DNA of 64,000 nucleotides, taken from Undaria pinnatifida (lineage: Eukaryota > Sar > Phaeophyceae > Laminariales > Alariaceae). The stretch lies in assembly GCA_012845835.1 (NCBI GenBank), contig JABAKD010000017.1, forward strand, positions 4,710,867 to 4,774,866, in the 5' to 3' direction. Numbering within the stretch: the stretch's first letter is position 1; the number at the start of each line of letters is the position of its first letter. The notes below the pieces were generated by a model, which made no database searches, was not told the DNA's origin, and saw only the letters and a list, made by a program, of their open reading frames with translations. Of this stretch, positions 1-64,000 are shown one piece after another. The translations under genes and the position numbers were made by a program.

Positions 1-644
1 TGTTCCCAACAGCTTGACACAGAAAAGACAGCGTGGTTAGCCCAGGCAATATGTGTGGGCTGACCATGCTGTACCGATGAACTGGCTTCAAGGATGTTGG
101 TGAATGTACACGTAGCTTCCAGATAAAGATAAATTGCCCAACTCGACGTGGAAGATTCCGGAATGAAGGGTAGTTGAACATGGAGTGTGTCTTGTCGGTT
201 CGCTCTGCAAACACGAACACTCTCGTCATGCCACCGACTGATCTCACTAGCTTGCCTCGTCGGTTACAGTTGTACGCTTATATCCCTGGATGTTGCAAGT
301 CGGGTTGGCGTTTGAACGTTCTCTTGCATAGAATGATTGATCGCCTGCTGAAAAAATGGCCATTTTGGTCTTGGTTGCGACGAAAAAGAACACGGAATCT
401 GGCGATATGACAGTGCCAATACAGCCTACAAGAGCATCGGACATCAAATGCGTCGTGCTGACCAAACCGTGTATTAAATGTGTCGCCACATTGTCTCTTT
501 ATACCCGCAACGGGCGTGCCACGAAGCTGCTCTTCAGTGCACCCCTCTCTGACGGGCGCCACTGTCGAGATATTAAGATCGACCACTTTTGGGCTACACC
601 ATTGTCTGAATGGTCACCCGCTACGGTGTACAGTGCACCACTTT
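1..644. other. Unassigned stretch
   Basis: I see no gene, RNA or clear repeat boundary here. Open frames are under about 100 codons, overlap on both strands and show no recognisable domain. Confidence 0.4.
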
Positions 645-945
645 CTTTCTGAAGGGTTTTCTCAGTCAAGGAGCTTGAGATCGCACCAAAAACCGATAGA
701 GAGAGAACTAAAACTGCTAGCAGATGAAAGTTTCCACTACTACCTAGGTACAAAAAGGAAAATCGTGGGAAAAAAATGACCTATTTTTCAGGCGATATCG
801 CTTAACCCCTTTAGAGCCCCCAATCCCCTCTCTATACTAAATCCAAGTAATTTTGTCCCCCAAACGGGTTTCCAGTGGTGAAGGGGTTAAGGATCCCCGT
901 CACTCAGAAACCATTTCAGACGAAAAGTGATATCTCTATGGTCAG
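645..945 (+). repeat. Rep-B copy, non-coding repeat
   Basis: This belongs to a dispersed family of about 250-300 bp. Hallmarks seen here are a CCTAGGTACA block, a 'ttaaggatccccgtcactcag' type block and a right end reading gacgaaaagtgatatctct. Similar copies lie near 3,200, 6,560, 10,060 and 60,345. No coding capacity is visible. It is probably a non-autonomous element, but the mobility class is inference. Confidence 0.55.
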
Positions 946-954
946 AAGGATATT

Positions 955-1085
955 GAATTTTGCTATTGGACCACGGCTAGGGGAGGGGGTGTCACGTTTG
1001 GGAGCCTTCTTCGCTGTCACTCGGGGTCAGTCGGGCGAGTGGTCCCCTTGTTCCTTTGCAACCTTGACCGTTTTGCGCTGAGTAA
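955..1085. repeat. Rep-A fragment
   Basis: A degraded piece of the Rep-A family. It has a CGGCTAGGGGAGGGGGTGTC end and the subterminal CACTCGGG...CGGGCGAGTGGTCCCC motif that corresponds to the GTCACTCGCGCGAGTGACCCC block of better copies. Confidence 0.4.
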
Positions 1086-1234
1086 AAAAATGCGAGATAC
1101 GCATCCGTATTGGAATGGTAAGCTACAAACGCCAAGATGACAACGAAAAGTCGAGATAGTAATTGCCTTAGAGGTGCATTATTTCTTTTTCCTGCCGCTC
1201 CGCACTACAGGTCTATACCACAAACTTAAAACCG

Positions 1235-1535
1235 GACGCGCAATCCAATGAAAAAACCCGTGGCGCCCGGGCATACACCAAAAAAAGGTGCAAAAACAAA
1301 ATGGTCTATTTCTGACGATTGTGGGTTAAAGGATTCTCGTTATCCAGAGTATACTTCACGCTGGAAGCGCAATCGGATGGACAAAAACCCGTGGTCCAGG
1401 ATTACAGTTTTTTTCACGAAGGAAGTGAATGGACGATTCGACCGTTTTGGGTCAATCAGCCTCGTCCACCCAGAAAACGGTTCGAAAAAATATATCTGCT
1501 TCTAGATCGTGTAGCACGCGTCTCAATTAGCCGGA
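1235..1535 (+). repeat. Degraded Rep-B-like copy
   Basis: The block 'tttctgacgattgtgggtta' and a terminal 'gtagcacgcgtctcaa' match the Rep-B right half. The left part carries a CCCGGGCATACACC segment resembling the arm of Rep-A2, so a small nested insertion is possible. Confidence 0.4.
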
Positions 1536-1644
1536 GACGCATTGAATCACTCGTGCGGGAGGTGAACACCTAGTACTAGTACCAATGCCCCCCCGCCCCC
1601 TCTTACCGAAACACCGGTCATTATGACAGGACACTATTAACATA

Positions 1645-1930
1645 TTGAGTCATCCCATGGTAGGAGTTGCAGTTGTTAGATTAACTAATATTGTACCTGT
1701 CCGGTCGAGCTGCTCAAAGAGAGGAACTATAGGTTAGCCATCGATCAAGTCATTTCACCAGTACATATTAGGTTTTTGGACTACAGGGCACAGCAGCTTG
1801 GCCGGGTTGTGATGACGAATGCCTTCGAAGCCGTGTGGCATCGGGTGAGATATTGAGCTAGCTTTTCGTGTTAGGAGCTCAGGGACTGATGCTACAACTC
1901 CTACGGTTACCGTGGGATATCTTCGAGAGA
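1645..1930 (+). repeat. Rep-C copy with inverted ends
   Basis: The ends are inverted relative to each other: GAGTCATCCCATGGTAGGAG on the left and CTACGGTTACCGTGGGATAT on the right. Internal hallmarks are 'gaatgccttcgaag', 'catcgggtgagatattgagc' and 'tcgtgttaggagctcag'. Related copies lie at about 7,160, 12,735, 16,850, 31,755, 35,175, 39,600 and 47,480. It looks like a short non-autonomous DNA transposon; no transposase is visible. Confidence 0.55.
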
Positions 1931-2512
1931 GGCAGTTGGTTTTGTGATCGGGTCGCACTTAAGGTTTGCTCAAAATCGGTTTTGGGGGAGTAATGGCAGA
2001 GCTCCTCATTGAAGGGTGGACTCGTTCAAAAAGACGGTCCACCTCTACAGTAGCAAGTCTCCTCTGCCCGAGATATTCATGACTGGGAAGGTACGCTTGA
2101 ACCTGGTGTAACGCGGAAATGATGTAGACAGACGGCATCGCGTCGACACCAGATAACCTCGGGGAGAACACCCGGTTCATCTTGGCCTGACAATCTGCAA
2201 CAGTGCCGACCAAAGCTACGGTATGCCGGAGTCACTTTCGTCATGTGTATACTTTGCAAGTTCAGTGTCGCTCGCGCTAGTGATCCCCCTGTCTGTTCAC
2301 TTTGCGGCGTTGAGATTTGGTGATGCTCAAATTTTGCCTTTCGCACCCACAATATAGAATGGTAAGCTACACGCTACTCCAGGCACATCGCGCTTGCAGC
2401 CTGGGCATTAGAGGCAGGTACACAGCCACGCGTGCGACAAGTGCCTCGAAAACCCAGCAGTGAAAAACGAAAATTACCGCCCCCTCCGCCACTTTTGTCG
2501 CGATAACCCCAG
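1931..2512. other. Unassigned stretch
   Basis: Mixed-composition sequence without a recognisable gene. Open frames on the minus strand are short and match nothing I know. Confidence 0.35.
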
Positions 2513-2640
2513 CAGGCTACGGTAGGGGGGTCGCGTTGTTATTTCGATTTTTATTTTCGTGTCACTCGCGCGATTGACCCCCTCCTCTGCTCATTTCCGG
2601 TATTCAGCTTCCATGCGGATTACGCTCGTCATATGGGGTC
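2513..2640. repeat. Rep-A end fragment
   Basis: It starts with GGCTACGGTAGGGGGGTCGC, followed by GTCACTCGCGCGATTGACCCC. This is one arm of Rep-A; the other arm is not recognisable. Confidence 0.45.
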
Positions 2641-2960
2641 GCGCTGTGAGTCGTTTTACGGTAGCCTCCTCAACTTTTTTTTCACCGAAATCGCCGGTTT
2701 TGAAACCAGCTCCCGGCCGTAATTTCCCGAAATACGGCACCCCGACATAGTCGATTTTCGATAGTCCTTACCAAACAACAAAATACTGGAAGATACTTTC
2801 TTCAATAACACATACCTCCTCGTGCTGAGCAGCCATGACACGTCCGTTAAAGAAAATCGCTAGTGTTGGCGGGGGGCTATCGTAGAAGCAGTCATGTGAT
2901 GGAATTAAGCCACGGTGCCCCTCCAGACCAACAGCAATAATATGGTTTAGGTTCGTACGC
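2641..2960 (+). repeat. Rep-F copy (inverted partner at 6,140)
   Basis: The segments 'gaaaccagctcccggccg' and 'cgtccgttaaagaaaatcgc' recur in reverse complement at about 6,150-6,350. The two copies form a diverged inverted pair about 3.5 kb apart. No coding content is seen. Confidence 0.45.
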
Positions 2961-3199
2961 ACGTGGAATATATTGACTCGCGTGGGAGTGTTCAAAAGTA
3001 GGGGCGGTGAAATTATCCCCGGGTGTCACCTTAACGTAGCCTTATGGTCGACAAAACGTTTCTTGATGACTAGCCTCGGCGATCTGCTACTCTGCTGCAC
3101 AGTTGTCAAAGCTTCCTCGGGGACGACTGTTGTTTGCGCGTACTATGTCAGAACTTCTCGTATTGAATCTCGGACAAAGACGCGAGATACGATAGAGGT

Positions 3200-3450
3200 G
3201 CACCACCTTTTTTTCTGAGGTTCCTCAATTTGGGAGCTTAAGACATGTCTTGACCCAAAAACTCATTGGGAGAAAAATAAAACTGCTACTCTGGATGAAA
3301 CAATCCCATGGCCTAGGTACACAACGAGAATCATGAAAAAAAAATGGCAAAAAAACCCCCGACGATGTTGGGTCAAGGATATCCGTCATTCAGAAAACTT
3401 TTCAGACCAAAAGCGATACCTCCTCTATCGTAGCACGCGTCCACAAAGTC
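3200..3450 (+). repeat. Rep-B copy
   Basis: It begins 'gaggttcctcaatttgggag', has 'catggcctaggtacacaacg' in the middle and ends 'ctatcgtagcacgcgtc'. This is one of the clearer Rep-B copies and has no inserted element, so it shows the empty site for the nested copy near 10,227. Confidence 0.6.
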
Positions 3451-5615
3451 AACCCAACATCGCAACTAGAGGCAAATGAACACGCCGCGCTAGTGCGATA
3501 GCCACACAAGCCGATCAAACACAAACGAGGAACCGAGCATCTTGTATGGCGAATGCGTTTTGGTCCACACGTACGTATCGATTTGGTTGCTACTTTGGTA
3601 GATTACATGTATTTAGCGGCGCAAAAGAAAAAATATTCATAAGTGTCTCGCAGTCAAACAAAATTCTACCGCGCCAACGCCGCTTTTTGCCGATTTATTC
3701 ACTGCCGGCATGCAGGAACCAAGTGTACAAACGCACTTGGTGCCACAATCGAACTCACGGGACGTTACCAAATGGAGAAAACTGGTTTTTACGCCGCAGC
3801 CCACATGATGGAAAATGTCGTAAAGGTGTGAAGCGCGTCAACGTTGGTCGGCCAGCGCTACGCAGCGCCGTCGATCAGGACTTTCTTTTGCTCCGCATTT
3901 GTTTCTGTTTCGAGGAAATATGCATCACGAGGAAAACTTTCTTACACCCAACCAATCGAAGTTCATTGTCACTTGGTGTTACCTTCTCCACTAGGTGAAG
4001 AGCCCGTAGAAAATGCACTACCCTGCCCAGTTATGGGTGATGCCTGGCGTTGAACATCGATCCCCACCGCACCCGCTCCTGTGTCAAATTGTTCACGGGC
4101 CATCAAGATATTTCTTGGGCGAGCCTCAGCAACCCCCGATTCCAACGTATTTCAGCGGTTTCAAAGGTGCACCTAAACCTTGACAAACAATGCGCCATGC
4201 CCTTTGGGAGGTGATCAAGACCGCGTGCTCACGGTAGCCAGATATGTGAGTCACTCCCCCAGGTATTGACGGAGAATGTGAGCATACACCGCATACCGTA
4301 TCCTTGGAATCCTCCTCTTCTGGACATTAAACATTTTCGCGCTCGACGACAACAAGAATATATATATCAGGGTTGAGAAGTCTCGGTCGAATCACCTTGA
4401 CCAATCCAGTCCGTTCCTTATATATGAAGGCAGGGCGACGACGGTCTCTTAGCCCCTCCCGGCTGGGACCAGCAACCTAAAATTCTAGCTCCTACCAGAT
4501 GAAGGTGGCGTCGGCGGCATTCTAGCTTCACGTCATCGGGGGACCTGCGTCGGAATGGAAACATGGCCAACATACATACGCGTGAGATTGACGGCAGCAA
4601 TAACCAGCGATATAGTGGATACTCTTCTTGGCACTTCATAAAGACCACGGGTGCGGCGGGAAGAATGCTTTGAAATGCTAAGCCGAACGAAGGTGAAGCA
4701 CTTCTTTGATATGCGATAGGCGCTGTCTACGGCCGCGTTTGTGTAGGTTTCGCAAGAAAATTGTATCGGTTCCTTTTTAGCCAAACCCATACGTGCCTGC
4801 CTGCATCCGTGCCTGTTCGAATTTAACGCATATATGCAGGCGAGTTTGGTTGTTCGATTCGAGTCCCGATCGCTATTACTACAAACACTGTGGAAGAAAA
4901 TTAATTCGCGCCGTCACGTACGTTGCGTTGCGTACAGTAACTATCGTTTGGAGCCTACACCGACTAGGTACCGGTTTTTCCTCAAGGCCTCAAGTGTTTG
5001 GCGTGAATCGCAACTTTCTAACTCTGAGTCGCCTATAAAACATATCGTGACCCTGATGAAATAGAAACCGTTACTATGTACACACTTATAAAAACAAACT
5101 TCTTTGTTACTACTGGTTTGTGCTTCGTCAATCTTGCTGTTAACGTGTTTGTGCTTCCCCGCTACCGCCAAGGGTACCTCATGCCTGTGCTTCGAATGCG
5201 ATTTCTGCGTCCAATACAGGTTCACAATATCAACTCCTCCATTTCAATAATTTGCATGCATCGTCTACCACGAGGTGGTCCCTTGCGCTGTGGTGGACAA
5301 CTTGGTTTCAAGCAGATTATACGCACTGTTTGTTTTGCCCGTGTGTCAACCTGGGGTTGGCCACGAGAGGTGTGCCTACAACTTGAAGCAGTGCTTTTCA
5401 ATAACCCGGCTAGCATTTTCGAAACGTTGTGCTGTCGGTGTTCCGTCTATACTGGGTTATGATCTTGTTTTCCTGCCCCCTCTTCTTCAAAATGCTGGCC
5501 TAGGTACTTACCAGTAGATATACGTTGCGACAATCGCTGATCATACACAATTGCCCCTTTATGGTATTGACTTTGTGCGAAAGAATAACTCAACCGGTTT
5601 ACCAATCCCACCGTG
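3451..5615. other. Unassigned stretch
   Basis: No gene recognised. The longest open frame (3,546-3,998, plus strand, 150 codons) has no domain I know and no splice or start context that argues for coding. I treat it as chance. Confidence 0.35.
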
Positions 5616-5885
5616 GACCCAGGCTACGGTAGGGGGGTCCCCTTTTGGGCCTTAAATTTCAGTGGCTAGGGGTCACTCGCGCGAGTAACCCCTTCGTTCT
5701 TTTGCGTTCTTACGTTTTGTTCATGTTTTATGTTGACGAAATCAATCCGCAATGCAAAGGTAATCAAAGCTACTCCACAACAAGTACCTCAACCAATTTC
5801 ATCCGTGAGGTACAGAGTCACTCGTGCGACTGGCTCAAACACACCAGTGAAAACGGGGGTACCCCCTCTACCGTAGCCTTGGTCC
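5616..5885 (-). mobile_element. Rep-A copy, near full length
   Basis: Terminal inverted repeats read GACCCAGGCTACGGTAGGGG on the left and CTACCGTAGCCTTGGTC on the right. Internal blocks include GTCACTCGCGCGAGTAACCCC and 'gtgaggtacagagtcactcg'. It is the reverse complement of the copies at 17,226 and 60,685. At about 270 bp with inverted ends and no coding frame it fits a MITE (non-autonomous DNA transposon). Confidence 0.7.
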
Positions 5886-6139
5886 GTGCCTTTTTCCCAC
5901 TGAACTTTGCTATGTGTTTCTGTTTCCAACTATCTATATCCTGGACGCGGACTGGCATGGCCCTGACTCTTCCTTAGGAAGACCTTGGCTACGACACTGG
6001 GATACCCCCAATTAAACCGCCGTGTCTGCGCCAATTGCACGAGTGACTATTCTTCATGGACCACACCCCTCACGTTAGCTCGAAGGCGGCGCAGCGTAGC
6101 TCACCATCATTATGTTGCGGATTCGACTGACTCTATGAT

Positions 6140-6430
6140 TGCCCCGTCACCAACCAGCGATTTTCTTTAACGGACGTTTCAGGGCTGTTCGACATGAGGA
6201 AGGATATTGTTGTATGAAAAATCCAATCATCATATTTCTTTTGCTTGCAAAGGACCATGGAATGGTGACGTAAGGGGGCGGGGGCGGGGGGAAAGGGGCA
6301 CCGTATCTCAGGAGATGCGGCCGGGAGCTGGTTTCGAAAACCGACGATATTGTTAACGAAATGGTGGGGGGGCTGCCGTAGAACGACTCATTCATATCTA
6401 AAATTTTTATCCGACCGAAAGTTGAACACC
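6140..6430 (-). repeat. Rep-F copy
   Basis: Reverse-complement partner of the sequence at 2,641-2,960, sharing 'gcgattttctttaacggacg' and a GCGGCCGGGAGCTGGTTTCG block. It contains a G-tract (GGGGGCGGGGGCGGGGGG). Confidence 0.45.
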
Positions 6431-6559
6431 CCAGAGTAACAGGGGGGTCACTCAAACGCCGGTGACACCGTGCTACTGTGAAGCAACAAGAGGCCAATGC
6501 TGAACCCTCTATCTACCGATCGAGGCATTAAGCTATACCCTTTTTTGACATAAATGTTT

Positions 6560-6810
6560 TCCGTGAATCGCGGGGCTCCTTAACCCCAAATCGTCGGAAA
6601 TACGCCGATTTTTTCGTTCATACATGATTGATTCTCGTTTTGTACCTAGGCGCCATGGGACTTTTTTTTCATCTGGTCTAGACTAGGCTAGCATTATTAT
6701 TTTTATCAAAACCGTTTTTTTAGATACTATATAGGTCTTAAAGTTTTTAAATAAATACAATATACCCTCCGAAACAACCGTGTCGCGCCTCTATCATCGT
6801 AGCTTGCGTC
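6560..6810 (-). repeat. Rep-B copy
   Basis: It carries 'ggggctccttaaccccaaat', 'cgtcggaaatacgccg' and 'gtacctaggcgccatggg' in minus-strand order. The distal part has become T-rich. Confidence 0.5.
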
Positions 6811-7159
6811 TAACCGTAGGCTGGGCCAAGGGCGACTCATTCCCCTGGCTTTTCCGGTTGGTCTCTGCTCCCTACTGTGCTCCACGCCTTTCGCGGTCAC
6901 GACCCAGTATTTCTGTGTCCTCTTGAGGGTGATTCACATCCCCGATTAAATCATAAAACGTCGCCCGGGGCCCAAGGACGCCTGTGTGTTCTAGCTTCCG
7001 TTGCTGTATGGAAAATAAAGGTTTTCGTTGCGGCTTGAGGTTACGTTGGTCTGACCAGACGGGCAGGGGACTAAGAATGGAACCAAGCCATCACATTGGG
7101 TGAAGGTTGTAGGTTTTTGGGCAAACAGTTTTGAACTGATTATGTTTTTCGGACCGATT

Positions 7160-7790
7160 GAGCTCCCCAAGTGTGTAGAGTCATCCCATGGTAACCGTGG
7201 GGGGTGCAGCAGAAAGTCCCCGAGCTCGTCACATAAGGAGCTAGCTCAATATACCACACAAAGAAAATAGCTTCGAAGGCATTCGTTCTCACAAACCCGA
7301 CCGACCGATCTTCTATTTATTCCCTGTACATAGTCCTACAAACAAATATGTAGTGGTGAAATGACTTGATCAATGACTAACCCCCGGTAGTTCCTCACTT
7401 GAGGAGCTCAATCGGAAAGGTACACTATCTGATAATCCAACAACGGCAACGCCTACCGCGCGATGACTCCGGAACTACCTGGTATCTTGATGATAGGTTT
7501 ACGAGTATGTTTTGGTTTAAGGACTAGAACGACAAAATATACTGGTCGGGTTGCGTGAAATAATGCCTTGGAAGTCAATTAGCCTCGAGCGAGACATTGA
7601 GCTCCTCGTGTTAGGAACGGCCAGAAATAGTCTAAGGACAAACGCCAAGTATTACTGGCCCGGTTTCGTGAAGGAATGCCTTCTTCGAGGTGGTGCAGTA
7701 TCGGGTGAGACATTCATTAGATTCCTCGTGTTGCGAGCTCAGAAATTTCTTCGAATCTTCTGCACCCGTACCGTGGGATGACTAAATCAT
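7160..7790 (+). repeat. Two Rep-C copies in series
   Basis: The left copy starts 'gagtcatcccatggtaaccg' and contains 'cttcgaaggcattcgttctc'. The right copy contains 'catcgggtgagacattcatt'-like sequence and ends 'accgtaccgtgggatgact'. The pair may be one element with an internal duplication; the exact boundary is unclear. Confidence 0.45.
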
Positions 7791-8155
7791 CAAACGGAAC
7801 CACCACCTTTTTGTCCGAAACAAGGGGTAACTCCGGGGGGAAAAACCAGCGCGGACATTATTAATTACTTTTACCTCATTTTTGACTGACTTGTTGTGTG
7901 TGTTTTTTGTATTTCCGGGAATGTTTTTTTTTTGTTGTAAATCTAACACGGGACGCGTGTGCACATATTTTTGTGAGCCAAAAGCAACAGGCCGGAAAAA
8001 CCCCGTGTTTTAATACTATTTGAAGCCAACAGCAAAACCGCGAACTTTCTCACGACCAACGCCGTAGTAGGAGAGTTATTCTTCGGCCCTTTTTCGCGGC
8101 GAATCCGGGTTACACCCAATGCAATCTGTGGCAGAGGTATCAGGTTGAGGCTGGC
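7791..8155. other. Unassigned stretch
   Basis: AT-rich spacer with T-tracts. No gene or repeat recognised. Confidence 0.35.
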
Positions 8156-8490
8156 ATATTGTTGGAGTGACGGGGCTCCTTAACCCCACTGGTGCTTCAG
8201 TGTACATAAATCTATACCTGATCATATATTCCAAGCGATTTGTCTCCAAATTGGGCCTGCAGTTCTGAAGGAGTTAACCCAAAACCGACGGAAACTAGTT
8301 CGTATATTATGTTGCAAACATCGTTGGGTTGTATGCTTGAGGCATCGTTTTTCTCGTCGTGCTGCATTTTGGATTTCCTCACTGGGGCCCCGGTGAGATA
8401 TAGACGCGTGCTATCATACAGGTGGCGATTTTCGTCTGGTTTAGTGCTTGAATTACGGCACACTCCTTAACCCAAAGTCGTCGGAAATAG
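8156..8490 (-). repeat. Degraded Rep-B copy
   Basis: It has 'cggggctccttaacccc' at the left and 'cttaacccaaagtcgtcgga' at the right, so two Rep-B ends are present, possibly from two overlapping old copies. Confidence 0.35.
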
Positions 8491-9290
8491 GTTACATTTT
8501 AGCACGATCCTCGTTCAATCCTATGAGGCAATGTGATTTTCATCCCGGTCAGAGCAGTTTTTGCAGTTTTTGCTTTATCGGAAAATGCAAGTTTTTTCGG
8601 GGAGGTTCTACCGACACCTAGCCCAACTAACCTACCGGAGGCAGTGCTGCTGCCGTTGTCGCTCCTCGTCTACGCGTGTCCTCGTTGCGATGGCATCGTC
8701 ATCGGGATGACCCTCGCTGGGTGTTCTGTTTTCCACTACTCATGTACATGATATCAGACACGACACCAGCAGGTAGAGTATAACGCCTCATGGATGCGCG
8801 TTGGGACGCCTCGAGGAGTCCTTGCAGCCCACCCCCCTTACGCCGCTGATGCGACACAGGCGGTACTTTGGGTCGTCGATGAGGGCTGTGGGTACGCCAT
8901 CACATTTCGCGCTTCTTGCGGGGAGCACTCTTACATAATAAAGCATTCGCCAAAAACGTGGTATCTACGTCAAGTTTGTCGGTGAAGTGGATGGGCGGCC
9001 CACTACCGTGAACGATTATACAAGTGATTCGTTGCAAGATACACGAGCTGAATGGGGCTGCTGCTGCTGCTACTACAGAATGATAGATTGATGTAAGGTG
9101 ACATTGCCGGAGGATGTCAGAGGATGCTCTGACAGGAAGGATAGTCGGAGAAATCGTACCGTGTTCTGTTAACGGAGATGGCAAGTACGTTCTGCTGAGT
9201 ACTTTTAACCAGCATAGGGTTTTGTGTGCACGGTTGGGTATGCGATAGTGAGAGCAAGGTTTCGGCAAGGAGTGGATACACCCAGGTTTA
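8491..9290. other. Unassigned stretch
   Basis: No recognisable gene. Short frames on both strands overlap without any conserved motif. Confidence 0.35.
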
Positions 9291-9598
9291 CTTTTTTTTT
9301 GCGCACTTCTACTTCCCCAATTCTGGACAAGACGTGGTCACAGGTATCGTCCCTTCTGCCCCCCGGTTCTTGCCTTCAATTTTTATCGCGCATAGGGCTC
9401 AGCAATCCCACTGCTCGTCGAGTTTTCATCGAGTGTTGCTAAATCACGCTCTCGCACTTTCCCAAAGTCAATTTACGCACAAGAAAAAGTCCCCACGAAT
9501 TGCGAATTTATACGAGTATGCACTCGGGAGGATTCGAATTCACGAAATTGACCTATACCAGGCTCGAGGATAACCCGATACGCCACCGGGGCGACCGG
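9291..9598 (-). mobile_element. tRNA-derived SINE, copy 1
   Basis: Read on the minus strand, the element starts GGTCGCCCCGGTGGCG. It has an A-box-like TGGCGTATCGGG (one mismatch to TRGCNNAGYNGG), then a B-box-like AATTCGAATCC, a body of about 230 bp and an A-rich tail (the T-tract at 9,291-9,300). The spacing between boxes suits an RNA polymerase III promoter of tRNA origin. Copies 2 and 3 (19,628 and 43,856) share the whole body, so this is a true family. No LINE partner is seen in the window. Confidence 0.75.
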
Positions 9599-9720
9599 TA
9601 ATTACTACCGAGGTCTGAGCCACTCACACGGGTCACTATGTGCTGCACTGACAACAAAAACCTTGGGCTATGTTTTGTGCGCAGCGTAGGTTGCCATTCC
9701 ACAATGCAGCTTTAGGTTGA
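9599..9720 (+). repeat. Rep-A internal fragment
   Basis: It includes 'gagccactcacacgggtcac' and 'gcgtaggttgccattccac', which match the middle of Rep-A copies at 12.3 and 40.4 kb. No intact end is seen. Confidence 0.4.
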
Positions 9721-10055
9721 AAATAGGTGACAGCAAGGAAGGAAAAGACCGCATTAGGAATAGCCAGAGGGTGGTCGATCGCGCTCCGGTAGAGGCGCAG
9801 CAGCTATTTCCTAAGGATCCTCAGCTTAGGAGCTTACGGCGTGGGCAATGTCTTCTGGCAGCGTCCGGAACGAAAGAGCACGCTACTTTTGCCAGTGTAT
9901 CGTGTCGGCTAACCTGTTGCCGTAAAGGCTAGGACTGGAGAAATGAGCCATAAGGAGCACTACACAGGCGCGAACACCGAGGGCACCTGCGCACGGACAC
10001 AACCTGCCTCAGAGGTGATCAAGAAAACTTCCAGTTCCCGACAGACCACTCACGC
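9721..10055. other. Unassigned stretch
   Basis: Nothing recognised beyond short chance frames. Confidence 0.3.
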
Positions 10056-10488
10056 GTGCCGCAATAGAGGTGACCCACTTCATTCCGATACTACCCCTCA
10101 ATGTGGGAGATTAAGACCTCTCTAAGGCAAAAAAACTGATTTGAAGAAAAATCAAAACTGCTACCGGGTTCTACCGGATGAAAAATGCCACGGCCTAGGT
10201 GTGCACAACAAGCATTATGAAACAAAGATCAAGGCTACGGTAGGGAGGTACCCCCAACTTTCACCCCGGGGTCAAAGCCAAAAAAAGGTACAAAAAAAGC
10301 CAAAAAAAGGTGTACCTCTAGTACTGTATCCTGTTTTGGCTTTGACCCGGGAGTGAAAATTGGGGGTACCCCCCTACAGTAGCCTTGATCCAAAATGGCC
10401 GATTTCCGACGATTTTGGTTTAAAGAGCCCCGTCATTCAGAAACCAGTTCAGACGAAAAGTGATACCTCTATCGTAGCACTCGTCTAT
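10056..10488 (+). mobile_element. Rep-B copy split by Rep-A2
   Basis: The left half (to 10,226) carries 'catggcctaggt'-type sequence ('cacggcctaggtgtgcacaa'). The right half (from 10,391) carries 'tttccgacgattttggttta' and ends 'ctatcgtagcactcgtct'. Between them sits a hairpin element. Compared with the copy at 3,200 the halves are collinear, so the hairpin is the younger insertion. Confidence 0.65.
10227..10390 (+). mobile_element. Rep-A2 hairpin element
   Basis: A 164-bp near-palindrome. The left arm starts GATCAAGGCTACGGTAGGGA and the right arm ends CTACAGTAGCCTTGATC. Each arm carries GGTCAAAGCC and the TACCCCC block, and the centre is A-rich. The terminal 20 bp match Rep-A, but the interior differs. 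The palindromic GATC at both ends hides any target duplication. Confidence 0.7.
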
Positions 10489-10896
10489 TGCGCGTACGCC
10501 ATGCTGCCGACAGGCAACAGCTATCGAGATTAACGAGAATCCATGTCGAACAAAAACGCTAGCGTTGCGCCGTCGCGGGCGGGTGCGAGGCGAGGTGCGT
10601 TAAGCACCACGTGTTTCTGTGTAGGGCAATTTGTTTTGTCGTATCTATGGCGGGCTGCACGCGGGAGAACGGTGGGCATCACTTACCAAGATGGACAATC
10701 GACTCTGCTATTATATGTGTGTGCGGAAATATAACATTGTAGACCAAATTTTACTGTTGTGCGAGTGGCGCACTTAACTTGGTCGCTCGAAACCAGGCTC
10801 GAACCAAGGCGCGAGGAAGAAACATATTTGAGGAGTAAAACCCGTATTGGAAAGGGTGTCCCATCGGCTCCCGCCGATAGCGTAAAAACTGTTGGG

Positions 10897-10980
10897 AACA
10901 CCGCAAAGGCTGAGTTTAACATACAACGATCTGGGGAAAACACCGCAAAGGCTGAGTGGAACTTACCACGGATATACGGT
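10897..10980 (+). repeat. Two-unit tandem repeat of about 42 bp
   Basis: The segment 'aacaccgcaaaggctgagt' occurs twice, 42 bp apart. No function can be assigned. Confidence 0.4.
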
Positions 10981-12015
10981 AATAAGGCGAAACTCGTCAT
11001 ATCTCAGAGACTCGCGATAGGTAGCGATGCTTCCGAACGCATGCAGCCGGTTAGTTGTGCTCATATATCCTATGGCGACCGTCCCGACGCAGGGAAATGT
11101 GGGTACCTTCTATAGCCTCTGGGCTCGCTGCTCAGGCACAAAGAAGTGGAACAGCTGTTTCGATCTAGAATTTACGCAACCGTACCCGGTCGGCTAGGCC
11201 GTCTCTTAGTCTAGGGCGCCAATTCGACGACAACAAGAACAATTTGGACATAAACGGTCTATGAGGTTCCTACCGTAATCCTAATTTTTGCCGTACATAT
11301 ACCTTATGTGAAAATGTTCCGCGTCTCAATTTATTAGAGTACACACAACGTTTCAAACGTTTTTGTTTCATGGGTACAAGACATACTGTTTTGCAACGGA
11401 ACGACAATCCTCATGTTTGTGGGTAACTAGACCGGAAGAACCCCAGAATGTCTTTCATCTACCAATACCATAACCCAGCATACAAAACACGACGAGATTA
11501 CGCCTTAATATATATAAACAAAATGTGTACTTGATCATGTTGGAATTATGGTCGAACAGGCACATTGTCATCATGATGGTGTGTACATTTGTCATATCGT
11601 AGGGTACAATACACATACGTCCGGAGCAAAAAGAGCTATAACCAGCTAACACCGTGCCTAGTTAGGCCCGGTCTGGCTTTCACTTTTGAGAAATGTTAAG
11701 TTTCGTTCTATAGCGTGCTTTCCTCATACCATGCGCCGTGTTCAGTATACTCTTTCTTCTTCTGTCGCGATTTTTTCGCTATGCCTGTAGGCACTTACCC
11801 CTACAACCGACAGCTTGATGTGTACCTGGTATGTCTTCAGCCTTCTTCGACTAAATCATGTACTACTGCTTGTGAGGTACCCTTGAGCACGGGAAGACTG
11901 AAATGTTGCAGCAGGTTACATTCAGCACTACTTCGATCACGTCGAGTGCCCGTAGGCATACACAGTCACGTCCTTCAACTATGGCTAAAGTCGAAGATAT
12001 TCACGTGAGAAAAAA
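10981..12015. other. Unassigned stretch
   Basis: AT-moderate sequence with no gene or repeat that I can name. Confidence 0.3.
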
Positions 12016-12760
12016 AAAACACGGTAGGGCGATATCGTTTGGGACCCCCTCTTCACTGTGTTGCTGGGTCACATCGCCCGACTGACCCCGCCGTTTTTTC
12101 GCGGTGTTAGGCTCTTCATTTCGTATTTTTGGGGGTATGATATGACACCGCCAGGAAATGAATATTCACGCTGCGCCCGACAAATCTCCCCAAGAAACAT
12201 TTGAGGAGATGTACAGAGTCACTCGGACGACTTCCCAAACCCAGCAGTGAGCATGGATCGACAAAACAGAGAGTAGGGGGGATGTTACGACAGTGTTATG
12301 ATTATGTTAAGATGTTGTTATGATGATGTTATGACATAACACAAATTTCACTGACCGGGCTAGAGGCACCCGCGAGAGAGACTCTGTACCTCACGGCCAT
12401 AAGTCCTTTAGGCGATACGTTTGGCGCTGCGTCGTAGGTAACCATTCCACTGAGGGTTCACTTCGCAGAATAAGAACGGCACGACAGCTCTAAACCGAAA
12501 AAACGTAGCAGGGAGGCCACTCTCACGAGGAACCAGAGATAATGCAAAACCACCCGCCAAAATTGCTCCGCCTACCGTACCCTTCCCCTCAAGCCTACGA
12601 TACGGGGGGAGGCACCCTCATTTTCACGTCCGGGTTTGGGCCACTTGCCGCGAGTGACTCAGTACATCTCACGGACAACAAGAGGTTTTGGTGTTTGTTT
12701 CGCGCAGCGAGCCATTCCACGAAAAGGGTGCAGCAGATTCTAAGAACTCTTTAAGCTCCT
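12016..12760. repeat. Cluster of degraded Rep-A copies
   Basis: At least two and probably three old Rep-A copies abut. Signals are 'cacggtagggcgatatcg', 'gacagagtcactcggacg'-type blocks, 'gactctgtacctcacggcc' near 12,380, a CTACCGTACCC end near 12,572 and a new left end 'aagcctacgatacggggg' near 12,592. A short internal tandem (gttatgatgatgtt) lies at about 12,295-12,335. Confidence 0.45.
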
Positions 12761-12930
12761 AACGTGAGGAGCTACTTCAATGTCTCACCCCGAGAAATGG
12801 CTTGGGAAACATTCGTTCGCACAAACTCGACCAAGCTTGTACGCGTTAGAGTAATATATATATATATAGGTACACTCGTGAAGTTGCTTGAATACAGTAT
12901 ACAACCGCTAGTTCCTCGCTATAAGTTAAC
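12740..12930 (-). repeat. Rep-C partial copy
   Basis: It contains 'ctcctaacgtgaggagctac', 'aatgtctcacccgagaaatg' and 'acattcgttcgcacaaactc', in the reverse sense of the copy at 1,645. An (AT)n run lies at 12,852-12,868. Confidence 0.45.
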
Positions 12931-13029
12931 CCAGAAACTGCAGCAATTGGCGTGCGATTCCTCCATCTCAACTACTAGTAGCTCATCATTCATTTCATGG
13001 GGGATTGAGTGCGGCGAACTAACAACAAT

Positions 13030-13150
13030 ATCAATTCCCCAGGTCGGCAAAGGAAAAGGGGGGCTATTCGCGCGAGTGAGCCCGCAATGCAAAAAATGGT
13101 CCCGTAAAAAGGGATCCCCCTCATGCCCCGCCGTTGCCTTAGACCCCATG
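13030..13150 (-). repeat. Rep-A end fragment
   Basis: It shows CTATTCGCGCGAGTGAGCCC, then a degraded end 'ccgccgttgccttagacc'. Confidence 0.4.
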
Positions 13151-13329
13151 CTTCGCCGTACACATGGACCGTTGATTTTGTGAGGTTCTTCGCATGAGGA
13201 ACACGCTCTCTCTGTCAAACGCCTCACATAAAACGACGTCTTTAAACTTAACTAAACGGGAAGTAAGTGTAAACCATGATCACCAAACGCATGGGCTGGG
13301 TGTACGAATATTTCACAATAAAAGCAGAA

Positions 13330-13425
13330 TGACCTTTTACTTCCGACGATTTAGGGTCTACGGAGCCCCGTTGTTCACAAATATTTTATACGGAAATGCT
13401 GCCCTCTATCGTAGGTAGCACCTTC
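13330..13425 (+). repeat. Rep-B right-end fragment
   Basis: It has 'acttccgacgatttagggtc', 'cggagccccgttgttca' and 'ctctatcgtaggtagcacc'. Confidence 0.4.
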
Positions 13426-14690
13426 ACTTCGTTAGTGTATTGCAGGGGCGGCCACGTATAGGACTAAATCGATTGTCATCGGCGCGGAGTGACGGTCCCG
13501 CGAGTCGTTACCAGCGGTGTTCTTTTCGTCATCGTAATGAGCGCCTTCGTCGATTCGCCTGACCGAATTTACGAGCAAGCGTCCGTTTGAGGGAGCTACT
13601 GAGCCACTAGTGTGAAGGCACCTACACTCGGCAGTGCAATGAGGGTGCGGGACCACTTTATGTGCAACACCTTGTTGGCATACATTTTTCTATGCCCCAT
13701 AATAAATGCCATAAAAAACAAAAAAAGTAGATACTGCTGTATACTGTATAATAATTGTTTTAGACTATGTGTTTTTTAATTATTATACTATCTTACTCCC
13801 CAATAATCCCTCAACATAATACTCATGTTAGCCTACAAGTCACAAGTCTATCGCAGGCGAGATATCCACCTTTTTCACTGCTGACTTCCAGGCACTCGCT
13901 CCAGTCCCTCGTTACCTCAACGACAAACATAATTGGAGAGGGACATTTTTTTGATACAGCGTCTCGTTATCTCTGCATCGCTAATTCATATCGCAAAATC
14001 GATAAACAGCACGAGAGCCGAAGACCGCAAAAGACGGGGTGGTGACACGCGCCAGTGACCCCGACCCACTGAGAAGTGACCATGGTCTTGCCCATTAGTA
14101 TGTGCTCTGCGCGCTCGAAGTTCAACCCCGTACGTCAACATTGTCCTCGTCACATAAATTGGCAGATAGGTGCCTCCGGCTTCATCGGCCCACCGTAGTT
14201 TAATCACATGGGTTGCCCTCGACCTACTATGGAATGCACTGGGCGCGCCCATATGCACACCAACATATGGAAGATGCGTCCGACTCTACCTGTCTTCCAA
14301 GTCTAGATTATTACAACAAGCGTATAGCCTAGCTTTAGGTCTGGGCCAAGGGAACGCTAAGGAGTGCTTTCATCCGAAGTTCAGGCGGAATGACAATTTC
14401 GCTTAGGTTGCCGCAGAAGAGGATGATACCGTCCGCTTGCAATTACTTCCCCTAGTCTCCCGAAGTCTCTGAGCTGGTGTATATGTTGCCTGTGAAGCTA
14501 AGCCGCGTGACGTGATGATGGTGGACCCGATAAACTAGAAGAAATACAAACGATGAACAAGTGTTTTAGAAAATTCTTTCAGAAATTGATTGTTTTGGCT
14601 GGAATCGTTGCTGGTCAGGTTCCTACTATCTGGAAAACATGGTCGTGAAAATACACAAGCCGGCGGAACACGGATGAACTATATATTAAA
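13426..14690. other. Unassigned stretch
   Basis: No gene or repeat recognised; frames on both strands are short. Confidence 0.3.
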
Positions 14691-14775
14691 ATAAATGAAA
14701 ATACACTCCAGCTGTGAGATCGAAGATTTCGTCGAAACTCATCTTTGCAAGCTGTGTGTGATACTCCGATCGCGT
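14691..14775 (-). repeat. Rep-D terminal fragment
   Basis: An isolated end of Rep-D: 'tacactccagctgtgagatc', then 'actcatctttgcaagctgtg'. It matches in reverse complement the ends at 21,450, 39,270, 44,440, 53,580, 59,200 and 60,080. Confidence 0.6.
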
Positions 14776-16302
14776 ATATATATGTCTTCCGCTATTTTCG
14801 TTTTTCGGCCGACACCAAATGGCAAGCCTGCCAAAGCGTGACCATTAACAACCTTCTTGTGATACCCTCCACTGCACCTCAAGAGGGCATTGACACGATC
14901 AGACCTGGTCGGTTTTGTTTGAATCTGCTCAGACCGTTTTCGCCCGTCAAAAAAAAACCCAATAAAAATGTGTCACTCGTACTATTGCTTTTATGTGTAT
15001 CTCAACGACGCTCTTGTGCCTAATCTAAATTTGTGCCTTGCCGTGAACGTGCAAACTTGGGACAAGTGGCAGCACACATATTATACATGTAGAGTGAAGA
15101 CTGAAAAGGGGTGAACAAGAGGTTCGCATGTTAACACACCTGAGGCAAGGGGGGGGGGTTGCCACCTGCGCGAGGATAGCACCACCAGCGCTGCCAAATG
15201 TCAGGACTATCGCGCGCGTGGCCCAGTTCTCATGGAACATAATGACAGGCTTTTTTTTTTAGCCTTGTATGTCGTCAACCCGAAAAGTTGGAAGCTAGAT
15301 ACAAGAGCAAGTGACTCCGATTTACTGTAGAACGAGCTCAAAGACGAGACCCTCCAAATCATGCAGTGCAGCCATCATCTTGGATCTACCATGATGATCA
15401 CCTACCCTTGCCACCTGGAAGTACCGTCTCGGTGCTACGTTTAACTCTACTCGCCAACCTCCCTGGACAAGACTTCAACACACTTGTCGTGAACATTTTT
15501 TCAGTCGTTCGCAGGGGTCAGAATTCCGACATCTACGTTTCCTTTTTCCACTTCTCGCCCATGCGGAGTGTGAACACTAAGAATGTGTTGCTCTCCGGAC
15601 GTGAAGATCCAATCAAGTGCCAAATACCCGGCGCATGCTGCATAATATGGGTCGTATAGACCCTTTTGTCCGAGGCTCTTCCGTGGTGAAAGGGGGGTAA
15701 TCTCACGGCAGCGGTTGAAGGTTTTCGGCCAAACGTTTGTGACCGGGTTGGGCTGCCCATGGATGGATGTATGTGTCGAACGATCGGTTAGTGCATTAAT
15801 TTGCGTGAGTGTGTCTTTGTTTTAACTAACCGCGTTGAACTGTTGGTGGGGATGCGCGAACGAAAGCCTTCTCGGCGCCGTGTTTTTGGGCGAGAAGATG
15901 TGGAGCTAGCTCCTTATGTCGGGAGCTCGGGACCTTCGTGTGTGCACGCCTGCCGTGGTATGGCTCAAGGCCCACATACCACCAAACAACAAGGGGGACC
16001 ATTGAGTGGGTTCTTGCTATGCGGTTGAGGTGGACGGTTGTTTTTTCCGAGGAGATATCCTCCCTACATGTATAGATAAGGAATATATTAGACACCTCCA
16101 CACGGCAAGAAACTGACTTCGAGAAAGCTGAAAGTGCAAGCCGATCAAACACCAAAAAATTAATAATTATTACTGCAAAACAAGAACAAACCTTCCGACG
16201 ATCTCGGGTTAACCCATTTTCAACAGGAAACACCCCGTGGTGGGGACAATTCCACTTCAAATTTGTGTAGGGAGGGGGTTTGGGGGCACAGCAGTCGCTA
16301 AG
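14776..16302. other. Unassigned stretch
   Basis: No recognised gene. A minus-strand frame at 15,826-16,308 (160 codons) has no domain and low-complexity content; I treat it as chance. Confidence 0.3.
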
Positions 16303-16640
16303 GATCAACGCTACGGTAGTAGGGAGGTACCCCCAATTTTCACCCCCGGGTCAAAGCCAGAAAAGGGTATACTTTATTATAACAAATGAAAACGGGTATA
16401 CTTTAATTAAATAATAACAAAGTAGACTATACCCTTTTTTGGCTTTGACCTGGAAGTGAAAATTGGGGGTAAAAAGCCTGCCAGATAGCCTTCATATAGA
16501 GGTATACCCTTTTTCGGCTTTAACGCGGGAGTGAAAATTGGGGGTACCCCCCGACCGCAGCCTTGATCTAGAGGTATACCCTTTTTTGGCTTTGACCCGG
16601 GAGTGAAAGTTGGGGGTACCCCCCTACCGTAGCCTTGATC
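16303..16640 (-). repeat. Rep-A2 with tandemly multiplied arms
   Basis: One left arm (16,303-16,370) is followed by three right arms ending at about 16,493, 16,565 and 16,640. Each right arm contains TATACCCTTTTTNGGCTTTG and a TTGGGGGTA block, and most end in an AGCCTTGATC-type sequence. A normal copy (10,227) has one arm of each kind. On the minus strand the arms give a short repeating open frame that is a by-product. Confidence 0.65.
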
Positions 16641-16849
16641 TAAGACAATAATTCTTAGCAAAAAAAAACTTCATCAGTATCACTCGTGTTATACGTGGTA
16701 GCACGATTCTCGGTGATGAATGTACAACCCGATCAACAAATTGCGCGCGCCCGGGGCGTTCAACCAATGTTAGGGAAAGCTATGTAAGCCACGGAAAACT
16801 GTTTGACCAGGGTTCTCCCCGAAAATTTTTGGGGCCAACTGTTCCTGGC

Positions 16850-17105
16850 CCGCTGAGCTCTTCAACTGGGTAACCTATCATCGGTTAATATGAACTACTC
16901 TAGTCGGTTACTTTATTTTTGTTTTTGTTTCAGGACTAGAGCGTACAGCATTAGAGAGCGCATAGAATTGGTCGTCGGGTTGCGCTGGTGACTGCCGTCG
17001 AAGGCATGTTTAGATCGGGTGAGATATTGAGCTAGCCCCTCGAATTGGGAGGTAAAGAAACGTCTTGGAATCTGCTGCTGCACCGCTAGCGTGGGATGAC
17101 TCAAT
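16850..17105 (+). repeat. Rep-C copy
   Basis: It has 'gatcgggtgagatattgagc' and ends 'accgctagcgtgggatgact'; the left part is diverged. Confidence 0.5.
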
Positions 17106-17225
17106 CTCAGACGTGCGTTAGTTGAGCAGCTCTGTCTGCTGTCAGTCAGATTTTTAGTTAAAAATGGCTATCGTCTCAATCATTGCACTGTCCTTACGCA
17201 CCAGGAACATGCTACTACACTGTCG

Positions 17226-17494
17226 ACGAAGGCTACGGTAGGGGGGGTACCCCCGTTCTCACTGGTGTGTTTGAGCCAGTCGCACGAGTGACTCTGTACC
17301 TCACGGATGGAAAGGGTTTAGGCAGTTGTTTTGGAGCAGCTTAGATTACCTTTGCATTGCGGATCGATTTCGTCAATATAAAACATGAAGAAAACGTAAG
17401 ATCGCAAAGAAACAAAAGGGTTACTCGCGCGAGTGACCCCTAGCCACTGAAATTCAAGGCCCAAAAAGGGACCCCCCTACCGTAGCCTGGGTCT
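17226..17494 (+). mobile_element. Rep-A copy, near full length
   Basis: Left end AAGGCTACGGTAGGGGGGG and right end CCCCCCTACCGTAGCCTGGG. Inner blocks are 'gtcgcacgagtgactctgta' and GTTACTCGCGCGAGTGACCCC. I use this copy as the family's plus-strand reference. Its similarity to the copies at 5,616 and 60,685 extends over the whole length. Confidence 0.7.
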
Positions 17495-17774
17495 GTCGCA
17501 CCCACAGCACACGATGTACGGGTCACTTTTACCATGTTGAATATACGAGGCAATAGCTGTACTGACGTTTCCTGGTATTCCATACTATATCCTATACACA
17601 GTCGATCCAGGAAGCAATGAATGCGTGCTGCGCGGAAGTTTGCACCCCGCGTTGACTTCCACCGTGGACGAGTCACACACTTTAGTGACATGGAATATGT
17701 TGCACTTGAAGTTACTATGGGCCCAAAATAATAGCTACTACTAACAAAACTGATTCCTTGTTTGACTGACTGTG

Positions 17775-18100
17775 GTTTTACGGGGGAGGTGCCCTCAAAC
17801 AGGCTTCCCGTGGGTTTCCTTCACATTGCACCCCAAAGACACGGGGAGGGGGTCACTTTCCGGATGTGTTTTGCCAGTGTCTCGGAGGTTCGCTCATGCG
17901 TGTCACCCCCTGTCCCTTCTTCGTGACACCTGCTATTTGTTTTCCATGATGTGATGCCGCCAAACAACGCGGTTACGTGCGATTCGACCAAGAAGTAGCC
18001 GAATATTCTCTTGAGTGGGTTACAAAGTCACCCGGGGATGAGACTAGTGAAAATATGGTGGTTTGGTAAAGGGGTTTATCCCCTCATCGTAGCCTTTGTC
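17775..18100 (-). repeat. Degraded Rep-A copy
   Basis: It has a 'gggggtcac' block near the left and ends GGGGTTTATCCCCTCATCGTAGCC. Length and motif order fit Rep-A with many changes. Confidence 0.4.
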
Positions 18101-19354
18101 TGCAATAGAATCGAACAGGAAAGATATAGCGTCACTGGTGTCTTCACGGTGTGTGCATTTTCATGGTTTACCGTGAAGTCGCTGCATTGCAAGAGACATA
18201 GACTACACCTTAGAAAATACAAGGTGTAAATGCCACTGAACTTTTCGCCTCGTTGTGGGCTTTTAGAGCGGGGTGCTCAACAAAACTCTTGCCGTATACC
18301 TTCACTGCTGTGCGTTCATAGTTTGTACATACTTGTGCGTCTCGTGCATTTTACAGGGAGGGTCAGACTTTCAGCAGTAGCTGGCTGATCACGACAGCAA
18401 GGTCAACTGTCAACATGACACGGCCGCTGTGAGTGAAACATTACTGACCTGGCGACAGGTATCGCGCATTGCTTGGCGTTCAACCATTGTTTCATGAAGT
18501 AGGCATCACACGGAAGTATCGTCAGCGTTCTCGCTAGGAGAAATCTTAATCAGAGGTAACGTGGCACTTCCGTAAGTCAGGCCGCGACAGATACCGAGAA
18601 GTGGGCGGTGGAGGGTGAGGAAGAAGGTTCGCGAAGAAGCTCCGCAGAAAGCAATGGACGGTGGAGTACATCGGTACTGGAAGCTGCGAAACACTACACT
18701 CACGGGTTGTAGTTGTTGTCTTACTTTTTTTTTTTTCTTCTTCTATTATTGCCTGCCTGGCATCGAGGTGCATCCTGTCTGAATTATCAGATTGCGCCCC
18801 AGACCCCAGGTAGGTGGGGTGAACCGCAATGTAGGTATTTCGACAAACGACTCCAGCTGACAAGCCGTTGCAGTTATGTTCTAAACTATGGTAGTGCTGT
18901 AGTAGTAGAACATCATAGCGAAATATACGTAGCATCACATACCATTTCAGTTTTCCTCCCTCTGAAACGAATGTATCCTCGAGGACTATAGGGGAGTCTA
19001 TCAACTCAATGTATGCGACATTTTCGAAAAATAGACTATTGGGGAGAACCATAGCAATCAAAACCCACAACATATACAAAAACCTGTAGTCTAGACTAAA
19101 CGCCCACGATTTTTCATAAAATACATGGTCTTGATTATTACCAGGGTATGTATGTTCCCCCGTGATCTATCTACTCCACCCGTGAAAACACACAAAAAAT
19201 AGCGTACAAACCTTACACGTAGAGAGCGGTACCCAGAATCGGAGCATCCTATTTACGACCAGGTATGGAATAATAGAAGAAACGCGCTGAACACGCGGCG
19301 GATCACCAAACGCGGCCACACGGAGCCGGCTCTATGTTGTATATTGTACATTTA
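18101..19354. other. Unassigned stretch
   Basis: A T-tract at 18,725-18,736 is the only marked feature. The minus-strand open frame at 18,546-19,079 has no recognisable domain. Confidence 0.3.
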
Positions 19355-21620
19355 ATGTAATAATACAATCCAGCTGTGAGATCGAAGATTTTGTCGGAAC
19401 TCATCTTTGCAAGCTGTATGTGATACCCCGATCGCACGTATTGCTGGGTATGTGTCCATATCCCCTTGGGAATACAGTGCAGATTATATTAGAAGTAGCT
19501 TATATTGTAAAAATAAAAATATACTCCAACTGTGAGATCGAGGATTTTGTCGAGACTCATCTATGCAAGCTGTGTGTGATACTCCGATCGCGCGTATTAC
19601 GGGTTGTGCGTCCTATGTGAGCATTTCATTTTTATTTATATTTTTCACACACTTCTGCTTTCCAGCTTCTGGACAAGCCGTGGTTACAGGTGTCGTCCCC
19701 TCTCCCCCCCGGTTCTTGCTTTCAAGTTTTTATCGCGCATAGGGTTCAGCAATCCCACTGCTCGTCGATTATTCATCGAGTGCTGCTAACCCACGCTCTC
19801 GCGCTTTCTGCAAGTCAATTTGTGCACAAGAAAAAGTCCCCACGAATTTATACGAGTATGCACTCGGCGGGGCTCGAACTCACGAAATTGACCTATATTA
19901 TACCAGGCTCGAGGATAACCAGATACGCTCCCGGGGCGACCGGCTTAGCTCGGCGGCTCCCCTTGCAACTACAGTGTAGCTATCCAGGTCAACAGGATCA
20001 TGTTAGTCAGTTTATGCGCGGAAACTATAAAAATGGTTTTTGAGGGGGACAAAAACTGACAGCAGTGAAAGGAAATGCATCGGTTCAGCAAGTAAGTGAA
20101 TCCTGTAAGTCGAATAACCGTTGAGGGGAGGGCGGAGTTTTTAAGGACGTGGGGGCCTGCGTTTGATCAAGAGCTGGGCGGGGGGGGGGGGGGGTCAATC
20201 TGTGCGTGGAAACTACAAATCCTATCCTTTAAGTCGTACAACCAGTGAGGAGAGCGCGGAGCGTTCGAGCGGGCGGGTGGGTGAGGGGGGAGGAGGGCAG
20301 AAAGGATTTTGTAACCAACATCTTTAGGTCGCATAGATGTAGGAGTTTGCTATACGCGTGGTGCTAGGTCTAGGCGATAGTGCGGGTGGTCGGGACGGAG
20401 GGGGCGTTGCGGGGGGGGAGGGGGAGGAGGGGGTATGAATGACAGCTACGTCATGGATCGCTGGAAAGATAATGAATGGCGTGATATCAATTGCGTAGAA
20501 GAAGTGTTTATTACTCTGGCCGATTTCGATTGTAGGTGGGGCGTTTTGAACAAAAGGGCCGGGGCAAAAATACAAGGGTTAGGGGGGGGGGGGTGAATTG
20601 GAGCTCTGGTATGGATGGCTAGAAAGAGTTTGAGGTGATATCAGCTGGCTGGTAGTGTTTACTACTCTCAGGCAGGTTTTGATGTTAGGTGGGGCGTTTG
20701 GACAAGAGGGATCGGGGGGGAAAAGGCGGGGGGGCGGGGAGAACACTTCAATATAATATGCGCGGAAACTATACATAGGGGGACAAATCTGACGTTTTTA
20801 GCTAAATGACATCCTTTTATGTCACCTGCCTGGTATTGTATATTGTTCAAGAAGATTTGATTCTATCTAGATGGACAGAACCATAATGAGGTGATATGAG
20901 GCGGCTGGTAATGTTTACTACTCTGGCAGATTTTTATTTTTAGTGGGGCGTTTGAACAAGAGGGATCGGGGAGGGGCCGGGGGGGCGGACGGGACACATC
21001 AATATGTGCGCGGACAGATTGATCTGCCCCGCCAGTCCCGCCCCCACCCCCCTCCCATCATAATATACTGGTGCATTTTTTCTAAAACCGTCAGATTTAT
21101 TTCCTTGGAGAATTTATAGTTTCCACGCACAAATTGAGCTGCTCCCCCCCCCCCTCCCCCCCCCGCGCACCCCCGCTCCCTCTTTATCAAAACCAGGCCC
21201 CCACGTCCTTAAAAAACTCCGCCCTCCCCTCACCAGGTATTCGACTTACAGGATTCAATTGATAAACTGATGCATTTCCTTCCACAGCTGTCGGATGATG
21301 TCCCCCTCAGAAACGGGTTTTATAGTTTCCGTTCACAGACTGACTAACATTAGCCCGTTGATCCTCGTAGCTACACTGTAGTTGCAAGGGGAGTCGCCGA
21401 CCTATATCCTTCATCATGAGGACACACAACCCATAATACGCAAGATCGGAGTATCACACACAGCTTGCGAAGAAGAGTTTCGACAAGATATTCGATCTCA
21501 CAGATGGAGTGTTTTCTATTTTTAAAACATGTGCGCGGAAACTATATATCCTTAAAGGGGACAGATCTGACGATTTTTGCAAGAAGACATGCCTTTTTAT
21601 CACCTGCCTGGTATTGTTTA
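19355..21620. repeat. Rep-D complex, palindromic, with SINE inside
   Basis: The left half (to about 20,990) runs on the minus strand and the right half on the plus strand. The two are bounded by inverted Rep-D ends (near 19,370 and again 19,505 on the left; 21,430-21,520 on the right). The body is built from diverged units of about 200 bp, each with a 'gtcagatttgtccccttaaa' type block, a 'tatagtttccgcgcac' block and a G- or C-tract, then 'actccgccctcccctcacc'. A SINE sits in the left end. Proline- or glycine-rich open frames here come only from the tracts. Confidence 0.6.
19628..19943 (-). mobile_element. tRNA-derived SINE, copy 2
   Basis: Reverse orientation, with head GGTCGCCCCGGGAGCGTATC and B-box-like GAGTTCGAGCCCC. 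The body is as in copy 1, and the tail is the T-rich tract at 19,628-19,641. It interrupts a Rep-D end: Rep-D sequence stops at 'gtgcgtcct' and resumes at 'gcggctccccttgcaac'. Confidence 0.75.
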
Positions 21621-21780
21621 TTATTCTAGAAGATTTGATGTTAGATGTGGAATGTAACGCAATCTATAGGTGTGGTAAAAAGATCGTGTTAAAGCTTCAT
21701 AGTTTGTTGTTGTACATGGATCGCGAGATAGAATATAAACCATGTAGTTACCATCATTTTCTGATATCGATAAGTATATA

Positions 21781-22215
21781 TATGAAAGAGATACATATTG
21801 CAAAATACCTGATGTGGTAATGCAATGCCACCACCATTGAGCACGAGATGGAGAAGTAAGTGCGAATCGTCAGTGTTTCGAAAGGGACGCTTGGTGTACC
21901 CGCGCTCAATTGCGTTATTTCGTTAATCATACTTCGTTTGGCATAGGCTGGGAGGTGATCATGCAGACGGTATGTACGAAATACCATACGTAATAGGTTG
22001 GTAGTGTGGTCTACCGCAATTTCAACATATCTGCTTGTACTTCCTTATCATGATATTATTGTCTCAAACGTACTATTTGATATTTTGCGCCCATGATTTG
22101 CACTGTGCCGATGCAGGGCTCTGAGGTTGCCAATTGAAAAAAAGAGATACATCTTACAAATACAACAAATGCGGTGATGCGGGCATGCAATGTCACCACT
22201 ATTGATCACGATGGC
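21781..22215 (+). repeat. Diverged direct repeat of about 70 bp
   Basis: 'gagatacatattgcaaaata' to 'attgagcacgagatgg' at 21,787-21,853 recurs as 'gagatacatcttacaaatac' to 'attgatcacgatgg' at 22,144-22,215. No gene is seen between them. Confidence 0.4.
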
Positions 22216-22463
22216 GACTTTACTTTGTTGGGCATATGCTACTTCGTTTGGTAGAAATAGCTAGTATATATCAACATAAGAATGCCTACTGCGTCATACG
22301 TACGTTGAGATTTGAAAAAAAAAAAACAAGAACACTAAAGTCGCTACGTAAGAGAGTCCAAGCTAATCACAATGGGCGGCGAATTCGAAAATATATCCGT
22401 AATATACTGTTGCGGTAAAGGAAGAAAGCGAAAATATACCTGCAATATAATACCGTTGCGGTG

Positions 22464-22490
22464 TAAAAAAAAAAAAAAAAAAAAAGAAAG
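22464..22490 (+). repeat. Poly-A tract
   Basis: A run of about 21 A residues, then AAAGAAAG. It lies just before a sharp rise in GC content. It may mark the tail of a retrocopied or SINE-like sequence whose body I cannot recognise. Confidence 0.4.
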
Positions 22491-22514
22491 AAATAAGTAA
22501 CAACCAAAAGGAGG

Positions 22515-25500
22515 ATGGAAAACTACAGCGAAGTAAGGTTGGTAGCCAAACGCCTCCCTCGTTCGATGGGGAGAACGAGCGCGCATACCGCGGCTGGGAG
22601 GTGCGGGTCCAGGTCTACTTCAGCGAATCGACCTCTCCTATCCACAACATACTCACGGGACAGGAAGAGCACATATCGGCAGTCGGCAGCAACCTGGTTC
22701 GAGTGGCAGCGCAGCAACACCAACGTTTACATTGTCTTCTTACTATCTACGAACGGGGGAGATACAGCTGCGACGCTGGCGCTGTTTCGCCTGACCCCCG
22801 ACGACTGAAAAGCCGTTCGAAGGGGGAGAAAAGGATGAAATTTCGAACAACTTTCCAGACGTCATGCAGCTAACTACCGGAGGCGGTTCATTGGAGGGCA
22901 ACATCGACAAGGGGATCGGAGCCTGGAACAGCTCTACAGCCTAGGTATATGTTCTTCAGCGGGAACTACTACTGCTGAGATTACCGCAACTACTCCGCGT
23001 TTTACGTATACTACTACTCGATCAAGACACGGAGCAAGCATCGTCGTCACCACCACCACCATCATCATTGTCATCACACACCGAGTTTACAGCAAGGACT
23101 GGTACAGCAACGACTGGTACAACAACGACTGGTACAGCTACGACTGGTACAGCAACAACTCGTACAGCAACGACTGGTTTGATACAGCAACGACTCGTAC
23201 GGCAAGGGCCGGAATACGGCAACGACTGGTACTACAACAACGCCTACTCCTACAGCATCGTCTACTACTACAGCACCGACAGGTACAGCAACGCTTACGA
23301 CAGCAGCGACGTCTCCCGAGGAGACTACTACACACCGTACAGGAAGCAGAGGCAACTACTACGTACAGCAGTGAATGCAGCAGGACTAGCGGCAGCTACT
23401 TCAGCCGTTTCATCAGCTATTTCAGCTTCTTCGTCTGCTTTACAAGTTCTACCACTACTGACTACACATCGCACATCAACATCAACAACGACGCGGCGTA
23501 CGGCCACACAACTTCCAATGTGGAACCCCGCAGCCCGGAACTAGTCGAGATCTTTTCAAGGCTTCGGCAACTCACCCACAGTGACCTTCAGGGAGGACAA
23601 CTGCTACGCGGTGGACCGCAGTCGCAGAGCGGACAACAAATACTGAGCGGACACCAGTCACCTCCGCCGTCGTCTGCTGACGACAACTGCCCGCTTCCGG
23701 AGGCAGGCGGCGCCGAAGGGGCGCCCGCCGTAGGGACTGGAGGAGCGACGCCACAGGAGAAATCAGAGGCTGGTGGAACGCTGGAGGCTACGCCTGTTAT
23801 GACGCGCCGAGCGGCGGCTGCTGCCGGGGGACTCAGCTCCCTGGTTACCGAGTGTACTTTGCGCGAGCTACAACAACTCAACCTTTACGCCGGCGCAGAT
23901 CTACCGGACATGGCTCATAAGCAGGAACTGCTCACCTTCGCGGAGTACGCCTATGCCACCACTAAAACGCAACTTCAAATGCGTTCGGAGGGGGAGACGA
24001 AAGCGAAAATAGTTCCGAACACGTTTTCAGAGCCGAGGAAGCTGCCGGAGGCTGCTCTGTGGCAGGCAGCCGAAGACAAGGAGATACCGATCCTGATCAA
24101 GCACCAGGTCTACGACCTCGTCCCCCTCACCTCGGTTCCTCCGGGATCCAAAATCATCGGCTCACGGTGGGTCTACAAGGTGAAGGCTGATGACTCACAC
24201 AAAGCTAGAGTGGTGGTCCTGGGTTGGGGGATGGTAGCAGGGGTTCACTGCGGGAGCACGTTTGCTCCTGTGAGTCGTCTTCAATGCATCCATGGCTCTA
24301 GCGGCGGAGAAAAAACCTCAAGGTGTCACAGTACGATGTCCCCACGGCATTTCTAAACTCTCCTATCGACGAAACGATATTCGTGAAAATGGCCCCTGGA
24401 CGCGAGAAGACAGACGAAAACGGAGTCCACCAAGTCATGAGGCATCGGAAGAGCCTCTACGGAATCCCGCAGGCACCAGCCAACTGGCATGGTGCCATCG
24501 ACGACTTCGTGATCGCCAAAGGATTCAAGCCACTCAAATCCGACCCCTGGATTTACACCTACTCGCACAAGGATGGAATCTACAACCCCAAAACCAAGAG
24601 AGAGCCAACGTTTCCAAGCTGGAACAAGGAAACCGTCATTCTCAATATTTACGTCGATGATCTTCTACTGGTGGGGCAGAACAAAGTGCTGCTCAAGAAG
24701 GTGGAGGAGAAGCTGGTGCGGCGCTTCGACACGAAGTGCATGGGGGACGTCTCGATTGTGCTCGGAATGCAAGTCACTCGCGACCGCGAGAAAGGAACAC
24801 TCACCATCTCACAAGCGCACTACACCAAGTCGGTACTCGAGACATACATCATGGGGGAGTGCAAATCGGTGTACACGACCGAAGCCGGGCCGGAGTTATC
24901 GATCAACCAGGGGGAAAGGGACCTTCTGAGCAAAGCAGATACCATTCCATCGTCGGCAGCGTCATGTACCTAGCTCAAGTTAGCCGCTACGACATCCTCT
25001 ACGGCGTCAACCAGCTAGCGAGGGCAAGGTCGAAGCCATCGAAAGCACACATGGGCGCAGCTAAGCATCAGCTACGATACCTCGCCGGCAGCATCGACTT
25101 CAATATCACCTACTCGCAAGGAAGGTTTAAGCTGACAGCATTTTCAGACGCCAACTGGGGCAACAACCCGGACAACGGCAAGTCAACTTCATCGTACGTC
25201 ATGACGATGTGCAACGGGCCTGTGAGCTTCAAAGTGGGCATGCAAGGGCTGACGGCCCAGGCAACGATGGAGGCCGAGCTTGTGGCAGCAGCACTGGAGA
25301 TAAAGGAAGCAGTCTACTGTGCCGGTATGCTGGGGGAGCTAGGATTCGAGGAGGCATATAAGTGCATCCCGATCCACATCGACAACACTCCGGCTCTGCA
25401 CGTGGCTGGAAACGAGACCTACAGCTCGCGTGCGAAACACGTGGCACTGACGCTGTTCTATGTGCGTGAGATCATACAGGAGGAAAAAATCAGCATCCAC

Positions 25501-26733
25501 TACGTCCCAACCGAGCTCAACATAGCCGACATCGGGACAAAGTTCCTCAGCAAACACCGCCACCGATACCTCATTGGGCTGATCAACAACTTCAAGGCCT
25601 AAGGACAATCTGTAAGCAGCACGGAGGCGCTCCTGGTGCGACAAAGGCGGTAGGCATCATTTGTTTGACATTTATAGGACCATGAGCGGTCTTGAAATAC
25701 ATTCATTCTACAGTGCGGTTTGCTTGTTTGGACCCTGTTTCACGACGTCGATGGTCGTTGGATTACCGGGCAGAGCCCTTGTCACGACGGCCTTAGTTGA
25801 TGATCGGGAAGATGTTTGAATTCCAGCCAGAATAGTTTAGAAGTTTGCTTTCGCTTACTTGACTTCGTCGACAGTTAAAACGAGTATCGACAATCGACAG
25901 GGTTAACATTAGTTGGTGCTTCAGTGCCCACAGCATTGCGATTTCCATTAAGGGGGAGTGTTAAAGATATTAGGGCGTGAACACCTACATCTCTGATTAA
26001 TGGTCATCGCCACTGCTGTTGCCTGGGGCAGCAGTAGTTGGCACCAGTACTGCTATAGCAAAGGAGAGCAGGTAGCTGTAGCCGGGGGAAGCAGTACGTA
26101 GCACTACTGTAATACTGCTGTAAACAGGGAGCAGCAGTCACAATACGTAACGAAGTACCACTCGGTAGCTTCGGCATCGCGACGAGTCAAGAAGCAAGTT
26201 TACCCGAGCTACGACCGGCCAGAACTGGGATCGGCTAACCGCTATTCGTCGGCCAACGTAGGTAGCACTGGGTCGTCAATAGCGTGTTGCAGTAGCCGAG
26301 CACAACAGTAGTAGCATCGGTGATGTTTTAGGCAGCAATAGAAAAACACGGTGTGCTAAGTTACGGTTCGACTGAAATGCGGCGTAACTACGACCAGTTA
26401 TTTTGAGGACCCGGACGAGTTGTTGTTGCTTGTTTGTTTTTGTACACGGAGTCCTTCAAGTACTATTGTTGTAGCAAACGAAAGAGCGGGCTCTGAGTAC
26501 GTAGCTACGAGAGAGAGCGCGGGCGTTCCCCACCCTCTCTCACTCCTCTCACCACCATCTCTAGACACAGATGTCTATTTTTCTCTAAGTTTGATTGCCC
26601 AACAAGCGGCCCTTATACAAAACATCACTCTTCCGGGGTTTTTATCATCGGTGAATCATCTTTGTCCAACACCAGCCTGGCAGCATGCTGCTGCCTGTGC
26701 CCGCCTGTGCGACCACCTGTCCAGGGTGTAACA
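22515..26733 (+). mobile_element. Broken Ty1/Copia LTR retrotransposon
   Basis: A fossil of the Pseudoviridae-like Copia family. Parts, in order: a GC-rich region with short tandem repeats that may be gag-side or linker sequence (about 22.5-23.9 kb); a Copia-type reverse transcriptase region (about 24.0-24.95 kb) with the IYVDDLLLVG active-site motif and SLYGIPQAP; an RNase H region (about 25.0-25.6 kb) with FSDANWGNN, TMEAELVAA and LNIADIGTK; a purine-rich tract near 25,950; and one LTR. I recognise no integrase, primer-binding site or 5' LTR. The element is broken, with at least two breaks plus a missing 5' part. The left boundary is uncertain. With one LTR the age cannot be judged from LTR divergence; the well-kept RT motifs suggest it is not ancient. 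Confidence 0.8.
25959..26733 (+). repeat. 3' LTR of the Copia element
   Basis: It follows the purine tract AAGGGGGAG. The sequence begins TGTTAAAGATATT and ends GTGTAACA, which gives the TG...CA inverted ends typical of LTRs. Length is about 775 bp. I find no second copy in the window. Confidence 0.6.
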
Positions 26734-26804
26734 ACTATACCTGAATAGACCCCTCCCATTATGAAAAACTCATCCACATAGTACATTACAAGTACCAACA
26801 ACGC

Positions 26805-26960
26805 AGCTTGCAAAGATGAGTTTTGAACCGAAATTCGTCGAATTCACAGCTGACGTCCTTTAAAAAATAAAATAAAAATACTCTCAACACATCAGCTGTG
26901 ACTGAAAATTTGTGTCGATACTTATCGTTGCAAGCTGCGCGATACCCCATTTTTTAGGGA
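26805..26960. repeat. Pair of inverted Rep-D ends
   Basis: 'cagcttgcaaagatgagttt' at 26,808 and its near reverse complement 'cgttgcaagctgcgcgatac' at 26,929 face each other across about 50 bp of AT-rich sequence. This could be a minimal Rep-D derivative made only of its two ends. Confidence 0.5.
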
Positions 26961-29340
26961 TATACCATCATCATAAGTCCTGTTATAGCTGCTTCGGGCA
27001 CATGAGGCACGCACATCCACTGCCCACTCAGTCTTGAATCGTCAACCAGCTAGAACGTAAAGCAAATCCAATACCTGCTCCGATGGATTATGTTCTGGTT
27101 GGTGGACCACCACCTCCCTCTGTTCCTGCGACGCCCACACCAGCAGCATGACTTGCTGCTGCGATACCCACACCTAATATAACAGCTGGTGCAACGCCTG
27201 CACGTGGTCACGGTCTTTCACCCGAAGAGAACGAAGATAACGCTCTACCTGGTAGAGGCATTTTTTTTTTTTGGCGGCTTGTCATGCGACTGTAGCAGCA
27301 GCAAGATTCATTCTTGGTTCGACAACGACACCCACAAAGGCGAATGTCAAAAATACAGGTTTCGGCTAAAAGATGCCCCTGCTTCGCGAATTAAGTGTTC
27401 ACCGGCGGTTATGTCTGGGCCGAACCATGGCGAGAAAGTCAAATAATTGCCCTCTGAAGCTCGGAGAAGGCAAGGAGTGTCCCCTGTGCACTCACAACTT
27501 TACAGAGGCTTTCATGAGGCATTGCAAAAGGACGACGACGCAGAGTGGAAGTTAGTTGTCGCCGCGACTAGGACATCAGCGCAAAAGGAACGAGTCAGCG
27601 CGCAGAGGCGTTCGTCCAGGCATCAGGTGGGGAGTTGTGAGGATCGTGCTTCAAAATATTTTGAGAAAGAGGGCCAGAGTTCCATGGCTGGACACAAAAT
27701 GCTCTTGACGGGGAGGCAAGTTGTGAACATACGAGAATGTACATGTACGAGGTAGTGTATAGTGAGTGTATCTAGCGCAGGTGTCGTTCCGATATTGAGT
27801 CGACTAAACTTTCATCATCTGTCGTGCTGTGCTCAAAATTATAAATTGGAGTATAACTTAGACCATATTTATTGTTATTTTGGTTCCGTTGTTGGATTAT
27901 GACATACATGGTATATCTTTATTTTTCCTTTCTTCATTTCGTTCGTGTTTCTTGCTTGCCAAGCAAAGGGGCAGCATCGCCACATCAGAGAGCGTAATAG
28001 GTGCAGCGTGGGGAGAGGAATGGTTGGACATCGCGTGGGTACGCAAACACCACAACAGCCAGGACGAGAGGGTCGGAGAGTTGGGATGGGCTGGCCTGGG
28101 ACAGTTGAACGCAGATATTGGAAACGAAGGCATGCACCCAAACTATAAATAATTAATATGTTGGTTTACTCATACTGTCTCACAGCGGTTTTTGACGGCA
28201 TCATTTGTAACTCTCCATCAAATGATGAAGAGTCAGCACGGGCAATGGGTGTACTGACTTCGCTGGGTAAAACAACGGATTACTCGACACAAAAAAAATG
28301 TTAACATGGATTTCATCACAATGTCATATATTGCCGTAGACAACAGACGGCTGTAGAATAGAGGAGAAGGTACAGTCTACGACACAAGAAATGATACAAA
28401 AAAAATAAAATAAGGGCCGTTCTGATCGGAGACTACTTTTGTCTTACATTTCCTAAATTTCGTAAGTTTGCATATTTGTGGTATGTGTCTTGAAACACGG
28501 AGTCATTCTGTCATAATTTGTTAAATTCTTCGGCCCCCAAAAATATTGAAAAGTCAACAATCACAAATCAGGAAATACTGTCGTCGATGTCCATATTACG
28601 AAGGCAGTGCTCCGACAAGCGCCGTGGCTAAATTCTGGGACCATCGGGTAGCTCTGAGCGTTGACCAGTGTGGTCCAACATTATGGCCGATGGAAGGAAG
28701 CGTCCTCGGCCTCTGGAAGACTCATCCTCGAGTCGGACGAAGTAACGATTCAGCCTTCTCAATGATCCAGACACGACGCGCAGAAACACGAAGAACTCTA
28801 TCGCTGGTGTCCTCGTCGTGCTTGGCATGTTCCTGACGCCAGGGGCTGCTGTCGCCGGATTGCGCGAATCTACTTGGCCTGGATGCTTCCCTCTGCGGTC
28901 TTCCGGGATGTTCGATCATGCTTGCCGTGTGACGAAAAGCGTGACTGCTGGCGTGGGTGGGTGTGGGTGATGGTGATCTTGCTTCATGGCTTGGCTTTCA
29001 AATTAAGGGGGGAAATGGCAAACAACCCCGCGCTCGAAAATAATGCAGACGTTTTTTCTTGGAAATCTTGAAAAAAAAAAGAGGAATTTTTTGGAAATTC
29101 ACATCTCCGATAAGAATGGCCCAAGAGACTTATACGACGACAGACTGCTGGAGGGGTCCTAAATTGTTGAATTCCTGGTAAAAGTGCTGCTTGCTGCTGT
29201 GCATTGCAACCATTTAAAGTTAAAAATTGATGGAAAATCTGACCACTTCAATGATCTGGCTGATGCTTCTTACTGTATAAACAAGCAACAGCTGATACCA
29301 CGAAACGCATCAAATATTTCCATTTAACACCCGTTCATGA
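26961..29340. other. Unassigned stretch, possible gene remnants
   Basis: Several short frames read as protein-like (for example 27,447-27,755 and 27,189-27,446), but they shift between frames and I recognise no family. They may be remnants of a host or transposon gene. Nothing else is seen. Confidence 0.25.
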
Positions 29341-29453
29341 TTGAATTTCTGTGAATTCCTCTGGCGCAGGTCACGGTGCCGTCGACATCGAGTAAACAGC
29401 ACAGTCATCATGTGGGTGGCGCTTTGTAAGAGTCCCCACCCCCTCTCTGCAAG

Positions 29454-29618
29454 ATGCAGGTTGGGAAGGGTGCGTCCTTTCTCGTGGGGGGCTTTAGCCA
29501 CTCAGCCGTCCTCTTTAACGAACAGCCAGAGATGAAGCACGTACGCGCGAAGGCAATACAAAGCCTTGCTGCAAAGGCGCAGGCTGTCGTTGAAGGGGAT
29601 GTAGGATATGTAGTCTAG
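29454..29618 (+). CDS. Possible short exon or small ORF, unknown
   Basis: Fifty-five codons including the stop, starting MQVGKGASFLVGG and ending EGDVGYVV. The composition (A, V, K, E rich, no rare-residue clutter) looks more protein-like than nearby frames. A pyrimidine-rich run ending in AG lies immediately upstream, so it may be a terminal exon rather than a complete gene. I cannot find the upstream exons and do not recognise the family. A chance frame remains possible. Confidence 0.25.
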   Translation: MQVGKGASFLVGGFSHSAVLFNEQPEMKHVRAKAIQSLAAKAQAVVEGDVGYVV

Positions 29619-29975
29619 AAGAGTGTGGTGCTAGTGAGATGTGATAGGCAACAACCCGTGGATGAGAAGCTGCGCTCTCATCAAGGTTGTTTATGGGGCA
29701 GTGTGCACAGCAGCAGATGTTTTTTTATACGGCAGTTTTTGTTTGGTTCTGCTTGCGTCTTGTCCGGAGTATAGTGTACTCTCGCGCTGGCAGCAGAAAT
29801 AGCGAGTTGTGCTTGGTATGCAGAGATACGTCTGATTTTTGAACTATCTTCATATTTCGTTCAGTATGCATACCGCGAGTATCGAGTTCATTTGTTTTCC
29901 TCACCTGTTGTTGCTGTTTGTTGCTACGAAACAAAATGTAAACCGTTCTTTTGCGGCCTTTATTTGCACAGTGGT
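29619..29975. other. Unassigned stretch
   Basis: No gene or repeat recognised. Confidence 0.3.
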
Positions 29976-29984
29976 CAGGTCACA

Positions 29985-30570
29985 CGCGGGCCGGCCCGTT
30001 TTTCGGCCAGTAAGTGTGGGTTAGTTGCCTCGCATGGGCAGGGCGGACGTCGAAGTCGTTACAGTAGTACTTACCGCACACTACATATGATGGGCCGCGG
30101 CCTGGGCTGGCCCGCAAAAACGCGTGGGCCATCTCATGGGCAGGGTGGACTTCGCCATCACACATAATATAGCAACAATAGTGAGCCCCATTTCATGGGG
30201 CGCGGCCCGGGCCGGCGTGTGAAAACTTGTGGGCCGCCTCATGGGCTCGGCCGAGCGGCGCAGATAAAGCCCAAGTCTCATGGGCCATCAGAGTTTGAGA
30301 TGATGGGCTGCACACCGGCCCGGCGCATCAAATTTCCACACGATGGGCCGCAGCCCGGCCGGCATATCATTTTTTCAAACCTCTTGGCACGGCCCGGCCC
30401 GGCCCATCAAATTTTTGAAGCTCTCGGCACGGCCCGGCCTGGCCCATTACATTTTCAATTTTTCGGCCCGGCCCGTCCCGGCCCATCACATTTTAAAAAT
30501 CATGGGCCTGGATCGGCCCGGCCCATGACAACTTTTAAATCGGCCCGGCCCGGCCCGGTCCGCACGTTCG
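29985..30570 (+). repeat. GGCCCG-rich degenerate minisatellite
   Basis: Tandem units of roughly 40-60 bp have the form 'cggcccggcccggcccatca' plus an AT-rich half ('aaatttttgaagctc'). The units are more alike toward the right end. The plus-strand open frame (30,195-30,578, rich in GPARPGP) is a by-product of the repeat. Confidence 0.65.
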
Positions 30571-30574
30571 GCCA

Positions 30575-30765
30575 ATGACATGCCCTGATTTTCCCGACAC
30601 GGCGCAATATAATGCAAAGTACCTGGTACGTTTGGGGCCCGGGACTCAAACACTCTGGGTGTCAACATGCCATGACATGCCCTGATTTTCCCGACACACA
30701 TCACTATGATGCAAAGTACATGGTACGTTTGGGGCCCGGGACTCAAACACTCTGAATGTCAACTT
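30575..30765 (+). repeat. Tandem duplication, 97-bp unit
   Basis: Two units start 'atgacatgccctgattttcc' at 30,575 and 30,672 and share 'tttggggcccgggactcaaa'. They directly follow the minisatellite. Confidence 0.7.
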
Positions 30766-31754
30766 ATGCATAGGGCTCTGGTGTATTTCCAGTGACTGGC
30801 AAATAATACCGCATCGTCATCGTGTAGACTCCCCCAGAAATGTCGATCCTCTATCTGCTGCGCATCCGCATAGTCGGTGACACAGCCAAACTACATTCGA
30901 AGAAGATGTTTCTCCCGCTATTTGGAACCCTTGTTGGCGTTCAATTCATTGCCCACTGGCACGGTACCTGCTTGGGGAAGTTGTGTCCGGTCAACCAGAG
31001 AATATTCGGCCGGGTATTCGGCGTTCGGGCGCGAGCGTTCCAATTCCTGCAGTACCGCGGGTGTTCGTGACACGCTTGAAGGTAGCCCTCAATAAACGCA
31101 AACTTTCAAAATTCGATGGAACGCAACAGATTGTAGTCTGTGAGCATGTTCGCACATCTGGGCTGCATGGTCGTGTTGGCTGGGGTTGAAAACGGGGGCA
31201 GGTTATAAAATTAAACAATTTATTCAACCATGGAGGATTCTTTAAGAGGTGATCCTGGTCTTCGTCGTCCGGGCTGTACATAGGAAGTATGGATGAGCGT
31301 GGGTTGTTGTGCAGAGCTTGAACAGAAGACCCTCCGCCGCCCATTGCCTTGTTGATGGGCGTCGTCAAATGGGCCTGGGTTTTCCGGTCGACGACACTTG
31401 CTTCGCGCTGGGTGCTCATAGTTTTGGCAGGTCGTGTCGAGCCTTCCACATTCAAAGGCTTGTACTACACGGAACGGGGACAACATTCCATTCGCCGAAA
31501 TGTACAGAGAAATATTTTCCGAAACTACGCCGATGCCGGATGGATGCTATGTATAGTAGAATACTTGATATAAGGAAGAATGGAACAAGGGGTTAATGTC
31601 ACGCGGAGACTTTGGCTGTCGTCGGCGGAACATTGTTGCTGGACGGACCTTCGACCATTCTTCACACCGGCCTTCTTCATGACATCGAATACGTTACGTC
31701 ACCGCTCCCCGCCTCGGGGAAAGACCCACGAACGTCAACATCCTAGCTGTTGTG
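30766..31754. other. Unassigned stretch
   Basis: No recognised gene. Open frames of 70-154 codons overlap on both strands without motifs. Confidence 0.3.
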
Positions 31755-32075
31755 GGTCGCTTATGTAGTGCACCTCTTCAGTTCCAGAAGGTTTCACGTG
31801 GGAAGATACTAAATGAGAGCCTACGGGACCAATGTCCGCACAGCGAAGAATCTATCCCACGGTATGGGGGCGCGGCAGAAAATTTCGCGGTTTTCCTAGC
31901 ACGAGAAGCTAAATATCTCACCATCACCCGGAAAATGACTTCGAAGGCATTCGTTCTCGTACAACCCACCCAACACTTGTTGTTACTATGCCCTAGTTCT
32001 GAACTAAATTGCACTCGTACATAGTGTCCCACTAAGCGGTAGTTCTTTGCTCGAGGAGCTCCACCGGACCGAGGT
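31755..32075 (-). repeat. Degraded Rep-C copy
   Basis: It has 'cgaaggcattcgttctcgta' and 'ttgctcgaggagctccaccg' in the order seen at 7,260-7,420. The open frame starting at 32,047 begins inside this repeat. Confidence 0.4.
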
Positions 32076-35000
32076 ATATCTTTTTTTGGCTAAAAATATG
32101 CAAACCCTAACGTGGGACATGATTCGAAAGCTGAACGTCATCGGGCAACGCGTGCATGTTCTTCCATTTGAAGTTGATGGAGGCATCCGTTTGGCTGCCA
32201 GTTCAATATATGTATCTTCTTCCATGTGGTACATGTCGCAGGCCGTTAGCATGCGACAAGGTTTTGATTGCCTTAGCGCCTCTTTGGGACTTGCTGCTCA
32301 AGAAAAAGGATGTCGCGTTGTGCGTCTCCAACAATACGGAATCCGGTCTTTGAATAAAAAATGCGTTTTACTCTCGCCTTGGCGGAATAACAAGCTGTTG
32401 TCGAGCACTTCGCTTTTAGAGTGCCTTCGCACAATACGAGAATGGATCAGATCATTCATGTCGGTCTCGGAGAATGATGGAGTCTGTAGTTCTAGCCCCA
32501 ATAGGAGTTACCTAACAAGTACCGCGAACTGTACGGATTGAAACAAAGAACACAATCGAAACATGAGTGCTATACCCAGCTAGTGAATATTCTGTCTGCT
32601 TAGGGGTTGATAGCAAGCAATGCTGAACGCGCGTGTGGCTGTCAGTCATGTATCGCAGGTCTTACGTGATGTCGAGGGTGGACTTCTGACAGAAGAGTTG
32701 AAACTGACATCGAACACACGTAAACAGACCAATGAGCGTAGTTGCAAGGTAGGGGGTCCGCAAACGAATGATGCGGCAAACGAATGATGGGTAGATAGTA
32801 GTTCTCCGCGGCAGCGCAAGCAATTGCGGTGGATATTCGACAAACCGATTTTAAATACCCAATACAGTAACCGTAAACCAAAACACATTAATTGTAGCGT
32901 GAAGGAAACGAATATTGAACGACAACAGTGAGGTAAATCCCATCAACATGGCAAGAAAAGAAGATAAGACTATCAGAATAGATCTGTGCACTGGCTATGG
33001 AGTACCACCGAGCGAGGAACAAATCAAGGTAAAGATGGCCAGAGTCATGCCTTAAGGCGTGTTTGCAGGTCGCCGTGTACACATGGTCGACGTCGACGTT
33101 GAACTATTGGTTTACAGTTTCGCTTAAACTGTCATGTGCTGCATGCTACCTGCACATACGTTTCCCCCCTCTGCTGTATATATCTATATATCTATATGCT
33201 TCGTAGCACCCAAGCCAAATTGATACTGAATTCTAGTACACCGTTTGTTGTGTATGGACACACCACGGTAAGAAATACACCGGGCCTTACATCTCACTGT
33301 TCCCAATATACCCTGTACCCGCCCCCCAATGGGCTCTTTAAATCGCCCTCTACGGCAAGTGCTTTGGTTTGGTACACCGGACCAGACCTGGGCACACGAG
33401 AAGCCGTCTCGGAAAAATCGTTGCAGTAGGTGATCGAGAATCCGTACAGCAGGGCGACACCTCGATGATGCAAAATAACGGTGGTCAACCGATAATGTCA
33501 TATTGAGTCCAGTTCACGGCCCACGACGCACTCGCGTAGAGGAATGTCAATCTTGTCGACCGTTTGAGAGTGTGTTTCGAGAAAGCAAGCGTAGGTCGAC
33601 GAGCTTATGCCGCTGTGTGTGGAGGCGCTAAAACCATGATGACCACATCTGCTGAAGACTCTGTCATTTTTAGTCCGTTCAGCAGTTGCCTTCATTAGTT
33701 TTTTTGCCCCTCTACATGTGCCCAACATATTGTCGGTATACATGGGACCTGATGCAGTGGCCGCAGTAAACGGCACGTCGTCGGCGAAATTCTATCACAA
33801 AAAGTTGTTTACTTTGGTCATTGGACCCAGGCCTGCAATGGTAAACTGCACGCGCGAAGGCGACCACCTCAAGCTTAAACCCATACCGGGTGGGACTGTA
33901 CAGTCCTCCGAGTGACCACCAAAACCATACCGGCCCTGATACTCTACTGAACGCCAGAGCACCTTTGGATGTCTTGATTTTTCCCATCATCACACGATGT
34001 GACACTGACAAACCTCGACGAGGTTGCCCCGACGATCGGGAACTCCGGCGAGGGCTCGGGCTGTTCCCCATTGTCAAGACAACCCTGCCGGGGACAGCTG
34101 CGGCAAGGCAGGGAAAGCTAGGGCGGGTGGTATACACTCTGTGTGGAACCCTTCCATTGGTGCAGAACCCTTGAGGCTGGTAATGTCGGGCGCTCCTGTG
34201 GGTGCGTCATATTTGCGCTAGTGTCATGCATAGTCAAGTTAGGCCTCGTGATATAGCCGTAAGACTCTGAAACATGTTGGGCCTTGGCTGGCTGCAGTTG
34301 CTGGGAAGAACCATAGTTCCATATTTTCTTAGACAAGCGCGATTTGTAGTTGTGGTGGAAAAAGGACGAGACGATTCCAGTTCTACACTGCCTAACCATT
34401 GCAACGTGAAAACGCCCCGTGTTTTTTTTTGTTGACCGGGCTATATACTGGGAGTGTGTATGCGCGGCGATGGTTTCATTTAGCTTCTCAGCGCGGCAGT
34501 ACCTTGGCTCTCACAGGATGGTCGATTGGCGCGCAAAATATCGACGGGCGTTGGGCTCGTCCAACGAAACCATCTGGGCACCGCTTGGTATTTATCTATA
34601 TCCGACACTTGGGAGTATTTTCGCACAGAACTACTACAGCTGAACTATCCCCAGGGCCGGGCCGACATGCATCATTCCAAGGCACATAGGTGTACGTGAG
34701 GAAAAGAGGAACTGAACGAAGTGATGACGTAAATTACATGCGGTGATTTCTTTTTCACGTCTGGTCGAACATTGAACCAGACTCAAACTTACTGTAGTAG
34801 TGAAGTGCGAACATGCCCCCAACAGATGGTTGGCGGAATTATTTCTCCGCCGTTCGATTTTCCAAAGATCCAAACGACAGAGTTTGCCCTTCAGAAAGGG
34901 GGAACTGCTACGGGCAGGGTGCACGTTTATGCTCTGAAGTCCCTTTTTTGGTGAGGGAGGTTCCCGCCGAGCCCTATAACGTGTGACTGAAAGCCAAAAA

Positions 35001-35174
35001 ACGAGAACGTGAAACCGAAGAAAAATAATAGCTTGCCCTAATAGGTATTTGACGAGTTCTAAAAAGCGGAGGTCACACTTGACGTCGTTTTTGGCTTCTG
35101 AATGACGCGCCTCTGTTTCCCCAAATCGATGGGACGTCATTTATTGGTTCGCGCAACAATGTTCAATATGTACC
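32076..35174. other. Unassigned stretch
   Basis: A TATATC microsatellite lies at 33,178-33,197. Frames near 33.7-34.2 kb look faintly protein-like but are interrupted and unrecognised. No other support. Confidence 0.25.
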
Positions 35175-35460
35175 TAGGCCATGGATGTGATGGTATGATA
35201 GGATTATCCTTATTATAGGTACCCCATGAGTATTTTACGGTAGATGTTCAGAGCTCCGAAGACTAGCCGACTTAGACAATAAGCTGATGCGGCGTGTGCA
35301 GCTCTATCGCAGCATGTTTCACTCGGACAGAAGGTGCACTCGTGCAATATATTAACCGTGACTAACCGTTAGTTCACACTCACTTAAGGGGCTGAGTTCG
35401 ACACGAACATCATTAGTGGATCCAACAGCTGCAACCCCTACCGTGCTCTTCAGCTAAAAA
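35175..35460. repeat. Degraded Rep-C copy
   Basis: It carries the 'gttcacactcacttaagggg' and 'gcaacccctaccgtgctctt' end region; the internal part is poorly kept. Confidence 0.3.
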
Positions 35461-37279
35461 AGGTATACCGTATTTTGGTAGTGTCATGCCCCCACTCTTC
35501 ACTACCTGGAACAAACAGTTAACACAAAAAGTACCGCCCCGCCTTGGGATTACTCTAGTATGACTGTGGAGTATAGCAAATATTAGCCTCAGTATTGCTA
35601 GAAAAATACGGGGGGATATACATGTCGTTGGATATATATATATATTGTTGGTTCTATTTTCTAAGAGGTCCTCTCCGTTTGTAGTGGTGATATTAGCAAC
35701 CCAGAGCCACGTTGGGCTGAGGCAATTTTTAGTTGGCCAGCTCCGTGTCCGTTAGAAGCGGTGTGGCCTCAAACAGTGCTATCCGCCGTATCATACCACG
35801 CAAACTTTATGATACCAAGTTTGAATGCCCCCCCCCCACTGCGGACAATCAATACATCACACCTCATCCTCGTCTGCTTGCAGCGTGCTGCCGGTCGCGA
35901 CTAACAATATGTAACAGACCCACGAAGACCCGCGTCGGACAAATGCATGTGATTCAGCGTGTAGCGTGACGGACCCACTTGTTGAATTCCCGTCCTTAAC
36001 TGTTCGCGTCCTTCAACTTACAGCGCATACATCATCAAGCCGGCGGACACCATGCCTCCCATGGTTTATACCGGATAAATGGTGGGCATGTTTCTCCATG
36101 AAGAATTTTAGTCCGTCCGCCCTGGCCCCTTCTCCCTTCTAAGCAAACACGCCCCCATGAAGGTGCTCAATAATTTGTCTCGGGTTACCTCGCCAACCTG
36201 AATCACTCGTCTTCAGGTCCTTCTTCACCAGCAACTCTCGTCGGTGAGAACGAACTTATTCTGAGTCATGCTAGTTTCAAGCTTGTACATTGTGCCGTAT
36301 AATTCTTATTTTTATTGTGACGTTGCTTCTTCATACCTACAAAATACGTAAATATAGACTTGGTGTGATGTACGAGCCCGAACAACGGCCAAACAGCCTA
36401 CGTCTAGCCTGCCTCCTAGAGGGTACTGGCGTTGGTGCTAACCCGGGTGTATGAAGGGTGTCCGCACCGACTGGCGAGTACTAGGGGGTCGCTTAAAAAT
36501 CAGACCCGTTGCAAATTATTTGGTTTTGTCGACCCTATTGGCTGTTGATAATTGTCACAGCAACGGCCGGCTATCAGTTGCATATACTCTCCCTATCTAT
36601 GAGATCAACCTGGCACATGCTCGGTGGTAACTGCAAACAGGCGTTGTAGACGTTGCGAGTGTCCGAGTAGGAAGAACCTTCGCAGGTCGTCAAAAGCGAT
36701 ATTGCAAACCCACGACGTCATGCGATCCATCGTATGCGACAGCAGCTATTAAATTCGACACTGCGCAAACAATGGCACGCGTTCGCCGCATGTCGCGTAC
36801 CCAACCGCAGCAGCAGGGGTAATAAAGAGGAAAAAAACAAATATTTCAACATTTGACAAGTGCACCCGCCCTGGCTATTCCATCCTACTCCATTCCCCCG
36901 ATTATTGGTGGCTCGCTTGGCTCTGCCGTCTGTACAGCATCTCCAGTATTTCTCTTTGTTGCTTTGGTTAGGAATATAATAGGCAACTACGCCACCAGCT
37001 ACCGGGTCGAGGTGCGTCTTCAGACAGAGTCCGGCTGCCTCTAGAGCACCTGTCATGCGTTTTAACTATACCATTTACTGAAATTGGTTCAGTTATGCAC
37101 TGGCGATTTTCAGTTCCTTACGACAAGCAATGGGGGATGTTTTTCCGGTAAATCCATGATCGGACCTGGCTCTGCCAGGCGAGCAACTTGATACCCTAGA
37201 GCAACAACAAACGAGTATTTCTGCCCATCTAACTAAAAACCTCAAACCCTGTTTGCCGTTCTCGTGACTTTCCCCGGTC
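35461..37279. other. Unassigned stretch upstream of the module gene
   Basis: No recognisable gene. The last few hundred bases may hold the promoter of the gene that starts at 37,355, but I see no clear core motif. Confidence 0.3.
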
Positions 37280-37354
37280 GTGTCAGTGCCGACCAGCCAC
37301 AACACCAAGGAAGCTCTCCTCTACCGCCACCAGAACACAACCCCATCGCCTAGG

Positions 37355-37454
37355 ATGACGCGTTTTCTGGCCTTAATTGCCGCTTTGGCGACGGTCGGTG
37401 TCACAGCCGGTGCTCCCTCCTATAAGGATGGTTGGGGATTGCTCAATCGCAAGG
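37355..37454 (+). CDS. Exon 1: signal peptide
   Basis: ATG at 37,355 opens a short basic start (MTR), a hydrophobic core ([13 protein letters not shown]) and a likely cleavage after TA-GA, then about 15 mature residues. The exon ends AAG G|GTGAGT, a strong donor in phase 1, which matches the phase of almost every module exon downstream. An in-frame ATG at 37,280 would add 25 polar residues and spoil the signal peptide, so I prefer 37,355. The link to the module exons is by phase and position only; a 4.5-kb repeat-filled gap lies between. Confidence 0.6.
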
Positions 37455-40400
37455 GTGAGTGGGATGTCCGTATACCTCAATGACATGCTGCATATTGATG
37501 TCATCAGAAGAGGTAGTGTGAGGACGGCACAACTTTCGTTAAAAGTAGTGTATGTAGGAATAGATCGGTAAAAAGTGTATGGTTTTGACATTTTCAAACG
37601 ATACATTCGAGCTGTTGACCGCGCGCAACTTCTTCGTATTCCGGACGAACTTTGATCGCGGACCAAAGGATAGATCGACAACAAAATGGCACTAGACGAC
37701 AACATGTGATTGCAAAATGGCACTAGATACTCAAGGTGTTGGGTTAGACTACGCGGGGTCGATGTTCAGCAGCTTGTTATGCGCTTGCTGGCTGTAGAGG
37801 ACCCCTCGGCGACAGTTTCGTGAGCAAGCGGCATTATAAGATAATAACATGGTTGATCGACTGGTGTGCAATCGACGAGACATATATATATATATATGTA
37901 CAAACATTTATATATATGCAATAATATGTAATGAAGGTTAGACACTTTGTTTAACACACCTGAAGACTGTGTTGCATACCACATCTAACGTCAACTCTCC
38001 TAGAATAATGAACAATACCAGGCAGGTGATATAATGGGATATCTTCCTGCTGCAACCGTCAGATAGATCTGTCCCCTTTAAGGATTTTTGGTTTCGGTGC
38101 ACATATTGAAGTGTTTCGCCCCCCCTTCTCCCCCCCGATCCCTCTTGTTTAAACGCCCCACCTAAAAAGAAAAATCTGACGGATTAGTAAACACCACCAG
38201 CCAGCTGATACCACCTCAATTTATTTCTAGCCATTTGTGCCGTAGCTCTAATCCATTTCCGACCCCCCCCACCCGTTTTTTAGTCGTTTGTTTTCCACGC
38301 CTCTTAGTTCAAACGCCCCACCTACAATCGAAATCGGCCAGAGTAATAAACGCTTCACTACGCAATTATTGATATCGCGTCATTATCCATCTAGCCATCC
38401 ATGACGTAGCTGTCATTCACCCCCCCCACCCCCCCCCAACGCCCCCCCCCTTCCCCACCACGGGCACGATCGCCTAGACCTAGCACCACGCGTATAGCAA
38501 GCCCCTACATACATGCGTAATGCGCGCGATCGGAGTATCACACACAAGCTTGCAAAGATGAGTTTCGAACAAATCTTCGATCTTGCAGCTGGAGTGCATT
38601 ATTATATTATAGGTGACCTAAACCTCTTGAAAACCCTTCCACACCCCCCCCCCCCCCCCCTCCAACGGCCCCCGCCGGCACCATAGCCTAGACCAAGCGC
38701 CATGCGTAAAGCAAATCCCTACATCTATGCGACCTAAACATGTTGTTGAAAAAATACTTTTCGCCCCCTTCCCCCCCCTCCCCACCCCAGCTCGACCTCC
38801 ACCCCCTCGAACGCTCCGCCCTCCCCGCACTAGTTGTACGACTTACAGGATATAGTCTACATGATAAACTGGTGAATTCTTTCCAGAACCGTCAGATTTA
38901 TCCCCTTAAAGGATTTATATTCTCCACGCACAGATTGAGCTGCCCCGCCCGTCCTCCCCCCCCCTCCCCTCTTCTCGCTCCCTCTTGATCAAACCCAGCC
39001 CCCCACGTCCTTAACATCTCCGCCCTCCCCTCACTGGTTATTCGATATACAGGATTCACATGATAAACTGATGCATTTCATTTCACAGCTGTCAGATTTT
39101 GTTCCCATCAAAGACGGGCTTTAGGGTTTCCACGCACAGACTGACTACCATCACCCCGTTGACCCTGATAGCTACACTGTAGCTGCAAGGGAAGTCGCCG
39201 AGCAATATCCTTAGACTAATGAGGACATACAACCCGTAATACGCGCGATCGGAGTATCACACATATCTTGCAAAAATGAGGTTCGACAAAAATATTCGAT
39301 CCTACAGCTGGAGCTAATATTTATATTTATATCATATATGCGGTGGCAATCATTCCTCGTTGGCCTTTGATGAGCATAGAGAAAACATGCATAAATATTT
39401 CATTGATCGTATTCGGTGAAAATGAACCAATCCACCACGCACAATCAATGACAAAAATAGGATGATCTACTCTTCCAATGTCTAAACCCGGGCTATTGTT
39501 CGAGTCATCTCGCGGCGGGGATGGCAAGGTTTTGGGCCAAACGACCGGTTGCACTCCTCACGAGTAGTGTGGAAATAGACAACAGCATGAACATTCACGG
39601 AGAGTATTTGGTGGTTGAGTAGCACGGACCTTCAAACGCTGCTTGCGTTGCCCGAACGAGGTTGTAATCGAAGCCATGTGTAATCGAAGCCATGTGTTGG
39701 GTGAGATGTTCAGCTCCTCATGTCAGGACCTCATCAACCTCTGCTGGACACACCTATCGTGGGATGATCCATTCCCGATGAAGTATTCGGTAGAGGGGGT
39801 ATCCCCTTCTTCGTACTCCACACACCTCACTGGCAAAATCGCATCAAGCGTTTGGTTTCGCGCAGTGTCGCTAATCATTCCCTTGGGGACTAATATTGAG
39901 AATATATCACCGCACGAACGTCTTTGGCCGCAAGAAACAGGTGAATCACTCGCACGAGTGACCCCGAGCCCCTGCAAGAAAATGCATCGAAAATGGAAAA
40001 CCTCCGACCGTCGCATTGGTCTCCCTCCAAGCACACCATCTAGGAGACAATTTACTCAAACGCGCATTATCGAAAGCGAATTCCAAGACCGGGTTGTCAG
40101 CTGTTTTCGAAGGCGTCGACGGCCAGCCTCATTGCCTACGATACGTGTGTCCGCAGCAACGGCGTCTTCGAGGCCCGTGCCACGAAACGGGTTCCTCGTT
40201 CAAGACGTCGTGCTTTCTGCATGACGGAGCCCGTCATTGTCCTGTTGTTGTCGTAGTTTCCCTTGTTTTGTTGCGATCGTCAATGGCATACCAGTCCGTG
40301 GAAGATATGGGATTTTTTGCGTTCGGATGAGGAGCCTCAGCGAACCCAGGGTGCATTCTTGTCAGAATAATAGCAATAATAGCCTTGACTACTATCCTTA

Positions 40401-43400
40401 CTGATCGACAACAAGGCCAGGGTGGGCTGGGAACCTCCTTTTTCCCTGCGGGAATCCAGCCACTGGCACGAGTGACTCTATACGGCACTCACGAAGAGAC
40501 GATGTAGAGGTTTTTGATTGGACCCGCGCAGCTTGCCATTCCATGGCGGATTGACACATACAGCAAAATCTAACCAGCACAGAAGCCCAAAGCCGCAAGG
40601 CAACAAGGGGATCGTTCGCACGGGTGACCCCGAGACACCGACAAAATGTGTCTCAAGAGTGAGCCCCCTACCGCAGCCGCGCAGTGTAGATCGCATGCGT
40701 CTCACGTGTTCACGTTCGTTGGATCAAATCGCCATGATGTGTCGCCGTCAAGACGTTCAAACTGAAGGACGTTTGCTGATTGCAGCAGTTGTTCGAAATA
40801 CCTCAAATTGAAAAACAACTAATAACGTCCATCCTCACGTTGCCCTCCACACAGCAGCCGCGGCCGGCCCAGAGCAAGGCCTCCGCGGAAGACGCACGAC
40901 CGAGTCCATGAAGGTACGAAACTAACGCGCTTGTGGAACACGAGGGGTAGGTGGTACTGGCTAAAGCAGGTCTGGGTTAAGGGGCGCCTCTTCTGAGCCA
41001 CAACTCGACGAGCTTCCGATGCCAAATTAGGATTCGGTCTTTATTGTGACGTACAGGTCATCGAATTGGATTTTTTTTCGCGCTGCACTTCTATTCCTTA
41101 CCATCTTGTGTTTGGTGGCGAGTCAAATGTAGAGCGACACTATCGTTAGAAGAGCTCGCTTCGTGACTACCGTATCGAAATTCTGCTTGAAGGCTATCGG
41201 CACGGATTAGGCACGGGCCAGGTGGCCTCCCCTCTTCATGCTGAAACACCCATGAATGTTAACGCCGGGATACACGTTGAAAGAAACATTTGCTGAGTGT
41301 TGGCCATGTCACCTTCTGAAAGTCGTCGGCGAACGCAAACCTGAAGCGAGTGCCAATGTGTGTTTAGACCCGAGTGCATCCCATCAACAAAGCCGGCTTT
41401 GGCAAAAAAGCAATTCACCACGTGATCATGGAGATCTTCTGGCTACAAGCAGTACACATTACCCAACCGTGTTTAAGAACCTTTCGTTTCCACCGCCCTT
41501 AGGCTCAGAGAATGGCTATCGCAATAATCATCATTCAACGATATAAGCAAGTTACATTTGCAGTGCTATGATACGTGGGTCCACAAAAATATTTAGTTAC
41601 GACTAGTATCTTAAGTACTTTATACTTATACTGTCTTATTCAAAATATTTTCGGTTTGGGTTTCTTGATGGATCTGTACATAAACACTGAAACATAAAAA
41701 GTGAACCTTAACCAGTAACAATGGCATAGACTAAACAAATAGTGAAATATATTATCTAACCATAAGAATTGTCCGAAAAAATTGCATTAGTAATCACATA
41801 CTAACCAGTAACTATTATTGGTCTTAAGCAATTGAATTCATATATGTAAGTACTCCCGTTTTGATAAACAAACCATTCATGCTGGATCAGCTCAGTGAGA
41901 TGTCACAAGTGCTGACGTGGAGGATCATAATTCCTCTTGAGCACGCTCGCTGTCAAGGACACACCAACTGTCGTCAGTCAACAAGCACATTTTCGCTTAA
42001 TATTTCGTCGGCGAACAGGACCTGTACTGCGACTGCTTCAGCTGTGATGGCGGTTACACTCCGATCTCTAACGCGGCCGAGGTCAAGTGCGAAAACAACA
42101 AGTGCGACGAGGCCCAGTGCTGCGAACTTCTGTGCTCGTGCTACATGTGCCCGGACGATTACAGCAGCGTCGATGGCCATGACTCCATCGTCTGCAAGGA
42201 TTCCGGATGCACTACCGACCTGTGCTGCGAGAAAGACGGTGAGGGTCCACCGCACGATCGCCTTCGTTTAATCGTATCATTGATAGCACGGAAAAGTGCC
42301 TGAGCAGCGTTGACCGAACCCCTAAACGAGGAATGACCGATTAACGACGAATGACCGATCGGCAGTAAGCTCGCCATTGCCGCTGAGTGAGCAGATGCAC
42401 ATGTTTTCATCCTTCCAGGATGCATTTATCTCCAAATGTTTGTTCTGTACCCGGCGATGTAGCCATTCGTACAAGTACTCAACGCGTTCGTTTGAGTGAT
42501 GAACGTGAGCCCACACCAATTCTCAACAACGCTACCGCATTTTCGTTGCACCTACACTTTTGGTTTCAATCAACTATGGCTCGACCTTTGGAGTCCCCGT
42601 GCGTCTTCCCCTCATTTGCCAGAAAAAGATTGCTCGAGCTACACGTGCCCCGACAAATACAGCTTGATCGACGACCCCGAGAGTTGCATCTGCAAGGACT
42701 CCGGATGCACCAAAGATCTGTGCTGCGACAAGGACGGTGAGTTTATTTGGACCAATTAACTTTCATGTGAATATCCCTTAGTCACCAACGTTAAGTGGCG
42801 GTAGAGTTTTGCCCTGACAAATGCAGAGAGATGTCACCAACCGCGCTATGCTGAGTGTAGTGGTTATCGCGTGCCCGGTGCGGGTGTTAAAATAATGAAG
42901 GAATCTTTCAAAGTACATGAACTGCCTCTGTCGCTGGCACCATTTTGTAAAACATTGCTCCATGAGATTGCATCAACCAGCTCTGAAAGATGTACTCCTT
43001 CTCGTCGTTCGTACGGACCTACAGAGGAAGACTGCTCCAGCTACACTTGCCCCGACAACTATAGCTTGATCGACGACCCGGACAGCTGCATCTGCGAGGA
43101 GTCTGGATGCACCAAGGACCTGTGCTGTGACAAGGACGGTGAGGTGTACGCCGCAATAAAGTCTCGCTATGATATCTGCTAGAATTTATGCCGAGTCTAG
43201 CATCTACCAGGTTATGTGTAGGGTGGTGTCAATTGTACGCACAGCTCGTAGGCACCACGCCGTACCACTATTAATAACGTCCTGGACAGTCACGCACCCG
43301 GCACATAACGCTAACATAGAAGAGAAAACGTGTAACAAGTGGAGTTCGCGCCGTCTCTGACGCGGCTCAGGGGGAGCATAGTCTACTGGTGCGCGCTTGG

Positions 43401-46400
43401 ATATGCTGATTAATCGTGATCCTTCCCGTCCATGATCATGTATATGAATCGTGGGAGAAAACATGCTCGATATTCGAATGTTTAAAAAACCTGTAGTCTA
43501 GGTGGCAGCCTTTACATAAGTGTGTGTGAGCACTCTGGATGCACCAAAGGCCTGAGCTGCAACGAAAACGGTGACCCTCATAGGTTCGCCAAGTTTTCTG
43601 TCGGAAACGTCGTAAATGAACTTCATAAATCAGTTTTCTCTCATCAACTGTTGGTATACCAAGAAAAAAGATTTCATCAAATCGACCCTTTCTTAATATT
43701 TCTACAGGTAAGGAATAAATATCATCAACTGTAGCAATAACAAAAATGGCAAGAGTTTTATCTCTTAACCAAGTTACAAATGTAGCTACAATATAATAAT
43801 TTATATTTTTATTCTCATTAATCTCAGTAGAGACACGACTCGACACACAGTAAGTTCGGTCACCCCGGTGGCGTATCAGGTTATCCTCGAGCGTGGTATA
43901 GGTCAGTTTCGTGAGTTTGAGCCCAGCCGAGTGCATATTCGTATAAACTCGTTGGGACTTTTTCTTGTGCACAAATTGACTTGCGGAAAGCGCGAGAGCG
44001 TGAGTTAGCAACACTCGATGAAAGTCGACGAGCAGTGGGATTGCTGAACCCTATGCGCGATAAATACTTTTTTTCTTCCAAAACCGTCAGATTGATCCCC
44101 TTGAAAGGATTTATAGCTTACATGCACAAATTGCCCCCCCCCCCCCCCCCTCCAAACCCGCTCGCTTTTGATCAAAACTAAGCCCCCACGTCCTTCAAAA
44201 CTCCGCCCGCCCCCTCGCCGGTTATTCGACTTACAAGATTCACTTGATAAAAGGATACATTTCCCTCCACAGCTGTCAGATTTTGTCCCCCTCAGAAACG
44301 GGTTTTATAGTTTCCGCGCACAGACTGACTAACATCACCCTGTTGACCCTGATAGCTACACTGTAGTTGTAAGGGGAGTCGCCGACCTATATCCTTAATG
44401 AGGACACACAACTCGTAATACGCGCGATCGGAGTATCACTCACAGCTTGCAAAGATGAGTTTCGACGAAATCTTCGATCTCACAGCTGGATGGAGTGTAT
44501 TTTCATTATTTATAAAAATTGAAGGAACGAACCGGGGGGGAGAAAGGACGACACCTACCTATGACCACGGCTTGTCGAGAAGCTGGAAAGTAAAAGTGTG
44601 AGAAAAAAAAAAATATATATATATAAGTCTATATATTGAAATCACTAGGTACGTTCTTAGGTACGAAATTTAGGTTCGTTATATTTTCAACTCGATATGT
44701 TTCATTATACATCACGTATGCGTAATCTCTAGGAAAAAACACAAACCAAGCTATTGATGCGAGTTCGATTCTCGCTGCTCGCTAATAATAAGAAAAATTC
44801 GCCACATTTCTTTTTTTATGTAACTATATTTTATGAGATTTTAATAGGAATGAGAAATAATTTTGTTATACTTATAAACAAGAAAAGTATAATATATTTT
44901 TATAAAATGGAGAAAGTTTTAAAATGTCTGGTGGTTCAACAGGGGAACGTCCTTTTTCTGATATCATAACAAGTGTACGCTATTGGATTATTCATAGTAT
45001 TACAATAATAATGAAAAAACCCTTGGAAAGAGAAAAATATTATACCGTACATAAGCAAATATGAAGAAAAACAAAAAAAACAATATGAAATTAAAAAATC
45101 TATGGGTGGGCTTTATGTGAAATAGTCTTGTTGGAAATATAAATATCCACTACCCCATTCATTGCTATCTTGTTGACACAAATAATTCAATTTTAGTTGT
45201 TACAGAACCATACCACATAGATATTTCCTGAAGTAATAAAAGCTGCAAAGGAGACAGCTGCAACCTTACTAGATGGTACTGTTGTTTCAACACTACCGAT
45301 TCGTAGTGCACGATATAAACGTTAAGGAGGTCTCAAGAGGTCAGTGATCTTGGACCCACAGCTCTATCATTTAGTGCTCCTACACATTGGCATAGTATAT
45401 ACACATTAACAGGTAACCTCTCCGATATGAAGAGCTACACGATTGACGTTGACCCTGGTTAAAAGACACTCAGAGAATCATCAGACCAACGTCTACTGTG
45501 TTTGCTTACTTACCTAAGAATATTCATTCATCGCCACCGGTCATTTCGATGGTACCTCAGATGTGTACTGCTCTATAACGCTACCGCGTTTGCGTTGCAC
45601 CTACACTATTGGTTTCAATTAACTTTGGCTCGACCTTTGGAGTCCCCGTGCGTCTTCCCCTCATTTACCAGAAAAAGACTGCTCGAGCTACACGTGCCCC
45701 GACAACTACAGCTTGATTGACGACCCCGAGAGTTGCATCTGCAAGGACTCCGGATGCACCAAAGATCTGTGCTGCGACAAGGACGGTGAGTTTATTTGGA
45801 CCAATTAACTTTCATGCGAATTTTCCTTAGTCACCAACGTTAAGTGGCGGTAGAGTTTTGCCCTGACAAATAAATGCAGAGAGATGTCAATAACCGCGCT
45901 ATGCTGAGTGTAGTGGTTATCGCGTGCCCGGTACGGGTGTTAAAATAATGAAGGAATCTTTCAAAGTACATGAACTGCCTCTGTCCCTGGCACCATTTTG
46001 TATCAATTTTCCCATGAGATTGCATCAACCAACACTGAAAGATGTACTCTTCCTCGTCGTTCGTACGGATCTACAGAGAAAGATTGCTCGAGCTTCACTT
46101 GCCCCGACAACTATAGCTTGATTGACGACCCGGACAGCTGCATCTGCAAGGAGTCTGGATGCACCAAGGACCTGTGCTGTGACAAGGACGGTGAGGTGTA
46201 CGCCGCAATACAGTCTCGGTATGATATCTGCTAGAATTTATGCTGTGTCTAGTATCTACCAGGTTATGTGTAGGGTGGTGTCAATGGTACACACAGCTCG
46301 TAGGCACCACGCCGTACCACTATTAATAACGTGCTGGACAGTCACGCGCCCGGCACATCACGCTAACATAGAAGAGAAAACGAGTAACAAGTGGAATTCG

Positions 46401-49400
46401 CGCCGTCTCTGACGCTGCTCAGGTGAAGCATAGTCTATTGGTGCGCGCTTGGATAATATATTTAGCTGATTAATCGTGATCCTTGCGGTCCCTCTCTATG
46501 TATAAACTATGGATGGTGAGAGAAAACTTGCTCGAGATTCGAATGTTTCAAAAAACTTTTGATTAGTGGGCCGCCTTCACAGAAGCGTGTGTGACGACTC
46601 TGGGTGCACCAAAAGGCCTGTGCTGCAACGAGGACGTTGACCCGGTCAGCTATCTTGGACGCGGAGCTCTATTATTTTAGTGTTCCTGCATTGGTATACA
46701 CATCAACAGGTAACCTCTCCGATATGAAGAGCCACACGTTTTATGTTTGCCCGGGGTAATTGACACTCATAGAATCATCAGACCAACGTCTTCTCTGTTT
46801 GCTCACTTACCGAAGAATATTCATTCATCGCCACCGGTCGATGGTACCTCAGATGCACCAAGAAACTCTGCTGCGTAAAGGACGGTGAGACCGCGAAACA
46901 GTACATATTGTTCGGAATGCGTGGGGGAAGGAGATGTGTCGATGAATATTGCAACACATGAAGCTGTGAGGCATGGCAAGCATTAGACATGACGATACTC
47001 CGGGTGCCTCAAGCTTTTCCTATACGCGTGGTTCGACCGCCTTTGCCGCTTTACTGTCTGCGTAATCGTGTCGCCAAGGGTTATCTTGATCCGCTAACTC
47101 GAGGACCTGGACCATACATTGTATGAGGGTACACGAAATCGTGTGTTGAATCTCACACGAAAAACTATAGCGCTAGCGGTACACGCACGTGGACCTAACG
47201 AACATTTCACTTGTAACGCTGCTACGTATTATATTCGAATTGCGTATGTGGCCTGCTCGAGTTTTGCGTGCCCTGACATCTAGAGCAAGGTAGGCGGCAC
47301 TGCCGTGTGTGATGACCTGCGCTGCGGGAAGGACGTTGAGACCGCCATATATTATCGGTCAGTTTGTTAAACTTTTATTTCTCTCACTGGGTTTGTTTTT
47401 CAGACAGTGTAGGATATGTCGACCTGGATAGTACTGTAGATCCTAAGCCCAAAGGCGGACCGTACTGTCTTCCTTGCGAGCCATCCCACATTCAAGAAGC
47501 AGCGGAATTCCATTCGCGCTCCTGACACGATGAACTCAGAATCTCACCCGAAGAAACACTTCGAAGGCGTTCGTTCGCATAATAATGTGATGGACGTTAC
47601 TGTGAGCTAGTATTGAAACCATCGTTTATATAGCAGTACCATATTATCCGATACTTCCAAGCTTGAGAATCTCAACTGGTTACAAACGCTTGGCCCAAAC
47701 AATGCAACCTCTCTACCGTTCGATCATTCTTTCAAGTTATGTCGCGACGTCGTTCGTCCCGCGTTTAGCCTATAATTCGCCTTTCTCCTCTCCACGTGAT
47801 TGATGATTTCGATCGTCCCCCTCCCAGAGGAATACTGCTCGAGCTTCGAATGCCCCGACAACTACAGCTCGGTGGCAGACGCTTCCTCAACCGTGTGCAA
47901 GGACTCCGGTTGCACCAAGAAGCTCTGCTGCGAAAAGGACGGTTAGTCTGTTAGACTGCTAGAACCCAACAGCCTAAAGACAAACACGATCGTATTTGAA
48001 ACGCATGTGGTGCGCGATGTTCAATATCATCTCGCGTACATCCGTCCGCGCTCTCGGGCGCGTATCCTGTGCAATATGTTCAAAAATTAGGGAGGGGACG
48101 TAATCGTACTTGCAGTCTCACAAGAAAGAAACACCCACGTCTTGACCTAATGACGACGCGGTACGACACATACATTCTGCGTAATGCTCTGCTTGTAGCT
48201 CCCTGAATTTGATGTTTTGAATAGCTGCTCACTCTTCTTGGTGGCACATGCACGTGGATGTACGGAATATTTTACGCGGTAACGCCGTAAAGCGTTCTAT
48301 TTGAATTGCAGATGTGGTCTGCTCGAGTTTCACGTGCCCTGACAACTACAGCTCAGTGGACAACGCCGACAAGATCGTATGCGAGGACTCCGAGTGCACC
48401 AAGAAGCTCTGCTGCGAGAAAGACGGTGAGCCCGGCCATACGCATCGGCCCATTTTTCGTATGCTTGACTGGATTATTTTTGTCGAGTCGCGTAGGCAAT
48501 CTCGGCCAGGACGGTATCAAAAAGTACAGGCTCAAGATAGTGTCGTACGACTTTCATACCTTTTGACTGGGAAGATGTTGCTCAGCGCGAATTTAACCGC
48601 GAATGCGGATTTCTTGTGTCGACGTGATCGTTTGTCTCGATCGTCGCCCAGAGGAGTACTGTTCCAGCTTCGAATGCCCTGACAACTACAGCCCGGTGGA
48701 AGACGCTTCCTCAACCGTGTGCAAGGACTCCGGTTGCACCAAGAAGCTCTGCTGCGAAGAGGACGGTGAGGCTGCTAGAAACCAGCTGCTGCCAGAAAAG
48801 CGTGAACATATATTTTACACACGTGGTACGACGTTCAGCATCCCCTCGTATTTCGTGCTGAGGCCTCGGGGACATACTCGGTTCAATCATTGCAGACAAC
48901 AAGGGAGGCTAAACCACATTCTCAATCTCACTGACAAGAACACCGAAACGGTTCACATAGTAGCTATTGGGTACACAATCATAACTGTTGAGTGTTCTAC
49001 CCGTAACGTCACCCAATTAGGATTTTGAATGGTACCCATGACGAGTTATGTTCGGACTTCACGTGCCCCGACAAATACAGCCAAGTAGACGGCACAATGG
49101 TATGTGAGGACTGAGTAAAGCCACGGTGGGGAGGGGGGGGGGGGCGCATGGGCGTTTTCATACAGTGGCTCGGGCAAGTGATCGCCTTCTTCGTTTGCGG
49201 TCTTGACTTTTATGCTAAAATTTTACTTTTTCGGTAGGAATCCTTCAAGGAACGGTGAGATGGACTGCATAAACGCATGGCCAAAGGTCTTTCGGCAGTG
49301 ACGGACACAAGTCACTCCTGCGAGTGCTTCAAAACTGGGTTGTACAGGGGGGTATCCCCCCACCTGTCGTAACCTCGTACGGATTCCCGATGCACCAAAC

Positions 49401-52400
49401 ACGTTTCTGTGAAAGAGGGATGGTGATCATGTCAAGGCTTAAGAGCTTAGCTCTACACACGTACGGTTCGGTCAATATATAAATATATTTTATGATACTT
49501 GTGTCCCCTGACCTCCCATGTTTCGATTTACTCTTGCGTCTCCTCGACAGCGTGCGGGATGTCATAGTGTCGAATACATCAATACTGGCTATTCCGCTCG
49601 TTCATCTCGTTTCCAGGCGCCCGCTAACCCACATTTCCACGTTTTGGTTGTTATTCGATCGTTAGACGAGGTCTGCTCCAGCTTTGATTGCCCTGACAAC
49701 TACAGCTCAGTAGACGACGCCGACAAGATCGTCTGCGAAGACTCCGGGTGCACCAAAAAACTGTGCTGCGACAAGGACGGTGAGTCTGCCGTAGAGTAGA
49801 CGGTATTAATTTGACTACATGTGCACAAATGCCTAGTTTGGCATCTGGTGTCGCTCCGCACATGGACTGCGACACGGGAAGATTTTCACGACCGAAACAT
49901 GTCTGGTAGACTGCATTCTTGAACCGGACAACTGTCCAGTATCGTAACCTTTTGATCATAGTTTCACAACACGCGTTCGCTCTGCACCCCATCTACGCGG
50001 TTAATGATCGGATCATTGTGTGTTTCCTTTGTGTTAGACGAGGTCTGCTCCAGCTTCGACTGCCCAGAAAACTACAGCTCAGTGGACGACGCCGACAAGA
50101 TCGTCTGCGAGGACTCCGGTTGCACCAAGAAGCTCTGCTGCGACAAGGACGGTGAGGTTGCCGGAGGACAGAGGCTCATTTTCTGAATATATTTAGATCG
50201 ATGCTAAGGTAGTGTGTGTCTAACCGCACCACCGCTGTAACTGAGCACATGCACTGCGAACGGGGACGAGGTTGTCGACCAAAATATGTCTGGTTGGCGT
50301 CATTCGTGAACTAAGAAAAACGAATCAACAATGATATGGCATTTGTATTATAGTTTCGCAATACCGTTCATTTTTCACCCTTACTACGGGATCGGTTTTC
50401 CGTTTGCGTTTTCTTTTGTCGTTAGACGAGGTCTGCTCCAGCTTCGACTGCCCCGACAACTACAGCTCAGTGGACGGCGCCGACAAGATCGTCTGCGAAG
50501 ACTCCGGGTGCACCAAAAAACTGTGCTGCGAGAAAGACGGTGAGTCTGCCGTAGAGTAGACGGTATTTTTCAGACTACGTGTGCACAAATGCCTAGTTAT
50601 GCATCTTGTGTCGCTCCGCACATACATAGACGGCGATAGGGGAAGATTTTCTCGACCGAAAAATGTCTGGTTAATGGCATTCGTGAACTGGACAACTGTC
50701 GACTTCCATGACATTTTGATCATTGTTTCGCAACACGCGTTCGCTCTGCACACCATCTACGCGGTTAATTATCGGATCATTGTGTTTTCCTTTTTTGTTA
50801 GACGAGGTCTGCTCCAGCTTCGACTGCCCAGAAAACTACAGCTCAGTGGACGACGCCGACAAGATCGTCTGCGAGGACTCCGGGTGCACCAAGAAGCTCT
50901 GCTGCGACAAGGACGGTGAGGTTGCCGGAGGACAGAGGCTCATTTTCCGAATATATTTAGCTCGATGCTGAAGTAGTGTGTTTCTAACCGCACCACTGAT
51001 GTAACTGAGCACATGCACTGCAAATGGGGACGAGGTTCTCGACCAAAGTATGTCTGGTTGGCGTCATTCTTGAACTTAGAAAAATCAAATCAACAATGAT
51101 ATGACATTTATATTATGGTTTCGCAATACCGTTCATTTTTCACCCTGACTACGGGATCGGTTTTTCGTTTGCGTTTTCTTCTGTCGTTAGACGAGGTATG
51201 CTCCAGCTTTGACTGCCCCGACAACTACAGCTCAGTGGACGGCGCTGACAAGATCGTCTGCGAAGACTCCGGGTGCACCAAAAAACTGTGCTGCGACAAG
51301 GACGGTGAGTATGCCGTAGAGTAGACGTTGTTATTCAGACTACATGTGCACAAGTGCCTAGTTTTGCATCTGGTGTCGCTCCGCACATAGACTGCGAGAG
51401 GGGAAAAAATTCTCGACCGAAACATGTCTTGTTAACGGTATTCGTGAACTGGACAACTGTCCTCTTCCGTGACATTTTGATCATTGTTTCGCAACACGCG
51501 TTCGCTCTGCACACCATCTACGCGGTTAATGATCGGTTATTGGTGTTTTCCTTTTTGTTAGACGAGGTCTGCTCCAGCTTCGACTGCCCAGAAAACTACA
51601 GCTCAGTGGACGACGCCGACAAGATCGTCTGCGAGGACTCCGGGTGCACCAAGAAGCTCTGCTGCGACAAGGACCGTGAGGCTGCCGGAGGACAGAGGCT
51701 CATTTTCCGAATATATTTAGCTCGATGCTGAAGTAGTGTGTTTCTAACCGCACCACTGCTGCAACTGAGCACATGCACTGCAAATGGGGACGAGGTTGTC
51801 GACCAAAATATGTCTGGTTGGCGTCATTCTTGAACTTAGAAAAACAAATCAACAATGATATGACATTTGTATTATGGTTTCGCAATACCGTTCATTTTTC
51901 ACCCTGACTACGGGATTGGTAATTCTTCTGCGTTTTCTTTTGTTACTAGACGAGGTCTGCTCCAGTTTTGACTGCCCCGACAACTACAGCTCAGTGGACG
52001 GCGCCGACAAGATCGTCTGCGAAGATTCCGGGTGCACCAAGAAGCTCTGCTGCGAGAAAGACGGTGAGGCTGCCCCAGAGTAGTGGCTCGTTCGCTCACT
52101 ATATTTAGAGCGATGCTGGAGTTAATTAGTGTCCAGCGGTACTGTGGCTGTCACAGAGCACATACACTGCGAAAAGGAACCCATTTCTCGATCAAAATTC
52201 CTGGTTCACGGCGGTGTTGAACTAGAACCCTCCCCGATTCCGTGGCACGAGAATTGCACTTCTTCAACACCGCCAGTTCTGCACCGCATCATTGCGGATA
52301 TAGTCTAATCGGTTTTCGTTTTTATTTCGTCGTTAGACGAGGTCTGCTCCAGCTTCGACTGCCCTGATAACTACAGCCCAGTGGACGGCGCCGACAAGAT

Positions 52401-55400
52401 AGTCTGCGAAGACTCTGGGTGCACCAAGAAGCTCTGCTGCGACAAAGACGGTGAGGCTGCAGCAGAGTAGAGGCTCGTTTGCTTACTAAATTTAGAGCAA
52501 TTCTAACGATAATTAGAGTCAAGTGGTGGTGCTGCGGTCATAGGGCACGTACACTGCGAAAAGGGAATGATTTCTCGACCAAAATATGCCTGGTCCACGG
52601 CCGTCTTGAACTGGAAACTTCCGCGGTTCCGTGGCATGAAGATTTTAGTTCTTCAACACCGTTTGTTCTGCACCACATCTTCGCGGATATAATCGGTTTT
52701 CGTTTCCGTTTGTCGTTAGACGAGGTATGCTCCAGCTTCGACTGCCCTGACAACTACACCCTAGTGGACGACGCCGACAAGGTCGTCTGCGAGGACTCCG
52801 GGTGCACCAAGAATCTCTGCTGCGACAAGGACTGTGAGACTGCCGTATAGTAGAGACACATCTTGCCACTACTTGTACAGCGCAATGCTGGAGCTTAGTG
52901 CCTAGACGTACCGCTGCTGTCACACAGCACGTACACAGCGATATAGGAAACAGCTATCTACATATCGTCAGTGGACGGTGCGAACGACTGCGAAAGCGTC
53001 GGACGCATCTTAGATCGCCGCCGCGTACAGGACAGAGTAACCGTCAACACGTACGACAGGGACCCGCCGCTGTACACGTATGAGCACTGTTCGAACGAAA
53101 ACTTTAAAACGCACCTCCTTTGACGACCTGAACGGTTAATGGGGGTCTTGGCTGAACGGCGCTCGGTGCAACGTTACCAACAACCTTAACTGTGCTCGTG
53201 AATCTGTTTATTATATATATATGTGTGTATCCGGCGATGATTAATCTACCGTCGGCTTTCCTGACGCTTGTTACGCCAACCACAGGCCAGGTTTGCTCGA
53301 GTTTTGAATGCCCAGAAAACTACAGCGCCATAGACGATGCGTCCTCAACGGTGTGCAAGGACTCGGGATGTACCAAGGACCTTTGCTGCGACAAAGACGG
53401 TGCGCGACATTAATTTACGGCTTGGAGTGCAATTGAAGCGTTTTTCTTGGCATCTGCATACATAATTACACTGGCTAACATCACCCTGTTGACCCTGATA
53501 GCTACTCTGTAATTGCAAGGAGAGTCGACGACCTATATCCTGAATTAGGACACACAACCCGTAATACGCGCGATCGGAGTATCACACACAGCTTGCAAAG
53601 ACGAGTTTCGACAAAATATTCGATCTCACAGATGAACGGTATATTTAATTTTATGATAACTATAGAATGCGCACCAGGTCTTGATTGCGTTATCTTGGAC
53701 GCCTTCCAAGCCACTAGAACATCGCAGCTCAAGCGGCCAGGCAAGCTGGTGGCGTGGTTGAGTCTTACCTATCATATTTTTACAGTAGTACGATTCCTTT
53801 CTAGCTTCCATTTATGATTTACATCGGTCAGCCAACATTTTCTGGCTTGACTCTATTTACCAAACCCTATAGCGTGAAAGCCGACAAGTTAAAAGTGCCG
53901 TATTCGGAGAAGTGTCGCCGGGGTCCACAGTCCATATCATCGAACTCTGGACTCGTTCCACGGTAGCCCCAACGTTTATTTGATAGAATAGCCTGTTTGT
54001 TAAATAGATCCTAGCCGTACCTCTTGAACTGAAACACGGCGGCCCTTGAGATCCTAGCCGTATAGTATTTCGCGAAGAAAATCTACCAAGGTGCTCTTTT
54101 CATGGCATCCTTGCCCCGTGTTCAGCAGCCTTTATACGTTCGTTAAAGAAGGTGTCGGGTTACGGGGGGGTGCTATTGTTGATTCTTCACACATCTCCGA
54201 AGGAGTATGTTGTCCCCGAGTTTTCGTCGAGCCCCGAACGCCGCGTTCCTGCCACGCTGGAGAACGGTGTCGCAAGTACTAAGGTTTTTAACATTTGTCT
54301 CGTTTTTATAAGCCTTTTACGAGGCAAGGACGCTAATTTTTTTCGTGCTCCCAGCTAATACGCGCACTATTTGTCGTTGATATTTGCTTCTTTGTTGTGG
54401 AACCACAGAGAAACTCTGCTCGAGCTACGAGTGCCCCGACAACTACTCGCTCATCGAAGACTGCCTCGACACGGTGTGCAAGGACTCCGGGTGCACCAAG
54501 GACCTCTGCTGCGAGAAGGACGGTGAGCTGCCGTAAATAAAACCGCCTACATTGTGTTGCTCCCGTACAGAGTTGAATACTGCTACAGCATGCTACTGCA
54601 CAACTAAAACTCATCGTGTCGAGGAGGCGATAGGCGTACCGTAACGTTTTTGTGCGTGCGCCTTAACAGTACCTATACGACCCGGGCCACTGCATTTGAA
54701 ATAAGGATGGACTCCATAACTTCGGACTACGTTTTCGAGGCTGCGGTTGCGTTAGCCACCAGTCATCAGACTGCTTTGTGTGGAATGTACCGAGCGTATG
54801 TTCATCTCTTTCCATCATGTCTCGTCTTATCCGACGCAGTCGTCTTTCTTCGTCGACTTTCGAACGGCAGATGCTGAAAACGTAGTACAGCATGACATCC
54901 CTGGCGGCATGAGCCTCAGCTCTAGTTTCTCCGTTGTTGAGTTCGTTCGCTCCTAGCGAGGTTTCAATACGGCTGGAGCTTATTTATATCAAAGCGGCAC
55001 GTTAATGAAACAGACCACCCTATGAAAGATCCGTTTCACGAACACGCCACGACACACCTGGTTTGTATTTTGACATCGTGCCAAGCTCGTCCTACCGTGC
55101 CCCCTACTTGTCGTTGTTATTAAAATTATAATTCGCTCCAGTCTGTGATATCGAAGATTTTGCCAAACCGCCTTTTTTCAAGCTGTGTGTGATACTCCGG
55201 TGGCGCGTACTACTGGGTGTGTGTCCTCATTAAGGATATAGGTCGGTGACTCCCCTTGGGACTACAATGTAGCTTGTACCGGGGTCATCAGGGTGTTTTT
55301 AACAAATCTGTACGCGGACTCCCTAAACCCCGTTTCAGAGGGGGATAAAGTCTGACAGCTGTAGAAGAAGGCATCTGTTTATCAAGTGTATCCTGAAAGT

Positions 55401-58400
55401 CTCACAACTTGTGATGGAAGGACGCAAACTTGTTGAAGGCGTGAGGGCTGGGGGCGGGGGGGTCGGGGCTGTAGAGGGGAGGGAGCAACCCAACTTGTGC
55501 AGCAGCTATAAACTCTTGAACGGGATAAATGTAACGGTTGTGGGAGGAACGCATCAGTATATTATGTAAATCTTGTAAATAGTACAACCGGTGAGGACAG
55601 GTGGGGCAGTGTTCGAAAGAGGGGGGGTGGGGGGGACAGGAGGAAGGGAGGGTTTTAACCGATTTAATTTGATGGCATGAATGTATACCCCGTAGGAGCT
55701 TACTACAGGCATAGCGCTAGCTCTAGGCAATGGTGCGGGTGCTGAGGAAGGAAGGGGCGTGGGGAGCGGGGGGGTATTTTTGGAGCTACGGCATGGATGG
55801 CTATAAAGGTAATGAGGTGGTATCACCTGTCTGGTAGTGTTTACTACTAAAGCAGATTTGATTTTCGGTGACGCGGTAGGGGAGGGGGGGCGGGGGCGGC
55901 GGCGGGTGCTTCGCGTGTATCAACGGGGGGGCAGAGGGTGGTGATGGTGGCGGGGAACCGAGGTGGATGAAAACAAATGTTTTACCTGCGAGTCACATGC
56001 AGATCTATGCCCAATTTTCCAAATATATAGTATGATGTGGAAGGGGGGAAGTTGTTATTGCGTGATGTTGGCTTTACACGATGTTATGTATACGAGTAGT
56101 GTTTTCTCGTTGTCGCATAACATATTACGAGTACCACTACAGCGGGTACTTATTAGAAGAACTGATGTGGTGTACAATGTGTTACGGCTTCGTACTGAAT
56201 TATTATACATGGACCAAGCAGTTACCGTAGGATATAACATTCCAATTCTCATGTGCACGCATGTATCACCTCGACGATAATTTTGTAGTGACTACATACC
56301 ATTGCGACAAAAAATGCCAGATGTTTTAGGGAAACTCTTTCGCCCCCCCCCCCCCACCCCCTCGAACGCTCCGCCCCCTCCTCACTGGTTGCACGACTTA
56401 CAGCATAGGGTTTATAGTTTCCACGCATAGATCGAGCTACCCCCCCCGTCCCCCCCCCCGCCCCCCGCTCCCTCTTGATCAAACCCGGGCTCCCATGTCC
56501 GTAAACCCTCCGCCCCCCCATCACCGGTTATGTGAATTACAGGGTTCACTCGGTAAACTGGTGCGTTTCCTTCCACAGCTGTCAGATTTTCTACTTCAAA
56601 AACGGGTTCTATAGTTTCCGCGCACAGACTGGGTGACATTGTTGGGACTTATCGGCCCCCCCGATTTATGGGATCCCTTCGGCAATATCCGAACCCCGTT
56701 GAAATATAGCATCCCTCCAAAAAAAATCTATTGCCCCCCAGAAATAGCCGATCCCCCCAAAAATATCTGATCCCCCCGTGAAATATCTGATCCCCCCCTA
56801 AATATATGACCCCCCCCTGAAATATATTTTCCCCCCCTGAAATATATCACCCCCCCCCTTCCGCCTCAAACGGTCGGATGATTACCTACGCACAAGGGTG
56901 AATTATTGCCCGCCTGTATTGTATCAAAAGAGCGGGGTGATATGTTGAAGTAGGTGGGAAATCGCAACACCCTCCGCGCACCCCGATACACTGTATCAGG
57001 GGTGGTAATACGCGCGGCGGGGATTTAGATATTGCAGCCGGTGGAGTCTGTATAACCCCTCATGCAGTATGTCATCTAGGCTGAAATATCAGACCCCCCC
57101 CTGAAATATCGTAACCCGCCCTGATACAGTGTATCAAGGTGATACAGCGTATCAGGGGGGCCTGGTACAGTGTATCAGGAGGGCCTGATACAGAGTATCA
57201 GAGAGGCCTGATACAGTGTATCAGGGGGCCTGATACGGTGTGTCACGGGGGACGGTATCACCACGTGATACAGTATATCAACGGGTGAAATATCTGATCC
57301 CCCTGATACAGTGGGGTCTGTATCACCCCTCATGCAGTATATCAGCTAGGCTGAAGTATCTTACCCCCCCCTGACATATCATAACTAGCCCTGATACAGT
57401 GTATCAGGGTGATACAGCGTATCAGGGGAGCCTGATACAGTGTATAAGGAGGGCCTGATACAAAGTATCATTTAGGTCTGACAGAGTGTATCAGGGGGGC
57501 TGATACGGTGTATCACGGGCGGCGGTATCACCACGTGATACAGTTTATCACCGGATGAAATATATGACCCCCCCCTGATACAGTGGGGTCTGTATCACCC
57601 CTCATACCGCATTTCATCTAGGCTGAATTATCTGCCCCCCCTTTAACATAATACCGTAACCCCCTCTAATGCAGTGAATCAGGGTGATACAGCGTATCAG
57701 GGGGGCTTGATACAGTGTATCAGGAGGGCCTGATACAGAGTATCATTTTGACCTGATACAGTGTATCAGGGGGCCTGATACGTTGTGTAACGGGGGGCTG
57801 TATCACCCCGTGATACAATATAAAGGGATGTCTTATTGCTTCAATCGTCAGGTTTGTCCCCTATGAGGATTTATAGTTTCCGCGCACATATTGAAATGTC
57901 CCGCCCCCCGCCCCCCCCCCCCCCTCCCCTCCCCCTCCACTGACCTCTCTTGTTCAAAAAAAAACTTAAACCCTCCCCCTCCGCCCCTCCGTCCCCCAAT
58001 TCCCCCCCCCTTCCGCCTAGTTTGTCCAAACGCCCCACTCACAATCAAAATCGGCCTGAGTAATAAACACCTATACGCAGTTGATATCACGTCATTACCT
58101 TTCTGACCATCCATGACGCAGTTTTCAATTATTTTCCCCCCACCACCCCCCCCACCCCCCCTCCAACGCCCCCTCTTTTCCGACCACCTGCACGATCGCC
58201 TAGACCTAGCACCACGCGTATACCAAGCTGCTACATATCTTTGATCGCACAGCCGAAGTGTATTTGAATATAATTTGTGACCTAAACCTCCTAAAAAATC
58301 CCCCCCCCCCCCCCCCCCCTTCCCCCCCCCCCTCTTGCTCTCCCTTACTCAAAGGCCCCACCAAATATCGAAATCCGCCACATTAGTAAACACTTCACGC

Positions 58401-61400
58401 ACAGGATATCACCTCATTATCTTTCGAGAGCCATCCATGCCGCTGTGCCCCCCCCCCCCCCCCCCCCCTCCCCGCCTCGAACGCCCCCTTCTTGCCCATC
58501 ACCCGCACCATCGCCTACACCTAGCACCACACGTATAACAAACCCCTCACCTGAAGCCCTTCCTCCCCCCCCCCCCCGCTCCCTCCCCCCCCCGCCCCCC
58601 CCCCGCCCCCACACCCCCCACCTCCCCCCCAACCCATCCCAACCCCACCCCCTCGAACACTCCACCCTCTCTTTACTCACTGATTGTACGACTTACCCCA
58701 GGATATACATGATAAACTTATGTATTATTCCAAAACCGTCGCATTTATCCCCTCAAAATAATGTATAGTTTCCAGGCACATATTGAGCTGCCCCACACGC
58801 CCCCCCCCCCGCCCCTAATAATATACTGGTGCCAAAACCGTCAGATATATCTCCTCGAAAGGATTTATAGCTTACATGCACAAATTGCCCCATTCCCCCC
58901 CCCCCCCCCCCCTCCAAACCCGCTCGCTTTTGATCAAAACCAGGCCCCCACGTCCTTCAAAATTCCGCCCCACCCCCCTCACCGGTTATTCGACTTACAA
59001 GATTCACTTGATAAAAGGATACATTTCCCTTCACAGCTGTCAGATTTTGTCCCCCTCAGAAACGGGTTTCATAGTTTCCGCGCACAGACTGACTAAACTC
59101 ATCCTCTTGACCCTGATAGCTACACTGTAGTTGTAAGGGGAGTCGCCGGCCTATATCCTTAATGAGGACACACAACTCGTAATGCGCGCGATCGGAGTAT
59201 CACACACAGCTTGCAAAGATGAGTTTCGACGAAATCTTCGATCTCACAGCTGGAGTGTATTTTCATTTTTTATAATATATAACCGGTTCAAACATCTGAT
59301 GCCCCACGGTGATATACAGTGTATCAAGGGGGCCTGAGATACAGTTGATCACGGGGGCCTATATCACCCCCTGATACAGGATATCACCTGCTGAAAGATC
59401 TGACCCCCCTTGAAATATATCACTCCCCCCAGATACAGTGGGACTATATTACCCCTCATACAGGATACCGCCTGTTGCGATATATCTGGTCACCCCGTGA
59501 AACATATCACTCCCCCCGTGATACAGTGAGGGGATTTATCACACCTGATACAGTATATCACCGGCTGCAGTATCTAAATCCCCGCCGCGCGTATTTGACG
59601 CAATGGCACCCCTGATGCAGTGTATCGGGGTGCGCGGAGGGTGTTGAGATTTCCCACCCACTTCCGCATATCTCCCCGCTCTTTGATAGAATACAGGGGG
59701 GCAATAATTAACCCTTGTTCGTAGGTAATCATCTGGATGTTTGAGGCGGAGGGGGGGGGTGATATATTTCATGGTGGGATCAGATATTTCAATGGGGGTT
59801 CATATATTTTAGATGGGAATCAGATTTTTTAGGGGGGGGATCAGATATTTTAGGAGGGGATCAGATATTTTGGGGGGAGGTTAGATATTTATGGGTGGAT
59901 GATATAATTCAGCGGGCTTCGCATATTGCCAAAGGGATCCCATCAATCAGTGGGGCCGATAAATCGCAGCATAACATCACCCTGTTGACGCTAACAGCTA
60001 CACTGTAGTTGCAAAAGGGAGTCCTCGACCTATATCCTTGATGAGGACACATAACCCGTAATACGCGCGATCGGAGTGTCACACACAGCTCGAAAAAGAC
60101 GAGTTTCGACAAAATCTTCGATCTCTTAGTTAGATGGAATGTATTCCTATTTTCATAATATGATAGCTACCTACCAGGTACGTCATAACTTGAATTACAA
60201 TGTGCTTAGTCGTCATCAGCAAAGGACGCATGATACGACAGAGAAGTAGCCCTTTTCGTCTGAAATGTTTTCCAAATGACGGGGCTATTAAGATCAATAA
60301 TAATCCTGTTGAAAGCAGAATATATAGTCTAAGTATATTGAGGATATGCTCTCGTCGTGTACCTAGGCCATGGGGTTTTTCATCCGGTATCGGAGCCGTA
60401 TTTATTTTCTGAAGCAGTGTTTGGGACAGGTGTTAAGTTCCAAAATCTTGGAGTCTTCCCCAAAAAAGTACTACCGCTATCGGACGCATGCCACGACATT
60501 GGTAGTGCTTTTCTTCTGAAACGTTTTTGCTCTGGCTGCGTAACGGGGCTCCTTAACCCAAAATTCGTCGGATATTCGCCATTTTGTCTCGCATGATGAT
60601 TTTCGGTGTGTGTACTTAGGTCTTGGAATTGTGCATTCGATAGAGTCGTTTATATTTTTCTCTACGCAAATCAGAGTTTGGAGGAGACCAAGGCTACGGT
60701 AAGGGGGGTACCCCCATTTTCACTGGTGTGTTTGAGTCACCGCACGAGTAGCTCTGTACCCTACGGATGAAGATGGTTTAGGAACTTGGTTTGCCGCAGC
60801 TTAGATCACCTTTGCATTGCGGATTGATTTCATCAATGTAAAACATAAAAAAAAACGTAACATTGCATAGGAGCAAAGGGGTTACTCGCGCAAGTGACCC
60901 CTGGCCACTGAAATAAAAGGCCCAAAAGGGGACCCCCCTACCGTAGCCTGGGTCAGGAAAGCTTTTAAGGCTCCCGAATTGAGGAACTTCAGAAAAATGT
61001 TGGTGCACCTCTGTCGTAGCCCGCGTCTTCGCAGTACGCGTCGAATGTTAACGCCACAATCCGAACATAATTGAGAAATATATATATATATGTATATCAA
61101 GGACTAGCGCAGGTCCCACGGACAATGACCACATCGTACTTCTGGTATCTCATGCGCTTGTCGACGGAGACGATATGCCGGGTCCCCTAAATAAAGAAGT
61201 CTATACCTGGAAATTTCAAGCCGTTTTCTGATTTGATTGCTTCTTGCCATGCCACTTCAGCCGTGCAATGCTGCGACTCCATCGAGTGCTCGGACGGGTA
61301 CACCCTGATCGACAATGCGTACAAGGTCGTTTGCGAGGATAACAAGTGTGACGAAGACCAGTGCTGCAAGGCGGTATGCTCCCACTACACGTGCCCCAAA

Positions 61401-62390
61401 AATTGCACCCCCAAGGAAGACTCCGGGAGCATCAAGTGCGGCAGTTCTGGTTGCAACACGGACACATGCTGCCACTACGGTGAGCCGTGCTTGATATGTC
61501 ATCTGCTTGTTCATGTGGACGGTGTTCAGACCTCGGTCGCTTAATGGAGAGAAGCCCGGTTGTTTCCGAGTGCGTTCCAGTGTGGTCGACTCGTGTATAG
61601 GGCTATTGCGCCAAGAGTTGACTACTTCTAGAGCGATATATGTCCGGTCGTTTCCGTGGTTTCGACAACAGGTGAAAATTAACGTTTCGCCTTGCCCGAT
61701 CACTCGTACAATTCCCGCGGCGATTATGGCCAGGCGGGGCTATGGCAATGGATTGCGCTCCATCTACACGTAAACAAGATCAGCAGCTGTCCTAGATTTT
61801 CGAAAAGTGTTAGTTTTATAGGCTACACCGTAAAAGCAACGGACTATTTGTTGATAGTTTGTGTCAACGGCACGGAGGTGAAATGGATAATAAAGGTGAC
61901 TCTCTCGGCGACGGCATGCGGCATCATGCTCGATCAACAACAGGCATACATCGTAGTATTAGGTCGTGTGTTACTCGTTTCGTGATTATGGCAGACACTA
62001 TACTCTCAATGATACACATGGAGCATTCGGCCATATCGTCTAAACGACAAAGGTCTTCCTTTCTGCATCGTGCTCGCGTTGTTGTCGCTCAGACTAGTGG
62101 ACATCTGAAGAATGACGGACGACACGTACACCAAAGGCTATGTGCTTGACACCGAGCACCTATCTGTGTAGCGGACGTACGAAGTCGGCATCAAAGAATA
62201 GCTAGACGAGGTCGTCACCAAAGAACAGCTAGACGAAGTCGTCACCAAAGAACAGCTAGACGAGCGCCGAGGGCAGCTCCATTGCGGAGTAACTCTGGGC
62301 GTTCAAAGGCATCATGTTACGGTTCTTCTCGAGGCGCAGCCGGCCATATTACGGATCGTTGTGTGGCCGGCGTGCCGATTTTTTGTTTAA
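37355..62390 (+). CDS. Multi-exon gene for a secreted cysteine-rich modular protein (whole locus)
   Basis: Proposed model: a signal-peptide exon (37,355), a double-module exon (42,019), eighteen single-module exons (42,623 to 54,409), a second double-module exon (61,261) and a possible last exon (62,206). All joints except the entry to 42,019 are phase 1. The product would be roughly 900 residues, acidic and disulphide-rich, outside the cell or at its surface. The module pattern is C-x4-C-x14-C-x4-C-x4-CC. I do not recognise the family. The locus may instead be two or more paralogous genes: the double-module exon at 61,261 resembles the one at 42,019, so a second gene could begin between 54.5 and 61.2 kb. 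Large introns hold transposons. Function is unknown; adhesion, matrix or recognition roles would be guesses. Confidence 0.55.
37985..39325 (+). repeat. Rep-D copies in the first intron
   Basis: It starts 'acaataccaggcaggtgata' and ends with the Rep-D terminus near 39,240-39,320 ('gatcggagtatcacacatat', 'cctacagctggagc'). An extra internal terminus at 38,520-38,610 shows that at least two copies are joined. C-tracts lie at 38,420-38,450, 38,645-38,665 and 38,955. Confidence 0.6.
39600..39775 (+). repeat. Rep-C fragment
   Basis: It has 'tgttgggtgagatgttcagc' and ends 'cacctatcgtgggatgatcc'. Confidence 0.4.
39780..39990 (+). repeat. Rep-A copy, partial
   Basis: It begins GGTAGAGGGGGTATCCCC and reaches GAATCACTCGCACGAGTGACCCC. 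The right end is missing. Confidence 0.45.
40405..40690 (+). mobile_element. Rep-A copy, full length but diverged
   Basis: Left end AGGCCAGGGTGGGCTGGGAA, then 'ggcacgagtgactctatacg', TTCGCACGGGTGACCCC and right end CCCCCTACCGCAGCCGCG. Its order is collinear with 17,226-17,494. Confidence 0.55.
40691..42018. other. Putative intron sequence, unassigned
   Basis: No repeat or exon recognised. The last 300 bases are AT-rich, and the stretch ends at the AG before the double-module exon. Confidence 0.3.
42019..42238 (+). CDS. Double-module exon
   Basis: It encodes two modules: a divergent first one ([13 protein letters not shown]...[12 protein letters not shown]) and a standard second one ([12 protein letters not shown]...[12 protein letters not shown]). 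The donor is GAC G|GTGAG. From the only nearby AG (42,017-42,018) the exon is 220 nt, whereas the matching exon at 61,261 is 219 nt and phase 1 at both ends. So joining exon 1 directly would be one base out of frame. Either a further small exon lies in between, a different acceptor is used, or there is a one-base change or error here. Confidence 0.7.
42623..42736 (+). CDS. Module exon 1 (extra-cysteine class)
   Basis: Acceptor TTTGCCAG|AA, donor GAC G|GTGAG. Module residues start [20 protein letters not shown]. It has a seventh cysteine at module residue 22 ([10 protein letters not shown]), which places two cysteines one residue apart. Near-identical partner at 45,672. Confidence 0.85.
43025..43138 (+). 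CDS. Module exon 2 (extra-cysteine class)
   Basis: Acceptor CCTACAG|AG, donor GAC G|GTGAG. Contains [10 protein letters not shown]. The partner at 46,077 differs at a few positions (for example EESGC against KESGC), and the flanking introns are also nearly identical. Confidence 0.85.
43510..43577 (+). pseudogene. Degenerate module remnant
   Basis: Only the second half of a module is left ([17 protein letters not shown]), with one of the paired cysteines replaced by Ser. No acceptor AG is evident just before it. The remnant ends at the left junction of the plastid insertion. Confidence 0.65.
43583..43835 (-). pseudogene. ycf46: Plastid ycf46 fragment
   Basis: On the minus strand about 84 codons read like the AAA ATPase Ycf46: TFVTWL..KT-like start ([12 protein letters not shown]), FVIATVDDI, then [11 protein letters not shown] and VHLRRFR. 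Ycf46 is usually about 500 residues, so this is a small internal fragment and not a working gene. Ycf46 is known from plastids of red algae and their secondary descendants. Confidence 0.8.
43856..44625 (+). mobile_element. tRNA-derived SINE, copy 3, split by Rep-D
   Basis: Head CGGTCACCCCGGTGGCGTAT (A-box region), a B-box-like 'gtgagtttgagccc', body to 44,064, then Rep-D, then the rest of the body from 44,512 ('ataaaaattgaagg') to an A-rich tail at about 44,602-44,625. It lies inside the plastid insertion and so is younger than it. Confidence 0.75.
44065..44511 (+). mobile_element. Rep-D copy inserted in the SINE
   Basis: The five bases ATAAA occur at the left (44,060-44,064) and again at the right (44,512-44,516), whereas the other two SINE copies have this sequence once. 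This is a clean target-site duplication. The element contains a C-tract, the 'ccgtcagattgatcccctt' block and the standard right terminus. It is very similar to 58,830-59,275. Confidence 0.75.
44738..44782 (+). pseudogene. 3' end of a plastid tRNA-Gly-like gene
   Basis: The sequence reads CCAAGCTATTGATGCGAG, TTCGATT, CTCGC and TGCTCGCT. That is the 3' anticodon-stem side, the T arm and the acceptor strand, most like plastid trnG(UCC). The 5' half is not intact, so no working tRNA is expected. Confidence 0.55.
44924..45007 (+). pseudogene. psbE: Plastid psbE, first 28 codons
   Basis: The translation [20 protein letters not shown] plus WIIHSITI matches the N-terminus of cytochrome b559 alpha subunit, including the heme-ligand region around WxxHS. 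The expected PSLF continuation is absent, so the fragment ends at a rearrangement. The full protein is about 84 residues. Confidence 0.85.
45008..45338. other. AT-rich remainder of the plastid insertion
   Basis: Composition and position suggest more plastid DNA. One plus-strand frame ends [10 protein letters not shown] and then stop at about 45,321, like the C-terminus of a plastid ORF, but I cannot name it. Confidence 0.4.
45672..45785 (+). CDS. Module exon 3 (extra-cysteine class)
   Basis: Partner of the exon at 42,623; acceptor TTACCAG|AA, donor GAC G|GTGAG. Reads [20 protein letters not shown] with SCICKDSGC. The substitution DKY to DNY relative to the partner fits a recent duplication. 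Confidence 0.85.
46077..46190 (+). CDS. Module exon 4 (extra-cysteine class)
   Basis: Partner of the exon at 43,025; acceptor TCTACAG|AG, donor GAC G|GTGAG. Reads [20 protein letters not shown] with SCICKESGC. Confidence 0.85.
46580..46638 (+). pseudogene. Degenerate module remnant
   Basis: Partner of the remnant at 43,510: 'gtgtgtgacgactctgggtg' continues into sequence for a CC pair, but an extra base shifts the frame, and the donor reads GACG|TTGA instead of GTGA. Confidence 0.6.
46848..46886 (+). pseudogene. Last third of a module exon
   Basis: It reads [11 protein letters not shown] with a normal G|GTGAG donor, but the first two cysteines are absent. An AG at 46,851-46,852 could act as acceptor for a mini-exon; I judge it a remnant. 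Confidence 0.55.
47248..47334 (+). pseudogene. Degenerate module exon
   Basis: It shows [10 protein letters not shown] followed by a stop codon, then a shortened second half ending CGKDV. The donor G|TTGAG is weak. This is a dead copy. Confidence 0.65.
47480..47690. repeat. Rep-C fragment in an intron
   Basis: It contains 'aatctcacccgaagaaacac' and 'cttcgaaggcgttcgttcgc', Rep-C hallmarks in reverse order. Confidence 0.4.
47828..47941 (+). CDS. Module exon 5
   Basis: Acceptor CTCCCAG|AG. Donor G|GTTAGT, which differs from the usual GTGAG. Module [20 protein letters not shown] with [15 protein letters not shown]. Six cysteines. Belongs to a DASSTV class with 48,652 and 53,286. Confidence 0.85.
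48312..48425 (+). CDS. Module exon 6
   Basis: Acceptor AATTGCAG|AT, donor G|GTGAG. Module [20 protein letters not shown] with [15 protein letters not shown]: the usual Gly before the fourth cysteine is Glu. Confidence 0.85.
48652..48765 (+). CDS. Module exon 7
   Basis: Acceptor TCGCCCAG|AG, donor G|GTGAG. Module [20 protein letters not shown] with [18 protein letters not shown]. Closest to the exon at 47,828. Confidence 0.85.
49049..49425 (+). pseudogene. Module exon split by a Rep-A insertion
   Basis: The first part (49,049-49,110) reads [22 protein letters not shown]. The last part (from 49,381) resumes with DSRCTKH and degrades, with the CC pair lost. Between them lies Rep-A. A dead copy that still shows the order of events. 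Confidence 0.7.
49115..49378 (-). mobile_element. Rep-A copy inserted in a module exon
   Basis: Left end AGCCACGGTGGGGAGGGGGG, inner 'aagtcactcctgcgagtgct', right end GGGGGGTATCCCCCCACCTG then 'tcgtaacctcg'. Length and order fit Rep-A. The left flank GGACT and right flank GATTC may be a decayed target duplication. Confidence 0.6.
49666..49779 (+). CDS. Module exon 8, array type a
   Basis: Acceptor GATCGTTAG|AC, donor G|GTGAGTCTGCC. Module [20 protein letters not shown] with [15 protein letters not shown]. First exon of the higher-order array; its following intron is like those after 50,426 and 51,191. Confidence 0.9.
50038..50151 (+). CDS. Module exon 9, array type b
   Basis: Acceptor TGTGTTAG|AC, donor G|GTGAGGTTGCC. 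Module has [13 protein letters not shown], the Glu for Asp change marking type b. The following intron matches those after 50,802 and 51,562. Confidence 0.9.
50426..50539 (+). CDS. Module exon 10, array type a
   Basis: Acceptor GTCGTTAG|AC, donor G|GTGAGTCTGCC. Has SVDGADKIV and ends CCEKD; 760 bp after the exon at 49,666. Confidence 0.9.
50802..50915 (+). CDS. Module exon 11, array type b
   Basis: Acceptor TTTTGTTAG|AC, donor G|GTGAGGTTGCC. Protein sequence identical to 50,038 as far as I can read; 764 bp downstream of it. Confidence 0.9.
51191..51304 (+). CDS. Module exon 12, array type a
   Basis: Acceptor TGTCGTTAG|AC, donor [21 protein letters not shown] class, ending CCDKD; 765 bp after 50,426. 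Confidence 0.9.
51562..51675 (+). CDS. Module exon 13, array type b
   Basis: Acceptor TTTTGTTAG|AC. The exon ends GAC C|GTGAG, so the shared codon at the next joint starts with C instead of G (CAC, His, if joined to 51,950). 760 bp after 50,802. Confidence 0.9.
51950..52063 (+). CDS. Module exon 14, array type a
   Basis: Acceptor TTACTAG|AC, donor [21 protein letters not shown], ends CCEKD. Its downstream intron resembles the type-b introns, so it looks like a crossover between the two types. Confidence 0.9.
52337..52450 (+). CDS. Module exon 15
   Basis: Acceptor GTCGTTAG|AC, donor G|GTGAGGCTGC. Module [20 protein letters not shown] with [15 protein letters not shown]. Paired with 52,720 by similar introns. 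Confidence 0.9.
52720..52833 (+). CDS. Module exon 16
   Basis: Acceptor TGTCGTTAG|AC. The exon ends GAC T|GTGAG, so the joint codon starts with T. Module has [24 protein letters not shown] before LCC. Confidence 0.9.
52965..53010 (+). pseudogene. Short module remnant
   Basis: 'gtcagtggacggtgcgaacg' followed by 'actgcgaaagcg' resembles the middle of a module exon (SVDGAD...VCED). Too short and altered to be used as a module. Confidence 0.4.
53286..53399 (+). CDS. Module exon 17
   Basis: Acceptor AACCACAG|GC. Donor G|GTGCGC is weaker than the others; if read through, a stop follows after four codons, so this exon could also serve as an alternative last exon. Module [20 protein letters not shown] with [14 protein letters not shown]. 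The joint codon is GGC after most exons but TGC (Cys) after 52,720. Confidence 0.8.
53460..53640 (+). repeat. Rep-D end, solo
   Basis: From 'ggctaacatcaccctgttga' to 'ttcgatctcacagatgaacg'. About 180 bp of the Rep-D right part without a body. Confidence 0.6.
53641..54408. other. Putative intron, unassigned
   Basis: No module or repeat recognised. The stretch ends in a pyrimidine-rich tract before the acceptor at 54,408. Confidence 0.35.
54409..54522 (+). CDS. Module exon 18
   Basis: Acceptor AACCACAG|AG, donor G|GTGAG. Module [20 protein letters not shown] with [18 protein letters not shown]. It has a seventh cysteine at residue 19, a different place from the 42-46 kb class. Reading past the donor meets a stop after three codons, so it could be an alternative end. 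Confidence 0.85.
54523..55135. other. Unassigned stretch
   Basis: No module or repeat recognised. Confidence 0.3.
57060..57835 (+). repeat. Satellite of palindromic units in Rep-E
   Basis: Units of the type CTGATACAGTGTATCAGG, each a near-perfect palindrome, are spaced by G- or C-runs. They are organised in a higher-order period: the block starting 'ctgaaatatc' at 57,081 recurs at 57,351 and about 57,623 (270 and 272 bp). A shorter, inverted part lies at 59,310-59,560. Confidence 0.75.
57820..59278 (+). mobile_element. Inner Rep-D, inserted in Rep-E satellite
   Basis: It interrupts the satellite between 'gtgatacaatata' and 'aatatataaccggttc'. It carries several Rep-D body units with long C-tracts (57,900-57,925, 58,295-58,330, 58,447-58,470, 58,560-58,620) and ends in the standard terminus at 59,160-59,270. 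AATATA at both borders may be the target duplication. Confidence 0.6.
60154..60344. other. Unassigned spacer
   Basis: Short stretch with nothing recognised. Confidence 0.3.
60345..60660 (-). repeat. Rep-B copy
   Basis: It has 'gtgtacctaggccatggggt', 'cggggctccttaacccaaaa' and 'cgtcggatattcgcca' in reverse order. A second 'gtgtacttaggtcttgga' at 60,612 suggests two overlapping copies. Confidence 0.5.
60685..60956 (+). mobile_element. Rep-A copy, near full length
   Basis: Left end GACCAAGGCTACGGTAAGGG, inner GTTACTCGCGCAAGTGACCCC, right end CCTACCGTAGCCTGGGTC. Among the copies here it is closest to 17,226-17,494. Confidence 0.7.
61261..61479 (+). CDS. Second double-module exon
   Basis: It follows acceptor CCACTTCAG|CC and ends TAC G|GTGAG; 219 nt, phase 1 at both ends. 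First module [20 protein letters not shown] with [14 protein letters not shown]; second module [20 protein letters not shown] with [14 protein letters not shown]. Extra cysteines: one next to the first cysteine of module one, and one in CPKNC of module two. It pairs with the exon at 42,019, sharing NKCDExQCC. Confidence 0.8.
61480..62205. other. Putative intron
   Basis: Begins GTGAGCC. No repeat or module recognised. Confidence 0.35.
62181..62264 (+). repeat. 27-bp tandem repeat, three units
   Basis: Units 'gaagtcgtcaccaaagaaca' plus 'gctagac' start at 62,181, 62,208 and 62,235. In frame they encode EVVTKEQLD. Confidence 0.75.
62206..62390 (+). CDS. Possible terminal exon
   Basis: If the AG at 62,204-62,205 (AGCTAG|AC) is the acceptor, the phase-1 frame stays open for 60 codons to TAA at 62,388. 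It starts with repeated EVVTKEQLD and continues [13 protein letters not shown] to a mildly hydrophobic end. The bases AC GAG GTC at its start copy the start of the module exons (AC GAG GTC TGC). The phase fits, but the choice of acceptor is uncertain and no second support exists. Confidence 0.35.
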
Positions 62391-63590
62391 TTTATGTTTA
62401 TCGCCGATAGCTTATGTCATTGGACGAACGGTGATGCAAGTTATTGAGGCGCGTTTATCGGGATGACACAGCTGTGTGTATATTGTATTTTGTTGAGAAG
62501 CGAAATGTCCTCTTACGGCTGCCGTTTCGTAAATTCCTGGATAATTATTCTTCTGTGTCGACACCTGGACATGTACACGTTGAACGTCACAATCGTACCG
62601 TAAACGTTATGTGTTTGCTGCATAGTCTATAGATAAGATGTGTAACCATTGCGGGCTCGTGAGTTCGATCGGATTGCGGATGGACTTTCTTGTGTGCAAT
62701 CAATAATGATGGCGCAGTTGGTGATATAACCGTAGAGCGTTCGAGAGGGTCTGTGTTTTGTCGGAGTGTGTTTTTTTACTCTGTGTTTAAAGGAAGTATG
62801 ATGAGTTGATTGATTTTCGATGTATGTATGCGTATCTGCGAATTTTTCAAAATTTATATACGATGTTTCTTATAGAAATATCGGTGAGCGTTTGCGCACA
62901 TGTCATCGGTCGTAACTGCCACTGGGGTGTATATTTGGTTCTCCGTGTTATTATATGTGGTACTCTTTGTGCCTTGGTGTATGGATGGTCGTTTCGAGAT
63001 GTACCGGTATGGCGATCGCTCTGGTCAGTCGGCGGTGTATTCTGCGACGTCGTTTGTGTGGTTCAGAAATGGTGCAAAGCTTTTGCGCGGCTACATAGCG
63101 TTTCGGCAGCTATGCGGTATTCTAGGCGTTTTTCAGTACACGAACATGGCTATTGTATTCCCCAGTACTAACAGCGGTTCTGTTGGTTACGTGGTTTCTA
63201 TTTCTGACGAGTAGTTCGGTTGTTGGGGGTAACAACTGCGGTCGTCGTGACGGGAACACATATAGTTCCTGAGGATTTGTTGCTGTCTTTTTTTTGCTAA
63301 CGGTCTAAACGTTTAATTTTTCTACGTTCCAAAAAGTAAAAAAAAAACTCTGAACATGTACTTCTGCGACGTGACGCATTATGGACAACGGTGAAAAAGT
63401 TCATCTCGAGCATATATCGCCTCACGCCACCGACACGGCCAGGAGCATTTATTGCGCTCCGTAAGAAGATGTTTCTTGAACCCCCCTGGGAAACTGTAAC
63501 CGATCTATATTTTGTCATTTATTGTGCATATTTGTTCACATGTACTGTGAAAATATTCACCAATCTTAACTAAGCTCAACTACGCTCTTC
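62391..63590 (+). other. GT-rich stretch, possible long 3' UTR
   Basis: The sequence is rich in T and G with few repeats, right after a possible stop codon. Long T/G-rich 3' untranslated regions are known in brown algae. I see no clear polyadenylation signal, so the end is not defined. Short open frames (for example 62,806-63,171) have no recognised domain. Confidence 0.3.
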
Positions 63591-63654
63591 GAACAGTCCT
63601 ATATTCCTGTACCGACGGGTTACGATCACAGTAGAGAGGCGTATGTCTGTGCCA

Positions 63655-63925
63655 GACGAAAGCTACGGTGGTAGGCGTACCCTCATTTTCACGACCCCGA
63701 GTGTGAGCGACTTGCATTGATGACTCTATACCTCACGGAAAAGAAAGCTTTAGGTCATTGGTTTTACGCGTAGCTGAACCATTCCTGCGCGGAATATGAT
63801 CGGGACGTTCAACCACACCAAAGCTTACCACTGCAAGGGAAAATGGGGGTCACTCGCGCGAGGGACGCCGAGCCACTGTACACGAAGGGCCCAAACCGTC
63901 ACCCCTCCACCGTAGGCTGGGTGGC
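63655..63925 (+). mobile_element. Rep-A copy, diverged
   Basis: Left end GACGAAAGCTACGGTGGTAG, inner GTCACTCGCGCGAGGGACGCC, right end CCTCCACCGTAGGCTGGGTG. Collinear with the reference copy at 17,226. Confidence 0.6.
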
Positions 63926-64000
63926 CAGATGTACGGCATACTTTGCAGATGCCTCTAGTCGCGTGTCACGTGGACTGTGACTTAGACATCTGGATCAAGC

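What the first reader, a model, noticed from the sequence alone, without database searches (positions are those of the whole stretch)
42019..54522. An array of exactly 114-nt, phase 1-1 exons, each one cysteine-rich module
Seen directly: eighteen exons of identical length (114 nt, 38 codons), each with an AG acceptor, a G|GT donor and the pattern C-x4-C-x14-C-x4-C-x4-CC. Every exon is symmetric in phase, so any subset can be joined without a frame change. Together with a signal-peptide exon this predicts a secreted modular protein whose length and module order can vary by exon gain, loss or skipping. Single-repeat exons with strong exon turnover have been described in brown algae for LRR-ROCO and NB-ARC-TPR candidate immune receptors; this would be a different module used in the same way. 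I do not recognise the module in any known family.
Basis: partly seen in the sequence, partly recalled or inferred. Interest (0 to 1): 0.92.

Follow-up and report, generated by a model that had tools for sequence, protein, structure and literature searches.

The report
Kelp secreted cysteine-module exon array
A kelp gene is built from eighteen small exons of equal length that each encode one small cysteine-rich building block of a secreted protein, and it belongs to a large, still-changing and apparently undescribed gene family that more likely makes cell-surface or cell-wall proteins than fast-changing immune receptors.

Summary
In detail: 18 of 18 exons at 42623-54522 are 114 nt, phase 1-1, bounded by AG and GT, with C-x4-C-x14-C-x4-C-x4-CC. 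The gene is probably larger: signal-peptide exon (37355-37454), propeptide exon (40858-40913), two-module exon (42019-42238), the 18 single-module exons and a second two-module exon (61261-61479); joined they read 882 residues without a stop. The source is very probably Undaria pinnatifida. The array belongs to a large family: one exon finds 149 genome matches (a lower bound), 122 on the same 10-Mb contig, including another array of 29. Relatives occur in other brown algae; one is fused to a cupin, one to CBM1. No Pfam, NCBIfam or PDB match to the module. Introns show that two-exon units of about 760 bp were duplicated; five decayed exons show loss. The exons are under purifying selection (dN/dS 0.08-0.21), with dN>dS at 1 of 26 non-cysteine sites, unlike the reported LRR exons of ROCO genes. 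Best reading: a secreted multivalent wall or surface protein whose length is set by exon duplication. Immune variation is not supported but not excluded. Splicing is untested.

The parts
37355..37454 (+). exon 1: start codon and signal peptide ([33 protein letters not shown] + 1 nt), phase-1 donor GTGAGT
   Evidence: similar signal exons with phase-1 donors stand before paralogues (L049 at 1069; L040-L042). Signal peptide judged by hydrophobicity, not by a dedicated program; assignment to this gene is inferred from position and phase
40858..40913 (+). exon 2: propeptide exon, phase 1 to phase 0, [18 protein letters not shown], donor GTACGA (an alternative acceptor gives 40855)
   Evidence: matches the exon AAGGEMENGLRGGRILK of Undaria gene model P0001 in sequence, phases and donor
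42019..42238 (+). exon 3: two modules (A-type then B-type), phase-0 acceptor, phase-1 donor
   Evidence: AlphaFold2 model of its 73 residues, mean pLDDT 89.1
42623..54522 (+). array of 18 single-module exons of 114 nt, phase 1-1 (starts 42623, 43025, 45672, 46077, 47828, 48312, 48652, 49666, 50038, 50426, 50802, 51191, 51562, 51950, 52337, 52720, 53286, 54409)
   Evidence: single-module model mean pLDDT 86.3
49661..52854 (+). tandem block of nine exon+intron units, period 387 bp; the first six introns alternate between two types, i.e. three copies of a two-exon unit of about 760 bp, the next two introns are a third type
   Evidence: Tandem Repeats Finder; intron identities
42522..46643 (+). 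another tandem duplication: 42522-43577 and 45571-46643 (two exons plus one decayed exon each), 90.6% identical
43522..49112 (+). five decayed exon remnants: 43522-43563, 46529-46636, 46852-46884, 47246-47286, 49041-49112
   Evidence: blastn of intact exons against the masked window, E<=0.01
61261..61479 (+). two-module exon of 219 nt, phase 1-1, donor GTGAGC; probably a later exon of the same gene
   Evidence: joined to the other exons it stays in frame; assignment inferred

Best explanation
The stretch is the body of one kelp gene (37355 to at least 61479, + strand) for a secreted protein of about 880 or more residues: a signal peptide, a short propeptide and 22 copies of a 32-residue module with six or seven cysteines. 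Each 114-nt phase 1-1 exon is one self-contained module, so unequal crossing-over between introns can add or remove whole modules without changing the frame; the sequence shows that such duplication and loss has happened (the crossing-over itself is inferred). Selection keeps the module sequence while copy number changes, which fits a repetitive, multivalent or length-setting extracellular protein, most likely of the cell wall or cell surface, in which many similar binding or spacer units act together (inferred). The gene is one of a large brown algal family in which such modules are gained and lost.
For: Shown: exon anatomy; signal-like exon and homologous propeptide exon; the same exon order and phases in Undaria gene model P0001; purifying selection, dN/dS 0.079 within the tandem block and 0.207 over 18 exons; for the unit pairs printed, exons are 89.5-99.1% identical where the introns behind them are 60-95% (pairs with introns under 60% were not printed); two-exon unit duplication and five decayed exons; 149 exon matches in the genome with 122 on the same contig. 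A single exon is predicted as a compact unit (pLDDT 86.3, pTM 0.49). Inferred function: two homologues from unnamed species carry a cupin domain (P0023, E 3.8e-29) or a CBM_1 cellulose-binding domain (P0025, E 1.7e-10); 0 of 19 linkers between modules of the 42019-54522 stretch is dibasic (KK does occur inside modules), so release of separate peptides at linkers is unlikely; pI 4.05 and 17 N-glycosylation sequons in 757 residues.
Against: No transcript evidence for this gene. The terminal exon was not found. The link of exons 37355, 40858 and 61261 to the array rests on position, phase and homology. Wall or surface location is inferred from domain partners of two relatives, not from this gene. 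Charge differs strongly among paralogues (acidic here; His/Arg-rich modules in L035-L036, Lys-rich in L049-L050; read), which would also suit diversified binding. The PDB searches gave no fold that would suggest a biochemical function.
Confidence: 0.6

Rival explanations
1. Variable immune recognition: single-module exons are shuffled and alternatively spliced to give many binding specificities, as proposed for brown algal LRR-ROCO genes.
For: Phase-symmetric single-module exons, copy-number turnover and decayed exons; large clustered family with a second array whose five copies read are nearly identical; module charge differs between paralogous loci. Anatomy resembles ROCO LRR exons (PMC11378527 section 11).
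Against: dN/dS 0.08-0.21; 1 of 26 non-cysteine sites with dN>dS over 109 modules, against four selected sites in the LRR exon study; modules of the tandem block encode nearly the same protein sequence (pN 0.03), so shuffling them would change length more than specificity. No receptor domain was seen, but the terminal exon is unknown.
Confidence: 0.15
2. Secreted multi-headed inhibitor or defence protein (for example against herbivore or microbial enzymes), each module one inhibitory head, as in tandem Kazal-, antistasin- or Bowman-Birk-type proteins (recalled comparison).
For: Small cysteine-rich modules in tandem, secretion signal, clustered expansion; site 18, between the second and third cysteine, is the one site with dN>dS.
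Against: No match of the module to a Pfam family and no PDB fold match; strong purifying selection inside the array.
Confidence: 0.15
3. Decaying repeat array: most exons are pseudo-exons of a dead gene.
For: Five decayed remnants, two exons with a changed last base, terminal exon not found.
Against: 18 of 18 exons open with AG and GT intact, the joined frame open over 882 residues, and dN/dS well below 1 between copies.
Confidence: 0.07

Closest known systems
Single-LRR exons of brown algal ROCO genes (PMC11378527, section 11 read)
   Same: Brown algae; one repeat per exon, identical exon lengths, one intron phase, exon shuffling
   Different: 72-bp phase-2 LRR exons of ROCO GTPases with four sites under predicted positive selection; here 114-nt phase 1-1 exons of a secreted cysteine module under purifying selection
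Animal extracellular modules encoded by phase 1-1 exons (EGF, Kazal, CCP; recalled, not from a call)
   Same: Module = exon, symmetric phase 1-1, secreted multi-module proteins, growth by exon duplication
   Different: Module matches none of them over a Pfam cut-off or in PDB; found in a brown alga
EsV-1-7 cysteine-rich family of brown algae (recalled; the name occurs in papers listed, which were not read for it)
   Same: Large brown algal family of tandem small cysteine motifs
   Different: The recalled motif contains a conserved histidine that this module lacks; no Pfam match at E<=10, but I did not check that the library holds an EsV-1-7 profile
Unnamed brown algal proteins P0001, P0002, P0006, P0007, P0010, P0011
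   Same: Same C-x4-C-...-CC modules, mostly as A+B pairs, signal-like N-terminus, short stretch before the first module
   Different: Far fewer modules; where exon data exist (P0001) they sit in double or triple exons. No 18-exon single-module array seen among them

Membership tests
Brown algal A/B cysteine-module family (unnamed; P0001, P0002, P0006 and relatives) | C-x4-C-x~14-C-x4-C-x4-CC modules with a 35-38 residue period | tested here: met
   phmmer P0001 E 2.0e-31, P0002 E 1.2e-29
Brown algal A/B cysteine-module family (unnamed; P0001, P0002, P0006 and relatives) | signal exon (phase 1), propeptide exon (1-0), first module exon (0-1) | tested here: met
   checked against one gene model, P0001
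Variable immune receptor built by exon shuffling (LRR-ROCO type) | one repeat per phase-symmetric exon with turnover | tested here: met
Variable immune receptor built by exon shuffling (LRR-ROCO type) | diversifying selection at several sites of the repeat | tested here: not met
   (pairwise and parsimony counts, not PAML)
Variable immune receptor built by exon shuffling (LRR-ROCO type) | receptor or signalling domain | tested here: inconclusive
   Pfam scans covered modules and relatives; terminal exon not found
Variable immune receptor built by exon shuffling (LRR-ROCO type) | alternative splicing of repeat exons | not testable with these tools
   no reads available
EsV-1-7 repeat family | match to its profile | tested here: inconclusive
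   0 Pfam families at E<=10 for four module sequences; presence of an EsV-1-7 profile in the library not checked
EGF / TNFR-type / CCP modules | profile or fold match | tested here: not met

The most novel reading that the evidence does not exclude
Kelps have evolved, independently of animals, a general system of phase 1-1 single-module exons for building extracellular proteins, and use frequent unequal crossing-over (and perhaps exon skipping) in megabase clusters to make individuals differ in module number, giving surface proteins of variable length or avidity that matter in wall mechanics, gamete or microbe recognition.
Probability: 0.25. Interest if true: 0.8.

Novelty: new variant of a known kind. 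Interest (0 to 1): 0.52.

Why it matters
It points to an extracellular domain family that I found described nowhere (searches named in Tried and rejected), present in at least five brown algal genera, expanded to more than a hundred exon matches in one kelp, and built by the one-module-one-exon, phase 1-1 logic known from animal extracellular proteins (recalled). If confirmed it gives a way to study how a third complex multicellular lineage builds matrix or surface proteins, and a probably fast-changing locus in a farmed seaweed.

Tried and rejected
Immune-receptor reading: weakened by dN/dS and site counts. Isolated one-gene oddity: rejected by genome searches. Gene ends after 54522 and a second gene starts with the 61261 exon: judged less likely, because that exon has a phase-1 acceptor like internal exons of paralogues. 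Viral origin: two scans of IMG/VR gave no relative by tblastn (1 pattern match; 155 pattern matches); two unnamed BFVD proteins (V5LSY5, G4YD78) match the two-module model with Foldseek E 0.009 and 0.016, short of E 0.001 but with probability 1.00 and 0.99, so viral carriers of the fold are possible; not followed because no tool here gives their sequences. Prokaryotic genomes were not searched for the module. Sex-linked cluster: 0 of 9 HMG-box matches lie on contig C23, a weak test. Terminal exon ending in -GP as in P0001 and P0002: no convincing candidate. P0004 as query (dinoflagellate-like by its TTTP linkers; recalled resemblance) found one further protein, P0027. Literature searches for the module or such an array gave nothing on point (search listings only; two returned no paper); two searches were for other questions. 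Papers: PMC11378527 abstract, outline and section 11 read; PMC12592211, PMC8307928 and PMC7058681 passages only; Zambounis 2012 not held, known only from its title.

Limits of the counts: the site analysis used modules picked by a pattern that fixes the spacing and the six cysteines, so those columns are invariant by construction; it took 116 modules (109 unique) from the window and L035-L050, that is 16 of the 50 loci then held, where a looser pattern had found 125 (leaving out one poly-C artefact in L031), so about nine modules with other spacing were dropped. Genome match counts are lower bounds: about 150 candidates were scored per search. The contig tally was counted by hand from its list. 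In one search only unit pairs with introns over 60% identical were printed. The module tree was read without its support values.
Full report
WHAT IS THERE. The window contains 22 matches to the DNA form of C-x4-C-x14-C-x4-C-x4-CC, all on the + strand, against none in 100 dinucleotide-preserving shuffles. Eighteen are single-module exons of exactly 114 nt between 42623 and 54522. In 18 of 18 an AG stands before and a GT after the exon, and each starts and ends after codon position 1. The last exon base is G in 16 of 18, C in exon 51562 and T in exon 52720. The spliced frame of 42019-54522 is 757 residues without a stop. The other four matches form two double-module exons, 42019-42238 (phase-0 acceptor) and 61261-61479 (219 nt, phase 1-1).

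THE WHOLE GENE. Upstream, a signal-peptide-like exon with a phase-1 donor lies at 37355-37454, and a 56-nt exon at 40858-40913, phase 1 to 0, matches in sequence, phases and donor the second exon of Undaria gene model P0001. P0001 maps without mismatch, apart from its first 12 and last 3 residues, which were not placed by that script, to contig C56 of the same genome, exon by exon. Together with the genome size (511,146,479 bases in 68 contigs; published Undaria scaffold length 511,280,173 in 114 scaffolds, PMC7058681 passage) this makes the source very probably Undaria pinnatifida. Because the 61261 exon has a phase-1 acceptor, as internal exons of paralogues do, it is probably a later exon of the same gene. 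All proposed exons joined read 882 residues with 22 modules and no stop. The terminal exon was not found.

WHY 114. Double exons with a 35-residue period are 219 nt, as at 61261; taking out one period of 105 nt leaves 114 nt, so a single-module exon is what deletion or recombination within a double exon would leave (arithmetic; inference). The length is not universal: in a second array on the same contig (3,684,487-3,703,554; 29 matches, five copies read) the exons read as 123 nt, and one of the five copies read has lost its GT donor.

HOW IT GREW. Nine exons at 49666-52833 lie in a 387-bp tandem repeat. The introns behind the first six alternate between two types: 86-95% alike within a type and 61-65% between them, so three copies of a two-exon unit of about 760 bp; the next two introns (behind 51950 and 52337) are a third type, 80.5% alike. 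Another duplication, 42522-43577 against 45571-46643, is 90.6% identical. Five decayed exons lie among the intact ones. Between copies the exons change mainly at silent sites: dN/dS 0.079 for the nine, 0.207 for all 18. Thus module number turns over while the module itself is conserved.

THE FAMILY. Searching the genome with the two-module exon gave 151 matches and with one single-module exon 149, of which 122 lie on contig C23, 14 on C52, 12 on C56 and 1 on C27; both are lower bounds. Paralogous exons hold one, two or three modules. In other organisms relatives were found in Ectocarpus, Sphacelaria, Scytosiphon and Pylaiella and in unnamed assemblies. P0003 and P0005, of unnamed origin, group in the module tree with exon 54409 and with the tandem-block exons respectively, which would mean that module subtypes of this array are older than the split from that source; branch supports were not looked at, and the smallest clade holding the array's modules (14 distinct ones) also takes in the B module of exon 42019 and three modules of L049-L050. 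One relative carries a cupin (P0023) and one a CBM_1 domain (P0025), both of unnamed species.

IMMUNE READING. [quoted passage not shown] Here a parsimony count over 109 unique modules shows dN>dS at one site (18) of 26 non-cysteine sites. So the anatomy is alike and the selection is not. I give the immune-variation reading 0.15.

MOST LIKELY ROLE. Secretion signal, repeated conserved cysteine-rich modules, 197 acidic against 72 basic residues and pI 4.05 over 757 residues, relatives joined to cupin and cellulose-binding domains, and copy-number change under purifying selection fit a multivalent or length-setting protein of the wall or cell surface. This step is inference; no expression, location or binding data exist here.

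Noticed in passing
G000:C23:3684487-3703554 (L051 covers 3686251-3689450): Another single-module exon array (29 matches, spacing mostly 627/682 bp, 123-nt exons); the five copies read encode almost the same module and one has lost its GT donor.
   Followed up: partly
window modules at 42028, 42133, 42631, 43033, 45680, 46085, 54417, 61377: Eight of 22 modules carry a seventh cysteine, and the joint of exons 52720 and 53286 would encode an extra Cys; odd cysteines could form bonds between modules or molecules.
   Followed up: partly
BFVD V5LSY5 and G4YD78: Two unnamed viral proteins match the two-module model with Foldseek E 0.009 and 0.016, probability 1.00 and 0.99.
   Followed up: no
window 43436-45100 (minus-strand ORF 43436-44014 and AT-rich stretch around 44600-45300): Short stretches read like pieces of plastid genes inside an intron of the array (recalled resemblance to ycf46 and psbE; no Pfam hit for the 43436-44014 ORF), so possibly plastid DNA inserted in the nucleus.
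   Followed up: partly
window 23520-25602: Copia-type retrotransposon remains (RVT_2, best E 1.8e-29; 'Copia-type' is recalled).
   Followed up: no
window 21059-21530, 38860-39340, 44070-44520, 53470-53667, 55115-55566, 58780-59280: A dispersed repeat of up to about 500 bp, 69-93% alike between copies, also inside introns of the array; possibly a non-autonomous transposable element.
   Followed up: no
C23:4879598-4885532 and C23:4134694-4164301: Recent duplicates in the family: matches repeat exactly 4,260 bp apart in the first region, and near-identical multi-exon blocks lie in L039, L040 and L042.
   Followed up: no
P0001, P0002, P0006, P0007, P0010, P0011 between signal-like stretch and first module: An R-x-L motif stands before the first module in these six relatives (read; recalled likeness to the RXL processing site of diatom wall proteins); not present in the window gene's propeptide exon.
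   Followed up: no
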